A stretch of 64,000 nucleotides of DNA from NCBI GenBank assembly GCA_025655595.1, contig JAHXIO010000006.1, positions 124,001-188,000 on the forward strand. The letters are read 5' to 3'. The notes under the pieces are model-generated. The model saw only the letters and a list, made by a program, of their open reading frames with translations, was not told the origin of the DNA and searched no databases. Shown here one piece after another: positions 1-64,000 of this stretch (its first letter is position 1; the number at the start of each line of letters is the position of its first letter). A program made the translations under genes and the position numbers. This DNA comes from Candidatus Thiodiazotropha sp. (ex Monitilora ramsayi). Lineage in GTDB: Bacteria > Pseudomonadota > Gammaproteobacteria > Chromatiales > Chromatiaceae.

Positions 1-107
1 TGATCTGCCTGTCCGGCGCGACGGTTGAGGAAATCCAGAAAGAGCTGCACCGTCTCCGGCCTTTCAGCGGAGAGGTGCAGATCCGAGATGAAGAGGTGTT
101 CAGTCAA
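1..107 (-). CDS. lpxH: UDP-2,3-diacylglucosamine diphosphatase, N-terminal part (cut by window edge)
   Basis: Only the first 35 codons lie in the window. They encode a start like that of LpxH, the calcineurin-like phosphoesterase of lipid A synthesis that removes UMP from UDP-2,3-diacylglucosamine at the inner membrane. The visible HLFISDLHLS segment carries the D-x-H metal-binding motif expected at the N-terminus. An in-frame TAA lies three codons upstream of a TTG at 107-105 and no ATG or GTG lies between, so TTG is the likely start. It follows ppiB by 42 bp on the same strand, the ppiB-lpxH arrangement common in Gammaproteobacteria. Metallophosphoesterases of other types share the motif, but neighbour and spacing favour LpxH. 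Confidence 0.8.
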   Translation of the reverse strand, partial: MTEHLFISDLHLSAERPETVQLFLDFLNRRAGQAD

Positions 108-149
108 TGAGTCTTACAGGCCCAGGCAAAGCCGGCATGCGTGTCAGGG

Positions 150-641
150 TCAATCTTCGCTGACTTCTGCCTTTTCGATAATGATATCCTCAACCGGGAC
201 ATCCTGGTGGCCGGCGCGAGTGGTGGTCTCGACCCCCTTGATCTGGTTTATCACATCCATACCGCTGCTGACTTTGCCGAAGACACAATAGCCCCAGCCG
301 TCCTGGCCGGGATGGTCGAGGAACTTGTTGTTCGACACATTGATGAAAAACTGTGCTGTAGCGGAGTGAGGTTCCATTGTCCGTGCCATGGCGATGGTAC
401 CGATCTCATTGGAGAGGCCGTTCTTTGCCTCGTTCTCGATCGGGTCGCGAGTCTGTTTCTGGATCATGCCGGGCATGAAACCGCCGCCTTGAATCATGAA
501 GTTGTCGATCACCCGGTGGAAAATCGTCCCGTCGAAAAATCCGTCCTTGACGTACTGTTTGAAGTTCTCGCAGCTCTTGGGGGCGTTGGCCTCATCGAGC
601 TCGATGGTGATGGGACCTAAATTTGTGGTAAGTGTGATCAT
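150..641 (-). CDS. ppiB: Peptidyl-prolyl cis-trans isomerase B (cyclophilin), cytoplasmic
   Basis: This is a 163-residue single-domain cyclophilin that catalyses proline isomerisation during folding. It has no signal peptide (it begins [15 protein letters not shown]), so it is cytoplasmic. The core motifs [13 protein letters not shown] and the [10 protein letters not shown] stretch (catalytic Arg and Gln/Phe pocket) are present, followed by the GYCVFGKV segment. Length matches the PpiB family. The gene lies 54 bp downstream of a second, exported cyclophilin and 42 bp upstream of lpxH on the same strand. Confidence 0.95.
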
Positions 642-695
642 AGTGTTACCTGTTCGATGTATTGAATTCTGAGCTTGTCATATCAGCTGTACGAA

Positions 696-1265
696 TTATT
701 CGAGTACAGTGACTTTTTCAATCAGGACAGAAGTTTTGGGAACATTACGCATGCCGTTCTTGGTGCCTGTCATCTCGCCGGCAATTGCATCCACCACTTC
801 CATGCCACTGGTGACCTTGCCGAAAACCGCATAGCCCCATCCGTCCCGGCTGGGATAGTCGAGAGAATTGTTGTCTCTATGATTGATAAAAAACTGTGCC
901 GTGGCGGAGTGAGGTGCCGAAGTCCTCGCCATGGCTATGGTGCCGCGTTTGTTTTTCAGGCCGTTTTTCGCCTCATTTTGGATGGGTTCGCGCGTCTCTT
1001 TCTTTTTCATGTCCGCGGTGAACCCGCCGCCCTGGATCATGAAGTTCTTGATGACGCGATGAAAAACCGTACCGTCATAGAATCCGTCGCGAGCGTATTG
1101 CACGAAATTATCAACGGTTTTTGGCGCTTTCTCCCGGTCGAGTTCAAGCTTAATGCTGCCGTGAGAGGTCAACATCTCAATTTTTACGTTTTCTGCCCAG
1201 GCGTTCCCTATGCTGAGACCAATCAGCAATATGGGGGTCAGAAGTTGTTTTGTGAGTTTGTTCAT
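696..1265 (-). CDS. ppiA: Peptidyl-prolyl cis-trans isomerase A (cyclophilin), periplasmic
   Basis: This is a cyclophilin of 189 residues. I chose the ATG at 1265 because it places a clean signal peptide at the N-terminus (hydrophobic LLTPILLIGLSIG, cleavage after NAWA). The frame stays open upstream but that stretch has no secretion features. The mature part carries the [14 protein letters not shown] catalytic motif and [10 protein letters not shown]. It is a periplasmic PpiA-type folding catalyst, paralogous to the adjacent cytoplasmic enzyme. The tandem arrangement suggests local duplication followed by separation of compartments. Confidence 0.92.
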   Translation of the reverse strand: MNKLTKQLLTPILLIGLSIGNAWAENVKIEMLTSHGSIKLELDREKAPKTVDNFVQYARDGFYDGTVFHRVIKNFMIQGGGFTADMKKKETREPIQNEAKNGLKNKRGTIAMARTSAPHSATAQFFINHRDNNSLDYPSRDGWGYAVFGKVTSGMEVVDAIAGEMTGTKNGMRNVPKTSVLIEKVTVLE

Positions 1266-1692
1266 TGGGGTCTCATATTCAATTAAAGGTGAGTTGAAAC
1301 GCACATCATAGCGACAAGAAGATGGCAGAAAAAGGGGTATTTGTTCGTGCCGTATTTTGCCTGGTTTTTCGACCTTCCGGGCCTGAAAAGTTCCGGCTTG
1401 CGTATGGAAATGCGGATTTATCAGCTTCTCCGCGAGAGGCCGGGTGAAACACTGCTTTTCGGTTATCACCTATTGGACATGAGGACATGTCACACCATGG
1501 AGGTGTGATCAGTGACTGATCCAGACAGGTTGATGCTACTTGTGCATGGCCGCAGAAACAAATTGACCGTGAATGTTTAAAGTGCGGCAGCACCCTTTCG
1601 GGAGGCTGCTAAGGGGGCAGTAACCCGGCCTTCACTGATAGGAGGAAGGCCGAGTGCTATAGGAGTACCAAACCCGGAATACCGGGTAATGA
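1266..1692. other. Non-coding gap with several hairpins
   Basis: No convincing gene lies in this 427-bp gap between the small cytochrome and ppiA. It holds several inverted repeats: 1490-1508 (TCACACC/GGTGTGA), a GCAGC/GCTGC pair near 1588-1609, GGCCTTC/GAAGGCC at about 1627-1651, and ACCCGGAATACCGGGT at about 1672-1687. The last of these sits a few bases beyond the cytochrome stop codon and may act in transcription termination or 3'-end protection. I could not match the cluster to a known riboswitch class. Confidence 0.4.
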
Positions 1693-2073
1693 TCAATTGT
1701 GCTTTGCGCCCTGCTCAATCCAGAGTTCGATTTTTGAGATCTCTTCCTGGGATAGCGCCTCTTTGCCGTGTGGCATGCGAATCGACGGGTCGACCTTCCC
1801 GGCGACCAAACGGTAAAGGGAGCTTGAGAGGGGATCGCCTGCTACGACAACTGGCCCGAATTTTGTCCCTTTCATGACTGTGTCATAGGTTTCCGTAACA
1901 AAGCCGCTTGCCTCGTCGCCAGCACCGCCTTTCGTGTGGCATTCGGTACAGTATTTATCGATGAGTGGTTTTACGTCCGATTTGAAACTGACCGCAGCCG
2001 GTCCTGCACTACAACCAGCCAGCATTATGACGGCGAAAGCCGAAGCAATGGATACGGTTTTCTTCGTGGACAT
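1693..2073 (-). CDS. Small lipoprotein c-type cytochrome
   Basis: This 126-residue protein has a lipoprotein signal (MLAGC lipobox at about residues 17-21) and a single CTECH haem-binding motif near residue 42. A C-terminal MPHGKEALSQEEISKIELW segment supplies a likely axial Met and the closing helix. The sequence resembles the short planctomycete-type or cytochrome-c-like domain that carries one haem and an I-x-x-W-I-x-x-G ending. It is probably a membrane-anchored periplasmic electron carrier. A GGAG ribosome-binding site sits 8 bases before the ATG. Its electron partners are not evident, although another monohaem cytochrome lies 220 bp upstream on the same strand. Confidence 0.82.
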   Translation of the reverse strand: MSTKKTVSIASAFAVIMLAGCSAGPAAVSFKSDVKPLIDKYCTECHTKGGAGDEASGFVTETYDTVMKGTKFGPVVVAGDPLSSSLYRLVAGKVDPSIRMPHGKEALSQEEISKIELWIEQGAKHN

Positions 2074-2292
2074 TTATCTGCTCCTCTTTGCTATATGCAA
2101 CTACATCATCCGTTCTCACGTTCACGCCGGCTTAAAGTGGCAGCGTATTCCTTGAATGAATCGGAGAGACGAATTGTTGATCTTAACTATCTTCCTGAAA
2201 TAACTGGTTACTATTGCAAAACAACATGTCACTGCAATCTCGACATGGCGAGAAATGCCGCTGATACGGAGGGTGATCAGCAGCATGTTTCT

Positions 2293-2610
2293 CTAGTTAA
2301 GCGTCATCACCCATTCGATGACTTGTTTAATCTTTTCCGGCGGTGACGCATTGGGCGGCATGGCCACAGCGCCCCATACCAACGGTTCACCCGGCGTGCT
2401 ACCGGCCTTGACCTTGCTTGTCAGTCTGTCGACCTCAGCAGGGTCTCCTGCGTACTTGGAGGCGATATCCTTAAAAGCGGGACCGACCAGCTTCGCATCG
2501 ACTTTATGGCAACCCAGGCATCCCGACTGCATGGCCAGGGTCTGATTTGCATAGGAGGCACCACTTGCCAGGGCCGAGACAATAAGGGCCAAGAGTATTT
2601 TTTTCACCAT
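2293..2610 (-). CDS. Class I monohaem cytochrome c (c551/c552 type)
   Basis: This 105-residue periplasmic cytochrome has a cleavable signal peptide (cut after ASYA). The haem motif CLGCH is near residue 34, followed by KLVGPAFKDIA. The axial-ligand region VAMPPN precedes the terminal helix IKQVIEWVMTL. This pattern matches the small cytochrome c8/c551 family that shuttles electrons between bc1 and terminal reductases. An AGGAG site lies 8 bases upstream of the ATG. It shares orientation with the lipoprotein cytochrome downstream, but the 219-bp gap leaves co-transcription uncertain. Confidence 0.9.
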   Translation of the reverse strand: MVKKILLALIVSALASGASYANQTLAMQSGCLGCHKVDAKLVGPAFKDIASKYAGDPAEVDRLTSKVKAGSTPGEPLVWGAVAMPPNASPPEKIKQVIEWVMTLN

Positions 2611-2857
2611 GAATAGACTCCTGCAATGGCTTCAATTCAATAATTACCGGTGATGTAGGCATTTGTTCTGCCGGCGATCCCGGGGGTTGCCACCGTCAAG
2701 CGGTATCTTGGCGGTTGGTTTAGAGATGTTATCGGGAGGCAGATGCGAATCTTTAGGATTGAGAGAGAATCCGCAGATTTTCTCAAGTGTTGTGAATTCA
2801 TGCCGACACAGTAGCTATCGAGTTTTTGAGTTTTACTGTTTAAGACAGGTTATTGCG

Positions 2858-4465
2858 ATGAAGAAGTACATCTCGGTGCAGTGGAAAATCCTGACACCTA
2901 TGGCGCTGATCTTTATTCTGATCATGTCCGTTGTGACGATCTATTCCGCAGAACAGCAGAAAGACCGGCTTCTCAGGCTGACAGAACATCAGATATTTGA
3001 TGTTCTACACGGCTATCTCGACAGCATGAACGCCATGATGTTTACCGGCACCATGGGCAATCGGGAGATGCTGCGCGAGAAGATTCAGAAAAGGGATGGC
3101 GTGGTTGAAGTCAGGATGCTGAGAGCGGAATCGGTGAACAGTACGTTCGGTCCCGGATTCGATCACGAGAAACCAATGGATGATCTGGATAGGCGCGCCC
3201 TCGGCGGTGAAACGGTCGTACAGGTCGACACAGTCGACGGTAAGCGCATGCTGACCATCATCGAACCCTTTCCGGCGGTCTCAGATCGGAATGGTACCAA
3301 CTGCCTGACCTGTCATGCGCTGCCTGAAGGCACGATTCTCGGTGCTGGACGTCTGACCTTCTCTCTGGAAGCCCGGGATAAGGCCATTCACGATGAACTG
3401 ATGATCAGTGGCGCGATCAATTTTCTGGTGCTGATTGCCGGCCTCTTCGTCATCAACTTGATCATGAAAAAAGTGGTTATCAAGCCGCTGAAAGGACTGA
3501 AGAACACCATGGAGCAGGTCGGTAGCGATTCGGATCTTCGTCCGAGAGTTGTACTCGGTGCCAATGACGAATTCCTTCATGTGGGCCAGGCGGTCAACCA
3601 GATGCTGGACCAATTCCAGCCGACCATCGACGATCTGGCAAAGACGATGGACGGACTCGCCAACTCGGCGGATCAACTGGCCACTGTGACCAAGAAGACC
3701 AGGGATGGAGTCGATGAGCAGGAGAAGGAGACCGGACAACTGACGGTGGCAATTGGTGAACTCTCTGTGGCGGCCGAAGAGGTGGCCAGGAATGCGGCAA
3801 GTGCCGAACAGGCAGCCCTCGAGGCCAAATCCAATGCAGACTCGGGTAAGGTCGTGGTGGGAGAGGTTTCCAACTCCATCACCCGTCTCGCCAAGCGAGT
3901 GGATGATGCGGCTGTGGTTGTACGTCAGCTGGCTGAGGGTACGCAGAGTATCGGTCAGGTCTCCGAGTCGATTACGGCGATTGCCGAGCAGACCAATCTG
4001 CTGGCACTGAACGCAGCCATCGAGGCGGCCCGTGCCGGCGAGCAGGGGCGGGGATTCGCCGTGGTGGCGGACGAGGTCCGTAACCTGGCGCAGCGGACGC
4101 AGGAGGCGACCCACGAGATCCAGGAGATCATCGAGCAGTTGGTCTCGGCTTCGAATCAGGCTGTCGACGTGATGGACAGCAGTAAGAAGGATGCCGATCA
4201 GAGCGTCTCCGACTCCAGTCGTGCCGGGGATGCCCTGGCGGAGATCTCAGGTGCAGTGGCGTCGATCAGTGAAATGAATTCGGTAATCGCAACGGCTGCT
4301 TCGGAGCAGACTTCCGTGGTCAGCGAGATCAACAAGAACATCATCGCCATCAACGAGGTTTCACACCAGACCGCAGAGGGCACCTGCCGGACGCTCAAGG
4401 AGAGTGAAGAGGTGGCGCAGATCTCAGCCCAACTGGACAAGATGGTCAATCAGTTCAAGGTTTAA
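2858..4465 (+). CDS. Methyl-accepting chemotaxis protein with haem-binding periplasmic sensor domain
   Basis: The encoded protein has 535 residues: TM1 at about 12-29, a periplasmic domain at about 31-181, TM2 at about 183-203, a HAMP region, and a full cytoplasmic signalling domain. The conserved hairpin tip is present ([20 protein letters not shown], followed by [12 protein letters not shown]). The periplasmic domain contains a CLTCH motif at residues 149-153, just before TM2, so it probably binds c-type haem covalently and senses redox state, NO or O2. The ATG at 2858 was chosen because the preceding in-frame stretch lacks coding character and this start gives a normal N-terminal signal anchor. 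A strong terminator follows. No che genes are nearby, so it presumably works with a remote pathway. Confidence 0.93.
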
Positions 4466-4526
4466 GGAATTGACACTATCCTTCGGTTCACAAAAGAAGC
4501 GGAGGAAGACATGAGGATAGGGTAAG

Positions 4527-4557
4527 CAGGTGCGACATTGTCGCACCTGTTTTTTTT
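4527..4557 (+). terminator. Rho-independent terminator after the chemoreceptor gene
   Basis: A perfect 10-bp stem (CAGGTGCGAC at 4527-4536, GTCGCACCTG at 4540-4549) with a 3-base loop is followed by eight T residues. It lies 61 bp after the chemoreceptor stop codon and separates it from the convergent hydrogenase operon. Confidence 0.93.
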
Positions 4558-4606
4558 GGTGAGGGACCGGGGTCTTGGATTTGGTATAGCCTGAGAACCA
4601 GACGGA

Positions 4607-5203
4607 TCAACCGTCCCGCCATCCGCCCCGCAGGAGATCACGCCGGGTGATACCCGGCTCCGCCGTCTCCATATCAGGCATATTCCCGGCAGCGGCTTTC
4701 TGTTCAGCCAGGGCGAAACCGTCCATCTCGACTTCCGGTGTCTCTTCCCCTCGCAGTATGCGTCCCAGAAGCTCCTCGTCGTAGGGATCCTCGTCGGGTT
4801 TCTCGACCTCGACCATCAGGGTCTCCATGAAGCTCTGTGCGGCCGCCACCGCATGATCATGATTGACGAACTCGTGCATGGGTGAAAAGAGCGAGTGGGT
4901 CTGGCATCGGCCCAGGCCGTCGATCTCGTTGACCATGAATTTGTAGCGGTTGGACGGGAATCGGTGGGGCTGCTTGTGTCCCAGTTCCATCTGGCTCCAG
5001 TCCTCTCCCTCGGCGGGAAAAAGGATCAGGTTCATCAACCAGGGGGTGATGACGATACCGACCGTGCGACCGTCATAGTGTTGGAAACCAACGGTCTCGA
5101 CTCTCAGCATGGGGTTCAGCAGTGGGAGCCCCTGCATCTGTTCGTCATGGATACGATTGAAGCTGGCTTCGATGGTCTGCGTCAGTTGATCCAGATCTTG
5201 CAT
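4607..5203 (-). CDS. hybE: [NiFe]-hydrogenase assembly chaperone HybE family
   Basis: This 198-residue protein contains the HybE/HupJ pattern: NPMLRVETVGFQ near residue 30, GIVITPWLMNLIL near 50, and a central FSPMHEFV. HybE-type chaperones bind the Tat-exported small subunit and hold back export until the hydrogenase is assembled. It is the last gene of the hydrogenase operon, 18 bp after hypC. The C-terminus ends in a basic ITRRDLLRGG stretch that resembles a twin-arginine motif but is internal to the protein, so it is not an export signal here. Confidence 0.88.
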   Translation of the reverse strand: MQDLDQLTQTIEASFNRIHDEQMQGLPLLNPMLRVETVGFQHYDGRTVGIVITPWLMNLILFPAEGEDWSQMELGHKQPHRFPSNRYKFMVNEIDGLGRCQTHSLFSPMHEFVNHDHAVAAAQSFMETLMVEVEKPDEDPYDEELLGRILRGEETPEVEMDGFALAEQKAAAGNMPDMETAEPGITRRDLLRGGWRDG

Positions 5204-5221
5204 GTTGCATACTCCTGCCGG

Positions 5222-5494
5222 TCAGGCTTCGCTCAGGCCGGGAAAGTAGTGATCGACGTCGAGATCCTGCACCTCGCTCATGATGGCGCTCAGGCCATCG
5301 AGCGCCTTGTCGATATTGCGGGCATCCGCTTCGCTGATCACCTCCCGGGCGGAGCCGAGAAAGGTCAGCAGCCAGGTGCCTTCGGGTTTGGGACCGGTCA
5401 ACATCATGTTGATCTGCTCCTCCCCGTTGCGGGTGCGGCAGCGCGATACGAACTCGCCCGATTCGATGATCTGTGCCGGAATGCCTACGCACAT
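5222..5494 (-). CDS. hypC: Hydrogenase maturation chaperone HypC/HybG family
   Basis: This 90-residue protein starts MCVGIPAQI, the MC(x)GIP signature of HypC, whose N-terminal Cys binds the iron of the nascent Fe(CN)2CO group and delivers it to the large-subunit precursor. Its start overlaps the upstream protease gene by 10 bp, so the two are translationally linked. Inside a hyb-type operon it most likely serves as the dedicated HybG/HupF-like chaperone. No hypABDE genes are seen in the window, so those must lie elsewhere. Confidence 0.93.
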   Translation of the reverse strand: MCVGIPAQIIESGEFVSRCRTRNGEEQINMMLTGPKPEGTWLLTFLGSAREVISEADARNIDKALDGLSAIMSEVQDLDVDHYFPGLSEA

Positions 5495-6039
5495 GTGGTG
5501 GCGGCCTCCCGTTCGGCCTCTCTTTTCCAGTGTCCGGTGGATGAATCGGCTCGCGGCTGAAGGACAACGCCAGACTGCGCCAACTCCTCCACCAGCATAT
5601 CGACCATCTCCTCCAGTCCCCGCTCCGCCTCAGGCGTGAGGCCCAGACGGTTCTCCAGGGAGTGGGGGACCATACCGATGATAGTAACCTGGTCGGGGGT
5701 TTCTCCCTTCAGGGTCAACAGGGCCAACAGGTCGGAAACCCCCAACTGGTGGTTGGAGAGCTTGGTCTGGAAGAAAGCCGGGATCTCCTCGTTGGCGATG
5801 CGCACCAGGGTGCCGTAGGGGGCGCCGGTGTTCACCGCATCGGCGATAATTAGCGTGTCGGCGCTGCGCATGGGTTCGAACAGCTCCATGCCGGTGGTGC
5901 CGCCGTCGATCACCTCCACACCCTCGGGAATCCGATAGCGGTTGACCAGCTCCTCGACGGCGCGCACGCCGACCCCTTCATCCTGCATCAGCACGTTGCC
6001 CATGCCGATGATGAGGATCTTTTTGTCACTGTTTGGCAT
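5485..6039 (-). CDS. hybD: Hydrogenase large-subunit maturation protease
   Basis: This 184-residue endopeptidase cleaves the C-terminal tail of the large subunit after nickel insertion. The conserved metal-sensing residues are visible: GMGNVLMQDEGVGVR (Glu near residue 20), DGGTTGMEL (Asp near 66), and a later His in GMVPHSLENR. It lies 25 bp downstream of the large-subunit gene, whose C-terminus carries the matching cleavage site. The symbol follows E. coli hyb order; hupD is an equivalent name. Confidence 0.92.
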   Translation of the reverse strand: MPNSDKKILIIGMGNVLMQDEGVGVRAVEELVNRYRIPEGVEVIDGGTTGMELFEPMRSADTLIIADAVNTGAPYGTLVRIANEEIPAFFQTKLSNHQLGVSDLLALLTLKGETPDQVTIIGMVPHSLENRLGLTPEAERGLEEMVDMLVEELAQSGVVLQPRADSSTGHWKREAEREAATTCA

Positions 6040-6064
6040 CGATATAACGCTCCTGGTTGGGTGC

Positions 6065-7768
6065 TTACAGCGCCTTGACCTTGACGATCTCGTTTTGCTC
6101 CGTGTCCACCATGTGGATGGCGCAGGCGATACAGGGATCGAAGGAGTGGACGGTGCGCAGCACCTCCAGGGGCTTCTCCGGATCGGCCACCGGGTTGTCC
6201 ATCAGTGACGACTCGTAGGGACCGATCTCACCGTTGGCGTCGCGGGGTCCGGCGTTCCAGGTGCTGGGAACCACCGCCTGGTAGTTCTTGATCTTACCGT
6301 CCTCGATCACCACCCAGTGGGAGAGGGTGCCGCGGGGTGCCTGATGGAATCCCACACCCTTGATCTCCCCTTTGGGGAAGATGGGGGCGTTGAATGTGTC
6401 GGTGTCGCCAGTGCCGATGTTGTCCACCAGCTTCTGCCACTGATCCTTCAGAGTGTCCATCATCACGGCGCAGCGTACCGCCCGGGCCGCATGGCGGCCG
6501 ATGGTGGAGTGGACCGCCGCCAAGGGGATATCCGGGTTCTGGGAGACCGCCTTGAGCGTGTCCATGGCCTGACCCAGGTACTTCTTGTAGCGTTCGTCGC
6601 CGTTGGCGACACCCACCAGGACATCCGCCAGGGGACCGACCTCTGCGCGCTTGTCGTAGAAGGTGGGGGCCTTGACCCAGGAGTACTTGCCGTCGTCCTG
6701 GAAGTCGGTGTATTCAGGCTCGGTCTCGCCCTCCCAGGGGTGGAGCGCCTTTTCACCCTGATACCAGGCGTGGCGGGAACTCTCGGCGACGCCATCGCGG
6801 AAGTAGGCGTCATTGAAGCTGGTGATCGGTTTCAGGGAGGCGAGATCGCCGTCTGCGATATAGCCGCCGGGCAGATCGAACACGGTGCCTTTGGTGTCCT
6901 GCGGGCAGTCCGGTACGGTCAGGTAGTTCATCACGCCGCCGCCGATACCGGCCCAATCGAGGTAGAAGGCACCCACGGCGGGGACGTCGGTCAGATAGGT
7001 CGACTTGACGAAGGGGTCCAGCTTGTCGATGAAGCCCTTGATCAGCATCAGCCGTTCGATATTCAACACCGACGGCGCGCCGTGACTGATCGAGTTACTG
7101 ACGCCGCCCACGGCCACGTTCTGGATATGGGGGCTCTTGCCGCCGAGGATGGCGACGATCTTGTTGGCGTAGTTCTGTACGTCCAGCGCCTGCAGATAGT
7201 GGGCGACCGCCAGCAGGTTGACCTCGGGCGGCAGTTTCATCGCGGGATGGCCCCAGTAGCCGCTGGCGAAGGGACCGAGCTGGCCGCTACCGACGAAGGT
7301 CTTCAGCCGCTCCTGAACCGCCTTCATCTCGTGGGGGCCGTTGAGGGGCCAGTCCGACAGGCTCTCGGCCAGTTTGGCGGTGGCCACCGGATCGGCGTCC
7401 AGGGCGGAGACCACATCCACCCAGTCGACGGCGGAGAGGTGGTAGAAGTGGACGATATGGTCCTGCACCGCGTGGGCGCACTGGATGATGTTGCGGATCA
7501 GTTGTGCGTTGACCGGCACTTCCAGGTCGAGGGCGTTCTCCACAGCGCGCACCGAGGTGATGGCGTGGACCGTGGTGCAGACGCCGCAGAAACGCTGGGT
7601 GTAGGTCCAGGCCTCGCGGGGGTCGCGGCCTACCAGTATCTTCTCGATGCCCCGCCACATCTGGCCGGATGACCAGGCCTTGCTCACTTTACCGTCGTCG
7701 ACCTCCACGTCGATACGCAGGTGGCCTTCGATACGGGTTATCGGGTCAACAGTAATTCTTGTCGTCAC
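6065..7768 (-). CDS. hybC: [NiFe]-hydrogenase large subunit, periplasmic group 1 uptake type
   Basis: This 567-residue catalytic subunit oxidises H2 at the NiFe(CN)2CO centre. Both cysteine pairs are present: RFCGVCTTVHA near residues 59-69 and DPCIACAIH near the C-terminus. A 15-residue tail (MVDTEQNEIVKVKAL) follows the cleavage His, as expected for the HybD-type protease encoded next. The RGIEKILVGRDPREAW L1 motif is clear. It sits in the order small subunit, HybA ferredoxin, HybB membrane subunit, large subunit, which is the group 1c (HybOABC) layout. It has no signal of its own and is exported with the Tat-bearing small subunit. Confidence 0.96.
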   Translation of the reverse strand: MTTRITVDPITRIEGHLRIDVEVDDGKVSKAWSSGQMWRGIEKILVGRDPREAWTYTQRFCGVCTTVHAITSVRAVENALDLEVPVNAQLIRNIIQCAHAVQDHIVHFYHLSAVDWVDVVSALDADPVATAKLAESLSDWPLNGPHEMKAVQERLKTFVGSGQLGPFASGYWGHPAMKLPPEVNLLAVAHYLQALDVQNYANKIVAILGGKSPHIQNVAVGGVSNSISHGAPSVLNIERLMLIKGFIDKLDPFVKSTYLTDVPAVGAFYLDWAGIGGGVMNYLTVPDCPQDTKGTVFDLPGGYIADGDLASLKPITSFNDAYFRDGVAESSRHAWYQGEKALHPWEGETEPEYTDFQDDGKYSWVKAPTFYDKRAEVGPLADVLVGVANGDERYKKYLGQAMDTLKAVSQNPDIPLAAVHSTIGRHAARAVRCAVMMDTLKDQWQKLVDNIGTGDTDTFNAPIFPKGEIKGVGFHQAPRGTLSHWVVIEDGKIKNYQAVVPSTWNAGPRDANGEIGPYESSLMDNPVADPEKPLEVLRTVHSFDPCIACAIHMVDTEQNEIVKVKAL

Positions 7769-7787
7769 AATGGAATCTCCTCAAAGG

Positions 7788-8927
7788 TCACGCGTGTTTT
7801 GCGTCATGTAGCACGGGAAACTTCTTCACCACGAACAGAAAGACCATGATCTCAATCGCCACCATGCCGGCGGTGACCATGATCTCCGGGGTAGAGGGGA
7901 AGTAGCTGTAGCCCGGACCCGGATCGTAGTTGATAAGAAAGGCGTTAAAGCGGTAGAGCGAGCCGGCGAAAAGCATGGAGACCGAGGCCCAGAGCAGTAG
8001 CGGCCCATGACCCCGGTATTTTGCTGAGCTCAACACCGCCAGCGGAAAGACGAACAGGGCCGTCTCCAGCAGGAACATCAGGCTAGCCAAATCCCCGGCG
8101 AAGATCAGACCCAACTTGCCGTTTATCAAGATCTCGCCGAAGCGGAAGATCAGATAGGCGGCGATCAGGCCGACGATCCCCTTGCCGAGACCGGACAGCA
8201 GCGGCGTCTCCGAATGTCGGCGAAAACCGACCGCGCTGAAGGAGGCCTCGAAGACCACCACCGCGAACCCCATGGTCACGGCTGTGAGGATGGCCAGCAG
8301 GGGTTGCAGATGGAGCGACTGCCAGAGGGGATGCACCTTGTATCCCATGGCGATCAGCATGGAACCGAGGGAGGACTGGTGCATGGTCGGCAGCAGCACG
8401 CCGAGGGCAATGAAGAGGAAGAGCACCTTGTTCAGTGCCTTCACCAACCGCTGGGCACCGAATCTCTCCAACACGGTGGGAGCGAACTCGATGCAGAGCA
8501 CGAGGATGTAGGTGGCGACACAGAGGCCGACCTCCAGCATCACCGAATTGAAGTTCATGTGCCAGGGGGTGAAGATGTTGTAGAACTGCCAGTAACGGCC
8601 CATGTCGATCATGGCGCCGACGCCACCCAGACCGTAACCGAGCAGACTGGCCAGCAGGGCCGGGCGCATCAGCGGGTGATATTTGCCCTTGTTCATCACA
8701 TAGACAGTAATGGCCAACGCGTAACCGCCACAGGCGAGGGCAGTCCCCACCACTACGTCGTAGACCACCCAGATGCCCCAGGCATAACCGCCGTTGAGGT
8801 TGGTCACGAAACCCATGCCGTAGATGAATCGCTGGGCCAGATAGAAGGTGCCGATCAGTGCGATAACGCCCAGTACCATGAAGGGGAGGGTCATGACCGG
8901 ACGTTTGAGGGGTTGGTATGCGCTCAT
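7788..8927 (-). CDS. hybB: Hydrogenase membrane subunit HybB (NrfD/PsrC family)
   Basis: This 379-residue integral membrane protein has about ten hydrophobic helices. It includes the HybB hallmark GGYAWGIWVVYDVVVGTALA near residue 45 and GMIDMG-type and YWQFYNIFTPWHMNF segments. HybB transfers electrons from the HybA ferredoxin to the quinone pool and may conserve energy. It contains no obvious haem-ligand pattern, consistent with the NrfD family. Its start overlaps the hybA stop by 4 bp (ATGA), showing translational coupling. The large-subunit gene follows after 19 bp. Confidence 0.95.
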   Translation of the reverse strand: MSAYQPLKRPVMTLPFMVLGVIALIGTFYLAQRFIYGMGFVTNLNGGYAWGIWVVYDVVVGTALACGGYALAITVYVMNKGKYHPLMRPALLASLLGYGLGGVGAMIDMGRYWQFYNIFTPWHMNFNSVMLEVGLCVATYILVLCIEFAPTVLERFGAQRLVKALNKVLFLFIALGVLLPTMHQSSLGSMLIAMGYKVHPLWQSLHLQPLLAILTAVTMGFAVVVFEASFSAVGFRRHSETPLLSGLGKGIVGLIAAYLIFRFGEILINGKLGLIFAGDLASLMFLLETALFVFPLAVLSSAKYRGHGPLLLWASVSMLFAGSLYRFNAFLINYDPGPGYSYFPSTPEIMVTAGMVAIEIMVFLFVVKKFPVLHDAKHA

Positions 8928-9895
8928 GAGTCGTCTCCTTCCTCTTCGTCGGTGTTGCGGCGCACCATGTAGGTGAGTCCGGCCAGGGCAATGGCGGGCA
9001 GGGCCATGTAGCTGTAGAGGGTGTGCTGTACTGTTTCCGAGATGGAGGCATAAGAGCGCTCCTCCAGCGGTGGCATGCCCAGCTTGTCGAAGGGGATGGA
9101 GGAGATGTGCAGGACGTTGGTGCCACCCGCCTCTTTCTCGCCCCAGACATGTTGCCGGTACTCGGGCACCGCCTTCTCATGGTGGCTGTCGGGCTTGCGG
9201 ATGTCGCCGCGTGGGTAGTTGTAGGTCTCTCCCGGTTTTAGCGCCATACGCCGTTTCGCTTCCTCCAACAGCGCCTTGCGGGATCCAAAGAGGGTGGCGC
9301 CGGTGGGGCAGACCTCGGCACAGCCAGTCATCTGGCCCTTGTCGATACGTTCCACGCCGGCCTGATTGCACATTTGGCACTTGTGGATCTCACCGAAGGG
9401 GTTGTCGTAGTCGAATTGGGGTACGTTGTAGGGGCAGCCCACCATGCAGGTGCGGCATCCGATGCAGGCATCGGGATGGTGGGTGACGATACCGGTCTTC
9501 GGATGGCGACGCATGGCGGTCACCGGGCAGACCGAGACGCACCCCGGGTCGACGCAGTGCATACAGCTGCGTTTTTCGAAGGCATAGCCGTCTGTCACGG
9601 CATCCTTCAAATTACCCTGGCCCTCGCTGTAGACCTTGATGACGTTGAGGGTCTGGGCCGAAAGGTCCTGGGCAGAATCCCATGCGGTCTCGTCGCCCAG
9701 AGGTGTCGGCGGCATGCCGTTGACCTCCTTGCATTTGCTGACACAGGCCTTGCAGCCGATGCAGAGGGTCGAATCGAAGAGCATGCCGATGGCCTCGTCT
9801 GCCGGCTCCAGGTTGCCCCTGGCCTCTGCAGTGCCGGCGCCCAACAGGGCCGCACCACCGCCGAGGGAGGCTTTGAGAAAGTCTCTGCGTTTCAT
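8924..9895 (-). CDS. hybA: Hydrogenase ferredoxin-like subunit HybA
   Basis: This 323-residue protein has a Tat signal (KRRDFLKASLGG), four [4Fe-4S] motif blocks (CIGCKACVSKC; CMHCVDPGCVSVCP; CIGCRTCMVGCP; CQMCNQAG with CAEVCP) and a single C-terminal transmembrane anchor (SYMALPAIALAGLTYM). It carries electrons from the small subunit to HybB on the periplasmic face. The four-cluster domain plus terminal helix matches HybA. The gene starts 11 bp after the small-subunit gene ends. Confidence 0.95.
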   Translation of the reverse strand: MKRRDFLKASLGGGAALLGAGTAEARGNLEPADEAIGMLFDSTLCIGCKACVSKCKEVNGMPPTPLGDETAWDSAQDLSAQTLNVIKVYSEGQGNLKDAVTDGYAFEKRSCMHCVDPGCVSVCPVTAMRRHPKTGIVTHHPDACIGCRTCMVGCPYNVPQFDYDNPFGEIHKCQMCNQAGVERIDKGQMTGCAEVCPTGATLFGSRKALLEEAKRRMALKPGETYNYPRGDIRKPDSHHEKAVPEYRQHVWGEKEAGGTNVLHISSIPFDKLGMPPLEERSYASISETVQHTLYSYMALPAIALAGLTYMVRRNTDEEEGDDS

Positions 9896-9906
9896 GGTGT
9901 CTCCCC

Positions 9907-11028
9907 TTACTCCCCGTCTTTCTCTTTACCGTCCAGCTTCCTTGCCGCCATGGCGGTGGCGCCGACCGCCACGCCGACTGCGGCACCGGCGAGTGCCGCT
10001 GCTGCTGGGGAGATGCCTGCCACATCCTCCCGATTTTCGATGGAGGGGAACATGTTCGGTGGTGTATGTGTCTTCACATCGGCCAGGCTGAATAGGGGCT
10101 TGTTGAAGCCGACGCCGCCCTCGGAGCAGCCGAAACAGGGGTGTCCGACACCGATGGGCCAGACGCCGCCACCCACGTTGTTGTACTCGAGGCTGGGGCA
10201 GTTGTTATAGGTCTCGGGACCCTTGCAGCCAAGCTTGTAGAGACACCAGCCTTTGCGGTGTCCCTCGTCGCCGAACTCCTCAGCGAATCGGCCGGCATCG
10301 AAGTGGGGACGCCGGTAGCAGTTCTCATGGATCAGGCGGCCATAGGCCCATTTCGGACGTCCCTTCTCGTCGATCGGCGGCAGCTTGCCGTAAGTGACGA
10401 AGTAGAGCACGGTACCGATGAAGTTGGCCGGATTGGGCGGACAGCCGGGTATGCTGACCACTGTCTTACCTTTCAGCAGTTGCGGGGCGCCGACGGCACC
10501 GGTGGGGTTGGGCGCAGCGGACTGGACACCTCCCCAGCTTGCACAGGAGCCGAAGGCGACAATGGCCGCTGCATGCTCAGCCGCCTCGTGGGTGATGTCG
10601 ACCATGGTCTCACCACCGATTTTGCAGAAGATGCCGTCGTTGGCGAGGGGGATGGCGCCCTCCACCACCAACAGGTATTTGCCTTTGTTCTCCTGCATGA
10701 CCTGCCGCTTGATATCCTCCACCTGATGGCCGGCGCCGGTATCGAGGGTCTGGTGGTAGTCGAGGGAGATGAGATCGAGAATGAGGTGTTCGAGGGAGGG
10801 CTGTTCGGAGCGTAGGAGGGATTCGCTGGGCCCCGTACACTCCTGGCCATGGAGCCAGATGACCGGCGGCCTGCGTTTCGGATCGGCCACCGCCTGCGCC
10901 ATCGCTATGGCTGCGTTCGTGGATAGACCGAGCGATGCTGCCACGCCGGTACAGAACTTGAGGAATGTCCTGCGAGATACGCCCAGGCGTTTCTCTACGG
11001 CCGAGAAGTCGAAATCGTTGTCTGCCAT
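9907..11028 (-). CDS. hybO: [NiFe]-hydrogenase small subunit (Tat substrate, membrane-anchored)
   Basis: This 373-residue electron-transfer subunit has the Tat motif SRRTFLKFC at residues 18-26, and the mature start ECTGPSES holds the first cluster cysteine pattern of small subunits. Further cysteines occur in AFGSCASWGG, PGCPPNP, CYRRPHFD, CLYKLGCKGP and HPCFGCSE, which supply the proximal, medial and distal clusters. A C-terminal hydrophobic helix (AAAALAGAAVGVAVGATAM) anchors it. It is the first gene of the seven-gene operon. No strong promoter motif could be fixed in the 170 bp upstream. Confidence 0.95.
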   Translation of the reverse strand: MADNDFDFSAVEKRLGVSRRTFLKFCTGVAASLGLSTNAAIAMAQAVADPKRRPPVIWLHGQECTGPSESLLRSEQPSLEHLILDLISLDYHQTLDTGAGHQVEDIKRQVMQENKGKYLLVVEGAIPLANDGIFCKIGGETMVDITHEAAEHAAAIVAFGSCASWGGVQSAAPNPTGAVGAPQLLKGKTVVSIPGCPPNPANFIGTVLYFVTYGKLPPIDEKGRPKWAYGRLIHENCYRRPHFDAGRFAEEFGDEGHRKGWCLYKLGCKGPETYNNCPSLEYNNVGGGVWPIGVGHPCFGCSEGGVGFNKPLFSLADVKTHTPPNMFPSIENREDVAGISPAAAALAGAAVGVAVGATAMAARKLDGKEKDGE

Positions 11029-11322
11029 CTGTTTCTCCGGATATCTATGGATGCGATCTGTGCCGGGCTCGCCTTTACGAGGTGTCTGAATACCGCAATA
11101 AATGTGCCGGTATTTTTTATCTCTGTCGATTCAATCGCTTAAGTACTAAATCAGCTTGTGAGGACGGTTTGATCTGAAAACCTGCTTTGCAGATCTATTT
11201 CCTTAGTGGATACAAGGTTTGCACCTGAGGCGGGAGAATTCGTCACCAGAGACGCTTTGTGGAGCCTGTCCGATTTCGCTAAGATGCGCGGGATTTACCT
11301 ATCGACAGGGCGCACAAAAACC

Positions 11323-12711
11323 ATGCTCAAAATCTATAACGATCTCACCCGGGAAAAAGAGACCTTTCAGCCCCTGGAGGCGGGAAAGGTCCGTATGTAC
11401 GTCTGCGGTATGACGGTTTACGACTTATGCCATCTCGGACATGCCCGGGTGATGGTGGTATTCGATGTGGTTTATCGCTACCTTCAGTCAAGCGGCTACG
11501 ATGTCACCTACATCCGTAACATCACCGATATCGACGACAAGATCATCAATCGGGCCAATGAGCGTGGTGTGCCCTTTCTGGAACTCACCGAAACTTTTAT
11601 AAAGGCGATGCATGAAGATGCGGATGCCTTGGGAATACTCAGGCCCAATGATGAGCCAAAGGCCACCCAGCACATGGATGAGATTCTCACGATGATCGGC
11701 CGGCTGATCGAAAAGGATCACGCCTATGCGGCGGAGAACGGTGACGTCTACTACGATGTACGCAGCTTTCCCGAATACGGCAAGCTCTCCGGCAAGTCGA
11801 TCGAGGATCTCCAGTCCGGTGCACGGGTTGAGCCGGGGGAGGCCAAGCGCGATCCTCTCGACTTCGCGCTATGGAAGGCAGCCAAACCGGAAGAACCGGC
11901 CTGGGATTCGCCCTGGGGCCGGGGACGGCCAGGCTGGCATATCGAGTGCTCCGCCATGTCGACCAAGGCGCTGGGGGATACCTTCGATATCCATGGCGGC
12001 GGGGCCGACCTGACTTTTCCCCACCATGAGAACGAGATCGCCCAGTCCGAGGGTGCCACCGGTCACCCCTTCGTCAAATACTGGATGCACAACGGCTTTG
12101 TGCGTATCAACGACGAAAAGATGTCGAAGTCGTTGGGCAACTTTTTTACCGTCAGAGAGATTCTCGAACGCTACAGAGCCGAAGAGGTACGTTACTTTAT
12201 CCTGACCAGTCAGTACCGCTCGCCCCTGAACTACGATACGGAACATCTCGACAATGCCCGAGCTGCCCTGACCCGTTTCTATACGGCGTTACGTGGGCTG
12301 CCGGAAGCTGAACCCGCCGGTGGTGAGGAATACGAAAAGCGTTTCCATGAGGCGATGAACGATGACTTCAACACGCCGGAGGCCCTGGCGGTGTTGTTCG
12401 ATCTGGTTAGAGAGATTAACCGTCTCAAGGAATCGGACGCAGCGGCTGCCTCGGCACTGGCCGGCGTATTGAAACAACTGGGTGACGTGTTGGGGATTCT
12501 GCAGGATGATCCCGAAGCCTATTTACGCGGTGGTACACAATCCGGAGATGACAGTCTCTCGGATGAGAAGATCGAGTCGTTGATCCAGGCCCGTATCGAT
12601 GCAAGAACCGGGAAAAACTGGGCCGAGGCCGATCGTATCCGAGATGAGCTGCAGGCGGCCGGTATCATCCTGGAAGATGGTCCCCAGGGCACCACTTGGC
12701 GCAGAGGCTGA
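11323..12711 (+). CDS. cysS: Cysteinyl-tRNA synthetase
   Basis: This 462-residue class I synthetase charges tRNA-Cys. The N-terminus [15 protein letters not shown] is typical and decided the ATG at 11323, since the open frame extending upstream to 11206 has no family resemblance. The zinc-site Cys in YVCGMTVYD, the HIGH-type motif CHLGHARV, the [10 protein letters not shown] motif and the HENEIAQSE zinc ligand region are all present. The C-terminal anticodon-binding part ([20 protein letters not shown]) is complete. It lies between the divergent hydrogenase operon and a REP element that begins 8 bp after its stop. Confidence 0.96.
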
Positions 12712-12719
12712 GAGATAAC

Positions 12720-12799
12720 GGTGGGGCAGGGCCCCACCCTACGCCCCGTTCATCGTGTCAAGGCTAGCCAATTACCGTAGGGTGGGGCCCTGCCCCACC
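12720..12799. repeat. REP pair (BIME), copy 1, upstream of the RAYT gene
   Basis: This 80-bp element has two GC-rich palindromic arms, GGTGGGGCAGGGCCCCACC at its left end and GGTGGGGCCCTGCCCCACC at its right end. They face each other across a 40-bp spacer that contains CTACGCCCCGTTC and TACCGTAG. It is identical base for base to the copy at 13401-13480. It begins 8 bp after cysS and 46 bp before the transposase gene. Confidence 0.93.
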
Positions 12800-12845
12800 G
12801 AAAACTATCTAAGAACCTCAAACAGACATCGCCAAGGAGCGGCCA

Positions 12846-13397
12846 ATGTCAAACTACCGAAGAGCCCGGATGCCGGGCGGCACTTATTTCTTCACTCTCG
12901 TTACATTCAATCGTAAGCTCCTATTTGATAATCCCCTCGCGAGGGAATGTCTGCATGGCGCCATGGCGGAGGTCAGAGTGAGGTATCGGTTCAGTATTGA
13001 AGCAATCTGCCTGCTGCCCGACCATCTCCACACGATCTGGCGGCTCCCTGAAAACGATCATGTATATTCCCAATGCTGGAATGAGATCAAAGGTATCTTT
13101 TCAAAGCGCTTTCATGGCCTGTCCGAACAAGATGGTCATCCATCACCATCTCGCCAACGAAAAGGAGAAGGCAGATTCTGGCAGCGACGCTTCTGGGAGC
13201 ATCTGATCAGGGACGAGGCGGATTACAGGAATCACATGGATTACCTGCACTACAATCCAGTCAAACATGGCTTGGTAGAACGGGTGGCCGACTGGCCCTG
13301 GTCCAGCTACCATCGCTATGTAAAGGATGGTACCTATCCCATAAATTGGGGCGGATCAACACCGGCCAGGATGAACCTTGCCACGGTAGGAGAATGA
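12846..13397 (+). CDS. REP-associated tyrosine transposase (RAYT, TnpA_REP)
   Basis: This 183-residue single-strand DNA transposase is of the Y1/IS200-like RAYT group. It begins MSNYRRARMPGGTYFFTLVT, the family start. It carries the HUH-type pair in PDHLHTIWRLP at about residues 57-67, the WQRRFWEHLIRDEADY segment and the catalytic Tyr region MDYLHYNPVKHGLV. The enzyme is thought to mobilise the REP pairs that flank it. Identical 80-bp elements lie 46 bp upstream and 3 bp downstream, which ties enzyme to substrate. The reading frame is intact. Confidence 0.95.
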   Translation: MSNYRRARMPGGTYFFTLVTFNRKLLFDNPLARECLHGAMAEVRVRYRFSIEAICLLPDHLHTIWRLPENDHVYSQCWNEIKGIFSKRFHGLSEQDGHPSPSRQRKGEGRFWQRRFWEHLIRDEADYRNHMDYLHYNPVKHGLVERVADWPWSSYHRYVKDGTYPINWGGSTPARMNLATVGE

Positions 13398-13400
13398 TTC

Positions 13401-13480
13401 GGTGGGGCAGGGCCCCACCCTACGCCCCGTTCATCGTGTCAAGGCTAGCCAATTACCGTAGGGTGGGGCCCTGCCCCACC
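13401..13480. repeat. REP pair (BIME), copy 2, downstream of the RAYT gene
   Basis: This is an identical 80-bp copy of the element at 12720-12799, in the same orientation, starting 3 bp after the RAYT stop codon. It may also serve as a 3'-end hairpin between the transposase gene and the convergent folD. Confidence 0.93.
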
Positions 13481-13528
13481 AATAACTCGACTCGAAGCGC
13501 GAAGTTAGACTCGTTTCGAAGTATGAAG

Positions 13529-14389
13529 TTAGCTGGCGGCGCTATGCAGCTCAGCCGCCTGCAGCGTGTTCTCCAACAGGGTGGCGATGGTCATGGGCCC
13601 GACACCGCCGGGCACCGGCGTGATCCAACTGGCCCGCTCCCTGGCAGCTTCGTATTCCACGTCTCCCACCAGCTTACCCTCATCGTTACGGTTCATGCCC
13701 ACATCGATAACGATGGCGCCCTCTTTGACCCAATCCCCCGGTACGTATTCCGCGCGGCCGATGGCCACCACCAGGACATCGGCGTTGCGTGCCTTCTCGG
13801 CCAGGTCCTTGGTGCGGCTGTGACAGACGGTGATGGTGCATCGGGCCGCCAACAGTTCCAGGGCCATAGGTCGTCCGACGATGTTGGACTGGCCGATGAT
13901 GACTGCATCAAGCCCCTCCAATTTTTGGCCGGTTCGCTCCAGCAGGGTCATCACACCTTTCGGTGTGCAGGAACGCAGCACCGGCATCCGCAGGGCCAGT
14001 CGACCCACGTTATAGGGATGAAAGCCGTCCACATCCTTGGTCGGTAGGATTCGTTCGATGACCGACTCTTCATCGATATGGCCGGGTAGCGGCAGTTGCA
14101 CCAGGATACCGTCGATGGCCTCGTCTTCATTCAGTTGGTCGATCAGTGAGAGCAGTTCATCCTGTGTGGTCGTGGCCGGCAGATCGTGGGAGACGGAGAG
14201 GAATCCCACCTCCTCACAAGACTTCCTTTTATTCCTCACATAGACCTGTGAAGCAGGATTATTCCCAACCAGAACGACCGCCAACCCCGGTCGACGCAGC
14301 CCGGCAGCAACCCGCTCATCCACACCTTGTTTAATCTTCTGCCTGAGATCCGCCGCAATGGCTTTACCGTCCAATATGTTCGCACTCAT
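13529..14389 (-). CDS. folD: Bifunctional methylenetetrahydrofolate dehydrogenase/cyclohydrolase
   Basis: This 286-residue cytoplasmic enzyme interconverts 5,10-methylene-THF, 5,10-methenyl-THF and 10-formyl-THF with NADP. The catalytic Tyr/Lys segment [24 protein letters not shown], the KDVDGFHP motif, the NADP-binding [15 protein letters not shown] and the terminal [16 protein letters not shown] are all visible. Length and motif spacing match FolD throughout. It is a single gene convergent to the RAYT cassette. Confidence 0.97.
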
Positions 14390-14550
14390 CTATCGTTCCG
14401 GTGTCTATTTTCGAAAGGAGACGCATAATACCTAATCGCCAGTGGCGTGTCAGTTTCGGGGACTGATACCATTGACCTGCGGGGGCATCGCCAGTATGAT
14501 TCCGCCCTTCGCGCACCCGGGTGATGTAACTTCGTTTCCGGGTTGGTTAT

Positions 14551-14627
14551 CGGGGTATAGCGCAGTCTGGTAGCGCGCCTGCTTTGGGAGCAGGATGTCG
14601 GGAGTTCGAATCTCTCTACCCCGACCA
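14551..14627 (+). tRNA. tRNA-Pro (anticodon TGG)
   Basis: This tRNA is 77 nt including encoded CCA. The acceptor stem CGGGGTA pairs with TACCCCG. The anticodon loop TTTGGGA sits between GCCTGC and GCAGGA, and the T loop GTTCGAATC is normal. Confidence 0.96.
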
Positions 14628-14635
14628 TTTTTTCT

Positions 14636-14978
14636 GCGCCCGTAGCTCATTTGGATAGAGCATCGGCCTTTGAGCGCACGCCCTGGGAGGCGTGCAGATT
14701 AGGAGCCTTTATGGGGAAAGGGAACCCATAGAGTGGATCGCACTGTATCGGGGAAACCTTAACAGGTCACGCTGATGGCAATCCCGAGGAAACCTTTGGT
14801 GATCCGGCATACCGGACGGGCCGCAGGCCCAGCACGAGGGGATCCGTAGAGACTATACGTGCGACACCTGAGACGGTGAAGAGATAGTCCAGACCCCAAA
14901 CCCCGATAGGGGGCGTCGAAAGGCGTAGCGGGTAAGCTAAGCCGAGGGTAGCAGGTTCGAATCCTGCCGGGCGTGCCA
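14636..14978 (+). tRNA. tRNA-Arg (anticodon TCT) interrupted by a group I intron
   Basis: The exons are 14636-14670 and 14937-14978 (77 nt after joining, CCA encoded). Joined, they give acceptor GCGCCCG/CGGGCGT, D-arm GCTC...GAGC, anticodon stem TCGGC/GCCGA with loop CTTCTAA (anticodon TCT), and T-arm GCAGGTTCGAATCCTGC. This closely resembles E. coli argU. The intron splits the anticodon after its first base (U34 | C35). Splice points were placed by requiring a U at the 5' exon end, a G at the intron 3' end and a 7-base loop. Confidence 0.9.
14671..14936 (+). other. Group I intron (IC3-like) in tRNA-Arg
   Basis: This 266-nt insert lies inside the anticodon loop. It carries group I core elements similar to the Anabaena tRNA-Leu intron: GGGGAAACC and GGCAATCCCGAGG (P4-P6), GAGACTATACG and AAGAGATAGTCC (the two P7 strands), and a terminal G. 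The likely internal guide is GGAGCC near 14701-14706, pairing with exon GGCCTT through U-G. An extra hairpin (GCACGCC/GGCGTGC) fills the P1 loop. No homing endonuclease gene is inside. It should self-splice or have descended from a self-splicing intron. Confidence 0.88.
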
Positions 14979-15034
14979 ATCGCGAGCAGAGGATCGGCAG
15001 AAAAGAGAGTGATCAGGGAAGAAGACAAGTTAAT

Positions 15035-15111
15035 GGTGGACGTAGCTCAGTTGGTAGAGCTCCGGATTGTGATTCCGGCGGTCGTGGGTTCGAGACCCAT
15101 CGTCCACCCCA
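15035..15111 (+). tRNA. tRNA-His (anticodon GTG)
   Basis: This tRNA is 77 nt counting the extra 5' G (15035) that pairs with C at 15108 and is unique to tRNA-His. The acceptor GTGGACG/CGTCCAC, anticodon loop with GTG and T-arm GTGGGTTCGAGACCCAT are regular, and CCA is encoded. Confidence 0.96.
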
Positions 15112-15120
15112 TCTTAAATT

Positions 15121-15196
15121 GGGCCATTAGCTCAGTTGGTAGAGCAGTGGACTCTTAATCCATTGGTCGTAGGTTCGAATCCTACATGGCCCACCA
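15121..15196 (+). tRNA. tRNA-Lys (anticodon CTT)
   Basis: This tRNA is 76 nt with encoded CCA. The acceptor GGGCCAT pairs with ATGGCCC. The anticodon loop CTCTTAA gives CTT, the minor Lys tRNA. The last 18 bases of this gene recur at 15358-15375. Confidence 0.95.
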
Positions 15197-15208
15197 ATCA
15201 ATGATCGA

Positions 15209-15236
15209 AGCCCGGACCCATGTGTTCGGGTTTTTT
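15209..15236 (+). terminator. Rho-independent terminator after the tRNA cluster
   Basis: A 7-bp stem (CCCGGAC at 15211-15217, GTTCGGG at 15224-15230, one G-T pair) with a 6-base loop is followed by six T. It ends the four-tRNA transcript 14 bp after tRNA-Lys. Confidence 0.88.
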
Positions 15237-15250
15237 GTTTCTACGAAGGA

Positions 15251-15375
15251 GATTCGAACCTACGACTTCAAATAAGCCAGGTTCGACAGCCGAGCAGAGC
15301 GAGGCTGAACGTGGGAGCATAGCGACCACGACCCGAAGGGCGAGGCGTAGCCGAGTAATCCTACATGGCCCACCA
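15251..15375. repeat. tRNA-Lys fragments: inverted T-arm copy and duplicated 3' end
   Basis: A copy of the tRNA-Lys 3' end (ATCCTACATGGCCCACCA, 18 bp) sits at 15358-15375, a direct repeat of 15179-15196. At 15251-15266 an inverted copy of its T-arm (GATTCGAACCTACGAC) is present. The 90 bp between hold short GC-rich repeats of the GCGAGGC type. No tRNA can fold here. The layout resembles an attachment-site scar or a decayed tRNA repeat. Confidence 0.7.
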
Positions 15376-15844
15376 GTATCAAAGGGCTTGCGTGATAGTA
15401 AGCGCCAACCCTTTTTTCTTTTGCGTGAACAATAGGGGACAGACCACGTTTTTAATACAAACTGGTACGGAAAAAGAGAATAAATGGGGTCTGTCCCCTA
15501 ATACATGAACCGGTACGGAAAAAGAGAATAAATGGGGTCTGTCCCCTAATACAATGCTGTACAAAGGTTGTTTGGTCGTGAACAAACGCAATAGGGTAAA
15601 TCCATCTAGATTATTGTTTTTCTGTTAAAGCTATTATTTCGTCACCCACAGGTCCCCTGTGTCGACTGACACCCCTACAATCTGTCCTTCAGAGAATCTG
15701 TTAATTTCAGTCCGTTTCTGTTCAATGAGAAAACGCCATATCGGCGGTCACGAGTTCGATATGCACGCCAAGGCCGGGGTATACCGATGTCATCCCGATA
15801 CACCTCGGCATTTTTTGCTCGAATGAGATTCAGATATCGCTCAA
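15376..15844. repeat. Gene-free gap with a 48-bp tandem repeat containing GGGGTCTGTCCCC
   Basis: Two near-identical units start at 15464 and 15512 (period 48 bp), each with GGTACGGAAAAAGAGAATAA and the palindromic core TGGGGTCTGTCCCCTAATACA. An inverted partial core (AGGGGACAGACCACG) precedes them at 15434-15448. This is a second short-repeat family, distinct from the 80-bp REP elements. I see no gene in the remaining 290 bp up to the cytochrome stop. Confidence 0.8.
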
Positions 15845-18800
15845 TCACCACTCACGGTCACTGACGCGATGACATCCCGAACTTCCACAGTTCTTGTTTT
15901 GCTCGACCGTGCCACTTTCTCCACCAATATGATCCCCTTTTCTTTCGAAATCACGCTCATGACAGGCAGCGCAATAGGGCGCGTATCCGGGTGAAGAGTA
16001 TGTGATCGTCTCGCTGTTATTGCGGTGGCAAGATATACAGGTCACTCTAGAATTATGGTCGCCCGGGTAGTCGCTGTTCACATGATGTGTGAAATCGATG
16101 GGTGCCCAGCCTTGCGTCGAATGACAGACGTTGCATTCCTGAGTTGTATCGAAATGGCCCGACGACATACCGATCGCGGTCGTGCCGTTATGGCAGGATG
16201 CACAATTGCCATTGATTTCCTGATGATCGAAGGTGCCGCCGACGAAAGTCGCTGTCGTATGGCAGAAGTGGCAGTCCAGGGAGGTGGGCACATGATCCTG
16301 TGTCTTGCCTGTGGCCGTCACACCATGGCAGGACTGACAATTATCCACGATGCCGGTGTGATCGAACACCGCGCCGGTGAATCCGCTGGTGGTATGGCAG
16401 ACACCGCAATCCTGATCGGTGACCACATGCCCGGCACTCTTACCTTGGGCAAATACACCATCATGACAGGACTGACAGTTGTCAACGATCCCGACGTGAT
16501 CAAACGTCGCAGGTAGGAATCCGGTCGTCACGTGGCACTCGCTGCAATCTGCATTGGTCGGTACATGATTGCTGGTCTTGCCTATGGCCAAGCTACCGTC
16601 GTGGCAGGAAACACAGTTGTTTGTAATGCCCTGATGGTTGAAACTTGCGCCTGCAAAAGCAACTGTATTGTGACAAACGGAGCAGTCCTCAGTGGCTGGA
16701 ATATGAGCCGGTGACATGCCTGTCGCCGTTTCCCCGTTGTGACAAGAAGAGCAGTTGTCGACAATGCCTGTATGATCAAAGACCGCAGTCGCAAAACTAC
16801 CGGGCAGGTGACAGACACTGCAATCGGCGGTTGTCGGAATATGATCGACATGTTTTCCAACTGCCGAAACACCATCATGGCAGGATGCGCAGTTACTGAC
16901 TATACCGGTGTGATCGAAAACCGCACCGGTAAAACTGGCTGTGCCATGACAAACACCGCAGTCCTCGGTGGTGGCGATATGCGTAGGCGACTTCGATAGG
17001 GCGCCGATTGCATCGTAGGTACCATCGTGGCACGAGACACAATTAGCGGTGATGCCGGAATGCGCGAATGTCGACGGATAGAATGCCGACGTAGTGTGGC
17101 AAGTTTCGCAGTCCTGATTCGTGGGTACATGTAGTAAAGCTGCATCCTTACCGCCGGCAAATTGACCGTTGTGACAGCCTTCGCAGCCACCGCTGATACC
17201 GGGGTGAACAACACTGAGAAAAGTCGACGAGGCAAAACCGCCTGGGTTGGTGTCAATGTGACACAAGCTGCAATCATCCTGCGTCGGGATATGGTTCTGA
17301 GTCTTGTCGATCGCGATGTTTCCATCGTGGCAAGAGGCGCAGTTGCTGCTATCTATGCCCAGATGATTGAAGTTAATGCCGGCAAAGGTGTCAAAGAGGT
17401 CCGTGCGGTGACATGACGAGCAGTCCTCGGTAGTCGGTAGGTGATTGGCCGACTTTCCGACACTGATCTCGCCGTCATGGCACAATACGCAGTTATCGAC
17501 AATGCCGGTGTGCTCGAACACCGCCGGGGAGAACTCGGTCGTGTTATGGCAGAAGGCACAGTCCTGGGTCGTCGGCACGTGGTTAATGAGCTTCCCGATG
17601 CTGATGACGTTGTCGTGGCACGCGGCACAATCACTGACGACGCCAACGTGATCGTAGACACCGCTGGTGAATGTGCCGGGTGTGTGGCAGATATCGCAAT
17701 CTTCGGTTGTCGGCATATGGTTAACCGACTTGCCGAGCGCATTGGTCCCGTTGTGGCAGGAGTCGCAGCGTACGGTGGTCACCACGTCAGTCGTGTGGTC
17801 GACAAATGCGCCGACAAAGCTCACTGTGTTATGGCATGCGCTGCAGTCCGCGGTGGTCACCGGATGATCGATTGTCACGCCGGTTGCCGTCGTTCCATTG
17901 TGGCAGGAGGCACAGGGCTGCGTGACAGAATCGAGGACCGAGTGGTTGAATGTACCGCCCATGTCGAAGGTCCTGACGCTATGGCAGACCACGCAATCCA
18001 CGCTCGTCTCGGGATGGTTCTGTGTCTGCCCGGTCGCGTCAATGCCGTTGTGACAGGTGACACAGCTATCCGTTATGTTGCTGTGGTCGACATACGCGGG
18101 CAGGAATGCGACTGTTGCGTGACAGAAATTGCACTCGCTTTCAGTTGGAATGTGCCCGCCATCCTTGCCCGGTGCCGTCGATCCGTTGTGGCACTGGGAA
18201 CAGCCACCGGTAATTCCGCTGTGGTCGTAACTGCCGTCTGGCAAGCGGTCCAGGAAGTGATCGGTATTGTGGCAATCGTCGCACTCCTGGGTCGTCGGAA
18301 CATGGAACTCGGATTTGCCTATGGCCACTACACCGTTGTGGCACTCGCTGCAGTTCCCAAAGACTTCCTGATGATCGACAGAGGGGACCGCGGCAAAATC
18401 TGAAGAGGAGTGACAGGCCTGACAGGTATTGCTGGTCGCGATGTGATTCGGCGTTTTACCGACCGCTACCACGCCATTGTGGCAGGTTGCGCAGTCATCG
18501 ACGATGCCGGTATGGTCGAAGAGCGCACCTGCGAAGCTGGTGGTGGTGTGGCAGGCGATGCAATCCTCTGTGGTTGGAATATGCGTTATGGGCTTACCTC
18601 TGGCCCCGGCCGCGGTGTAACTGCCATCGTGGCAGGTGACGCAGTTTCCGTTGATTCCCTGGTGATCGAAAGTGCCGCCGGTAAAGGTGGTGGTGGTATG
18701 GCAGACGTGGCAACCCAGGGTAGTGGGGATATGCCCCTGCGGTTTGCCGATTGCTGTTACGCCATGGCAGGTATCGCAGTTGTCGACTATGCCGGCATGA

Positions 18801-21478
18801 TCAAATCCTGCTCCGACAAAACTGCCGGTCCCGTGGCAGACGCTACAGTCCTGATTGGTCTGAACGTGTCCGGGCGGTTTGCCCTGGGCGAACACGCCAT
18901 TGTGGCATGACTGGCAATTATCGATGATCCCGATGTGCTCGAAGGTTGCCGGCACAAAGCCCGTGGTGATGTGGCATAGACTGCAGTCACTGTTGGTCGG
19001 TACATGACCGCTGTGCTTACCCCTGGCGAGGTTGCCGTCGTGGCACAGGGCGCAGTTGTCCACCGTGCCGCGGTGATCGAACAGGGCGCCGGCGAATGCA
19101 GTCGGATTGTGGCAGGCGGAACAATCCTGCGTCGTCGGAATATGCATCAACGGCTTGCCGGTGGCTGCGACTCCGTCGTGACAGGATGCACAGTTGTCGA
19201 CTATCCCCGCATGATTAAACACGGCCGTGGCAAAGCTGCCGGTGACGTGGCAGGTGCTGCAATCTGCAGTAGTCGGAACATGCCCCAGATTTTTACCGGT
19301 CGCCGTGGTCCCATCGTGACACGAGGCGCAACCGTCGATGATTCCGGTATGATCAAAGACGGTGCCGATAAAGGTTGTAGTGTTATGGCAAACGCCGCAA
19401 TCCTCGGTTGTTGACACATGTGTGGCTGACATGGCGACAGCCCCGAGTGCCGTATAGCTGCCATCGTGGCATGAAGCACAATCACCGGTGATACCCGAAT
19501 GATTGAATGTCGATGGGGTGAATGCCGTGTTGGTGTGACAGAGAAAACAATCCTGGCTTGTGGGTACATGCACGGCGGCCGTATCCTTGCCGATCGCGAA
19601 TCGATCGTTGTGGCATCCCTCGCAGCCACGGGTGATGTCCTGGTGGCCGGAGCCGAGAAAGTTTGAGGAGGCAAAGCCGCCGGTAGTGGTGTCGAAGTGA
19701 CAGGTACCACAGTCATCCAGCGTCGGAATATGATCGACGGAACGACCGAGTGCAATAACACCGTCGTGGCAGGTGGCACAGCCACTGCTGTCTATGCCCG
19801 CGTGATTGAAGGATATACCGGCAAAGGTGTCAAAGACGTCCGTGCGGTGACATGACGAGCAGTCCTCGGTAGTCGGTAGGTGATTGGCCGACTTACCGAC
19901 ACTGATCGCGCCATCGTGGCACGATACGCAATTGTTGACGATACCGGTATGCTCGAAGGTCGCTTGGGTAAAATCCGTCGTGACATGGCAGGCCGAGCAA
20001 TCCTGGGTTGTCGGCAGATGGGTTATGGACTTGCCGGTGCTGATGACGTTGTCGTGGCACGCGGCACAATCACTGACGATGCCTGCGTGACCGAAGGTAC
20101 CACTGGTGAATGTGCCGGGTGTATGGCAGACATCGCAATCTTCAATGGTTGGCATATGGTTGTCTGTCTTGCCGGATGCGCTGGTTCCGTTGTGGCAGGA
20201 ATCGCAGCGGACCGAAGTCACAGACTCACTGGTGTGGTCGACGAACGCGCCGAGAAAGCTCACCGTGTTATGGCACGCACTGCAGTCCTCGGCAGTCACC
20301 GGATGATCGATCGTTGTGCCCGTTGCCGTGGTTCCGTTGTGGCAGGAGGCGCAGGGTTGGGTCACAGAATCGAGGAGCGAGTGGTCGAAGACATCGGCCA
20401 TGTTAAAAGTGCTGACGTTATGACACACAGCGCAGTCCACGCTTGTCTCGGGATGGTTCTGTGTCTTTCCTGTTGCGTCAACGCCGTTGTGACAGGTGAC
20501 ACAGTTGTCCGTTATGTTGCTGTGGTCGACATGCGCGGGCAGGAATGCCTCCGTCGTGTGACAGGAACCGCACTCACTTTCAGTGGCGATGTGTCCTGTA
20601 TTCATGCCCGTGGCGGTCGTCCCATTGTGGCATCTGGTGCAGGAGCCGATATTGGCACTATGGTCGAAGCCGCCGCCGGGCAGGCGATCCAGGAAGTGAT
20701 CGGTATTGTGGCATTCATCGCACGCCTGGTCCGTCGGGACATGAAACTCCGATTTTCCTATGGCCAGAACACCGTTGTGGCACTCGCTGCAGATCCCGAA
20801 GACTTCCTGATGATCGACCGAGAAGACTGCGGAAAACCCCAAGGGTGAATGACACGTCTGGCAGGTATTGCTGGTTGCCAGGTGATTCGGCGATTTTTCA
20901 GAAATTTGTTCGAATTCGCCGCTGTGGCAGATCTCGCAGTTAGATGACAGTCCCTGATGATTGGCGGGCCCCGTGGGGCGTTCCCCCTCATCAGTCACGA
21001 CAACGGAGCTAACGCTACGCTGACTGGATTCACCTTCGGCGCTTACGACCAGTTGAACCGTGTAGATGCCTTTCACATCGGCGACGAAGCTGGGAGTCGC
21101 CGTTGTGTTATCCCGCAGTTCGGTGGTGCTGTTGTCAGGTTTGTAGGAAAAGGACCAGCTATAGCTCAGGGGCTCGGTCGATGAAGTCCAGGACAAACTG
21201 CCATCCAACGTCGCCACTTCACCGACTCGGACTGCCGTGATGGGGCCCGGTCTGGCAAGAATCTCGACGAAATTCTCATCTGCGGGCGGTGTTCCACTAC
21301 CGTCATCGCTATTGCCGTTATCGTCGTCCGGACCCGTATTGCTACCTGCATCCGTGGAGGTGGCGGTGTCGGCGCTGCTTCCGCCACCACAGCCGGCAAT
21401 TTGCAGCGTCAGAAAGCACACAAGCAGGCATGTAAACAGTGTGCGGGTGTATCCCTGGATCGATATTGTGTGCTTCAT
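15845..21478 (-). CDS. Giant multihaem c-type cytochrome lipoprotein (about 70 haem motifs)
   Basis: This 1877-residue exported lipoprotein has a hydrophobic signal ending in the lipobox LQIAGC. A Gly/Ser/Asp-rich linker follows, then a PKD/Ig-like beta domain at about 70-165, and from about residue 180 a continuous haem region. By eye I count 70 CxxCH motifs plus a last CGSSGCH (CX4CH). Haems alternate in a repeat of about 24 residues, with an extra His of type H(V/I)PTT.DCS.CH likely serving as distal ligand. The haem region is two superrepeats of 34 motifs, offset by 813 codons. The ATG at 21478 is preferred over a TTG two codons earlier. It is probably a cell-surface conduit or filament for electron transfer. 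No porin or partner gene is adjacent. Confidence 0.95.
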   Translation of the reverse strand: MKHTISIQGYTRTLFTCLLVCFLTLQIAGCGGGSSADTATSTDAGSNTGPDDDNGNSDDGSGTPPADENFVEILARPGPITAVRVGEVATLDGSLSWTSSTEPLSYSWSFSYKPDNSTTELRDNTTATPSFVADVKGIYTVQLVVSAEGESSQRSVSSVVVTDEGERPTGPANHQGLSSNCEICHSGEFEQISEKSPNHLATSNTCQTCHSPLGFSAVFSVDHQEVFGICSECHNGVLAIGKSEFHVPTDQACDECHNTDHFLDRLPGGGFDHSANIGSCTRCHNGTTATGMNTGHIATESECGSCHTTEAFLPAHVDHSNITDNCVTCHNGVDATGKTQNHPETSVDCAVCHNVSTFNMADVFDHSLLDSVTQPCASCHNGTTATGTTIDHPVTAEDCSACHNTVSFLGAFVDHTSESVTSVRCDSCHNGTSASGKTDNHMPTIEDCDVCHTPGTFTSGTFGHAGIVSDCAACHDNVISTGKSITHLPTTQDCSACHVTTDFTQATFEHTGIVNNCVSCHDGAISVGKSANHLPTTEDCSSCHRTDVFDTFAGISFNHAGIDSSGCATCHDGVIALGRSVDHIPTLDDCGTCHFDTTTGGFASSNFLGSGHQDITRGCEGCHNDRFAIGKDTAAVHVPTSQDCFLCHTNTAFTPSTFNHSGITGDCASCHDGSYTALGAVAMSATHVSTTEDCGVCHNTTTFIGTVFDHTGIIDGCASCHDGTTATGKNLGHVPTTADCSTCHVTGSFATAVFNHAGIVDNCASCHDGVAATGKPLMHIPTTQDCSACHNPTAFAGALFDHRGTVDNCALCHDGNLARGKHSGHVPTNSDCSLCHITTGFVPATFEHIGIIDNCQSCHNGVFAQGKPPGHVQTNQDCSVCHGTGSFVGAGFDHAGIVDNCDTCHGVTAIGKPQGHIPTTLGCHVCHTTTTFTGGTFDHQGINGNCVTCHDGSYTAAGARGKPITHIPTTEDCIACHTTTSFAGALFDHTGIVDDCATCHNGVVAVGKTPNHIATSNTCQACHSSSDFAAVPSVDHQEVFGNCSECHNGVVAIGKSEFHVPTTQECDDCHNTDHFLDRLPDGSYDHSGITGGCSQCHNGSTAPGKDGGHIPTESECNFCHATVAFLPAYVDHSNITDSCVTCHNGIDATGQTQNHPETSVDCVVCHSVRTFDMGGTFNHSVLDSVTQPCASCHNGTTATGVTIDHPVTTADCSACHNTVSFVGAFVDHTTDVVTTVRCDSCHNGTNALGKSVNHMPTTEDCDICHTPGTFTSGVYDHVGVVSDCAACHDNVISIGKLINHVPTTQDCAFCHNTTEFSPAVFEHTGIVDNCVLCHDGEISVGKSANHLPTTEDCSSCHRTDLFDTFAGINFNHLGIDSSNCASCHDGNIAIDKTQNHIPTQDDCSLCHIDTNPGGFASSTFLSVVHPGISGGCEGCHNGQFAGGKDAALLHVPTNQDCETCHTTSAFYPSTFAHSGITANCVSCHDGTYDAIGALSKSPTHIATTEDCGVCHGTASFTGAVFDHTGIVSNCASCHDGVSAVGKHVDHIPTTADCSVCHLPGSFATAVFDHTGIVDNCSSCHNGETATGMSPAHIPATEDCSVCHNTVAFAGASFNHQGITNNCVSCHDGSLAIGKTSNHVPTNADCSECHVTTGFLPATFDHVGIVDNCQSCHDGVFAQGKSAGHVVTDQDCGVCHTTSGFTGAVFDHTGIVDNCQSCHGVTATGKTQDHVPTSLDCHFCHTTATFVGGTFDHQEINGNCASCHNGTTAIGMSSGHFDTTQECNVCHSTQGWAPIDFTHHVNSDYPGDHNSRVTCISCHRNNSETITYSSPGYAPYCAACHERDFERKGDHIGGESGTVEQNKNCGSSGCHRVSDREW

Positions 21479-21598
21479 AACCAATCATTCTCATGATAAA
21501 GAACATCGTCAGTGCGTATCTCATGTTCAGTCTCACCAGCCAGACTGAATGATCACATTGGCATGTGGCTGCCGCTCGCTGGTGGTCCTTCCGGCAAG

Positions 21599-21799
21599 TT
21601 ACCCCAATCCGGGCACCGGCCTGCTGTCGGCTCGACTTATGGCCCAGCCTAGGTTGCCCCGGACGCAGTCACTGGTCCAACCCACGATGACCCAATCGAC
21701 GAGGTAAAAGAATACGGTAATGACCTCAGGTAAGGTAAGGGATAACTTGTGATAGTGATCGCGGAACACGAAGATTACTTCGATCGCATTCTTCAGCAT
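21599..21799 (-). CDS. Small hypothetical membrane-associated protein
   Basis: This possible 66-residue protein starts MLKNAIEVIFVFRDHYHKLS and has one hydrophobic stretch (VITVFFYLVDWVIVGW). Support is a GGAG ribosome-binding site 5 bases before the ATG at 21799 and reasonable composition. I recognise no family. It lies 120 bp upstream of the giant cytochrome gene on the same strand, so it could be co-transcribed with it. Confidence 0.4.
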   Translation of the reverse strand: MLKNAIEVIFVFRDHYHKLSLTLPEVITVFFYLVDWVIVGWTSDCVRGNLGWAISRADSRPVPGLG

Positions 21800-22506
21800 G
21801 TTCACTCCGTCACACGAAGTTAACGAGTTTCGAATGTTATCAACACACCTAAAAGTTTCTGCGAAAATTCTATAAGTCGTTAACGGGGGATGAGGGTAAA
21901 GAGATGGCCGATCGCAAATGCTTCACGTTGGCAGCAGAGGTCAAGGTGTGCTTCTGAGATTCTCAGCCCACCCGCTGACAGCGTGGTTCGAGCGAGAAAA
22001 TAAACGGGCAATTGTGGCAGTGTTTTTCAAAAATTACCGACCTCTCGGTTTACTCATAAGAAAAACCGAATGCGGTGGTCAGATGATTAGATGTATGACC
22101 AATGAAAACGAAGAATTACAAACACCGACAGATAAATTTAGTCAATGTGCTGCGTTGATCGGATGAATCCGCAGCCGAGTTCTTACTTCTAAGTCATACT
22201 CCGAAAAATCCGCTGCAAATGGAAAGATGAGATAGAACCCAGGTTGCATGTGACTCTGTGTTACAGATTTGATCTTCTATATATTTAGAGGAGGATATGA
22301 TTGAATAAGGATAAATTAATGGCGGGTGTAAGTAGTTAGTGATCACTTATGCTCTTTTGTTTTTTGCGCATACGACAACATCTGTGTAACGTAAAAAACC
22401 TATTTTTATAACTTCGCCGTCAAACCGCATCTGGTTCCATCTTTCGTCTTGCCGGGGGAATGTCGCGATCCATTGGCTGCCAGTTTATCTCCATGGGTTT
22501 ATTTAT
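21800..22506. other. Gene-free gap, AT-richer than its flanks
   Basis: About 700 bp between the giant cytochrome region and rnfH. Open frames are short and lack coding character. A well-formed GAGGAGG site near 22290 precedes only a three-codon frame. I see no promoter motif, terminator or repeat that I can support. Confidence 0.4.
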
Positions 22507-22767
22507 TTACTCATCCCGCCGCTCCACCAGTTCGGGGTCGGCGGTGATTTCCCGGTAGATCTCGACTCTCGCTCCCTCTTCAATTGTCGCGGTCAGTTTG
22601 GTCACCTTGCCGAAGATCCCCACCTTCTGTTTCTCCAGATCGATTTCCGGAAACTGCTCCAGCATGCCGGAGTGCTCGATCGCTTCGAGTACTGTACTGC
22701 CGTCTGGTACTTCCAGTTTCAGCCAGACCTGCTTGAATCGGTCGGCATAGGCGACGCCAATATTCAT
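22507..22767 (-). CDS. rnfH: RnfH family protein
   Basis: This 86-residue ubiquitin-like-fold protein has the RnfH pattern: N-terminal VAYADRFKQVWLKLEVPDG, then IGIFGK-like KVGIFGKVTKL and VEIYREITADP at the C-terminus. RnfH is the last gene of many rnf operons; its exact role in Rnf assembly or function is not settled. It starts 11 bp after rnfE. Confidence 0.9.
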   Translation of the reverse strand: MNIGVAYADRFKQVWLKLEVPDGSTVLEAIEHSGMLEQFPEIDLEKQKVGIFGKVTKLTATIEEGARVEIYREITADPELVERRDE

Positions 22768-22778
22768 GTCAGTGACCT

Positions 22779-23471
22779 CTAGGTAGGTGTGGCCGTAGCC
22801 GAATCTTGCGGTGTCGTTACACGCTTCTGGCGATTGCTCATAACCCTATCCACGAGCCGCTTGCCGGCCAGCAGGAATCCAAGCACAACAAAGCCGCCGG
22901 GCGGTAGGATGATCAGCGGGAATCCCTTGTAGTCCGGGATGAGAGTCAACTCCATGAATGAAGCCCATTGACCGAGGAGCAGGGCGGCATTGGCAAACAG
23001 GGTACCGCTACCGAGCACCTCTCTCGCCGCGCCCAGCATCACCAGCACCATGGTGAAGCCGACACCCATCATCAAGCCGTCAAACAGGGAAGGGAGTATG
23101 TTGTTGCGCGATGCGAAGGATTCGGCCCGCCCCAGGATGGCGCAGTTGGTGACTATCAGGGGGATGAACAGTCCCAGCACCTTGTGCAGATCGTGCATCC
23201 AGGCATTCATGAACATATCCACCAGGGTAACCAGGACTGCGATGATCAGAACGAAGACCGGGATACGAACCTGGGGGGTGATGATGCCCCTGAACAGGGA
23301 GATCAGAAGACCGGAAGCAATCATTACCACCGTGGAGGCCAAGCCCATGCCCAGGCCATTGCTAGCGGTGCCCGTGACGGCAAGCAAGGGACAGAGCCCC
23401 AGTGCCTGGGCAAAGACAATGTTGTTATTCCAGATGCCGTCTTTGGCGATACGTCCATAGTCACTGCTCAT
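22779..23471 (-). CDS. rnfE: Rnf electron transport complex subunit E
   Basis: This 230-residue integral membrane protein, with about six helices, pairs with RnfA in the membrane core. It starts with NNNIVFAQALGLCPLLAVT, whose Cys helps bind the intramembrane iron-sulfur cluster shared with RnfA, and has the second conserved VTNCAILGRAE Cys. It overlaps rnfG by 11 bp. Confidence 0.95.
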   Translation of the reverse strand: MSSDYGRIAKDGIWNNNIVFAQALGLCPLLAVTGTASNGLGMGLASTVVMIASGLLISLFRGIITPQVRIPVFVLIIAVLVTLVDMFMNAWMHDLHKVLGLFIPLIVTNCAILGRAESFASRNNILPSLFDGLMMGVGFTMVLVMLGAAREVLGSGTLFANAALLLGQWASFMELTLIPDYKGFPLIILPPGGFVVLGFLLAGKRLVDRVMSNRQKRVTTPQDSATATPT

Positions 23472-24135
23472 AGCTGTTCACTCCGCTGCGGGTGACGGTG
23501 TCGGTGTTGATCACGGGCGGCTGACGTAGTGCAGCGTTGTTCTCCTGGTGGAAGACCAGCCCGTCTTCAATCGCCTTCAGGACGGCACGGGGCGTGATGG
23601 TCGCACCGCTGAAGGCGTCGAACTGACCGCCATCTTTTTTTACTCTCCATTTTTCACGCGGTGGATTGCCGAGGGAGAGTCCGTTAAACGCCAGAATCCA
23701 GTTGTCTTTCTCCACCTCGATCTTGTCGCCAAGTCCCGGGGTTTCAGTGTGTGAGAGAACGCGAACGCCCAGCACTTTCCCCTGGGCATCCAGCCCCATG
23801 ATCAGACGTATCTCACCGGCATAGCCCTGGCCGCTGATTTCGTAGGCCATGGATGTCACCTGGTTGCCGCGGGTTCCCCGGTAGACGGACAGCGGCTTAC
23901 CATCGGGGCGTTCCAATGTCAGTGGGTTCTCCAACAGGTTGTTATCGTAGTTGCCTGCCGGTACGACTGCGCTGAGCGACGCGAGCATGTCCTCTCTCTG
24001 GCGTTCAGCAATGACATCCTTGGTAGCGATGTTGCCGGCTACCAGAAGTGCCGTGGCCAGGGTGGAGAATCCGCCCAACAGCATCGCCTGGTAACCGATG
24101 CGCTTGCGGTACTGGGGTTCAACTGGCGTACCCAT
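23461..24135 (-). CDS. rnfG: Rnf complex subunit G (covalent FMN)
   Basis: This 224-residue protein has one N-terminal transmembrane helix and a periplasmic FMN domain. The flavinylation motif SGATITPRAV near residue 180 holds the Thr to which FMN is attached by a phosphoester bond. The start overlaps the rnfD stop by one base. Confidence 0.95.
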   Translation of the reverse strand: MGTPVEPQYRKRIGYQAMLLGGFSTLATALLVAGNIATKDVIAERQREDMLASLSAVVPAGNYDNNLLENPLTLERPDGKPLSVYRGTRGNQVTSMAYEISGQGYAGEIRLIMGLDAQGKVLGVRVLSHTETPGLGDKIEVEKDNWILAFNGLSLGNPPREKWRVKKDGGQFDAFSGATITPRAVLKAIEDGLVFHQENNAALRQPPVINTDTVTRSGVNSYEQ

Positions 24136-25220
24136 CAGGATTCGCCTCCCTTTTCCGCATAACTCAGAGGCTCGCCTTTGCTGTCGCGGCCGTAGATACG
24201 AGGTTTGAAATAGTGATCGATCAACGGCGTGCAGGCGTTCATCAGCATAACGGCGAAAGCCACGCCCTCCGGGTAGCCGGCAAAGGTACGGATGACGTAG
24301 ACCAGCAAACCGCAGCCGGCGCCAAAGATCAGCTGACCGCGAATCGAGGTTGGTGAGGTGACCAGGTCAGTGGCGATGAAAAATGCACCGAGAATGGCCG
24401 CACCCGACATCAGGTGAGTCAGCGGACCTAGATAGGTGTCAGGGTCGATCAGGTGAAAAATACCTGCGCAGAGGGCGAGGGTGCCCAGCATGGCAAGGGG
24501 AATATGCCAGGTTATAACACGCTTGTAGAGCAGGAACAGACCGCCAAGCAGGAGGAGTAACGCAGATGTTTCACCCATGCTGCCCGCTGCCGTACCGGTT
24601 GTGAGTTGCCAGAGCGTGTCTGTGCCGCCAGTAATATCTGTAATACTGAGGCCCCTGCTCAACTCTGTTTTGTAATGGCCCAGCGCCGTTGCGCTACTGA
24701 TGGCATCGAGATGGTCGGAGTTGCCAAAAGTGATGCTGAGGCTATCCAGGAATCCCGGTGCCTGGGCGGAAAACAGCGGAATAGGTGGATTGAACAGAGT
24801 CATCTCCAGGGGGAAGGAGATCAGCAGTGCGACCCGTGCCACCATGGCCGGATTGAACAGGTTCTGCCCGATGCCACCAAAAATCTGCTTGCCCACGATA
24901 ATGGCGAGCAGCGCCCCCACCACACCGATCCACCAGGGTGCCCAGGGTGGCAGGGTCATGGCCAGCAGCCAGCCGGTGAGCAGGGCGGAGCCATCGAGTA
25001 GAAAAGGTCGGGAAGGACGTCCGGAGATCCGCAGGGAGATCGCCTCTGCGACCATTGCTGCGATCAGGGTCGTGATAAAAAGGAAAATGGCCGGCCAGCC
25101 AAACAGGTAGAGACTGAACAACGTAGCAGGCAGCAGCGCCAGCATCACCAGCCCCATGGTACGGTTGATGCTCGACCTGGCGTGGGTATAGGGTCCCGAA
25201 ATGAGTGGTGCTTCATTCAT
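24135..25220 (-). CDS. rnfD: Rnf complex subunit D (covalent FMN, membrane)
   Basis: This 361-residue membrane protein has about eight helices. The conserved flavin-attachment Thr lies in GSMGETSALLLLLGG, and RnfD-type GKQIFGGIGQNLFNPAMVAR is present near residue 110. Together with RnfG it forms the FMN relay across the membrane. Its start overlaps rnfC by 4 bp. Confidence 0.95.
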   Translation of the reverse strand: MNEAPLISGPYTHARSSINRTMGLVMLALLPATLFSLYLFGWPAIFLFITTLIAAMVAEAISLRISGRPSRPFLLDGSALLTGWLLAMTLPPWAPWWIGVVGALLAIIVGKQIFGGIGQNLFNPAMVARVALLISFPLEMTLFNPPIPLFSAQAPGFLDSLSITFGNSDHLDAISSATALGHYKTELSRGLSITDITGGTDTLWQLTTGTAAGSMGETSALLLLLGGLFLLYKRVITWHIPLAMLGTLALCAGIFHLIDPDTYLGPLTHLMSGAAILGAFFIATDLVTSPTSIRGQLIFGAGCGLLVYVIRTFAGYPEGVAFAVMLMNACTPLIDHYFKPRIYGRDSKGEPLSYAEKGGES

Positions 25221-26722
25221 GCCTGAGCCTCTGCCGCAGCGGTCGCTTCAGCCTCTCGTTTTTTCTTGGCTTCCATCTCCTTCTTGCGCTTCATCATCGC
25301 TTCGCGTTTCGCCTTCTTGATGGCTTCCATGCGTTGGCTTCGAGCCTCGGCAAGCCGTTTGGTCTCGCCCTGTTTGTGTTGCATGCGTTGTCGCGATGCC
25401 AGTTCGCCCTTCGCATAGTTGAAGTACTGCACCAGGGGAATGTGGGAGGGGCAGACATAGGCGCAGGAACCACAGGCAATGCAGTCGAGCAGGCCGAGAT
25501 TGACGGAGTTGTCGAGACTGCCGGCACGAATGTTGGCGGCCATCTCCAAAGGCACCAGGCCGCAAGGGCAGGCCTGTACACAGCTCGCACAACGGATGCA
25601 GGGCATCTCGTGGCCGGCCTGGATCTCGTCCTGCGTAAGCGCAAGCAGTCCATTGCTTCCCTTGACCACGGGTACGCGGGTGCTGGGCAGGGGTTGTCCC
25701 ATCATCGGGCCGCCGCTGATTAGTCTGGCTGGTTCTTGCTTGTATCCGCCACAGTGCTCTATGAGATTCTCCAGAGGGGTTCCCAGTGGGACGCGAAGGT
25801 TTCTAGGCTGATTGATGGCATTACCACTGACAGTCACCACCCGGGAGATCAGGGGGCGGCCATGGTGCAGGGCTTCATGGACTGCCAGGGCGGTCGCCAC
25901 GTTGTGCACCACGATACCGATGTCAGCTGTGAGTCCACGTGCAGGTGTCTCTTTACCGGTCAGCGTCTGTACGAGATGTTTTTCCGATCCCATGGGGTAG
26001 CGGGTTGGTAGTCCCACCATGGTGATATTTGGGTGTGCCTGCGTTGCCTCTGCGATAGCAGCTTGGGCTTCGGGTTTGTTGCTCTCAATCGCGAACAGTA
26101 CCTGTTCCACACCCAGGGCTCTGGCCATCAGCGCCACACCATCGAGTATCTCTGACGGTTGTTCACGCATCAGGCGGTCATCGCAGGTGAGGTAGGGTTC
26201 GCATTCGGCGCCATTGAGCACCAGCGTGTGAAGCGCATAACGTTTGCGCAGGTTCAGCTTCACCGCCGAGGGAAAGGTCGCGCCACCCATACCAACGATA
26301 CCCGCCTCGGCGACACGCTTTGAGATCTCTTCGGGCGAGAGGGTGAACGGGTCTTTGACAGGCGGAGTGTTATCACGCCATTCGTCTTTTCCGTCGGGTT
26401 TCAAGGTGATGGTTCTAACCGACAATCCTGAGGCGTGGTGTGCAGGATATCCGCCTACGCCCATGATGCGTCCGGAGGTGGGGGCATGTACCGGCGCGGA
26501 GATGGCGCCCTGGCTTCTGGCGAGCAACTGTCCCTTCTTCACTATCTCGCCGCGCCGCACCATGGGAACGGCTGCTGCGCCTATGTGCTGTTGCAAGGGT
26601 ATATGCAACAACTCCGGCATCGGTAGGGTTTCAATTGGCTGATCTGCACTCAGCAACTTGCAGTCGTCAGGGTGAACGCCGCCTCGAATCTTGAACAGTT
26701 TTGTCAATGTGGGGGCACCCAT
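25217..26722 (-). CDS. rnfC: Rnf complex subunit C (NADH dehydrogenase-like, two [4Fe-4S])
   Basis: This 501-residue cytoplasmic subunit carries an NADH/FMN-binding fold (GIVGMGGATFPSAVKL near residue 125) and two ferredoxin motifs, CIRCASCVQACP near 370 and CIACGSCAYVCPSHIP near 410. The tail after residue 440 is a short Lys/Glu/Ala-rich charged helix, shorter than the long Ala-rich tail of E. coli RsxC. It joins NADH oxidation or reduction to ferredoxin. Confidence 0.95.
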   Translation of the reverse strand: MGAPTLTKLFKIRGGVHPDDCKLLSADQPIETLPMPELLHIPLQQHIGAAAVPMVRRGEIVKKGQLLARSQGAISAPVHAPTSGRIMGVGGYPAHHASGLSVRTITLKPDGKDEWRDNTPPVKDPFTLSPEEISKRVAEAGIVGMGGATFPSAVKLNLRKRYALHTLVLNGAECEPYLTCDDRLMREQPSEILDGVALMARALGVEQVLFAIESNKPEAQAAIAEATQAHPNITMVGLPTRYPMGSEKHLVQTLTGKETPARGLTADIGIVVHNVATALAVHEALHHGRPLISRVVTVSGNAINQPRNLRVPLGTPLENLIEHCGGYKQEPARLISGGPMMGQPLPSTRVPVVKGSNGLLALTQDEIQAGHEMPCIRCASCVQACPCGLVPLEMAANIRAGSLDNSVNLGLLDCIACGSCAYVCPSHIPLVQYFNYAKGELASRQRMQHKQGETKRLAEARSQRMEAIKKAKREAMMKRKKEMEAKKKREAEATAAAEAQA

Positions 26723-26723
26723 G

Positions 26724-27254
26724 TCAAGCCGCCTTGGAGGGTTCAGGCCAGTACCAGGTCTGCAGCGTCGGTTTAATTACACGCAGTTCGATGCACTCGG
26801 TGGGGCAGACATCGACACACTTTTCACAACCGGTACAGGCATCGGAAAACACTGCGTGTATCTGCTTGGGGCCGCCCAGAATGGCGTCGGTAGGGCAGCG
26901 TTTGAAACACTTGGTACACCCGATGCAGAAGTTTTCGTGCACGAAAGCGATCATGGGTTGCTTCTCATCCACATCGGAGAGGTCCACACTGACGCCCAGC
27001 TTTTCAGCCAGTGACTCCACCAACGCCTTGCCGCCGGGAGGACACATGGTCACAGGTGCTTCGCCGTTGGCCACCGCTTCTGCTGCAGGGGTACAGCCGG
27101 GGTAACCGCACTGGCCACACTGGGATCCGGGCAGAAGTTCTTCGATCTCGCCAACCAGAGGATTGTCCTCCACCGCCAAGTACCTGGCCGCAACACCCAG
27201 CATGGTTCCCATGGCGATTCCCAATGCAGTGATGATTAATATTGCAGCGGTCAT
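26724..27254 (-). CDS. rnfB: Rnf complex subunit B (ferredoxin-like)
   Basis: This 176-residue protein has an N-terminal membrane helix, then the [12 protein letters not shown] cluster motif, then two ferredoxin motifs ([24 protein letters not shown]). RnfB receives electrons from or gives them to soluble ferredoxin. It lies between rnfA (14 bp upstream) and rnfC (1 bp downstream). Confidence 0.95.
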
Positions 27255-27268
27255 GTAGCAAGCACTCC

Positions 27269-27847
27269 TTAATTCGTTGTCAATCCGGCAAAGCCCATAA
27301 AAGCCAGGGACATCAGACCGGCGACGACATAGGCAATAGGTGCGCCTGCAAATGCCGTAGGGACATTGGCCAGGGCCAGCCGCTCACGCAGGCCGGCAAA
27401 CATCACCAGTACCAGGGTGAAGCCCATGGCGGAACCGAAGCCGTAGAGCAGGCTTTCAAGAAAGCTGTTCTCCTGCTGCACGTTGAGCAGCGCAACACCG
27501 AGTACCGCACAGTTGGTGGTAATCAGTGGCAGAAAGATGCCAAGTACCTGGTAGAGGGCGGGTGAGGTTTTTCGTACTGCCATCTCAGTAAACTGCACGA
27601 CCACCGCAATCACCAGGATGAAGGTCAGGATGCGCAGGAAGCCCAGATCCAGGGGCGTGAGGACGTAGTGCTCCAGCAGCCAGCCGGCGAAGGCGGCCAG
27701 TGTCAGCACGAAGGTGGTAGCCAAGCCCATGCCCAGGGCGGAATCGAGTTTGTTCGATACGCCCATCAAGGGACAGAGCCCAAGGAACTTGACCAGCACC
27801 ACGTTGTTGACCAGCGCGGTGGAGAGAATGATGAGGAAGTATTCCAT
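27269..27847 (-). CDS. rnfA: Rnf complex subunit A (membrane)
   Basis: This is a six-helix membrane subunit of 192 residues. I chose the ATG at 27847 because it matches the normal RnfA start ([20 protein letters not shown]) and has a GGA three to five bases upstream. An in-frame ATG at 27856 is the alternative. The cluster-binding FLGLCPLMG and TTNCAVLG cysteines are present. It is first in the rnfABCDGEH operon, which diverges from nifLA across a gap with NifA-type sites. Confidence 0.94.
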
Positions 27848-27885
27848 TTGATCCATCGTCAACGGTTTCGATGGTAATCCCTTGA

Positions 27886-27900
27886 ACAAGAAATATGCCA
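27886..27900 (-). promoter_or_regulatory. Possible sigma-54 promoter for the rnf operon
   Basis: On the minus strand, TGGCATATTTCTTGT has the GG at 27899-27898 and TTGT ten bases further in place of TTGC, so the -12 element is imperfect. It lies about 40 bp before rnfA. The two NifA-type sites further upstream support it. Confidence 0.5.
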
Positions 27901-28054
27901 AACCCCTCCCGGTTTTTATGGGTAGCTATTTTCTACATCCGGCTGGATGTTCTATGGCACTGAAAAAAAAGATGAAATCTTGTTGATTAGCACATAGCTC
28001 GGCACTGTTGCGGGCTGCGCCAAAAACTGAGTCTGTTCTTGAGAACGACGGGTT

Positions 28055-28070
28055 TGTCGTTTTTCCTACA
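28055..28070. promoter_or_regulatory. NifA upstream activator site between rnfA and nifL (site 1)
   Basis: A TGT-CGTTTTTCCT-ACA match to the NifA consensus TGT-N10-ACA. The motif is symmetrical and could act on rnf, nifLA or both. Confidence 0.65.
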
Positions 28071-28087
28071 GTCATCGACTTCCTGTT

Positions 28088-28103
28088 TGTCGCATTGTCT
28101 ACA
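28088..28103. promoter_or_regulatory. NifA upstream activator site between rnfA and nifL (site 2)
   Basis: TGT-CGCATTGTCT-ACA, a second exact TGT-N10-ACA only 33 bp from site 1, i.e. three helical turns, suggesting cooperative binding on one DNA face. Confidence 0.65.
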
Positions 28104-28154
28104 GGGTCCCGTCGTAAGCCAGTGACTCTCACGGCATCAGACCACTTTCGGGCA

Positions 28155-28170
28155 TGGTATGGGATTTGCA
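28155..28170 (+). promoter_or_regulatory. Possible sigma-54 promoter for nifLA
   Basis: TGGTATGGGATTTGCA keeps GG-N10-GC and the TTGC -12 box but departs from TGGCAC at the -24 side. It lies 54 bp upstream of the nifL ATG and 52 bp after the nearer NifA-type site. Confidence 0.5.
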
Positions 28171-28223
28171 CAGGAGAGAGGTATGTACAAATTTTCCTCT
28201 CTTTTTGCAGGTGAGAGTCGGTC

Positions 28224-29855
28224 ATGAGCCAGCGAAATACCACCCTAGCCAATGGCGAAATCATCGATGCCATCAGCCGTTTTTTGGAGTCCCCGCCGGA
28301 AGGGACGCCTGACGAGATCATCGAGGCGTTCGACTTGGTGGGCACCCGGGAATTCCTACCCCCGAAACTCTTCCTGGAGACCGTTGAGCAGGCCCCGGTG
28401 GCGATCTCCATCACCGATTCAACGGCCCGTATTCTCTACGTAAATTCAGCATTTGAGCGGTTGTCCGGTTATCTGCGTGACGAAGTGATCGGCCAGAATG
28501 AGTCGGTGCTCTCCAGTAAATCCACCCCCATCTCTGTCTACCAGGATCTTTGGGAAACCATCAAGGATAAGCGGATTTGGAACGGTACCCTGGTCAATCA
28601 CAGGAAGAGCCGCGAGGAGTACCTGGCTGAACTCATCATCTCACCGGTACTCAGTGCCGATGGTCAGATCGCCTATTACCTCGGTATGCACCGGGATATC
28701 ACCGAGATGCACCAACTTGAACAGCGCCTCAAGTTTCAGAAGGAGCTGACAGAGGCCGCCCTGGATGCCGTGCCGATGGTGGTTGCCATGGTGGATGCGG
28801 AGCGCAAGGTACTCATGGACAATCATGCCTACAAAGCGCTGCTTGGGGACTTCAGGGGTGTGGAGCCCGCGACACTCTTTCTGGATGCCCTGGAACAACA
28901 ACTCGGTTTTGACCTGAGCAACGTATGCCAGGTCGGTAAGGGATTTGGCAATATCGATGTGAGGCTCGACCCGCCAGGGGGGGCTTCGCCCCGTTGGTTC
29001 GCCTGTTCCGGTGTGCGTGTGGCCGAACTGGATGAGGCAGCCAACAACTACTTCAAACCTACCGGCACATCCCGCTGCTGCCTGTTGCTGATCGCCAACG
29101 AGGTGACTTCCAGTCGCCGACGTATCAATGAAGCGCGGCTCAACATGATTCGCGCCAATATGGCCGAGCAGCAGATGGTACAGACCATGCGGGAGGCGAT
29201 ATCCGGTGCAATCTTCAAGCTTCAGGTACCGTTGAATGTGATCAAGGCTGCCATCTCCATGCCGGATGGCGGTAGTGCGAAGAACAGCCTGCGTGAGGTG
29301 CTGCAGCAGGCGCTGGAGAGTGGAAACGAGGCAATGGACAGTCTGCATGGTTCCCTGCCAAGTCCTACCCTGGAACAGACCTCCACGGTGAATATCAATG
29401 AGATCGTTCACGAGGTTATCAAGCTGTCGACAGACAGGTTGCTCGCAACCGGCGTGGTGGTGGATTGGCGACCGACAGCCGTTCTGCCGTCCGTGTCGGG
29501 CAGGGCCAACTCACTGCGGGGACTGTTTAAATATCTGATCGACAATGCCATTGAAGCGGTTAACGAGGCGGGAAGGCCATATCGGGAGGTGCGTCTGGAA
29601 ACTCGCGAAGAGAATCATGAGCTGGTTGTTGAAGTGATGGATAACGGTTCGGGGATACCGAAAAGCCAACGCATCAAGGCGTTCGAACCTTTCTTCTGTG
29701 GCTGGACCCATGCCGGTGAACACGCAGGGATGGGATTGACCATGGCCCAGGAGGTCGCAATCGGTCACGGCGGATCTGTCGAGATCGATCCCGATTTTCT
29801 GGGTGGCTGTCGCGTAATCGCCAGACTCCCCGTCAAAGGCACGGAAGGAGGTTGA
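28224..29855 (+). CDS. nifL: NifL, redox- and nitrogen-responsive inhibitor of NifA
   Basis: This 543-residue cytoplasmic regulator has a PAS domain at about 50-165 (FAD-binding type, with IVYVN-like RILYVNSAF and GMHRDITEMH), a second PAS-like region at about 180-290, and a GHKL ATPase-like module at about 400-540 (N-box IDNAIEAVNEAG, G-boxes DNGSGIP and GMGLTMA). The segment equivalent to the histidine-kinase H box reads FKLQVPLNVI and has no phosphorylatable His, as in Azotobacter NifL, which works by protein contact rather than phosphorelay. It lies 4 bp upstream of nifA, the usual stoichiometric pairing. Confidence 0.95.
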   Translation: MSQRNTTLANGEIIDAISRFLESPPEGTPDEIIEAFDLVGTREFLPPKLFLETVEQAPVAISITDSTARILYVNSAFERLSGYLRDEVIGQNESVLSSKSTPISVYQDLWETIKDKRIWNGTLVNHRKSREEYLAELIISPVLSADGQIAYYLGMHRDITEMHQLEQRLKFQKELTEAALDAVPMVVAMVDAERKVLMDNHAYKALLGDFRGVEPATLFLDALEQQLGFDLSNVCQVGKGFGNIDVRLDPPGGASPRWFACSGVRVAELDEAANNYFKPTGTSRCCLLLIANEVTSSRRRINEARLNMIRANMAEQQMVQTMREAISGAIFKLQVPLNVIKAAISMPDGGSAKNSLREVLQQALESGNEAMDSLHGSLPSPTLEQTSTVNINEIVHEVIKLSTDRLLATGVVVDWRPTAVLPSVSGRANSLRGLFKYLIDNAIEAVNEAGRPYREVRLETREENHELVVEVMDNGSGIPKSQRIKAFEPFFCGWTHAGEHAGMGLTMAQEVAIGHGGSVEIDPDFLGGCRVIARLPVKGTEGG

Positions 29856-29859
29856 AGTT

Positions 29860-31419
29860 ATGACCACGATTGATGAAAACATAACGGAGACCGGGAACCG
29901 GTACAGTACGATACTGGAGTGTGAACTGGAGAGCCTCTACCTGGTTAGCCAGGTATTGAGCCGTTCGCTCGATTTCCGCGATACCCTGGCGGAGGTGCTC
30001 AAGGTTCTCAACGATACATCTGGCATGCGTCACGGCATGATCTGCCTGCTGGACGCAGATAGCGGCGACCTGCTGGTCACTGCGCTTCATGAGAATCCAC
30101 AGCCACTGAATGCGATCCGCTATAAACCGGGAGAAGGCGTCGTGGGTGCCATCATGGAGAGCGGCGACCCCCTGGCTGTAGAACGGATCTCTGAGGAGGA
30201 TAGGTTTCTCGACCGCCTTGGCGTTTATGACGCTGACCTGTCGTTCATCGGTGTGCCGATAACCATCGGCGAGATATCAGCGGGTGTGTTGGCAGCTCAG
30301 CCCCTTGTTGGCAATGGGGCGTTGGATATGCACAAGCGCTTTCTGCAGATGGTGGCCAATCTCATCGGCCAGAGCGTACGACTCGCACGCAAGGTCGAGG
30401 ATGAACAACTGGCCCTTAAAAGTGAGCGTGACTCACTGCGCCGCAAGGTACGTGGTGAACACGGTTTTTCCAACATGGTCGGTCATACCTCCAGCATGCG
30501 CCTGGTGTTCGACCAGGTAAGACAGGTGGCCAAGTGGAATACCACGGTACTTATCCGCGGTGAGTCCGGTACCGGAAAGGAGCTGATCGCCAATGCGATT
30601 CACTACAATTCGCCCCGCTCAAACGGCCCGTTCATCAAGCTCAACTGTGCAGCACTACCCGATACATTGCTGGAGTCTGAACTCTTCGGTCATGAGAAGG
30701 GGGCATTTACCGGGGCAGTGAGCCAGCGTAAGGGGCGCTTCGAGCAGGCCCATGGCGGCACCATCTTTCTCGATGAGATTGGGGAGATCTCGCCCGCATT
30801 TCAGGCAAAACTGCTACGGGTATTGCAGGAGGGGGAATTTGAACGGGTCGGTGGCGTCAAGACCCAGGTGGTGGATGTCCGTGTCGTGGCTGCCACTAAC
30901 AAGGATCTGGAGTCGGAAGTTCAGGAAGGCAACTTTCGTGAAGACCTCTACTATCGTCTCAACGTAATGCCGATCAATACGCCGCCGCTCAGAGAGCGCA
31001 GCGAAGATATTCCTGACTTGGCCCGTTTCCTGGTTTCCAAGATTGCCAAGAGCCAGGGACGCGAGTTGGAGGTGGAGGATTCGGCCCTTGGTCCGCTCAT
31101 GCGTTACGACTGGCCCGGAAATGTACGTGAACTGGAGAACTGTCTTGAACGTGCGGCTGTGATGAGCAGTGACGGTAAGATCGATAAAAACGCAATCAAC
31201 CTCACCGGCCTGCAGGGGAACCCTCCCCAGGCGGTTCCACTCTCCACCTCCAATCGTGTCGATATTGACGATCCGGAACTGGACGAACGGGAACGCGTTA
31301 TCGCAGCGCTTGAACAGGCCGGGTGGGTGCAGGCCAAGGCGGCACGCCTGCTGGGTATGACCCCCCGTCAGATCGGCTATCGAATCCAGACCCTCAATAT
31401 CAGAGTCAGGCAGATCTGA
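29860..31419 (+). CDS. nifA: NifA, sigma-54-dependent activator of nif genes
   Basis: This 519-residue protein has a GAF domain at about 35-175, an AAA+ domain at about 210-445 (Walker A GESGTGKE, the sigma-54-contacting GAFTGA loop, Walker B FLDEIGEI) and a C-terminal helix-turn-helix ([19 protein letters not shown]). The inter-domain Cys-rich linker typical of oxygen-sensitive rhizobial NifA is absent, which fits control by the co-encoded NifL. Predicted binding sites TGT-N10-ACA occur at several nif promoters in this window. Confidence 0.97.
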
Positions 31420-31432
31420 TTCATTCAATACC

Positions 31433-31462
31433 TTGCAGGCGCAGAAGGTGCTGCGCCTGCAA
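31433..31462. terminator. Perfect hairpin after nifA, probable terminator or 3' stabiliser
   Basis: A 12-bp perfect stem (TTGCAGGCGCAG, 31433-31444, with its complement at 31451-31462) and a 6-base loop lie 13 bp after the nifA stop. There is no T-run, so termination is not certain. Confidence 0.6.
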
Positions 31463-31501
31463 AGCTTAAGTCGCACACCTTACACAACCCCTCAATTGTC
31501 T

Positions 31502-31517
31502 TGTCGACTACCTGACA
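31502..31517. promoter_or_regulatory. NifA upstream activator site for nifB
   Basis: TGT-CGACTACCTG-ACA, an exact consensus match 62 bp before the -24 GG of the nifB promoter. Confidence 0.78.
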
Positions 31518-31577
31518 TTTCGCGCCACCTGTAATTTTTTAGATAAATAAAACAATGCCTTATGTTTCGAAAAATAT

Positions 31578-31594
31578 TAGGCACGCCCCTTGCA
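31578..31594 (+). promoter_or_regulatory. Sigma-54 promoter of nifB
   Basis: TAGGCACGCCCCTTGCA has GG at 31580-31581, GC at 31592-31593 and the TTGCA -12 box. Transcription would start near 31605, which rules out any nifB start before that point and supports the ATG at 31651. Confidence 0.82.
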
Positions 31595-31650
31595 ACCTAG
31601 CCTCCATACCCAGTTATCGGCCCCTCGCGGGGCACTGTTTTGGAGATGCG

Positions 31651-33144
31651 ATGATGGAATTGACAGTAATTGGCCAGAATGCGGAAGGGGGGTGCAGTTC
31701 ATCCGGCTGCGGTAGTAGTGGTGACCAGCTCTCGCACCTGCCGGATCACATTCGCGACAAGGTCAAGGATCATCCCTGCTACTCGGAGGATGCCCACCAC
31801 CACTTTGCCCGTATGCACGTGGCAGTGGCGCCAGCCTGCAATATTCAGTGCCACTACTGCAACCGCAAGTACGACTGCTCAAATGAGTCGCGTCCCGGCG
31901 TGGTCTCCGAACTGCTCACGCCTGACCAGGCAGTGAAAAAGGCGATGGCGGTTGCCGCCAATATCCCGCAGATGACGGTACTCGGCATCGCCGGTCCCGG
32001 CGATCCGCTGGCTAATCCGGAGCGTACCTTCGAAACCTTCAGACAGCTCACGGAGAAGGCGCCCGACATCAAGCTCTGCGTCTCCACCAACGGTCTTTCA
32101 CTGCCGGAACAGGTAGACGAACTGTGCAAGCACAATATCGATCACGTCACCATCACCATCAACTGCGTCGACCCCGACGTAGGCGCCAAGATCTATCCCT
32201 GGATTTTCTGGAACAACCGCCGGATTCACGGTCGCAAAGGCGCCAAGATCCTGATCGAGCAGCAGCAGAAAGGACTGCAGATGCTCACCGAGCGCGGCAT
32301 CCTGGTAAAGGTTAACTCGGTGATGATTCCCGGTGTCAACGATGAGCACCTGGAGGCAGTGAGCAAGATCGTCAAGGAGAAGGGCGCGTTCCTGCACAAC
32401 GTGATGCCGCTGATCGCCGAGGAGGAGCACGGCACTTTCTACGGGGTCATGGGACAGCGTGGTCCCACCCACGACGAGTTACAGGCACTGCAGGACAAGT
32501 GCGCCGGCGACATGAACATGATGCGTCACTGTCGCCAGTGCCGTGCCGATGCCGTCGGCATGCTGGGCGAAGACCGGGGCGACGAGTTCACCATGGACAA
32601 GGTCGAGGAGATGCAAATCGACTATGAAGCGGCCATGGAGAAACGTGCGGCGTACCAGGAGGCGGCGCTTGCCACTCTGGAGGCGCAACGCAGTAATACC
32701 GGCGAGGCCTTCGTCTCGCTCTCCTCCATCAAGACCCTGAAGAGAGAGACGCGACCCGTATTGATAGCGGTCGCGACCTCTGGCGGTGGTGTCATCAACC
32801 AGCACTTCGGTCACGCCAGGGAGTTCCTCATTTATGAGGCCTCCATGACCGACGTGCGCTTTATCGGCCACCGCAAGGTGGATCTCTACTGTAGTGGCGG
32901 TGATTCCTGCGGCGATGCCGAGACCACCCTGCAAAAGATCATTCGCACCCTCGACGGTTGCGAGGCGGTGCTCTGTTCCAAGATCGGCTACGAGCCCTGG
33001 GGACAGTTGGAAGACGCCGGCATACAGCCCAACGGTGAACACGCCATGGAGCCCATCGAGGATGCGGTGGCTGCCGTCTATGCGGAGATGGTTGAGAAGG
33101 GACTGCCGGATGTCGCCAAAACCGGGATAAGGGCCAGCGCCTGA
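31651..33144 (+). CDS. nifB: NifB, FeMo-cofactor core (NifB-co) synthase
   Basis: This 497-residue radical SAM protein fuses two [4Fe-4S] units and inserts carbide and sulfur to make the 8Fe precursor of FeMo-co. The SAM-cluster motif is C63-NIQ-C67-HY-C70. The ESRPGV motif follows at about 76-81, and further cluster ligands lie in MMRHCRQCRADA. The C-terminal 100 residues form a NifX/NafY-like domain (HFGHAREFLIYE), as in proteobacterial NifB. Start at 31651 has GGAG five bases upstream and lies after the sigma-54 promoter. A Cys/Ser/Gly-rich N-terminal patch (EGGCSSSGCGSS) is normal for the family. Confidence 0.97.
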   Translation: MMELTVIGQNAEGGCSSSGCGSSGDQLSHLPDHIRDKVKDHPCYSEDAHHHFARMHVAVAPACNIQCHYCNRKYDCSNESRPGVVSELLTPDQAVKKAMAVAANIPQMTVLGIAGPGDPLANPERTFETFRQLTEKAPDIKLCVSTNGLSLPEQVDELCKHNIDHVTITINCVDPDVGAKIYPWIFWNNRRIHGRKGAKILIEQQQKGLQMLTERGILVKVNSVMIPGVNDEHLEAVSKIVKEKGAFLHNVMPLIAEEEHGTFYGVMGQRGPTHDELQALQDKCAGDMNMMRHCRQCRADAVGMLGEDRGDEFTMDKVEEMQIDYEAAMEKRAAYQEAALATLEAQRSNTGEAFVSLSSIKTLKRETRPVLIAVATSGGGVINQHFGHAREFLIYEASMTDVRFIGHRKVDLYCSGGDSCGDAETTLQKIIRTLDGCEAVLCSKIGYEPWGQLEDAGIQPNGEHAMEPIEDAVAAVYAEMVEKGLPDVAKTGIRASA

Positions 33145-33155
33145 GGAGTCGAGAT

Positions 33156-33434
33156 ATGGCATACGAAATTACCGAAAGCTGCGTCAACTGTTGGGCCTGC
33201 GAACCGCTCTGTCCCAGCAAGGCAATCCACGAAGCCCGTCCGCACTTCCTGATCGATGCGAAGAAGTGCACCGAGTGCGAGGGTGATTTTGCCGATCCCC
33301 AGTGTGTGAGCATCTGTCCGATCGAGGGGGCGATTCTCAACCCGTTTGGCGATGCGGCCAACCCGCAGGGATCACTGACCGGCATACCGCCGGAACGCAT
33401 GGCCGAGGTCATGGCCGAGATCCAGGCAAGATAA
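33156..33434 (+). CDS. fdxN: 2[4Fe-4S] ferredoxin, FdxN-like
   Basis: This 92-residue ferredoxin has CVNCWACEPLCP in the first half and CTECEGDFADPQCVSICP in the second. The extended spacing in the second motif marks the YfhL/FdxN group. It follows nifB by 11 bp, the position of FdxN, which is known to supply electrons for FeMo-co synthesis through NifB. The 25-residue tail after the clusters is slightly longer than usual. Confidence 0.88.
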   Translation: MAYEITESCVNCWACEPLCPSKAIHEARPHFLIDAKKCTECEGDFADPQCVSICPIEGAILNPFGDAANPQGSLTGIPPERMAEVMAEIQAR

Positions 33435-33448
33435 CAGGAGGCGTGACA

Positions 33449-33664
33449 ATGGACATCGCAGTTCGATCACCGCATCGGGCAACGGACAAGCAGCAAGCGT
33501 TGCAGGCCCTGGCTCATCGTTGGTTAAGGCGCATGGTCCGTAGCTGCCGCAAACCGGTAATCCCGGGCAAACCCAAGGGCGTGCACATGCCCGATCGGCT
33601 CTGGCATCGGCAGTCTGCCCTTTACATGTGCCTGCAGGAGAGCAGGAGCAAGGCGGAACCATGA
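33449..33664 (+). CDS. Small basic protein of the nifB operon, unknown function
   Basis: This is a 71-residue, strongly basic protein (MDIAVRSPHRATDKQ...). An AGGAGG ribosome-binding site lies 7 bases before the ATG, and its stop overlaps the next start in ATGA fashion at 33661-33664, so translation is expected. It has two cysteines (one in RSCRKP, one in MCLQES) and no signal or membrane segment. I do not recognise a family. Position between fdxN and nifO suggests a role around cofactor synthesis, but that is inference. Confidence 0.75.
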   Translation: MDIAVRSPHRATDKQQALQALAHRWLRRMVRSCRKPVIPGKPKGVHMPDRLWHRQSALYMCLQESRSKAEP

Positions 33665-34083
33665 GCCTGTTGATCTTCTACGAAAAACCGGGATGTATCG
33701 GTAACCGGCAGCAGAAGACGCTACTGGAGAGCTTCGGCCACCAGATCGATGTTCGCGACCTGTTGGGTGAGTCGTGGACCAGGGACTCCCTGCGGCCGTA
33801 CTTTTTCAATACGCCGGTAGCGGAATGGTTCAACCGGAGTGCGCCGCAACTGAAGGAGGGTTGGTTCAACATCCATGAACTGGGTGAGGCGCAGGCACTC
33901 TCCCTGATGCTTGCCGAGCCGATATTGATACGACGTCCACTGATGCAGCTGGGTGAACTCAAACAGGCGGGCTTCGTTGATGGTCCGATACTGGCTGCGC
34001 TTGATATCTACCTGGACCCGGAAGCGGATCTTCAGTCCTGTCCTATGGAGGGGGCTGACCCCGTGTGTGAGGCGTCGGCATGA
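33661..34083 (+). CDS. nifO: NifO, nitrogenase-associated ArsC-like protein
   Basis: This is a 140-residue thioredoxin-fold protein of the ArsC/Spx family. It begins SLLIFYEKPGCIGNRQQKTL and keeps the single Cys of the family's active-site loop. NifO in Azotobacter sits after nifB-fdxN and affects molybdenum use or nitrate-versus-nitrogenase balance, and the same order is seen here. The ATG at 33661 overlaps the upstream stop and is favoured over the earlier in-frame start because of this coupling. It overlaps the flavodiiron gene by 4 bp. Confidence 0.85.
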   Translation: MSLLIFYEKPGCIGNRQQKTLLESFGHQIDVRDLLGESWTRDSLRPYFFNTPVAEWFNRSAPQLKEGWFNIHELGEAQALSLMLAEPILIRRPLMQLGELKQAGFVDGPILAALDIYLDPEADLQSCPMEGADPVCEASA

Positions 34084-35363
34084 ACAGCCGGATCGACGTA
34101 TCCGCCCATCGTGATGCCGTGGAGTTTGCCGACGGTGTCTACTGGATCGGTGCGCTCGATCCCACGCTGCGTACGTTCGACATTATTCTCAGTACCGCAA
34201 ACGGCACAACCTACAACGCCTATCTGGTAAAGGGCAGTGATGGGGTGGCGGTGATCGATACCGTGAAGGAGAACTTCAGCGATGAGTTCTTTGCACGGCT
34301 GGAGTCCGAAGTCGACTATAGCGAGATCAAGGCGATTGTGCTCAATCACCTGGAGCCTGACCATACCGGTGCACTGCCCGAACTGATGCGCCGCGCACCC
34401 CAGGCCAAGCTCTATATTTCCCAACGCGCCACATCCATGCTCAAGGCGTTGCTGAAACCGACGACGGGAACGTTCGAATATACCACCGTCGATACTGGCG
34501 ATACGGTAGCGCTGGGCGATCGCACGCTTCGCTTCCTGCATACCCCTTTTCTGCACTGGCCCGATACTCAGTGCACCTATTTGGAAGAGGAGGCGGTACT
34601 CTTCTCGGGTGATGTGTTTGGCTGCCACTACTGCGACAAGCGGTTGTTCAACGATCAGGTCGGCGACTTCCGCTTTTCGTTCGACTACTACTATGCGCAC
34701 ATCATGCGTCCGTTCAAAAAGCATGTCATGGACGCACTCAAACTGATCGAACCGCTCAAGTTGAAACATATCGCACCGACCCATGGGCCGATCCTGCGTG
34801 AGCGGCCCAGGCGCTATGTCACCCACTACCGGGAGCTCTCCACCTCGAGCCTCTCCGCGGAGATCGGCAGCAGCGACCAGTCGATGATCATTTTCTATAT
34901 GAGCTCCTACGGCAACACCGCGCGCATGGCAGAAGCGATTGCCGAGGGCGCCAGTGATATCGACGGTGTGAGGGTCTCTCTCTATGACCTGGAAGGCGGG
35001 GAGACGGATCCTTTCGTGGATCTCATTGAAGAGGCCGATGCACTACTGTTCGGCTCTCCCACTATCAATGGCGATGCGGTCAAGCCAGTGTGGGACCTGC
35101 TCTCGTCCCTTGCGGTGGTGAATCTCATGGGAAAGCTGGGTGCGGCCTTCGGCTCATATGGCTGGAGCGGTGAGGCGGTGCGAATGATAGAGGACCGCAT
35201 GCGTGGATTGAAGATGCACATCCCCAAAGAGGGATTGCGAGTCAAGTTGATTCCGACAGAGGAGGAGTTGAAGGTGTGCCGCTCGTTTGGTCTGCAGATC
35301 GCCGAGGTATTAACCGGCAAAAGCACCGAGAAGAGCGTTATCGAATTTGCAGATCTTGTGTAG
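34080..35363 (+). CDS. Flavodiiron protein (A-type), O2 or NO reductase
   Basis: This is a 427-residue cytoplasmic enzyme with a metallo-beta-lactamase diiron domain (about 1-255) and a flavodoxin domain (about 265-415). Diiron ligands are visible: NHLEPDHTG (H-x-E-x-D-H), the His in LHWPD, the Asp in SGDVFGCH and the His in APTHGP. The FMN-binding loop is YMSSYGNTARMAEA. It has no rubredoxin domain, so it needs a separate electron donor. Its place inside the nifB operon, overlapping nifO by 4 bp, points to O2 or NO removal for nitrogenase, or to a role as a flavin electron carrier. Confidence 0.92.
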   Translation: MNSRIDVSAHRDAVEFADGVYWIGALDPTLRTFDIILSTANGTTYNAYLVKGSDGVAVIDTVKENFSDEFFARLESEVDYSEIKAIVLNHLEPDHTGALPELMRRAPQAKLYISQRATSMLKALLKPTTGTFEYTTVDTGDTVALGDRTLRFLHTPFLHWPDTQCTYLEEEAVLFSGDVFGCHYCDKRLFNDQVGDFRFSFDYYYAHIMRPFKKHVMDALKLIEPLKLKHIAPTHGPILRERPRRYVTHYRELSTSSLSAEIGSSDQSMIIFYMSSYGNTARMAEAIAEGASDIDGVRVSLYDLEGGETDPFVDLIEEADALLFGSPTINGDAVKPVWDLLSSLAVVNLMGKLGAAFGSYGWSGEAVRMIEDRMRGLKMHIPKEGLRVKLIPTEEELKVCRSFGLQIAEVLTGKSTEKSVIEFADLV

Positions 35364-35448
35364 GTCCGTACGGGCAAACAGGGATATAGCGAAGCACACA
35401 GTATAACCGCCCGGCAACGCCAGGCATTCAACATAGACAGCAAGGTGA

Positions 35449-35739
<291 letters not shown>

Positions 35740-35756
35740 ACGGGGAGGAGAGTTCG

Positions 35757-36113
35757 ATGCCACTGATTACATTTTCAAACCCCGAGTATAAGGACAAAAC
35801 GGTCTACGCCGTAGCAGGCAGCTTTACAGAGACCGTATTGAAGATCGCCAAGACCAACAAAATACCCATCAACTTCGATTGCGGCGACGGCAATTGCGGC
35901 AGCTGTGCGATCCAGGTGACCTACCTCGATGACAAGGCACCCATGGGCTACCACCTGGAAGAGAAGGAGAAGCAGGTGCTGCGTGAACTGGGCAAGATCA
36001 GCAAGGATGAACTGGAACAGTTGATCGTTGACGACCTGCCCAGCAAATGGCGTCTGGCCTGCCAGTTCATCCCCAGGGACGAAGATATTGTCGTCGAGTA
36101 CGAGGCCGTGTGA
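35757..36113 (+). CDS. Shethna FeSII-like [2Fe-2S] protective protein
   Basis: This 118-residue [2Fe-2S] protein has CGDGNCGSCAIQVTYLD, then EEKEKQVLRELGKI, then LPSKWRLACQFIPRDEDIVV. This order and the extra 30-residue insertion between the third and fourth cysteines match the Azotobacter FeSII protein, which binds both nitrogenase components into an inactive, O2-stable complex when oxidised. It lies 17 bp after another [2Fe-2S] ferredoxin and shares its last base with the nifQ start codon. Confidence 0.87.
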   Translation: MPLITFSNPEYKDKTVYAVAGSFTETVLKIAKTNKIPINFDCGDGNCGSCAIQVTYLDDKAPMGYHLEEKEKQVLRELGKISKDELEQLIVDDLPSKWRLACQFIPRDEDIVVEYEAV

Positions 36114-36688
36114 TGGCCTTTGCAGTCTTGGCAATAGAGAGCCCCCAAGCTGCCTATGCCAGGCTGATGGCCGCGCGTCGGGGTGATCCGGTGGAGGAGA
36201 TCCTGGCGCGTATTCTGGCTTCCTGGTTGGTTGGCGAGGGTGTCATGCCTGAATGGCTTGGGTTGGATGAGCATGAATTCGGGCGCATGATGCTGCACCA
36301 TTTTCCAAACTTCGATACGACCGAAATGTTAGGTGTCGGTTCTGCGGTCGATCAGGAACGCGGGGCTGAGATGGATGATTTGCGCAAACTGCTGTTGGCA
36401 TCCCGCACCACCGGCAGCCAGTCGGAAATCTGGATGACCGACATCGTCATTGCCGGATGCCTGGGAAGCGATCACCTCTGGCAGGATCTTGGGTTATGGG
36501 AGCGATCTGATTTAACCCGGTTGATGTTTGAAAATTTTCGTCCTCTGGCCATTCGCAACACCAAGGACATGAAGTGGAAGAAATTCCTCTACAAGCAGCT
36601 GTGTGAAACCGAAGGTATATATATCTGTCGCGCCCCCAGTTGCGAAGTCTGCGCCGACTATGCAGTTTGCTTCGGACCCGAAGTGTAA
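36113..36688 (+). CDS. nifQ: NifQ, molybdenum donor for FeMo-co synthesis
   Basis: This 191-residue protein has the NifQ C-terminal cysteine motif C-x4-C-x2-C-x5-C (CRAPSCEVCADYAVC), which binds an Fe-S cluster carrying Mo for delivery to NifEN/NifH. The helical N-terminal domain includes the GLDEHEFGRMM pattern typical of NifQ. The ATG at 36113 overlaps the preceding stop (TGATGG); the frame is open further upstream but that part only mirrors the FeSII-like gene. Confidence 0.93.
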   Translation: MAFAVLAIESPQAAYARLMAARRGDPVEEILARILASWLVGEGVMPEWLGLDEHEFGRMMLHHFPNFDTTEMLGVGSAVDQERGAEMDDLRKLLLASRTTGSQSEIWMTDIVIAGCLGSDHLWQDLGLWERSDLTRLMFENFRPLAIRNTKDMKWKKFLYKQLCETEGIYICRAPSCEVCADYAVCFGPEV

Positions 36689-36693
36689 TCCAT

Positions 36694-37623
36694 ATGTTTG
36701 CCCCCGATCTCACAGCGCAGCATGTAGTGGGAAAAGATATAACGTTGGAGCAGAGAGCATTAGGGGCCTACCTAGGGCTTGCAGTCGGCGATGCCCTGGG
36801 TGCGACTACCGAGTTTCTCACCCCCAGGGAGATCAGGGAGAAGTACGGTGTTCACAAAAGGATTTGCGGTGGCGGCTGGCTGCACCTGAAATCCGGTCAG
36901 GTGACCGACGATACCGAGATGAGCCTGGCGCTGGGTCAGTCCATTATCGAAAACGGTGAGGTTGAGGCAAAAGCGGTCGCAGAAGCGTTCAGTCAATGGA
37001 TGCGCAGCAAGCCGGTGGATATTGGCAACACCGTCAGACGGGGGATTGTCCACTACCGCAACAGCGGAGAAACTTCGGTCCCTGAAAACGAGTTCGATGC
37101 GGGGAACGGCGCTTGTATGCGATCATTGCCGGTGGCCATTGCCTATTGGAATGCCGGGTGGGATGAACTTGTCGCTGTATCGCGCATCCAGTCCCATATT
37201 ACTCACCATAACCCCCAGGCCGATGCTGGGACCGAAGCGCTTCTGCAGATGCTGCGCATGACTTTCAAGAGCGCGTCGAAACAGGCGCTGTTCGATATCG
37301 CAGATGGTTTGGTGGAAAGCCACCGCGCTTACCGGTTTGATCGCAGGTTGGTGGAAAATCCAAGCGGATGGATCGTTGAAACCCTGCAGGTGGTATTTCA
37401 GGCTTTTTTCAATCACGATGATTTTGAGTCGGTCCTGGTCGACGTCGTGAACCGGGGAGGGGATGCCGATACCACGGGTGCCATTGCCGGCATGCTGGCC
37501 GGTGCGTTCTACGGTCTCGATGCGATACCTGGTTACTGGTTAAAGGCTTTGAATAAGGATGTGAAAGCTGCCTGTCATAGTCAGACCTATGCGCTTCTGG
37601 AATTGGCGGGAAAATCTGGCTAA
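36694..37623 (+). CDS. draG: Dinitrogenase reductase-activating ADP-ribosylglycohydrolase
   Basis: This 309-residue enzyme removes ADP-ribose from the regulatory arginine of NifH and restores activity. Dinuclear Mn ligands are seen in DDTEMSLAL near residue 73 and GGDADTTGAIAG near 260. The N-terminal RALGAYLGLAVGDALGATTE is diagnostic. The ATG at 36694 lies 5 bp after nifQ and fits the family length of about 300. Unlike the usual draTG operon, draT is 9 kb away next to nifH. Confidence 0.94.
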   Translation: MFAPDLTAQHVVGKDITLEQRALGAYLGLAVGDALGATTEFLTPREIREKYGVHKRICGGGWLHLKSGQVTDDTEMSLALGQSIIENGEVEAKAVAEAFSQWMRSKPVDIGNTVRRGIVHYRNSGETSVPENEFDAGNGACMRSLPVAIAYWNAGWDELVAVSRIQSHITHHNPQADAGTEALLQMLRMTFKSASKQALFDIADGLVESHRAYRFDRRLVENPSGWIVETLQVVFQAFFNHDDFESVLVDVVNRGGDADTTGAIAGMLAGAFYGLDAIPGYWLKALNKDVKAACHSQTYALLELAGKSG

Positions 37624-37678
37624 TTCGGACCCACAAGGGCGGTATTCCAATGAGAATTCCGGGTTGAATGTTAAACAG

Positions 37679-38089
37679 TCAATTCGATTCGCTTATTGTT
37701 CTGATTTTGAGATGTGCTGCCAGCGCACTGTCCATGGTTTGTGCATGTAGATCAAACCAGCCTGGCAGGTGGTCCTTTACATAGGCACGTGGAAGCAGCG
37801 AACCCCCCTGGGTTACCCGCGATTGCATTCGGTTCAGATCGCCCAGGATGCGTTCATGCTCCCCCATGTGTTCACTTATGGCGGGAAAGCCGCTTTCTTG
37901 CATCAGTTCGTTCTCTGCCTTGAAGTGGGCATTGGTGTGATCCACGAGCTGTTCGAAGAGAGTGCTGAACGTTTCCTTGTCGGCACTGCCCAGCTTGTTG
38001 ACCAGTTTGATGAACTCGAGATGGGTCTTATCCATAGAATCGATCTCGAGGCGATAACGCGGGTTGTCAGGATCGATGAGAAGCGTCAT
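37679..38089 (-). CDS. Bacteriohemerythrin
   Basis: This 136-residue four-helix O2-binding protein has diiron ligands spread as expected: the His in MDKTHLEFI, HTNAHFKAENELM (His, His, Glu), HMGEHERIL and a C-terminal HAQTMDSALAAHLK. In Methylococcus-type bacteria such proteins carry or store O2. Here it is the last gene of a three-gene operon with a NifA/sigma-54-type promoter, which suggests O2 buffering during nitrogen fixation. It is 26 bp after the small Cys-rich gene. Confidence 0.92.
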   Translation of the reverse strand: MTLLIDPDNPRYRLEIDSMDKTHLEFIKLVNKLGSADKETFSTLFEQLVDHTNAHFKAENELMQESGFPAISEHMGEHERILGDLNRMQSRVTQGGSLLPRAYVKDHLPGWFDLHAQTMDSALAAHLKIRTISESN

Positions 38090-38115
38090 GTGATTATCCC
38101 TGTGATCAATGGATG

Positions 38116-38349
38116 TTAGCCTTTCTGTAAGTTTTCCCGCCGATAGGTAATCATCTTTTCCAACTTTCTGGCTACGTAACTGCTGTATTCATCAATATTC
38201 TCGTAGTCATACTCGACAGCCAGTGATGCGAGCTGATCCATCAGTTGTCGAAGCTGTTCGATTTCATGCTGTCCTCGTCCGCAGGTAAGGCAGCGAAGCT
38301 CATTGTCGCGACAGGCGTTCTTGCCCTGACAGGGTACGAACTTCCCCAT
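38116..38349 (-). CDS. Small four-cysteine protein, unknown function
   Basis: This is a 77-residue protein with C7, C13, C20 and C23 in its first third, a plausible Zn or Fe-S site, then a charged helical region (EIEQLRQLMDQLASLAVEY). I recognise no named family. It starts 2 bp after the SIR2-like gene ends and precedes bacteriohemerythrin, so all three are likely co-translated. An AAGGAG site lies 11 bases upstream. Confidence 0.78.
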   Translation of the reverse strand: MGKFVPCQGKNACRDNELRCLTCGRGQHEIEQLRQLMDQLASLAVEYDYENIDEYSSYVARKLEKMITYRRENLQKG

Positions 38350-38351
38350 GC

Positions 38352-39218
38352 TCAGGCTGCTCCTTCGGTTAAGGTTTCGGCTGTCGCCGCAAGAAGATCC
38401 TCCACATCAGATTCGATGATCTCGATGCCCAGGCGTTTACAGAAACGTTGCTCCTTATCATTCGGTGCCGGGATCAATGCCCAACCCTTGGGTTCGGATG
38501 CGGCGTAGATCATGTCTGACAGCACCATGCGTTCGGTGTCACGAGTCATGCGCAGACCGATGAAGAGGTACTGCTTGCCGATGCGATGTTTCTTGACGAA
38601 ATCGGGTATGGCGAATCCGCCCATCAGTTCGGTGATGTAATCAACGTAATCCGCATCCGAGGCGATATAGGTTGGATCTGGCTTTGGGCTGCCCATGGGT
38701 TTAAACAGTATGGGAAGGCTGGTATCGACCTCGTCCTGTGCGATTTCGCTTTCGGAGTAGGTTTCCCCGTCGTAGTGATGGATGCGGAAACGGTAATCAG
38801 TACCGCCCACGCGGGCCATTCCACGTATCAGGGTATGGGGCGTTTCGGCGTAGCTGTCCTGAAGCTGGGTGTCGCGGTTGATGTCGATGACATAGGGTGG
38901 CTTGATGCCAGCCAACCAATCGTGAATGGGGGCGCGGGTCCACTGGGTCGTACCATAGGTGGTCTCCAGGAAACGATGCAGCGCGGTGCGCCCGCGTTTT
39001 AGCTCAACATCCATGGCAGCCCGCGGGAATTCATACATGAGTCGCGGCGCCATGGGCTTGCCGCTGTTCATGGCGAGGATCAGGCTGTCACTGTCCGCAG
39101 GGATCGGTTCACCGGTTTCAACATTACTTGCGCGTTTCAGGGCGCCTGGGCCTAGATAGGGCACGATCTTACCTGCGGCGATACCGCTGACTAGTGCCTG
39201 CAAACTTGTCACGGGCAT
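38352..39218 (-). CDS. SIR2-like domain protein in a nif-regulated operon
   Basis: This 288-residue protein has SIR2-like fold features: an N-terminal GKIVPYLGPGAL loop in place of the sirtuin GAG loop, PYVIDINRDTQL in place of the TTNxD strand, ILFKPMGSP in place of the K-x-HG catalytic segment, and a Rossmann strand YLFIGLRMTRDTERM. The catalytic His is replaced by Met, so deacylase activity is unlikely; NAD binding or NAD hydrolysis are possible. The ATG at 39218 has AAGGAG 7 bases upstream and is preferred to one 10 codons earlier. It is first in an operon with a sigma-54 promoter 38 bp upstream. Confidence 0.8.
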   Translation of the reverse strand: MPVTSLQALVSGIAAGKIVPYLGPGALKRASNVETGEPIPADSDSLILAMNSGKPMAPRLMYEFPRAAMDVELKRGRTALHRFLETTYGTTQWTRAPIHDWLAGIKPPYVIDINRDTQLQDSYAETPHTLIRGMARVGGTDYRFRIHHYDGETYSESEIAQDEVDTSLPILFKPMGSPKPDPTYIASDADYVDYITELMGGFAIPDFVKKHRIGKQYLFIGLRMTRDTERMVLSDMIYAASEPKGWALIPAPNDKEQRFCKRLGIEIIESDVEDLLAATAETLTEGAA

Positions 39219-39255
39219 TTTCGAACTCCTTTGATCAATGGTTGCCACTGTTCAG

Positions 39256-39272
39256 TGCAAGAGGCAGGCCAA
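39256..39272 (-). promoter_or_regulatory. Sigma-54 promoter of the SIR2-like/hemerythrin operon
   Basis: On the minus strand the sequence TTGGCCTGCCTCTTGCA has GG at 39270-39269, GC at 39258-39257 and a perfect TTGCA -12 box. It is 38 bp upstream of the SIR2-like start. Confidence 0.78.
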
Positions 39273-39316
39273 GTGAAGAAAGTCTATAAAAACACCCAGT
39301 TATAAGGGGTCTGGAT

Positions 39317-39332
39317 TGTAAGGTTTCTGACA
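39317..39332. promoter_or_regulatory. NifA upstream activator site for the SIR2-like operon
   Basis: TGT-AAGGTTTCTG-ACA, an exact TGT-N10-ACA match 46 bp upstream of the -24 GG. This spacing is short compared with typical NifA sites (80-150 bp) but similar to others in this window. Confidence 0.68.
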
Positions 39333-39464
39333 ATTGTTGGATTGTTGTCGAGTTGTCACGGACCCGTTTGTGCTGTCACTACTGCTTTTTTTATCGAATA
39401 ACTCAGTTGGCATGAAGAGGGAGAAAGGATTGTAGTTTATACGTTATCTAAGCAGGGGTGCCAG

Positions 39465-39689
39465 GTGGAGGAGTCAGATTTCTACGAAGTAGCTGATCAA
39501 GTTATCCATTTCGCTAATGAATTGAGTGATGAGGGGGACATTGCCCTTTCTCAGTGCCTTATTTATGTACACTGCAGCCTGATAAAAAAACATTCTTTTT
39601 GGCTCTGTTACCGTCAAGTGTTGAAGTCCGTATGGCCATATGCGTCATTAAAAACGTCAGCTATGCGACCGAAGCTGACATTAAGGTGA
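39465..39689 (+). pseudogene. Probable decayed DUF3144-like gene
   Basis: The frame begins EESDFYEVADQVIHFANELSD, which resembles the start of small DUF3144 proteins, then loses sense after DEGDIA. In the next frame the same DNA reads FLSALFMYTAA before a stop, like the family's SAALMYAAAR motif, so a one-base frameshift is likely. The rest of the frame shows no resemblance. Confidence 0.45.
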
Positions 39690-39713
39690 GTTTCACTACT
39701 TCCTGAAAGCGGA

Positions 39714-39776
39714 CATTAACGGTTAAGCTCAGTGGGGCGAGCGATAGCGAGAATCCATTGGAGCTCATGGTTATGC
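39714..39776. other. attC-like recombination site (weaker)
   Basis: It starts CATTAAC and ends GTTATGC, enclosing an inner inverted repeat AGCTCAGTGG/CCATTGGAGCT with one unpaired G, the extrahelical-base feature of attC sites. It lies just after the stop of the lipoprotein cassette gene. Confidence 0.5.
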
Positions 39777-39788
39777 TGTGTTTTGAAC

Positions 39789-40304
39789 CTAATACAAGGT
39801 ACCAACATATTCCTCAACGGGCTTAGGTAATAAGTCTTGAGGGTGGTCTCCTCCAAATGTAGCAAGGCCACTTTTACCTTTGATAATTGCAGAATCTATA
39901 GTTTTTCCTGTTTCGGTACTAATAATTGCTATTTTGATTGATGCTTTATCAGGGATCCCAGACCACTCAGTAGCTCTATCTTCCCACTCAAGAATTGTTG
40001 GAAATACCAAATAATTATATTTTTTGTCTTTTGCATAGGTAAAAGCTTCTTTGTATGTTTGGTAATCAAATCCGGTCTGTACTGAGGCAATATATTTCAA
40101 GAATTCCAATAATATAATTTGAGAAGTATTTACTCCGGATCCTTGATACATGGTTTGTCCGTATTGTCCGTCTCGAGGTACAGCAATATATACACTCGCT
40201 GAACGTTCTAATTTTACTGAAGAATTTACAGTTCTCATTAATTGATGGCTATCTGCACACCCAGAAAGAAAAAAGAGCGATGCAAGAAATACAATAAATC
40301 TCAT
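39789..40304 (-). CDS. DUF4823-like lipoprotein (cassette gene)
   Basis: This 171-residue lipoprotein has signal FIVFLASLFFLSGC. The mature part contains YIAVPRDGQYG and YQGSG, then a mixed alpha/beta region, resembling DUF4823 family lipoproteins of unknown function. The ATG at 40304 has TGGAG 9 bases upstream. Its base composition is clearly AT-richer than the nif genes, and attC-like sites lie on both sides, so it is probably a mobile integron cassette. Confidence 0.75.
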   Translation of the reverse strand: MRFIVFLASLFFLSGCADSHQLMRTVNSSVKLERSASVYIAVPRDGQYGQTMYQGSGVNTSQIILLEFLKYIASVQTGFDYQTYKEAFTYAKDKKYNYLVFPTILEWEDRATEWSGIPDKASIKIAIISTETGKTIDSAIIKGKSGLATFGGDHPQDLLPKPVEEYVGTLY

Positions 40305-40327
40305 AAATTCAAACTCCACTTATAATT

Positions 40328-40393
40328 GCATAACGCCGCCAGCATGGGCTGGAGCACGCAGTGCGGAAGTTCCTCTGGCTGGCTTTGTTATGT
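40328..40393. other. attC-like recombination site (integron cassette boundary)
   Basis: A 66-bp imperfect palindrome runs from GCATAAC (40328-40334) to GTTATGT (40387-40393). Inner arms GCCAGC (40338-40343) and GCTGGC (40378-40383) are separated from the outer cores by short unpaired spacers. This is the attC architecture. It fills nearly the whole space between two same-strand genes. Confidence 0.68.
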
Positions 40394-40396
40394 GTT

Positions 40397-41479
40397 TTAG
40401 TACAAATCGACACTTTCTATCTCACATTCAGCTGATGAAATTTTTGCACTTGTGATTTCTTGGTATGAACTAAATGAAAAATTAAAATACATCGTGTCTG
40501 ACTCACTACCTTGCGCATACAAGCTGTAAGACTCATCATCATAACTACTATCTGATTGAGTTGAATACGTGTTACGCCCTTTATATTCAATCTCCACTGT
40601 GCACTCAACTTCCACATCTAGGTATGCTCCACCACTATAATCTGTTTGAACTTCATAACTCAAAGTAAGATCACAGTCCCGGTAGTGATTTCCTGAGTAG
40701 TCCTCCGAGCAATCTAGACCTCCGCCTGTTATCTCAACGCACACTTCAGCATTGGTCTTATACTCTGACTCACAGTCATCACCGCTAACTCCTTGAGCCT
40801 TTCTCCGCATCATTTCAGCAAGAATTCTTTCTTGTAGCTCTTTTTGTTTTTGAATATCTTTAGCCGTCATTTTTTTACATGTGTTACCCACCTTTTTGTA
40901 ACCAGTATTGCATTTCCAACCACTACCATAGGCATTGATGCTGGCGTTTTTAGGCGGTTTAACTTTGACGCATTGTCGCCCTGATTTGTAATAGCCGTAA
41001 TTGCACTTCCAGTCACTACCATAAGCATTGATGCCGGCGTTTTCTGGTGGTTTAACTTTGATACATTTCTGCCCTGATTTGTAATAGCCGTGATTGCACT
41101 TCCAGCCACTACCATAAGCATTGATACTGGCATTTTCAGGTGGCTTAACTTTGATGCATTGTTGCCCTGATTTGTAATAGCCGTGATTGCATTTCCAGCC
41201 ACTACCATAAGCATTGATGCTGGCATTTTTAGGCGGCTTAACTTTGATACATTGTTGCCCTGATTTGTAATAGCCGTGATTGCATTTCCAGCCACTACCA
41301 TAAGCATTGATGCTGGCGTTTTCTGGCGGTTTAACTTTGATACATTGTTGTCCTGATTTGTAGTAACCGTGATTGCACTTCCAGCCTTTACCGTAAGAAC
41401 TGGGAGATGCATTCTCAGGAATTTCCGCATTAGCAATAGAAGCAAATATAAAAAGTAGTAAGAAAAAATATTTGTTCAT
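40397..41479 (-). CDS. Exported repeat protein with six 31-residue Cys repeats (cassette gene)
   Basis: This 360-residue protein has a signal peptide (KYFFLLLFIFASIANA). Six near-identical repeats of 31 residues follow, each with the pattern Y-G-x-G-W-K-C-N-x-G-Y-x-K-x-G-x-x-C and a Lys-Pro-rich joint. A non-repetitive C-terminal part after about residue 215 has paired cysteines. The repeats probably form small disulfide-linked units at the cell surface or in the periplasm. It is AT-rich and precedes an attC-like site. Function unknown. Confidence 0.82.
   Translation of the reverse strand: MNKYFFLLLFIFASIANAEIPENASPSSYGKGWKCNHGYYKSGQQCIKVKPPENASINAYGSGWKCNHGYYKSGQQCIKVKPPKNASINAYGSGWKCNHGYYKSGQQCIKVKPPENASINAYGSGWKCNHGYYKSGQKCIKVKPPENAGINAYGSDWKCNYGYYKSGRQCVKVKPPKNASINAYGSGWKCNTGYKKVGNTCKKMTAKDIQKQKELQERILAEMMRRKAQGVSGDDCESEYKTNAEVCVEITGGGLDCSEDYSGNHYRDCDLTLSYEVQTDYSGGAYLDVEVECTVEIEYKGRNTYSTQSDSSYDDESYSLYAQGSESDTMYFNFSFSSYQEITSAKISSAECEIESVDLY
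40870..41400. repeat. Six tandem 93-bp repeats inside the exported repeat protein gene
   Basis: Tandem in-frame 93-bp units encode the 31-residue Cys repeats. The inner units are nearly identical in DNA sequence, indicating recent expansion and probable copy-number variation. Confidence 0.85.
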
Positions 41480-41499
41480 AATGTCGGATTTACACATAA

Positions 41500-42224
41500 C
41501 ATTACATTAGACCGCTTCTTCACTATTACTCATAGTGCAGTTGCGGCCTATCATGCGATTGAACGAATCGGCCTAGCATGAGAAATAATCTGGTTGATCT
41601 GGGCAGGCTGCCCGAGGCTTTGAAAAGGAAAGTAGATATGAACGGTTTTCCCACCATCGTCCCTGACCTCATTTCATGATTGTTCTGTAACTAATTGAAA
41701 TGCCTGTAAATACTTGATACTTATGTAGACACGAATGTACAGAGTAAAGAGTATGACGCCCTAATTAAGACCTAGAACAAACAGGAAATCAAGCGGTTAT
41801 CAGGATCTGAAATCGAACGACACCTGGAAATGATAGGCTGCCAAAATCATCACGTAGGCTCTGCGATTCAGAACTGGATAGATGCTATACGGAATCTCTA
41901 ACGGAAGTAACCTGCAGGCAGCTGACCGCCATAGGATCGATTCGCAGTGTTGGTTCCTCCCGGGTAGAGTTCTGGAGGTCTACCACCTGCCCATGTCTTT
42001 TAGTGCACTGCGCATGTCGCTTGAGTAAATGATTATGTCAGCTTTTCTTATTCTACCGTCGTCGTTACCTCATCGATGACTACGCCTGCTAATGGCCGGC
42101 TCCTGTCTATTGCATTGCACAATCAGAGGGGCTGCTTTGGAGAAAACCGCCATGAAAAACCCGCAGTGGCGGGGTAATGCTATGCAGTTCTGATCAGCGC
42201 TAGAGCGAAAATTGAAGAGTACGT
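41500..42224. other. Gene-free accessory stretch with degraded coding remnants
   Basis: There is no intact gene over about 725 bp. An in-frame run at about 41788-41901 (ending QNWIDAIRNL, stop) looks like the tail of a small gene and is cut upstream by a TAG. A GCGGCCT/AGACCGC inverted pair near 41510-41570 may be a degenerate attC site. Otherwise I see nothing supportable. Confidence 0.35.
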
Positions 42225-42512
42225 CTATAAGTCCTCGACAAGCTTTCTCATACCCTCCACTGAGTACGCCCGCATTGTTTCCGTCCGGATATTGCCGAGG
42301 GAGCCTACCTTCAGTAGTGCCGCTGTAGCCGCTTCGTCGCTCCCCTCCATGATCAACACCATGTCATAATGCCCGACAGTGTAGTAGACGCCCACAATTG
42401 TTAACCCCATTTGTTCTGCGAGTACTTTGAAAGCTTCGTACCGATCCGGTGATTCTTTCACATTTCGGATTCCTTGATCCGTAAAGTTCACAAGAGTGAT
42501 ATGCGTAGACAT
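42225..42512 (-). CDS. GYD domain protein
   Basis: This 95-residue cytoplasmic protein of the GYD family has a ferredoxin-like fold. VGHYDMVLIMEG carries the motif (GYD read here as GHYD), followed by SLGNIRTETMRAY. Members are small, widely scattered and of unknown function. A GAGGATG stretch supplies the ribosome-binding site. It stands alone in the accessory region. Confidence 0.85.
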   Translation of the reverse strand: MSTHITLVNFTDQGIRNVKESPDRYEAFKVLAEQMGLTIVGVYYTVGHYDMVLIMEGSDEAATAALLKVGSLGNIRTETMRAYSVEGMRKLVEDL

Positions 42513-42918
42513 AATTTCATCCTCCTCTGTTGAGGAATACTGTTTTGACGATCGCCTGCTTATCGTTCTTGATCGATGACCCTCGCGCTTCTTGGGCTTT
42601 CAAATATTCGACGTCTATAGAGAGTGGTAGAAGCCGATATATTGCGATGATTAGATATCTAACAAGACTCCTCGCCCAAAGGAGAGCATAGCTCATTGGA
42701 GAAAAGATACGAGGTCATCATTGTGTGAACCAATCAGGATCGATTTACTACTCGCGCACGATCAACCTTCCCGCCCCATCGTCCTGATGGTGGCCAATTT
42801 GTCCGGTCTTGGCCGATAAGAGACCATAGCGGACGCTCGCAGTTTAGACCTGGGTTTCAAGGGTGAGCAAAAAGCGGATAGTAAGCTCTTAATCAAAATG
42901 ATGAGAAATTGTTGTCTC
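42513..42918. other. Gap without recognised features
   Basis: About 400 bp between the GYD gene and the amidohydrolase gene. No convincing gene, terminator or repeat is visible. Confidence 0.4.
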
Positions 42919-43812
42919 CTATCGAGAGCCAAACAATTCGTGACCAATCTTTCTACCGAACAACCGCTCTGCGTTTTGGTAGGCTATTTTCTTGGCCGAT
43001 CCGGTCGTTAAATGTGCCAGCCATCTCCGATTGATTGCTATCAGATGGTCATAATCTTCCCATTGGTCGTTGACCCAGGTGTCGGATCCCACCATAAACC
43101 GTTCAGCAAACCGTTCTAAAAGTTTCCGCCATTCCTCATCTATCCCTCCGGCGTTGTTTAAGATATCCGTTTCCCGATATGACGTGTCGGCGTAAAGGGT
43201 CGGGTAGCGAGCCATCATCTCCTCGACAACGCGTGCCGGTTCAGTCATGCCGGCATGGGCCCAGATGATGGTGAGATCGGGACTTAAGCTATAAAGATAA
43301 TCGATAGGCTCGTGATCAGAATGCACATGCAACAAGATCTTCTTCTTAAGTGCCAGGGCGACAATGCTTTTCATCAATGGCTTATCGGCTGGGTCGATCC
43401 GATGTAAATGAAATTCGCCTATGCCTTCGTGGGGGTACTCTGTCACCCGTTTTTCGATGAAGTCTCCGACACCATCCCACTTCGTCCAATTGGAAGGACC
43501 GAAGTGGTCATTATAAGGCCGCATTTCCGGTACGATTCGCTTCGGTGCGTACTCCCACAATTTAATCGTACCTTCATCTGGTGATGAGGATACCAACGCC
43601 ATAGCAACGCCGTTCTTATCCATGATCGATAAAACTACATTGGGTGGAAACGGCATCCAGGCAGATCGCTTGTAATGCATATGTGCATCAAAAAGTGGCA
43701 GCTCCTCAACCCCCTTTCCGATGATGTTGCGGTCATCCCCTGCAATGGCCAATCCCGGCGCGTGCAGCAGGACGAAGGCAAAAAGAGATAAATAAGCTTG
43801 TATCTGCGTCAT
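42919..43812 (-). CDS. Exported amidohydrolase-family protein (TIM-barrel metal hydrolase)
   Basis: This 297-residue protein has a signal peptide (cleavage near AIAGDD). Metal-site elements of the amidohydrolase_2 type are in order: FDAHMHY (HxH), GEFHLH, LLHVHSDHE, IWAHAGM and VGSDTW. Such enzymes are hydrolases or decarboxylases; the substrate is not predictable. A paralogue of the same design is encoded at 45217-46125, and an NHL-repeat protein lies between them. Confidence 0.82.
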   Translation of the reverse strand: MTQIQAYLSLFAFVLLHAPGLAIAGDDRNIIGKGVEELPLFDAHMHYKRSAWMPFPPNVVLSIMDKNGVAMALVSSSPDEGTIKLWEYAPKRIVPEMRPYNDHFGPSNWTKWDGVGDFIEKRVTEYPHEGIGEFHLHRIDPADKPLMKSIVALALKKKILLHVHSDHEPIDYLYSLSPDLTIIWAHAGMTEPARVVEEMMARYPTLYADTSYRETDILNNAGGIDEEWRKLLERFAERFMVGSDTWVNDQWEDYDHLIAINRRWLAHLTTGSAKKIAYQNAERLFGRKIGHELFGSR

Positions 43813-44028
43813 CGATGATCACTCCCTTTAGTGACCGAGTCCTAGAATGCTGTCGGGTGCTCTGTGACTCCCAATTGGCTATCGACTTGGTTGCCGGCCC
43901 GATCACCGCCGTACTGGCGAGCATGGCGTTGTATTTCAGGTCGATCACAAAGGTGGTTTCGAGCTAATAGCCCGGCTCCCACCGGAACGTCGACACCGCA
44001 TACATAGAAGCATAGACAGTGAGGCTTA

Positions 44029-44907
44029 CTACGGTAATCGGTTTAAGCGGTAGCGGACCACGCGATTGTTGCCGGAATCAGACAGCCACAGAGTCTTCCC
44101 GCTCACTTCAACACCTTCCGGTGTCGTAAACTTTCCCGGACCGCGCCCGGGTTGACCATCACCAAGAACGAGGGGCATGCTTCCGTCTGGTGAAATGAAC
44201 TTGATCTGGTGGTTGTTCTTGTCTGCAGCGATAAGCGTACCATCAGCAAGAATGTCCATATAACGCACGCCATCGAATCGGTACGATTCCCGTGACAGCT
44301 CTCGCTTGATCACGAGATCCGGAGATAGCAGCAGCACGCGGTCGTTGCCCGCGTCCGCGAGCCAGATGCCTTCTCCATCAACAGCAAGCTCCAGGTCGTG
44401 AGGTGCCGACAACCCCTTGAGCTCCATGACGACCTTCCCGTTCTCATAGGCGACCACGTTGTTCGACCATGCGCCCGCTACGTAAATGCGGCCGTTCGGA
44501 TGTTTGAGCACGCCTTCGGGACCCCGGATGCGCGTGCTCAACTCCCCAATCAATTTCGCGTGCATTGCGTCGATTGTGTAGATGGTGACACGACTATTAT
44601 GTGTATCGGCAACGTATGCGCGACCTGCCGAATCAATGTCGATGTCATGAGTGCCTGACTGGTGATCGGAACCGAAAGAACCAATCACTTTCAGAGAATC
44701 CGGATCGAGTATCGCGACCCGGTTGTTACCAACATCCGACACGAACAGGTAACGGCCATCCGGTGACAGCTTGAGATCATGGGGATTGGAAAGCTCCGCT
44801 GGTCCGGCATGCACGAATGTAGCGGTAACATCCGCTTGCAGTGGTACGGTTGTCAGCAAGAACATTAACAGCATACAAGTGCTAATGTTTAACATTGAAA
44901 ATAACAT
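44029..44907 (-). CDS. Exported NHL-repeat beta-propeller protein
   Basis: This 292-residue protein has a signal peptide (cut after PLQA) and about six NHL-type blades, each with variants of NPHDLKLSPDGRYLFVSD, GNNRVAILD and DSGNNRVVRY. Such propellers bind ligands or act as lyases (peptidylglycine amidating lyase-like). With an amidohydrolase gene on each side, a shared periplasmic degradation path is possible but unproven. Confidence 0.85.
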   Translation of the reverse strand: MLFSMLNISTCMLLMFLLTTVPLQADVTATFVHAGPAELSNPHDLKLSPDGRYLFVSDVGNNRVAILDPDSLKVIGSFGSDHQSGTHDIDIDSAGRAYVADTHNSRVTIYTIDAMHAKLIGELSTRIRGPEGVLKHPNGRIYVAGAWSNNVVAYENGKVVMELKGLSAPHDLELAVDGEGIWLADAGNDRVLLLSPDLVIKRELSRESYRFDGVRYMDILADGTLIAADKNNHQIKFISPDGSMPLVLGDGQPGRGPGKFTTPEGVEVSGKTLWLSDSGNNRVVRYRLNRLP

Positions 44908-45216
44908 ATATTTGATGTTGGTCTAGACATGTTGCAAGTATAGATTTGTAATGCATTGGGTCCAAACCCGGGAAAATGTGGGATGGTTATATTTCCACGT
45001 CAAACTTCGGGTAAGTATTGATCTAGGGGTTTACACCACCTTAACATTGAGGCGATTTGCCCTGCTTATATCTATTCCGTTAGCCATACAATTATTTTAT
45101 TAAATCGAAAAAAATGACTAATAATGATGGAAGGGCAGATGTTTGAGCCTATTCAGGTATTTATGTTGAGCGCTCTATCATTTAGACGAGGTGCTGCACA
45201 GGGTTTCAGGGTATTC

Positions 45217-46125
45217 ATGAATAGATTCATCAGAATTGCATCGTACACTGCCCTGTTTTCACTGTTTACAGTGACTTTACCATGCGTCAGTGACGAACGG
45301 TTGACAAAGCTGGCGGATGTTCATCTGCACTGGAAGTGGAATCAGAAAGAGGTCACGGAGCCGGAACAGGCCATCAAGATCCTGCGTGATAACAATGTCA
45401 CTCTAGCGGTTGTGACAGGCACTCCTCCTGAGCTGGCGCTTGAGCTACAGCAGTTGGCACCCGACATAGTGATACCTATCTATGGGATCTATCAGGATCG
45501 TATCGATTGGTCTAACTGGTATCACGATAATGAATTAGTTGGGCGCGTACGACTGGCATTGGAGTCGGGTAAGTACCGGGGTATTGGTGAGCTCCACATG
45601 ATCAGTGGCTTTATCAGTGATTGGAAGAACCCGAATATCTCCGGTCTGTTTGAACTTGCAGCGGAGTTTGATGTGCCGGTTCTTGTGCATACGGAATTCT
45701 CCAGGGCAGATTACCTGATTGGCTTCTGCAGCGCACATCCGACAACCCGCTTTCTGTGGGCGCATGCCGGATCGATTCTACCACCGGATGAGGTTGCACG
45801 CGCATTGAGACAATGCGCAAATCTAAGCGTCGAGCTGTCAGCTCGTGATCCATGGCGTCATGTCGGAAGGCCTATTGATGAGAAGGGGGTTCTGAAAGCC
45901 GAATGGAGGGATCTCGTGATCGCCTACGCGAGCCGATTCATGATCGGTTCCGACCCGGTTTGGCCGGTAGAACAACTCAATCCCTGGGACGAACCTGATA
46001 CTGGCTGGCAACAGCTGTCACGTTTCCTCGGCTTTCATCGTGGCTGGTTAAAGCAGCTACCGGCCGAAGTTGCCCAAAAGGTGCGTTACAAAAATGCAAT
46101 TGATTTTTTCAGGAGACAACCGTAA
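45217..46125 (+). CDS. Exported amidohydrolase-family protein (second paralogue)
   Basis: This 302-residue protein starts at the ATG at 45217, which has AGGG just upstream and begins a proper signal peptide (IRIASYTALFSLFTVTLP). The longer frame from 45124 would bury it. Metal-site elements are ADVHLHW, GELHM, VLVHTEFS, WAHAGS and IGSDPVW, the same order as in the protein encoded at 42919-43812. The two are diverged paralogues in opposite orientation. Confidence 0.8.
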   Translation: MNRFIRIASYTALFSLFTVTLPCVSDERLTKLADVHLHWKWNQKEVTEPEQAIKILRDNNVTLAVVTGTPPELALELQQLAPDIVIPIYGIYQDRIDWSNWYHDNELVGRVRLALESGKYRGIGELHMISGFISDWKNPNISGLFELAAEFDVPVLVHTEFSRADYLIGFCSAHPTTRFLWAHAGSILPPDEVARALRQCANLSVELSARDPWRHVGRPIDEKGVLKAEWRDLVIAYASRFMIGSDPVWPVEQLNPWDEPDTGWQQLSRFLGFHRGWLKQLPAEVAQKVRYKNAIDFFRRQP

Positions 46126-46330
46126 TTTCGATCCGGTTTCCCGGAAATTACTGAGCACAGTGAGTCTGTGTTGAGTATTCCTTCCACAATCCCGATGGGT
46201 CTTTCTTTGCCGTTGCTGCTCTAATCCGCTATTAGTTGTACCCAACGTTATTTTGGGTATTTTGACCGGTTTTATTTCGATCTAAGAAGTTGGTTTGGTT
46301 AGTAGATTGGCAAACTCTTCGAGCTTAATT

Positions 46331-46612
46331 TCACTGTCGTTCCTCACTTGGATTGCCTACTCTAATTACGCAAACTAACCCATGTAAAAGTTTCTGCTTA
46401 TTGTCGTCAAGAAAATCAATGTCTTGGTCCTGGTATCGCCCCTGTGCAGAGAGAAATAGTCGCTCAGCAGTTAGATTTGGATACTTCTCTGATACACTCT
46501 CCCAAGCCGTGTGGTTACCCTGGTACTTGGTAGCGATACTTGGAAAAAATTCCCATCCACTTCTTGAATCAACCACGATATCCATTCGCATTCCGAATGT
46601 GATATGTGCCAT
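46331..46612 (-). CDS. Hypothetical protein downstream of draT
   Basis: This possible 93-residue soluble protein begins MAHITFGMRMDIVVDSRSGW. Composition is protein-like (charged, with a KYPNLTAERLFLSAQGR segment) but no ribosome-binding site is evident and no family is recognised. It follows draT by 38 bp on the same strand. Confidence 0.4.
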   Translation of the reverse strand: MAHITFGMRMDIVVDSRSGWEFFPSIATKYQGNHTAWESVSEKYPNLTAERLFLSAQGRYQDQDIDFLDDNKQKLLHGLVCVIRVGNPSEERQ

Positions 46613-46650
46613 GGAGCCGACTCGCTACGAACGGATGTGAGAAATACAGG

Positions 46651-47496
46651 CTAGAGCAAGCTCACCTTCACTTCGTAGACACCACCAATCACCAGGTACT
46701 CCTCTTCACCCTTCAGGGCATTGGGTAGCAGTCCGGGAAAATAGAGTAGCTTTGTGAGCGGCACTTTGACCTCGAGGATATAGTCACCGAACTCGTCTGC
46801 CCGTTCCCGGTTGCTGCTGAAAGAGTTAATGTTGTTCAGAGCCAGGATATAAACGTCTTTTGCGGGCTGGTGCAGGATTTCGTGTTCATCGATACGATTG
46901 ATGCCCCGGTAGAGGGTGACGTGGCGCTCACCAGGGTATTGCCGGGTAACTTCGTATTGGCAGTAGCTGTAGAGCAGGTCGAGTTGTGACTCCAGGGCAT
47001 TGGTGTTGTAGAGCCCTTTGGCTCGGGCCGACAGGTAGGCGTGGTAGTTGTCCTCAGCGCCAACTCCCAACGGCCCCCTGTGGTTCAAGGGCAGCAGCCC
47101 GAAACGTGATTCGACCCAGCTCTTAAGAACGGCGGCCTCCTTGCCGTCGGCATCGAACAGCCAGCCACGCAGTATTCGAAGGTAGTCTGCCTTGCCTCTT
47201 TTAATGCCACGCTTCTGTTCATCGAAACCCGCCTCATCGAGATTGTCCAGCAGAAAACTCGAACGCATATAGTCCATGAAATGTTCGGCCCGGGTATCGG
47301 CATCCGCAACCGGGTCGAGACTCTCGAACAGAGCGGCATGCAGTTGTTCCACGCCATCCAGGTGCAGCGGTGTGGGGTGGTGCTGAAAGGTGAGGCTGCC
47401 AAGGATCAGCGGGGGCAGATTGCAGTGGTTGATGGGCAGACGCGCATGGGCGGGAAGGGAGGCCGGTGTCATGGTCTGTTGTCTGTTTTCATCCAT
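46651..47496 (-). CDS. draT: NAD-dinitrogen-reductase ADP-ribosyltransferase
   Basis: This 281-residue enzyme inactivates NifH by ADP-ribosylation of one arginine. DraT features: LPINHCNLPPLILGSLTFQ at the N-terminus, HVTLYRGINRIDEHE with the R-G motif of the NAD site, and NSFSSNRERADEFGDYI with the downstream S-x-S and Glu region. It is divergent from nifH, and its start codon lies inside the NifA binding site of the nifH promoter. The partner draG is at 36694-37623. Confidence 0.94.
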   Translation of the reverse strand: MDENRQQTMTPASLPAHARLPINHCNLPPLILGSLTFQHHPTPLHLDGVEQLHAALFESLDPVADADTRAEHFMDYMRSSFLLDNLDEAGFDEQKRGIKRGKADYLRILRGWLFDADGKEAAVLKSWVESRFGLLPLNHRGPLGVGAEDNYHAYLSARAKGLYNTNALESQLDLLYSYCQYEVTRQYPGERHVTLYRGINRIDEHEILHQPAKDVYILALNNINSFSSNRERADEFGDYILEVKVPLTKLLYFPGLLPNALKGEEEYLVIGGVYEVKVSLL

Positions 47497-47499
47497 ACA
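47484..47499. promoter_or_regulatory. NifA upstream activator site of nifH, overlapping the draT start
   Basis: TGT-TTTCATCCAT-ACA, an exact match 98 bp before the -24 GG of nifH. The draT ATG (complement of 47494-47496) is inside it. Confidence 0.8.
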
Positions 47500-47596
47500 T
47501 TTAATCGGGGTTTGTCGTAAACCTGACCCCGGAGACAGTACTGCAATAAACTTTATAAATTAATAAAAACAATACGTTAAGATGATTATTGTTTTT

Positions 47597-47612
47597 TGGC
47601 ACACCCTTTGCT
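47597..47612 (+). promoter_or_regulatory. Sigma-54 promoter of nifHDK
   Basis: TGGCACACCCTTTGCT fits TGGCAC-N5-TTGC exactly, with GG at 47598-47599 and GC at 47610-47611. The leader to nifH is then about 65 nt and ends with the AAGGAGA ribosome-binding site. Confidence 0.92.
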
Positions 47613-47658
47613 CAATGATGTTTGTCGAATGAATTCAAACCATTCAGTCACAAACTGA

Positions 47659-48561
<903 letters not shown>

Positions 48562-48579
48562 TCAGGTTGTCAGTAGATG

Positions 48580-48603
48580 TACCGGCCGTCCCGGTAGCCG
48601 GTA
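48580..48603 (+). other. Intercistronic stem-loop between nifH and nifD
   Basis: TACCGGC (48580-48586) pairs with GCCGGTA (48597-48603) around a 10-base loop. It may protect the 3' end of nifH mRNA and allow the excess of NifH over NifDK. Confidence 0.65.
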
Positions 48604-48674
48604 TAAACCAGTTCACTGTTATTTCCATAGCCTGTGCATCCACAGATTAGTGGTGGCAGGAGAAGGAGACCATT

Positions 48675-50156
48675 ATGTCTGCAATGACACGCGAAGAGAC
48701 CGAAGCCCTTATCCAGGAGGTGTTGGAGGTCTATCCAGAAAAAGCCAAGAAGGATCGTGCGAAGCATCTCACGGTCAACGATCAAGAGGTTGAGCAATCC
48801 AAAAAGTGCATCACCTCCAACCGAAAGTCCCTGCCTGGTGTTATGACTATCCGCGGTTGCGCCTACGCCGGCTCCAAGGGTGTGGTATGGGGTCCTATCA
48901 AGGACATGATCCATATCTCACACGGTCCTGTCGGCTGCGGCCAGTACTCCCGAGCCGGTCGTCGCAACTACTACGTGGGCACCACCGGAGTGAACACCTT
49001 CGGTACCATGAACTTCACCTCCGACTTCCAGGAGAAGGATATCGTCTTCGGCGGTGATAAGAAGCTGTCCAAGATCATGGAAGAGATCGAAGCGCTGTTC
49101 CCCCTGAACAAGGGCATTACCGTGCAGTCCGAGTGTCCTATCGGCCTGATCGGTGACGACATCGAAGCGGTTGCCAAGAAGACCACCGCAGAGATCGAGA
49201 AACCGGTTGTTCCTGTCCGTTGTGAAGGTTTCCGCGGTGTGTCCCAGTCTCTGGGTCATCATATCGCGAACGACGCCGTGCGCGACTGGGTGCTGGGTAA
49301 TCGTGATGGCGACACCAGCTTCGAGTCCTCTCCCTATGACGTCACCATTATCGGTGACTACAATATCGGTGGTGACGCCTGGGCATCCCGTACCCTGATG
49401 GAAGAGATGGGTCTGCGCGTGATCGCACAGTGGTCCGGTGACGGCACCCTGGCCGAGATGGAGAACACACCCAAGGCCAAGCTGAACCTGATTCACTGCT
49501 ACCGCTCCATGAACTACATCTCTCGTCACATGGAAGAGAAGTACGGTATTCCCTGGATGGAGTACAACTTCTTCGGTCCCACCAAGATCGCCGAGTCCCT
49601 GCGTAAGATTGCGGCTTTCTTCGACGAGACCATCCAGGCCAATGCCGAGAAGGTGATTGAGAAGTACCAGGCCGAATACGAAGCGGTTATCGCCAAGTAC
49701 CGCCCCCGTCTCGAAGGCAAGAGGGTGATGCTCTATGTGGGTGGTCTGCGTCCCCGTCACGTGATTGGCGCCTACGAGGATCTGGGCATGGAAGTGGTCG
49801 GTACCGGTTACGAGTTCGCACACAACGACGACTACGACCGCACCATCAAGGAGATGGGCAACGCGACCCTGATCTATGACGACGTCACCGGCTACGAGTT
49901 CGAAGAGTTCGTCAAAAAGGTGAAGCCCGACCTAATCGGTTCCGGGATCAAGGAGAAGTACATCTTCCAGAAGATGGGCATCCCTTTCCGCCAGATGCAC
50001 TCCTGGGATTATTCAGGTCCTTACCACGGCTATGACGGCTTCGCCATCTTCGCCCGCGATATGGACATGACCCTGAACAACCCCTGCTGGAACAAGATCC
50101 AGGCACCCTGGTTGAAGACCGAGGAAACGCCTGAGGCTGCCGCTGCCGGGGCCTGA
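48675..50156 (+). CDS. nifD: Nitrogenase MoFe protein alpha chain
   Basis: This 493-residue subunit holds the FeMo-cofactor and half of the P-cluster. P-cluster cysteines lie in [20 protein letters not shown] and [11 protein letters not shown]. The cofactor is bound by Cys and His; the His lies in [15 protein letters not shown], and the Gln/His-bearing NFFGPTKI loop is present. A GGAG ribosome-binding site lies upstream within a leader element that recurs before nifK. Confidence 0.98.
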
Positions 50157-50166
50157 TCCTGCGGAA

Positions 50167-50193
50167 CGCAGGTTGGGCTAAATCCAACCTGCG
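50167..50193 (+). other. Intercistronic stem-loop between nifD and nifK
   Basis: A perfect 10-bp stem, CGCAGGTTGG (50167-50176) and CCAACCTGCG (50184-50193), with a 7-base loop. There is no T-run, so processing or stability is more likely than termination. Confidence 0.65.
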
Positions 50194-50263
50194 ACCAGGA
50201 ACAATCTATTCAATTCATCTGACCCGCTTGTCCACAGATTGGTGGCGCGGGAGGAGAGAGAAC

Positions 50264-51835
50264 ATGAGTCAAGTTGTAGACGACATTAAACCGAGTTATC
50301 CCCTGTTTCGTCAGGAGGAGTATACCGATACCCTGAAGAACAAACAGGAGCTGTTCGAAGAGAAGGTCCCTCAGGACAAGATCGAAGAGACTTTTCAGTG
50401 GACCACTACCGAAGAGTACAAAGAGATAAACTTCAATCGTGAAGCGTTGACGGTCAATCCGGCCAAAGCGTGTCAGCCTCTGGGTTCAGTACTCTGCGCT
50501 TTGGGCTTTGAGAAGACCCTGCCTTACGTGCACGGCTCCCAGGGCTGCGTGGCCTACTTCCGTACCTACTTCAACCGTCATTTCAAAGAGCCGGTGGCCT
50601 GTGTGTCCGACTCCATGACCGAAGATGCGGCGGTATTCGGCGGACAGAAGAACATGTTTGACGGCCTGGAGAACGCCAAGGCGCTCTACAAGCCCGAGAT
50701 GATCGCGGTATCCACCACCTGCATGGCCGAGGTTATCGGTGACGACCTCAACGCCTTCATCGGCAACGCCAAGAAGGAAGGCCACATCGAACAGGACTTT
50801 CCCACACCTTTCGCCCATACCCCCAGTTTTGTCGGCTCTCACACTACCGGCTGGGACAACATGTTCGAGGGTATCCAACGCTACTTCACTCTCAACCACA
50901 TGGAAGACAAAGAGGTGGGTAGCAACGGCAAGATCAACATCGTGCCCGGCTTCGAGACCTACCTGGGTAACTATCGTGTGATGAAGCGCATGATGGAAGA
51001 GATGGATGTTGAGTACAGTCTGTTGTGCGATCCCAGCGAGGTGCTGGACACGCCCGCCGACGGTGAGTACCGCATGTTCGACGGCGGCACTACCATCGAT
51101 GAGGTGAAGGATGCACCCAACGCCATCGACACCCTGTTCCTACAGCCTTGGCAGTCAGTAAAGAGCCGCAAGTTCACCAAGAACACCTGGAAGCAGCCTG
51201 CTACCGACGTGCAGATCCCAATGGGTCTGGAAGCCACCGACGCCTTCCTGATGAAGGTCTCCGAGCTGACCGGCAAGCCAATCTCTGACTCCTTGACCCG
51301 CGAGCGTGGCATTCTGGTGGACATGATGACCGACAGCCACGCTTGGCTGCACGGCAAGAAGTTCGGTCTCTACGGCGATGCCGACTTCGTCATGGGTATG
51401 GCGAAGTTTCTGATGGAGCTCGGTGCGGAGCCGACACAGATTCTTTGCAACCACGCCAACAAGCGTTGGAAGAAGGCGATGGAGAAAGTTCTCTCCGAGT
51501 CTCCTTACGGTCAGAACAGTGAGGTTCACATCGGCAAGGATCTGTGGCACTTCCGTTCACTGATGTTCACCAACAAGCCGGACTTCATGATCGGTAACTC
51601 TTACGGCAAGTTCATCCAGCGTGACACCCTGCACAAGGGTAAGGAGCATGAGGTACCGCTGATCCGTATCGGTTTTCCGATCTTCGATCGCCACCACATG
51701 CATCGTGACACCACCCTGGGTTACGAGGGCGCTATCTACATGCTGAAGACCCTGGTCAACAGCGTACTGGAGCGTCTCGACGAAGAGACCCGTGGCATGG
51801 GTACTACCGACTACAACTACGACTTGGTTCGTTAA
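50264..51835 (+). CDS. nifK: Nitrogenase MoFe protein beta chain
   Basis: This 523-residue subunit has P-cluster cysteines in NPAKACQPLGS, HGSQGCVAYF and STTCMAEVIGDD, and the Ser-bearing SDSMTEDAAVFGG region. The ATG at 50264 follows GGAGGAGAG and gives the usual SQVVDDIKPSYPLF start; a GTG/ATG 12 codons earlier falls in the leader. The stop codon lies inside a 22-bp perfect inverted repeat. Confidence 0.98.
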   Translation: MSQVVDDIKPSYPLFRQEEYTDTLKNKQELFEEKVPQDKIEETFQWTTTEEYKEINFNREALTVNPAKACQPLGSVLCALGFEKTLPYVHGSQGCVAYFRTYFNRHFKEPVACVSDSMTEDAAVFGGQKNMFDGLENAKALYKPEMIAVSTTCMAEVIGDDLNAFIGNAKKEGHIEQDFPTPFAHTPSFVGSHTTGWDNMFEGIQRYFTLNHMEDKEVGSNGKINIVPGFETYLGNYRVMKRMMEEMDVEYSLLCDPSEVLDTPADGEYRMFDGGTTIDEVKDAPNAIDTLFLQPWQSVKSRKFTKNTWKQPATDVQIPMGLEATDAFLMKVSELTGKPISDSLTRERGILVDMMTDSHAWLHGKKFGLYGDADFVMGMAKFLMELGAEPTQILCNHANKRWKKAMEKVLSESPYGQNSEVHIGKDLWHFRSLMFTNKPDFMIGNSYGKFIQRDTLHKGKEHEVPLIRIGFPIFDRHHMHRDTTLGYEGAIYMLKTLVNSVLERLDEETRGMGTTDYNYDLVR

Positions 51836-51879
51836 TCGATGACCGGTGGCGCGTTAAGCGCCACCGGTCATCGATTAAC
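51831..51879 (+). other. 22-bp perfect inverted repeat overlapping the nifK stop codon
   Basis: Arms 51831-51852 and 51858-51879 are perfectly complementary around the loop GTTAA; the nifK TAA (51833-51835) is in the left arm. No T-run follows. It likely ends or protects the nifHDK transcript. Confidence 0.8.
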
Positions 51880-51881
51880 AA

Positions 51882-51970
51882 TTTTGAATTATGAATGTTG
51901 AGTTATGAATTAATGAGGTTGTGGGTGAAGCCCACACCATCAATTCAAAATTAAGAATTCAAAATTCCCG
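51882..51970. repeat. Imperfect long hairpin between nifK and nifT
   Basis: ATTTTGAATT near 51881 is matched by AATTCAAAAT near 51957-51966, and an inner GTGGG-TGAA-CCCAC hairpin sits at about 51921-51935. It is an AT-rich nested palindrome of a miniature-repeat type. Confidence 0.6.
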
Positions 51971-51990
51971 AACGAAGTGAGGTAAAACCT

Positions 51991-52203
51991 ATGCCCAATG
52001 TGATGATACGTGTGAAAGACGGTGGCGCGCTTCTCTTCTATATCGCAAAGAAAGACCAGGAAGACGAGATTGCCCACGTCGAAACCGATACCGAGGACAC
52101 CTGGGGAGGTGAAGTGGAGCTGACAGACGGCTCCAAGTACTACATCGATCCCATCACTCCGCGGCCGTCGTTCCCGACAACCCTACGTTTCAAACGTGCC
52201 TGA
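51991..52203 (+). CDS. nifT: NifT/FixU protein
   Basis: This 70-residue protein is the small NifT of most nifHDK operons. MPNVMIRVKDGGALLFYIAK and the C-terminal PRPSFPTTLRFKR are diagnostic. It is not essential in studied species and its function is unsettled. The nested hairpins between nifK and nifT may reduce its expression relative to nifHDK. Confidence 0.95.
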   Translation: MPNVMIRVKDGGALLFYIAKKDQEDEIAHVETDTEDTWGGEVELTDGSKYYIDPITPRPSFPTTLRFKRA

Positions 52204-52225
52204 ATCTATTTGAAGGAGTCCAATC

Positions 52226-52420
52226 ATGGCCTTAGCGATTGTAAGAGAAGTATGCACTGCATGCGGTGATTGCGAACCCGTATGTCCCACTAAGTCGATC
52301 AAGCCTTTCAAAGGCGTCTACATGATCGAGGCGGAGAGCTGCACCGAGTGCGAAGAGGAGTTTGATGTGCCTCAGTGCCTCGATGTCTGCATGGAAGACG
52401 ACTGCATCATTCCAGCTTAA
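52226..52420 (+). CDS. 2[4Fe-4S] ferredoxin, nif-associated
   Basis: This 64-residue ferredoxin has CTACGDCEPVCP, then CTECEEEFDVPQCLDVC, the FdxN/YfhL spacing. The last Cys-containing turn is CMEDDCII. It follows nifT by 22 bp and is likely an electron donor for nitrogenase or for cofactor synthesis. Confidence 0.92.
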   Translation: MALAIVREVCTACGDCEPVCPTKSIKPFKGVYMIEAESCTECEEEFDVPQCLDVCMEDDCIIPA

Positions 52421-52433
52421 TCATCATGATCAA

Positions 52434-52457
52434 CCTCTCCCCAAAACAGGGGAGAGG
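52434..52457 (+). terminator. Hairpin after the nif ferredoxin, weak terminator candidate
   Basis: CCTCTCCCC (52434-52442) pairs perfectly with GGGGAGAGG (52449-52457) around a 6-base loop. It is followed by G-rich sequence rather than T, so it may only attenuate or stabilise. Confidence 0.55.
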
Positions 52458-52516
52458 GTTGGGGTGAGGGCTAAGAAGATAGCTTTCATTCGAACCAGAT
52501 AATCAGGAGCCTATTA

Positions 52517-53224
52517 ATGAATGCATCCGCCATCAGTAACGACATCGCACTTCGAATCGGTCTGGCAGCTCGTGAACTGCCGGACACCGATGCCGCCAGA
52601 ATGCTCAGCGTTCTGGATGATGCGATTGGTTTGCCACCCACTGATAAGAAACTATCGGGGCTGACGGTCAAGGCGCTGAAGTCCGCCCGTGATGGCGAGT
52701 TCGCCGATGTCGATGCCGCTGCGTTAAAAAGTGCTCTCGGCTATCTCAAGGGAGAGACCTCACTGAGTGCGGAGCCCCTGCCAGAAGTTTCGGCCTACAG
52801 TGATGGTGACATGCCCGGCAGTATCCGTGTCGCCTGTGCTTCGAACAAGGGCGAGATGCTTGATGGCCACTTCGGTTCCTGTAAACGTTTTCTTATCTAC
52901 CAGGTGTCCGATAAGGAAAACCGCCTGATAGAGGTTCGCGATATCGATGATGCCCAGACCGATGGTGACAAGAACGGCTATCGTGCCTCACTTATCGCTG
53001 ACTGCCAGGTACTGTTCGTCGCCTCCATTGGTGGTCCTGCTGCGGCCAAGGTAGTCAGGGTAGGCGCGCACCCAATCAAGAAACCCCAGATGGGAACGGC
53101 CATTGATGAGATCACAAAGCTGCAAGCAGTGATCGGCAGCAAGGCACCGCCATGGCTCGCCAAGGTCATGGGGCAGAGCCCGGAAGAGCGCATCCGTTTT
53201 GAACAGGAGGAGGCGACAGCGTGA
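52517..53224 (+). CDS. nafY: NafY/NifY-like FeMo-co-binding protein
   Basis: This 235-residue protein has an N-terminal helical domain (about 1-85, KLSGLTVKALKSA) like the apo-dinitrogenase-binding domain of NafY, and a C-terminal NifX-type domain (about 103-215). That domain has the HFGSCKRFLIYQV motif, whose His is expected to ligate the cofactor. It should hold FeMo-co and stabilise cofactor-free NifDK. NifY is the alternative name; the N-terminal domain favours NafY. It overlaps the next gene by 4 bp. Confidence 0.85.
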   Translation: MNASAISNDIALRIGLAARELPDTDAARMLSVLDDAIGLPPTDKKLSGLTVKALKSARDGEFADVDAAALKSALGYLKGETSLSAEPLPEVSAYSDGDMPGSIRVACASNKGEMLDGHFGSCKRFLIYQVSDKENRLIEVRDIDDAQTDGDKNGYRASLIADCQVLFVASIGGPAAAKVVRVGAHPIKKPQMGTAIDEITKLQAVIGSKAPPWLAKVMGQSPEERIRFEQEEATA

Positions 53225-53487
53225 TCAGCCAGCAACAACTTCAGGAGATCGGCGCATGGTTGGGCAGTCAGCCTATTGCCAGCGATGTCGACCAGCAACT
53301 TCGCAAGCGCTACGGCGACATCCACTTCACCCACTGCATGGATGACGACGTCATCGGTGCACGCCCCGTATACGAGCACGCTGGGTTCAACCTCTACCTG
53401 GTGGACAGTAGCAACCACTGCCTCAGTTTTACTCAGGATATGGCGGTTGCCAGCGGTCTGGTAGTAGCCGAGATCGAGGACGTATGA
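53221..53487 (+). CDS. Small conserved nif-cluster protein, unknown function
   Basis: This 88-residue soluble protein (MISQQQLQEIGAWLGSQPIA...) is coupled by 4-bp overlaps to both the NafY-like gene and the LRV protein gene. It holds two Cys (THCMDDDV, NHCLSFTQ) and no signal. It resembles the small uncharacterised proteins found at this spot in other nif clusters, possibly DUF6129, but I cannot confirm the family. Confidence 0.8.
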   Translation: MISQQQLQEIGAWLGSQPIASDVDQQLRKRYGDIHFTHCMDDDVIGARPVYEHAGFNLYLVDSSNHCLSFTQDMAVASGLVVAEIEDV

Positions 53488-54230
53488 ACGCAGCCGTGAT
53501 GGAGGAGAAGGATGTAACCCCCGTCGCGGATTGTGCGCACTGTCCTCACAGAAGCGACCGCCTTCGCGCGGGACGCTGCACCCCGGGGGATGTCTGTGTC
53601 AGAGCCTCCAGTGGCAGGCAGATCGCACGTTTCTTCAACATCAACCCCGACCTGGCAGACCACTACGCCGGCGACGAATTTTGGGAGCGGCGTGCCATCG
53701 CTGCACGCTACCTGTCACAACAACGCCTGCTGCAGATGATAGAAGATCCTGACGAGGTGGTGCGCCGAGTGCTGGCCTATCGCCTGCCGGTTGAAAACCT
53801 GGGGCCGCTGATAACAGATCCCGATCGCGAGGTCAGGATTACCGTAGCTGACAGGCTGCCAGAAAACCAGTTGGAACAGCTGGTGGACGACGAGGACTAC
53901 ATGGTGCGCCAGTACGTGGCCAATCGGCTCAAGCCGGGTCGACTGTTCCGCATGATCAAGGATCCCGACCGCGAAGTGCGTAAAACCGTGGCCGGCAGGC
54001 TACCCGATGAAAGCCTGGGTTTGATGATCGACGACGAGGCGGTAGAGATCCGCCTGGTGGTGGCCGAGCGTCTCGATCCTGACTATCTCGAACCTTTGCT
54101 GCATGACGGGGATTGGCGCGTACGACTCACCGCTGTCCAGCGCGCCCCGTTGAGCCAACTCGAAACCTTGATCGACGACGAAGACGAAGATGTCCGGACG
54201 GCGGTTAAAGAGCGCCTAAAGACGGAATGA
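53484..54230 (+). CDS. LRV protein with N-terminal [4Fe-4S] cluster motif
   Basis: This 248-residue protein has N-terminal cysteines in the pattern C-x2-C-x11-C-x5-C (from CAHCPHR to GDVCVRAS), then about eight 24-residue leucine-rich-variant repeats (for example DPDREVRITVADRLPENQLEQLV by positions, about 75-245). This matches the Azotobacter LRV Fe-S protein, whose gene is also in the nif region and whose structure is a right-handed solenoid. Its role in nitrogen fixation is not established. Confidence 0.9.
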   Translation: MNAAVMEEKDVTPVADCAHCPHRSDRLRAGRCTPGDVCVRASSGRQIARFFNINPDLADHYAGDEFWERRAIAARYLSQQRLLQMIEDPDEVVRRVLAYRLPVENLGPLITDPDREVRITVADRLPENQLEQLVDDEDYMVRQYVANRLKPGRLFRMIKDPDREVRKTVAGRLPDESLGLMIDDEAVEIRLVVAERLDPDYLEPLLHDGDWRVRLTAVQRAPLSQLETLIDDEDEDVRTAVKERLKTE

Positions 54231-54254
54231 ACAGATACAGAAGGTAGCGCGTTT

Positions 54255-55250
54255 ATGCATCCTTTCGCAAAATATATTCAGATCCTGGGTAAGGGCCGTA
54301 ATGGTATGCAATCGCTCACCCGTGAGCAGGCATACGAAGCGATGCAGATGATCGCCTGCTACGACGTTGAGCCGGAACAGATCGGCGCCTTTCTGATGCT
54401 GATGCGGGTGAAAGAGGAGACCGCAGAAGAGGTCGCCGGTTTTACACAGGCCCTGAGGGAGAGCCTGCCGGGCTACGGTTCGGGCTCTCATGCCGCCGTG
54501 GACTGGGCCGCCTATGCAGGCAAGCGACGTCAACTGCCCTGGTTCGTGCTGGCGGCGCTGGTGCTGGCCGGACGCGGCTACCCGGTACTGATGCACGGTA
54601 TGAACCGTAGCGATGAAAGAGTGTATGTGCCCATGGCCCTGGATGCCCTGGACATGGATACCGCAGGGTCTCTGCAGCAAGCCAGTGAGCAGATAAAGCA
54701 AACAGGCTTCAGCTATCTCCCTGTCAGCAAGCTGTCGCCGTTGACCGCGGAACTGCTCACCACACGCGAGATCTTCGGCCTCAGGCCCCCGCTGCATACG
54801 GTTGTCCGCATGCTCAATCCCTTAGCCGCTCCGCTCTCGGTGATGGGTGTGTTTCACCCCAATTTTGCCGAGATCCATCAGCAGGCCGCCGCCCTATTGG
54901 AGCAGCCCAATCTACTCGTTTGCAAAGGGGAGGGCGGTGAATTCGAACGCATCCCCGACCGCAGCGTGGCGCTCTACGGTATCAGCGATGGCGTGTGTTG
55001 GCAGGATTCATGGGACTGCCTGTACAAGACCGGCAGCGAAGTAAAGCCGGACCGTCTCAATCTCAACCATTTCCGCGCCGTATGGGAGGGTGGGGAAGAG
55101 GACCGCTACGGCGAAGCCGCAGTGGTCGGTACCCTGGCCATGCTGATCAAGGCCCTTGGGTTGGAAACTGAAGCGTCAGCAGCCCACCGCATGGCACAGG
55201 AGTGGTGGTTGAAACGCCACCACGTGGACCTGGATCGGGAGGCAGGCTGA
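54255..55250 (+). CDS. TrpD2/YbiB-like phosphoribosyltransferase-fold protein
   Basis: This 331-residue protein resembles anthranilate phosphoribosyltransferase in fold: LTREQAYEAMQMI, then GAFLMLMRVKEETAEEVAGF at about 45-65. It keeps only fragments of the TrpD catalytic motifs (LMHGMNRS near 117). Such TrpD2 proteins bind nucleic acid in E. coli (YbiB) and are often seen in nif clusters with an unclear role. Its stop shares one base with the next start. Confidence 0.78.
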   Translation: MHPFAKYIQILGKGRNGMQSLTREQAYEAMQMIACYDVEPEQIGAFLMLMRVKEETAEEVAGFTQALRESLPGYGSGSHAAVDWAAYAGKRRQLPWFVLAALVLAGRGYPVLMHGMNRSDERVYVPMALDALDMDTAGSLQQASEQIKQTGFSYLPVSKLSPLTAELLTTREIFGLRPPLHTVVRMLNPLAAPLSVMGVFHPNFAEIHQQAAALLEQPNLLVCKGEGGEFERIPDRSVALYGISDGVCWQDSWDCLYKTGSEVKPDRLNLNHFRAVWEGGEEDRYGEAAVVGTLAMLIKALGLETEASAAHRMAQEWWLKRHHVDLDREAG

Positions 55251-56197
55251 TGGAGCCCGTGATCACACGTATCGAACAGCTCACAGCGCTCTGCAATGCT
55301 GCCGATACCGCTGGAGGCATCGACGGCCTGACGGCGAAACTCAAAGCGCTGATGCCTGAATATACATTCAAGTGTGTGTTGAGCCGTGGCAACTGGCATC
55401 GCCTGGGTGGTGTTGTGGATGGCGACTACCAGCAGGTGAGTGACAATATCTCTCACTGGGCAGAGCAGGAGTCCCAGGGTGACGTGGACACACTGGTCAC
55501 CAAGTACATGGGAATGGGCTATTTTGCCACCCGCCTTGCCGGCAATACCCACTACTTCACTGCACCCACTGGTAAAGACCCGCAAGCGTTCATGCAGTTC
55601 GAGGTCGAAGAACTACAAGAGGTGGTCGACCGTCCCCTGGTGGAACGTGACTGGTATCCGGACAGCATTGAGGAGTTTCTCGATCCCCTGGACTACCCGC
55701 GCCTCGAACCGGAACCGATTGGCAGATCCTACTACCGCTTTCGCCGTATGACACCCATAGACAAGTTGGTTACCGAGAACCCGGTAGGAACTGGTACGCA
55801 CTTGAAGCTGCAGCGATTTTTCAACGACTGGAAGGCGAGCAGCGCCTGCGAAGGCGAACCCTTCTGTCGGCACTGGGTGCTGGCCCTGCGTGAGTTTGCC
55901 GACCGGGACGGCGAGACCCGCATCAATGCCAAGCCGGTCAGCGTATTTGCGGGCCAGCTACCGGATCTGCCGGCTGCCGACCGTCTCAGTGGTGCAGAAC
56001 TGGCCAATGCTGTACACAGTTACGATAGAGTCCTGGGCTATCCCTTTGCCTGGTACTTCATGATGCTGGGCAGTACGGCATCGAACTATACCTTGGCCGA
56101 TGCGGTACTGCAGGACCTGATGGGTGCTTACGATTACCTGCCCAAGCGGGATCTCAAAGTGCTGAGGGAGTGGGAAGCGAAGCCTTATGGTGTTTAG
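55250..56197 (+). CDS. Conserved hypothetical protein of the nif cluster
   Basis: This 315-residue soluble protein is coupled to the TrpD2-like gene (TGATGG junction at 55248-55252), which decided the ATG at 55250. No known motif is evident; conserved-looking blocks are MGMGYFATRLAGNTHYFTAP (about 95-114) and YPFAWYFMMLGSTASNYTLA (about 262-281). Four Cys are scattered. I do not recognise the family. Confidence 0.78.
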   Translation: MEPVITRIEQLTALCNAADTAGGIDGLTAKLKALMPEYTFKCVLSRGNWHRLGGVVDGDYQQVSDNISHWAEQESQGDVDTLVTKYMGMGYFATRLAGNTHYFTAPTGKDPQAFMQFEVEELQEVVDRPLVERDWYPDSIEEFLDPLDYPRLEPEPIGRSYYRFRRMTPIDKLVTENPVGTGTHLKLQRFFNDWKASSACEGEPFCRHWVLALREFADRDGETRINAKPVSVFAGQLPDLPAADRLSGAELANAVHSYDRVLGYPFAWYFMMLGSTASNYTLADAVLQDLMGAYDYLPKRDLKVLREWEAKPYGV

Positions 56198-56448
56198 GCG
56201 CTAGAACCGGACAAGCGCCTCACAGCTTTTTTTACCTCTCTTCTCACGCAATAGATGCTGTATTTGATGGTGAGTCATCACCCTCTGTTTCTGTTGCCCC
56301 GGTACAGGATTTACCGGAAGCGATATTGCGCTGGGTGGTTGATCAGTCGGTGTCTTTTCGACGATGCGGTAATCTTGCTCACACTTGATTGGCCGATGAG
56401 CTGATTATGCCATTCTCCTAGTCGCAGATACTTCACTCCACTCGACAT

Positions 56449-56464
56449 TGTTATAAACACGACA
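56449..56464. promoter_or_regulatory. NifA upstream activator site for nifE
   Basis: TGT-TATAAACACG-ACA, an exact match 47 bp upstream of the -24 GG at 56512. Confidence 0.72.
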
Positions 56465-56509
56465 AAGATAAAAAACTTAAATATATAAACAAAACAATCT
56501 GTTACATGG

Positions 56510-56526
56510 GTGGCATGCGCATTGCA
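56510..56526 (+). promoter_or_regulatory. Sigma-54 promoter of nifENX
   Basis: TGGCATGCGCATTGCA (56511-56526) has GG at 56512-56513 and GC at 56524-56525 and differs from the consensus by one base in the -24 box. The nifE ATG is 39 bp downstream. Confidence 0.85.
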
Positions 56527-56564
56527 ATAGACATGGCAATGTAGATAACGAGTCATGCCATACC

Positions 56565-57965
56565 ATGAAGCAGAAAGATATCGCGGCCCTGCTGGACGAA
56601 CCGGCCTGTGCGCACAACAAGAAAGCCAAGTCGGGTTGTGCCAAGCCCAAGCCCGGGGCAACAGCCGGAGGCTGTGCCTTCGACGGGGCGCAGATCGCGT
56701 TGCTGCCTGTCGCCGATGTGGCGCACATCGTCCACGGCTCCATCGCTTGCGCGGGCAGCTCCTGGGATAACCGGGGCACGCGCTCAAGCGGCAGCCGCCT
56801 GTTCCGTATCGGTATGACCACCGACTTGACCGAACAGGACGTGATCATGGGGCGTGGTGAGAAGCGTCTCTTCCACTCCATCAAGCAGGCTATAGACAGC
56901 TATTCGCCGCCAGCGGTTTTTGTCTACAACACCTGCGTCCCCGCGTTGATCGGTGATGATGTCGGTGCCGTCTGCAAGGCAGCGGAAGCGCGTTGGGGTA
57001 CACCCGTAGTGCCCGTGGACTGTGCTGGCTTTTATGGCACCAAGAACCTGGGCAATCGCATCGCGGGCGAGGCCATGGTGAAGTACGTGTGCGGTACCCG
57101 TGAACCTGACCCGCTGCCCACGTCGGCAGAGCGCGAGGGTATCGAAGTTCACGATATTGCGCTGGTTGGCGAGTACAACATCGCCGGTGAGCTCTGGCAC
57201 GTGCTGCCCTTGCTGGATGAGCTGGGGCTGCGGGTGCTCTGCACGCTCTCTGGCGATGCACGCTACCGCGAGGTGCAGACCATGCACCGCTCCGAGGTCA
57301 ATATGATGGTCTGCTCCAAGGCGATGATCAATGTCGCCCGCAAGTTACAGGAGGCGTTCGAGACCCCCTGGTTCGAGGGTAGTTTTTACGGCGTACGCGA
57401 TGTCTCCCAGGCGCTGCGTGATTTTACACGCTTGATCGATGACCCGGATCTTTCCCATCGCACAGAAGCGCTAATCGAGCGGGAAGAGAGACGAATCAGT
57501 GAGAAGCTCGAACCCTGGCGCGCAGAGCTCAGCGGTAAAAAAGTGCTGCTCTATACTGGTGGGGTGAAGTCCTGGTCGGTGATTGCTGCCCTACAGGATC
57601 TCGGTATGGAGGTGGTCGCCACCGGCACCAAGAAATCCACCGAAGAGGACAAGGCGCGCATCCGCGAACTGATGGGTAAGGATGCGGTGATGCTCGAAGA
57701 GGGTAATCCCCGCGCGCTCATCGATATTGTACGAAGCAACGGTGTAGATGTACTGATCGCCGGTGGGCGCAACATGTACACCGCCCTTAAGGCACGAATT
57801 CCCTTTCTCGATATCAACCAGGAGCGCGAGTTTGGCTATGCCGGATACGAGGGCATGGTGGAGCTGGCGCGCCAACTGGTGCTGACCATCGACAGCCCGG
57901 TATGGCCGGCGGTGCGTCAACCGGCTCCCTGGCATTGCAAGAAACAGGCAGGGGAGGTGGCGTGA
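56565..57965 (+). CDS. nifE: FeMo-cofactor scaffold subunit NifE
   Basis: This 466-residue NifD-like protein forms the NifE2N2 scaffold where NifB-co is matured with Mo and homocitrate. Cysteines for the shared cluster are in [10 protein letters not shown] and [12 protein letters not shown]; an N-terminal Cys-containing segment ([11 protein letters not shown]) is NifE-like. The end AEGYAGYEG-type [15 protein letters not shown] is conserved. It begins the nifENX accessory operon behind its own NifA/sigma-54 promoter. Confidence 0.97.
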
Positions 57966-59386
57966 TGCCCGAAATCATCAAACGCAACAAAGCCCTCTCC
58001 GTCAGTCCATTGAAGGCGAGCCAGACCATCGGTGCGGCGTTGGCCTTTCTCGGTTTCAACCGCGCCATTCCAATGCTTCACGGCTCCCAGGGCTGTACCG
58101 CCTTCGGTAAGGTGTTTTTCGTGCGCCACTTTCGTGAGCCCATTCCTCTGCAGACCACGGCCATGGACCAGGTGACCACGGTGATGGGCTCTGAGGAGAG
58201 TATTGTCGAGGGACTGGCAACCATTGCGGGCAAGAGCAAGCCTTCATTGCTTGGGGTGCCCACGACCGGACTCTCGGAGACCCAGGGTAGCGATGTGAAC
58301 ATGGCGTTGAAGATGTTCCGCAAGCAACATCCCGAGTTCGATGCCATACCCGTGGTACCTGTCTCCACCCCCGATTATGCCGGTTGTCTCGAGACCGGCT
58401 TTGCTAAAGCGGTGGAGGCGATAATTGCCACCACGGTCCCGGCGGCCGAGGATGCCGGCACCCAACCGGGCAGACGCCGTCGGCAGGTGAACGTCCTGGT
58501 GGGCTCCTTTCTGACTCCCGGAGATCTGGAGGAGTTGAAGGAGATCATCGAATCCTTCGGTCTGCGGCCGGTTGTCATTCCCGATCTCTCGGACTCACTC
58601 GATGGTCACCTGGTTGAACAGGATTTCTCGCCACTGACCATCGGCGGAACGGATGTCACCGAGCTGCCGACCTTGGGGGATGCCAAGGCGACCCTGGTCA
58701 TCGGTCGCTCCATGTGGAAGGCGGCCGACCAACTGAACAGGCTCACCGGTGTACCGGACCACCGACTCGACCACCTGATGGGACTGGATGCCGTGGATCA
58801 TTTGCTCGACACCCTGCGCCAGATATCCGGTGAGCCGGTGCCAGAAAAACTGGAACGGCAGCGCGCACAGTTGCGGGACGCCATGCTGGATTGCCACTTC
58901 ATGACCGGCATGGCGCGCATTGCCGTGGCGGCCGATCCCGACCTGCTCAACGCTTTCAGCCAGATGCTTCAAGGCGTGGGGGCCGAAACGGTTACCGCTG
59001 TGTCGCCGGTCAATGCGCCGGTGCTCCAGCAAGTACCTGCCAACAAGGTAAAAGTGGGTGATTTGGAAGACCTGGAGAAGATGGCATTGGATGACGGGGC
59101 AGAGCTGCTGATCGCGAACTCCCACGGTGTGGAGAGTGCCCAGCGCCTTGGCATTCCGTTGCTGCGAGCCGGTTTCCCACAGTACGACATTCTGGGCGGT
59201 TATCAGAAGTGCTGGATCGGTTATCGCGGCACCCGTCAGGCCTTGTTCGATATCGCCAATATCATCCTGAGCCTGGAGAAGGGCGAGATACAGCCCTACC
59301 GCTCCATCTATGCCCAGAAACCTGAATACCGGGAGAGCACCCATGACGCTACAGCGGCGACTTCAGCTGGTGGGCTGCAACACTGA
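57965..59386 (+). CDS. nifN: FeMo-cofactor scaffold subunit NifN
   Basis: This 473-residue NifK-like partner of NifE starts at the ATG at 57965, overlapping the nifE stop by one base; the earlier in-frame ATG is inside nifE. The NPLK-like [36 protein letters not shown] and [14 protein letters not shown] segments are characteristic. Its 3' end overlaps nifX by 44 bp. Confidence 0.97.
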
Positions 59387-59828
59387 GGAGCAGTGGATGA
59401 CGACGGCCCTCAAAGTGGCCTTTGCCACCAGTGACATGAAGCATGTGGATCAGCACTTCGGTGCGGCCCAGTCATTCGCCATCTATGCGGTGGACCAGGA
59501 GAAGGTCTGCTTCGTCGAGGCCAATGAGTTTGGTGCACTGGCCATGGACGGCAACGAAGACAAGCTGGCTGCAAAAATCGCGGCGCTTGATGGGTGTATC
59601 GCTGTCTACAGTCAAGCCGTGGGCGCGTCGGCCATTCAGCAGTTGAAGGCCCAGGGCATACAACCGGTGAAGGTGTCGCCGGGTTCCGAGATAAGAGAGC
59701 TGCTCGAAAACCTGCAGGACGAACTGCGCCAGGGCCCCGGCAGTTGGTTGGCCAAGGCCATCGCCAGCACCATGCCCGTGGACCCGGCGCGTTTCGACAA
59801 GATGGAAGAGGAAGGCTGGGAGGAGTAG
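59343..59828 (+). CDS. nifX: FeMo-co/NifB-co carrier NifX
   Basis: This 161-residue protein of the NifX/NafY core family has [19 protein letters not shown], with the His that binds the metallocluster precursor. It shuttles VK-cluster or NifB-co between NifB and NifEN. I chose the ATG at 59343, which overlaps nifN by 44 bp and gives the family N-terminus (LQRRLQLV); the ATG at 59397 (a later Met) would lose it but remains possible. Confidence 0.93.
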
Positions 59829-59833
59829 CGGCG

Positions 59834-60301
59834 ATGCTGGAAGAGACCGCCATGGTTGTCGAAGCCAACACAGATTACTTGTGGGTGGAGACGCGTTCGC
59901 GCAGTGGTTGTTCACAGTGCAGCAGTAGCTGCACCACTTCGGTGGTGTCGAAACTGTTCGGCATGAAGCGCAACCGACTCAAACTGGAGAACACCCTCGG
60001 TGCCGTGGCAGGGGACAGCGTTGTCGTCGGTATCCCCGACGAGTTGTTGGTGAGGGCATCGGTTTGGGCCTACCTGTTTCCGCTGCTGGCGATGTTTGCC
60101 GTGTCTGCAACAGGGGGTGTGATGGGTGTCGGTGAAGGCGCTCAGGTCCTGCTTGCCATGGTGGGGCTGGCTGCTGGTTTTGCGCTGGTTCGTTGGAGCA
60201 CCTCAAGGCAAGGGGCGCGCCAGCGGTTCAGGCCAAGCCTGCTGCGTATCGTCTCTGACGACATGGTGTTCTCCCCGGTGCGACAGATGACAGCGTTATG
60301 A
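59834..60301 (+). CDS. RseC/MucC-family membrane protein
   Basis: This 155-residue protein has an N-terminal Cys-rich beta domain (SGCSQCSSSCTTSVV, about 24-38), two transmembrane helices (about 72-95 and 100-120) and a short cytoplasmic tail. This fits RseC/MucC, linked elsewhere to the Rsx/Rnf complex that reduces SoxR. In a nif operon it probably helps assemble or operate the Rnf complex encoded at 22.5-27.8 kb. It lies 5 bp after nifX. Confidence 0.85.
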   Translation: MLEETAMVVEANTDYLWVETRSRSGCSQCSSSCTTSVVSKLFGMKRNRLKLENTLGAVAGDSVVVGIPDELLVRASVWAYLFPLLAMFAVSATGGVMGVGEGAQVLLAMVGLAAGFALVRWSTSRQGARQRFRPSLLRIVSDDMVFSPVRQMTAL

Positions 60302-60327
60302 ATTTTGAATTGAACAGGAGTTGAACG

Positions 60328-60801
60328 ATGAGTGAAGCGGCATTGGCAATCAGCCATGAAGATCCGGTACTGGGTACTGACTTTGCCAAAGAGATGGTAC
60401 GCCAGATGCGTGCTGTGGATACCTACGGTACCTATGATGAGTGGCCGGTGGAGAAGATCCTCGATCCATTCGTGCTGACCAAGGAGAAGAAGCAGGAGAT
60501 ACCTGTCGTGGGTGATCCTGATGAGATCGTCATGTCACGGGTCAAGGCATTCTACAACGCCCTCTCAGCCATGATCGAGAAAGAGTGCGGCCTGATGGCG
60601 GTGCCGATGCTCAACCTGACCCATGAAGGTTTTGGTCGCGCCATTATCACCGTTGGCAAACTGGTGGTGATGGACAGGACCCTGCGCGATGTTCACCGCT
60701 TCGGTTTTCCAACACTCTCCAAAATGAAGGACGAGGCGGACAAGCTGCTGTCGGTTGCCCTGGAGATCATCGGACAGTATCCGAAAGTGGCCGGTATGTA
60801 A
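60328..60801 (+). CDS. NifX-associated nitrogen fixation protein (DUF269 family)
   Basis: This 157-residue soluble protein is of the family that almost always follows nifX. The pattern VRQMRAVDTYGTYDEWPVE near residue 25 and GFGRAIITVGKLVVMDRTLR near 95 identify it. Its biochemical role is unknown. An AGGAG site precedes the ATG. Confidence 0.95.
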   Translation: MSEAALAISHEDPVLGTDFAKEMVRQMRAVDTYGTYDEWPVEKILDPFVLTKEKKQEIPVVGDPDEIVMSRVKAFYNALSAMIEKECGLMAVPMLNLTHEGFGRAIITVGKLVVMDRTLRDVHRFGFPTLSKMKDEADKLLSVALEIIGQYPKVAGM

Positions 60802-60812
60802 GGAGCGGACAG

Positions 60813-61028
60813 ATGACCGAAGAAGAGCTGAAAGCGATGCAAAAGGCCGTCAGAAAGGCCAAGCGTATCGCCACCGAAAGGGCAGGCGAACTGCACGATC
60901 TGGTTGAGGATCGACTGCCCGGCGCCTTTGAAGAGATCCCTGCCATGGCGCAGGCGACCTATGACGCCTGCAAGGCATGGTCAGAAGCCGACGCAGCCTT
61001 TAAGGCCGTTGAAACAGAGATGAGTTGA
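60813..61028 (+). CDS. CCE_0567-type small metalloprotein (DUF683)
   Basis: This 71-residue helical-hairpin protein is the small partner of the DUF269 protein in nif operons (MTEEELKAMQKAVRKAKRIA, then LVEDRLPGAFEEIP). Members bind metal in structural studies, but the function in nitrogen fixation is not settled. It is 11 bp after the DUF269 gene. Confidence 0.93.
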   Translation: MTEEELKAMQKAVRKAKRIATERAGELHDLVEDRLPGAFEEIPAMAQATYDACKAWSEADAAFKAVETEMS

Positions 61029-61037
61029 GGAAGTACG

Positions 61038-61373
61038 ATGAGTTTCATTACAAGTGTGACCCGTGGCGGTGAAGAGTACACACCGGCCTTTGTCATGGAG
61101 ATCGATCAAGGCAACTGCATCGGCTGCGGTCGCTGCTTCAAGGTCTGCCCCAGAGAGGTATTCGACCTGGTCGAGCGCGAGGATGTGCCGGGACTGGAAG
61201 CCGATGAGTACGACGACTATGACGACTACGATGACGATGATGACGGCTTCTCCGATGATACCGCGATGGTGATGAGTCTGAAGGACGCCATGGATTGCAT
61301 CGGCTGTGGCTCCTGTGCACGTATCTGTCCCAAGAAGTGCTTCAGTCACGAACCTCAATCAGATGCAGCGTGA
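61038..61373 (+). CDS. fdxB: Nif-specific ferredoxin III (2[4Fe-4S])
   Basis: This 111-residue ferredoxin has CIGCGRCFKVCP near residue 28 and CIGCGSCARICPKKC near the end. Between them lies an acidic spacer of about 25 residues that is almost only Asp, Glu and Tyr (DDYDDYDDDDDG). FdxB usually has an acidic linker, but this one is notably long. It probably serves as an electron donor for nitrogenase or NifEN maturation. Confidence 0.93.
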   Translation: MSFITSVTRGGEEYTPAFVMEIDQGNCIGCGRCFKVCPREVFDLVEREDVPGLEADEYDDYDDYDDDDDGFSDDTAMVMSLKDAMDCIGCGSCARICPKKCFSHEPQSDAA

Positions 61374-61383
61374 GGTGACGGTC

Positions 61384-61710
61384 ATGGCAAAACCTGAAAA
61401 GCATGTCTTTGTCTGTACCCAGAGCCGTCCCCTGGGACATCCCCGTCCCTCCTGCAGTCAGAAAAACTGCGCCGAGGTTGCCGAGGAGTTCTTCTGGCAT
61501 CTGCAGGAGAAGCAGTTGTTCGAGAAGGTACAGATCACCACGACGGGTTGCCTCGGCCCCTGCAGTGAAGGACCGTCGGTTCTGGTCTATCCCGAAGGGG
61601 TGATGTACGGCGGAGTGCAGAAGGAGGATGTGGCCATCATATTCGACGAGCACCTGCAGAACGACAAACCGGTAGCGCGCCTGCAGATGTCCAAGGAGTT
61701 CTGGGGCTGA
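61384..61710 (+). CDS. Thioredoxin-like [2Fe-2S] ferredoxin (Shethna FeSI type)
   Basis: This is a 108-residue protein. Its Cys pattern (FVCTQSRPLGHPRPSC, then TTGCLGPCSEGPSVLVYP) matches the homodimeric thioredoxin-fold [2Fe-2S] ferredoxins such as Azotobacter FeSI, also encoded near nif. The ATG at 61384 follows GAGGTGAC and the fdxB stop by 10 bp; a longer frame runs into fdxB. Confidence 0.9.
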   Translation: MAKPEKHVFVCTQSRPLGHPRPSCSQKNCAEVAEEFFWHLQEKQLFEKVQITTTGCLGPCSEGPSVLVYPEGVMYGGVQKEDVAIIFDEHLQNDKPVARLQMSKEFWG

Positions 61711-61717
61711 TTGTGTC

Positions 61718-62104
61718 ATGACTGCTGCAATGTCCGATGACATCTCCATTCGCCTGGCCAAGATCAGGGATCTCTCCCAGGAGATCTATCAACGCATGTG
61801 CGGCGAAGTGGACAAGCTGGGATTTGCCCTGGAAGAGGTGACGCTGAAAACACCTGAACAGGCGGTATACCGGCTGGAGCGCGACCCGGCCAGCTGCGAG
61901 TACAGCCTGGTGGGCGACTGGTTGGATGTGCGTGGGTTCAAGTTAGGCACGCTGCTGTTTCATGCCGACGGCACCTTTTTCGTGGAGCAGGATATCGTCA
62001 GACAGCATCCGCAAAAGGAAAAGTGGTTTGTGGAAGCCATCAACGCCTGGGGCAGGCACGAGAAGATCAAGGTGGAGGCCAGGTTGATCCCGATGCCTGA
62101 ATAG
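61718..62104 (+). CDS. Conserved hypothetical protein ending the nifENX operon
   Basis: This 128-residue soluble protein is predicted to be alpha-beta (LEEVTLKTPEQAVYRLERD, then LFHADGTFFVEQDIV). No motif or family is recognised. It follows the FeSI-like gene by 7 bp, so it is in the same transcript. ATG at 61718 or 61730 is possible; neither has a strong ribosome-binding site. Confidence 0.75.
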   Translation: MTAAMSDDISIRLAKIRDLSQEIYQRMCGEVDKLGFALEEVTLKTPEQAVYRLERDPASCEYSLVGDWLDVRGFKLGTLLFHADGTFFVEQDIVRQHPQKEKWFVEAINAWGRHEKIKVEARLIPMPE

Positions 62105-62293
62105 ACGGGGCTCTCTCTGCCTTGTAATGGCATTCCGCGTCAGCCTTTTCTACAAGATCCCGAATGACTATTTTGCTTGGCGTAGATGACTTCTTCGGAG
62201 TGTACTTATGGCGTAGCATGTTTGACGGTATCTGTTACTGGCTCAAATGAATCCGTTTGGAATCACCGTCTGTCAAGGCTATGAGTGGTCATT

Positions 62294-62668
62294 ATGAGTG
62301 ATCGGGTTTTTGTCTACGGCACCTTGCGCCGGGGTGAAGTGAATCATCATCTCATGTCGGGTGCGAAATATTGCGGTGGGCATGTGACGCTGCCCAGGTA
62401 CCGGATGATCCACTTGGGTGCCTACCCCGGCGTCGTGGAGGGTGGCAACACGGCCATCGTCGGCGAGATATTCCGGGTGAACGGCCAGCAGTTGGTGCAG
62501 CTCGACCGGCTCGAAGACTACCCCAGGCTGTACAACCGTAAGCTTATCCCGACTCCATGGGGCAGTGCCTGGATTTATACCTACCGGGGAGTGCGCAACG
62601 GACGCCCCGTCATACCTGGCGGCGATTGGTTGGGGCAGCAGCGCCCAGGCCCATTCTCACTCTACTAG
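62294..62668 (+). CDS. Gamma-glutamylcyclotransferase-like (AIG2/GGCT) protein
   Basis: This 124-residue protein begins SDRVFVYGTLRRGEVNH, with the YGTLR substrate-binding loop of the GGCT fold. The catalytic Glu fits VGEIFRV near residue 56. Family members cleave gamma-glutamyl peptides, and some nif regions carry one. The ATG at 62294 gives the standard start. Confidence 0.88.
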   Translation: MSDRVFVYGTLRRGEVNHHLMSGAKYCGGHVTLPRYRMIHLGAYPGVVEGGNTAIVGEIFRVNGQQLVQLDRLEDYPRLYNRKLIPTPWGSAWIYTYRGVRNGRPVIPGGDWLGQQRPGPFSLY

Positions 62669-62753
62669 GTCAGATTGGATTCGTGCTGACAGGCCAGAAC
62701 AGTACTTACCTTAATCGCTGAATAGGGGATTTCCTGTTTATCCAGTGAAAATT

Positions 62754-62772
62754 GGTGGGGCCCTGCCCCACC
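62754..62772. repeat. Solitary REP half-element
   Basis: GGTGGGGCCCTGCCCCACC is identical to the right arm of the 80-bp elements flanking the RAYT gene 50 kb away. It sits between the cyclotransferase-like gene and nifZ. Confidence 0.88.
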
Positions 62773-62862
62773 GGAATGCTGGACTTACCCACCGCCTTCG
62801 CGATGATAGCTCAAATCCTCTTAAGTCAATGTCATGCTTAACTGGCCCTGGAAGCGCTGAAA

Positions 62863-63114
62863 TCAGTTGCCCGTCTTCAGCTCTTCAGGCCAGCAGCCGG
62901 TCGGCGGACCGAGGTTCAGCTCACTGTTTTCAAACCTCACCAGATAGACCAGACGCTCGGGTGCCTCTTCCAGGTGCCCTGTCTCCACGATCACCCCTCG
63001 GGTACCCGGCTTGGCCAACAGTTCATCCTGCGGCACATCGGGTATACCTCCGTCGTTATAGATATGGCTGGCGGCGAACACCACGTCGCCCGGTTGCAGA
63101 TCTTCAAGGTTCAT
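62863..63114 (-). CDS. nifZ: NifZ, MoFe-protein maturation factor
   Basis: This 83-residue protein is of the NifZ family: LQPGDVVFAASHIYNDGGIP at the N-terminus, GTRGVIVETG, then RLVYLVRFEN. NifZ helps form the second P-cluster of NifDK. It is on the opposite strand to the rest, divergent from iscA-nif, and may share the NifA site at 63162-63177. Confidence 0.88.
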   Translation of the reverse strand: MNLEDLQPGDVVFAASHIYNDGGIPDVPQDELLAKPGTRGVIVETGHLEEAPERLVYLVRFENSELNLGPPTGCWPEELKTGN

Positions 63115-63161
63115 TGTCGTGCTCCATTGTACGGTTTGTTACCAGCCAATCTCCTGCGGAT

Positions 63162-63177
63162 TGTCGTGCTTGCAACA
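63162..63177. promoter_or_regulatory. NifA upstream activator site for iscA-nif/nifU
   Basis: TGT-CGTGCTTGCA-ACA, an exact match 68 bp before the -24 GG at 63246. It is also 48 bp upstream of the divergent nifZ start. Confidence 0.75.
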
Positions 63178-63244
63178 TTTCCCGGTTGTGAAGGAAATTT
63201 AAAATATTTAATTAATTCAGTGTGTAAGGCAGATTCCAATGTCG

Positions 63245-63260
63245 TGGCACAGGCCTTGCA
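63245..63260 (+). promoter_or_regulatory. Sigma-54 promoter of iscA-nif/nifU
   Basis: TGGCACAGGCCTTGCA is a perfect TGGCAC-N5-TTGCA match, GG at 63246-63247 and GC at 63258-63259, 51 bp before the iscA-nif ATG. Confidence 0.92.
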
Positions 63261-63311
63261 AAGTCTTACGTCAACTAGCAATGCAAAACATTTGCCATGG
63301 AGAAATAAATC

Positions 63312-63635
63312 ATGCTGATACTCACTGAAAGCGCACAGAAGGCGGTGAGCCGATTCATCAGGGGTTCCGAAACACCGGTTGCCGGCCTGCGGATCTCGGT
63401 TACAGGCGGCGGCTGCTCGGGGATGCAGTACGGCGTATCCCTGGAAGCGAACGCTAAGGATGACGACACCATTGTCGAGCTCGGTGAGCTGAAAATTTTT
63501 ATCGACCCCAATAGCGCACCAATGCTCAACGGAATCACCGTCGACTTCCTCGACACGATGGAAGGGAGCGGATTTAAGTTTGAAAACCCGAATGCAACTG
63601 CCAGCTGTGGTTGTGGCAAATCGTTTTCCGCCTGA
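63312..63635 (+). CDS. iscA: IscA/HesB-type iron-sulfur carrier, nif-specific
   Basis: This 107-residue A-type carrier keeps the three cysteines in [11 protein letters not shown] and [10 protein letters not shown]. It starts the nif-specific Fe-S assembly operon behind a sigma-54 promoter and supplies clusters with NifU and, presumably, NifS beyond the window. Confidence 0.93.
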
Positions 63636-63649
63636 TTGGGAGAAGCGCT

Positions 63650-64000
63650 ATGTGGGACTATTCGGAAAAAGTTCAGGAACACTTCTATAACCCCCGCAAT
63701 GCCGGCGCAGTGGATGATGCCAATGCCGTTGGTGACGTGGGTTCTCTTTCATGCGGCGATGCGCTTCGGTTGACACTTAAGGTGGATCCGGACAGCGAGA
63801 CTATTCTCGATGCCGGCTTCCAGACTTTCGGTTGCGGTTCTGCCATCGCCTCAAGTTCGGCGCTGACCGAGATCATCAAGGGCATGAAGATCGATGACGC
63901 CCTCAATGTCAGTAATCAGGAGATCGCTGACTTTCTAGACGGGCTGCCACCCGAAAAGATGCACTGCTCCGTCATGGGACGCGAAGCGCTGCAGGCGGCA
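63650..64000 (+). CDS. nifU: NifU Fe-S scaffold protein, N-terminal part (cut by window edge)
   Basis: The first 117 codons are present: [20 protein letters not shown], then [26 protein letters not shown] and [12 protein letters not shown]. These are the three scaffold cysteines and cluster-binding region of the IscU-like domain. The modular [2Fe-2S] and C-terminal Nfu domains would lie beyond the right edge. It starts 15 bp after iscA-nif. Confidence 0.95.

Follow-up and report, generated by a model that had tools for sequence, protein, structure and literature searches.

What is new in the 64,000-nucleotide stretch of Candidatus Thiodiazotropha sp. (ex Monitilora ramsayi) DNA analyzed here (the window) is a doubled protein within a PKD lipoprotein branch of the giant cytochromes, a class that is itself known. 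Its 70 CxxCH motifs lie mostly in two copies of one superrepeat, its relatives carry that superrepeat once, and the genomes of these relatives tend also to encode a PCC3-type porin-cytochrome conduit. The explanation that fits best as a whole, and that we consider rather probable, is that of a surface-anchored haem wire that extends a PCC3-like conduit and derives from a doubled PKD lipoprotein of ~36 haems.

The gene (Table 1) begins with an ATG at 21478 and ends with a stop codon at 15845-15847 on the minus strand; an alternative TTG start at 21484, two codons upstream, would lengthen the protein by 2 residues. A preliminary description of this DNA had placed the gene correctly at 15845-21478, without giving the strand, and had claimed a lipobox and a PKD-like domain; an IAGC lipobox core and a beta domain are indeed both found at the N-terminus. 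The strict PROSITE-type lipobox pattern fails because of a Gln at -4. This pattern was matched in 14 of the 16 relative frames tested; the remaining two both come from L103, where one frame has a very short N-terminus and the other starts inside the gene. The cytochrome is probably lipid-anchored, its sequence being suggestive of a lipoprotein, and it may be placed at the cell surface. The Pfam family PKD_4 matches with an E value of 1.5e-5 and 25.4 bits, just below its cut-off of 27. In an AlphaFold2 model the PKD-like region forms a confident beta domain (pLDDT blocks 65-93), and a Foldseek search with this model returned the PKD domain 2yrl as the best PDB match (E 8.9e-7), with many Ig-like domains lower.

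Table 1. Features of the 70-haem cytochrome gene, in window coordinates.
Feature	Position	Strand	Basis or remark
70-haem PKD lipoprotein cytochrome gene	15845..21478	minus	single open frame, 1877 codons plus stop
Signal peptide and lipobox	21389..21478	minus	LQIAGC-GGG, lipidated Cys30 expected; sequence and pattern comparison with relatives
PKD-like beta-sandwich domain	20984..21268 (~residues 71-165)	minus	Pfam, AlphaFold2, Foldseek
Superrepeat A, haems 2-33, 757 residues	18629..20899	minus	72% identical to B over 740 residues
Junction, haems 34-35, extra units like haems 22-23 / 56-57	18479..18628	minus	unit comparison
Superrepeat B, haems 36-67, 757 residues	16190..18460	minus	self-comparison, unit comparison
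C-terminal cap, haems 68-70 and CX4CH, end GCHRVSDREW	15848..16189	minus	sequence; shared with PCC3 extracellular cytochromes

An exact count on the minus strand agrees with the 70 CxxCH motifs and one CX4CH motif (CGSSGCH) counted earlier by eye, and found no C-x3-CH or C-x5-CH motif in the frame; CGSSGCH stops seven residues short of the C-terminus. Pfam Cytochrome_C7 matches in 20 stretches of the protein. Most motif pairs are spaced by 23 residues, the small unit being 46 residues with two haems (2 x 23), and the irregular values of 27, 26, 29, 25 and 22 repeat in both halves; the mean is 26.8 residues per haem. The regularly placed extra His reported previously is borne out, with at least one His outside the motif in 69 of the 70 haem linkers; in 62 of the 70, a His lies exactly at -7 relative to the first Cys. 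Among the inter-motif linkers alone, 68 of 69 contain a His, against a mean of 46.5 and a maximum of 56 in 10,000 random trials. Nearly every haem therefore has a candidate second ligand, and the haems are probably bis-His ligated. They may also stack continuously along the array; in AlphaFold2 models of haems 1-12 (with the PKD domain) and 57-70, built on six-row alignments, the haem parts stayed below pLDDT 50.

Self-comparison revealed the 813-codon period claimed in the preliminary description as the dominant one: an offset of 813 residues ranks first, with 52.9% identity over a 1064-residue overlap, and the next, an offset of 46, reaches 23.2%. At the DNA level 2439 bp is the top offset (60.3%), and the longest exact repeats, of 57 and 42 bp, both sit at this distance. 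So do the two occurrences of the run CAGGTATTGCTGG, at 18423 and 20862, which has no further plus-strand copy in the window. The motif-by-motif correspondence first given, haems 2-35 to 36-69, stands for haems 2-33 and 36-67 (32 motifs each) and fails beyond them, as haems 34 and 35 share only 8/23 and 4/23 residues with haems 68 and 69. They resemble instead haems 22-23 and 56-57 (13-16/23 residues identical), and as such the two extra junction units look like what an unequal crossover would leave. Identity between the copies averages 71.8% over units 2-32 and is 18/23 in unit 33, the 740-residue comparison in Table 1 starting just before haem 2.

Both superrepeat copies are kept by purifying selection, as judged from codon comparison, dN being well below dS (0.18 and 1.26 by NG86; 0.20 and 0.76 by YN00). 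Third codon positions of A and B agree at 0.67-0.75 in haems 2-16 (versus 36-50) and at 0.36-0.46 in haems 17-32; the higher agreement in the former suggests that the first half of the superrepeats was later homogenized by gene conversion. In a FastTree phylogeny built from 31 registered units of each protein, A and B group as sisters with a support of 0.999 (other supports 0.44-1.00), and each copy is 45-64% identical to ten single-superrepeat relatives versus 72% to the other copy. Because A and B are sisters and mutually closest, the doubling postdates the divergence from the ten relatives compared. The ancestor would have been a PKD lipoprotein cytochrome of ~36 haems that this lineage had either acquired or kept, and whose core was doubled by an internal tandem duplication.

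Relatives were sought in two ways. Six peptide patterns were scanned against the genome_contigs collection, from which records close to the own genome were possibly omitted, and gave 23 stretches, 9 of them encoding relatives. Four are complete PKD lipoproteins, L065 (36 haems), L066 (32), L070 (32) and L071 (36), whose haems align in order with one superrepeat and both ends; L068 and L069 are incomplete or broken, and in L067, L072 and L073 a 21-haem gene adjoins the match, as in PCC3. In addition, 369 genomes of the class were searched with the PKD domain and first haems (window 20496-21310), and 77 had matches. Counting as PKD-type, as judged by eye, a match that starts at query position 25 or earlier and runs for ~180 residues or more, seven genomes among the matches listed qualify (G000, G351, G135, G211, G067, G334 and G070). 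This added complete frames in L095 (31 haems), L098 (32), L100 (32), L101 (36) and L102 (adjacent genes of 31 and 30). L097 encodes at least 40 haems with a 371-residue internal repeat in a frame that continues past the contig end. Frames that are shorter or interrupted, with 9, 16, 10 and 14 haems, occur in L096, L099 and L103, and L094 corresponds to the broken L069 gene. The ten complete gammaproteobacterial relatives (L065, L066, L070, L071, L095, L098, L100, L101 and both L102 genes) share with the 70-haem protein a lipobox or its core, a PKD-like start, the haem order and the cap. However, each carries a single superrepeat with 30-36 haems in all, and the 70-haem protein is the sole doubled one of these eleven. 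Among the matches listed, the 70-haem type was seen in its own genome only of the 22 genus genomes searched, and the gene is therefore dispensable. Text searches of open-licence PubMed Central articles found no paper describing a combination of PKD domain and multihaem cytochrome, and a text search for multihaem cytochromes in Thiodiazotropha likewise found none.

PCC3 systems, as described by He et al. 2017 (PMC5566968), combine a porin with two multihaem cytochromes, one periplasmic and one extracellular, and with an inner-membrane protein that has SGXXG and two WX3HX13H motifs; the periplasmic and extracellular cytochromes have medians of 21 and 34 haems, with a maximum of 85. The same paper takes 22-39 residues per haem as wire-like, a range within which the 70-haem protein falls, with a very high haem number in motif-bearing repeats. 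Partner porin-cytochrome genes, for which a search elsewhere had been proposed, are present elsewhere in the genome (G000:C6), where a PCC3-type locus encodes an inner-membrane protein, two proteins with 21 and 49 haems, and a candidate porin of 827 residues. The inner-membrane protein has WX3HX13H at 96 and 278, SGIFG at 137 and, by simple hydropathy, some five hydrophobic stretches; the candidate porin ends in Phe and has in Pfam only SPOR and weak TPR matches. Matches to the 70-haem protein occur in 20 of the 22 genus genomes searched, among the matches listed. In the genus loci read, the giant cytochrome gene adjoins a 21-haem gene, which is the PCC3 arrangement. There are 18 complete pairs, whose giant member has 67 haems in 15 cases, 61 haems in two and 49 in the own genome; in two further pairs the giant gene is split between contigs.

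Comparison of these proteins indicates that the 70-haem protein is, at the level of its sequence, a paralogue of the PCC3 extracellular cytochrome and a distinct, solo type. It is 45-50% identical, in six pieces, to the 49-haem protein of its own genome, and it has in common with PCC3 extracellular cytochromes the 23-residue spacing, the -7 His and a density of ~25-27 residues per haem. Most complete PCC3 extracellular cytochromes also have the GCHRVSDREW-type cap, and they likewise hold tens of haems (49-67 in complete frames of the genus). In contrast, the genus PCC3 extracellular proteins start with an FDH..TGF.LTG.HR stretch rather than a PKD domain and have the 21-haem gene beside them, and the lipobox pattern was found in only 1 of 28 PCC3-like frames, that one truncated by the end of the stretch analyzed. 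The 70-haem gene stands alone with tRNAs, folD and rnf genes as neighbors, outside any cluster of the PCC3 kind.

The association of the two types was then assessed across genomes. The inner-membrane gene occurs in 61 of the 369 class genomes at E 0.001 and in 41 at E 1e-30 or better; at the latter threshold 6 of the 7 PKD-type genomes (among the matches listed) have it, versus 35 of 362 others, with a Fisher p of 8.6e-6, or 6.6e-5 without the own genome, for genomes that are not independent. The exception, G211, is a 72% complete genome and carries a porin-like gene. Of 12 genome records tested, 11 had the inner-membrane gene and all 12 the candidate porin; as G135 and G405 gave identical matches and are seemingly one assembly, these counts become 10 of 11 and 11 of 11. 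No 21-haem gene was found beside the PKD gene in the PKD-type loci read, so co-occurrence with PCC3 is at the genome level only; the PKD gene of L065 follows a frame of 11 haems that has a PCC3-type start. Since the genomes are not independent and both traits mark cytochrome-rich bacteria, these numbers document an association, not a partnership.

Based on these results we propose that the protein is an outer-membrane lipoprotein in which a PKD domain next to the lipid anchor would be followed by an array of 70 or perhaps 71 haems, most of them presumably with bis-His ligation. Two GspD-type (type II secretion) secretins score above cut-off in the own genome. Type II secretion is an export route of MtrC-like proteins, and the lipoprotein-like signal together with the two secretins would allow surface export, as for Shewanella MtrC. 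Exposed in this way, the array would act as a lipid-tethered wire, and unavoidably also store electrons, accepting electrons from a separately encoded PCC3-type conduit or donating electrons to it, and would lengthen the reach of that conduit beyond the outer membrane toward a distant electron partner such as a mineral, a sulfur particle, another cell or matrix. MtrA spans ~100 Å with ten haems, as cited in PMC5566968; at MtrA-like spacing, 70 haems in extended form would cover several hundred angstroms and exceed the periplasm. Modelled PCC3 cytochromes look long and mostly linear, according to a Gallionellaceae survey (PMC10734462). More tentatively, and with somewhat less than even confidence, we speculate that gammaproteobacteria could have in the PKD-anchored giants a second, unrecognized class of surface haem wire, which works with PCC3 conduits although its genes lie apart from theirs, and whose reach evolves by copying blocks of ~16 to 34 haems; the 70-haem protein would then be a working wire of twice the ancestral length. 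If the partnership is true, PCC3, itself proposed from genomes, gains a surface-anchored element, and the short and doubled proteins (30-36 versus 70 haems) would offer natural pairs of the same make for studying how haem number affects conduction, reach and storage.

Haem number rather than reach might be what counts, in which case the protein would be an electron capacitor or sink, at the surface or in the periplasm, that buffers redox swings. Selection on capacity predicts haem counts that vary by whole-unit duplication, as they do among the relatives (30-36, at least 40, and 70), and storage has been suggested as one role of PCC3 cytochromes (PMC10734462). However, both copies keep their spacing and unit order, and the anchor and the cap recur in relatives, all of which goes beyond the needs of a mere store; we regard this role on its own as rather unlikely and retain the surface wire.

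The gene neighborhood bears on a second alternative, in which the lipoprotein would stay on the periplasmic side of the outer membrane, bridging inner-membrane donors, for example Rnf, to outer-membrane conduits. Lipoproteins face the periplasm by default, as is generally known, and an rnf cluster at 27901-22507 lies on the same strand and ends ~1.0 kb upstream of the 70-haem start codon. No rnf cluster was recognized around the PKD-type relatives, though, as judged by eye from frame starts with few of them searched by Pfam, and seventy extended haems would be far longer than the periplasm is wide. Past the end of the gene are tRNA Lys, His and Pro genes and folD. We read the block ends in other genus members, hydrogenase-cysS-folD-tRNA in G010, G015 and G021 and rnf in G010, G020, G015 and G016. 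The match to the window ends at 15,198-15,248 for the folD-tRNA block and at 22,493-22,514 for the rnf block, and the two blocks lie on separate contigs or, in the single-contig genome G015, ~0.69 Mb apart. The 70-haem gene thus fills a junction that is absent from the genus members read, and its adjacency to rnf is recent. With no rnf beside the relatives (by eye) and the flanking blocks separate elsewhere, an Rnf-linked role was rejected as the main reading; a plain operon with rnf was rejected in view of the 1.0-kb gap, where the search for sigma-70-like promoters found none although chance alone would give 1.6. The periplasmic bridge is accordingly quite unlikely in our estimate. The gene of the proposed wire may have reached its place either by transfer or by retention with loss elsewhere; its GC3 of 0.65 is within the range of its neighbors, 0.40 to 0.85. 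An IS200-like (Y1) transposase gene (12846-13397, plus strand) lies near the junction, and short repeats GGGGACAGACC in both orientations lie beside it at 15433-15548. The nearest relatives of the rnf cluster, in two other genus members, have 91-93% DNA identity, and a NiFe hydrogenase gene group is located at window 5485-11028.

Comparison with solved cytochromes addresses a third possibility, raised in the preliminary description, that the regularly repeated protein is the subunit of a polymeric nanowire assembled head to tail like OmcS, OmcE or OmcZ. The best solved-structure sequence matches (E about 3e-8 to 6e-6) are 6r2q_A, which we take to be the MtrA chain of the MtrCAB complex, and the MtrC chains 9eov, 8qbz and 4lm8; 28pb_A, named only 'Cytochrome c', is also among them. 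Chain A of PDB 6r2q is recorded as cystathionine beta-synthase yet matches as a multihaem cytochrome. No recognized filament cytochrome appears among these matches, and one end of each subunit would be capped by the lipid anchor and the N-terminal PKD domain, which makes such a filament very improbable. The DmsE/MtrA family model TIGR03508 scores 223.1 bits against a cut-off of 192.2, a sum over 14 repeated stretches, and the MtrC/OmcA model TIGR03507 reaches 158.9 bits against 209.3, below its cut-off. MtrC and OmcA of Shewanella are cell-surface lipoproteins with ten haems and beta domains between them, whereas the present protein has its 70 haems in one run. Finally, a doubling created by misjoined short reads is scarcely credible: although the draft genome has 46 contigs and some relatives' repeats end at contig edges or hold N runs (L097, L094), the copies have diverged by 28% at the protein level and, per 40-codon block within the repeat, by 9-36% in DNA, on the strength of which we reject an artefact, and a longest shared exact string of only 57 bp within one intact frame speaks against short-read error.

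Giant haem counts of this kind have a precedent in archaea, where a Methanoperedenaceae cytochrome with 113 haems was called the highest recorded in a 2020 paper (PMC7082337); this protein is larger than ours, and with 113 haems already published there the designation 'largest cytochrome' was rejected. Further large frames were noted in passing. L104 (G246:C17:36000-55900) has at 7022-19237 on the plus strand a 4071-codon frame whose 133 CxxCH motifs exceed the 113 haems given in PMC7082337; it lies ~1.8 kb from a PCC3-type inner-membrane gene. L105 (G135:C131:10000-23882) has at 3984-13808 on the plus strand a frame of 3274 codons that contains 129 CxxCH motifs and ends in a C-terminal tail rich in Gly and Met. 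L106 (G070:C126) encodes at 4783-7836 and 7926-13424 on the minus strand adjacent 37- and 73-haem cytochromes with poly-Pro and Gly/His-rich tails.
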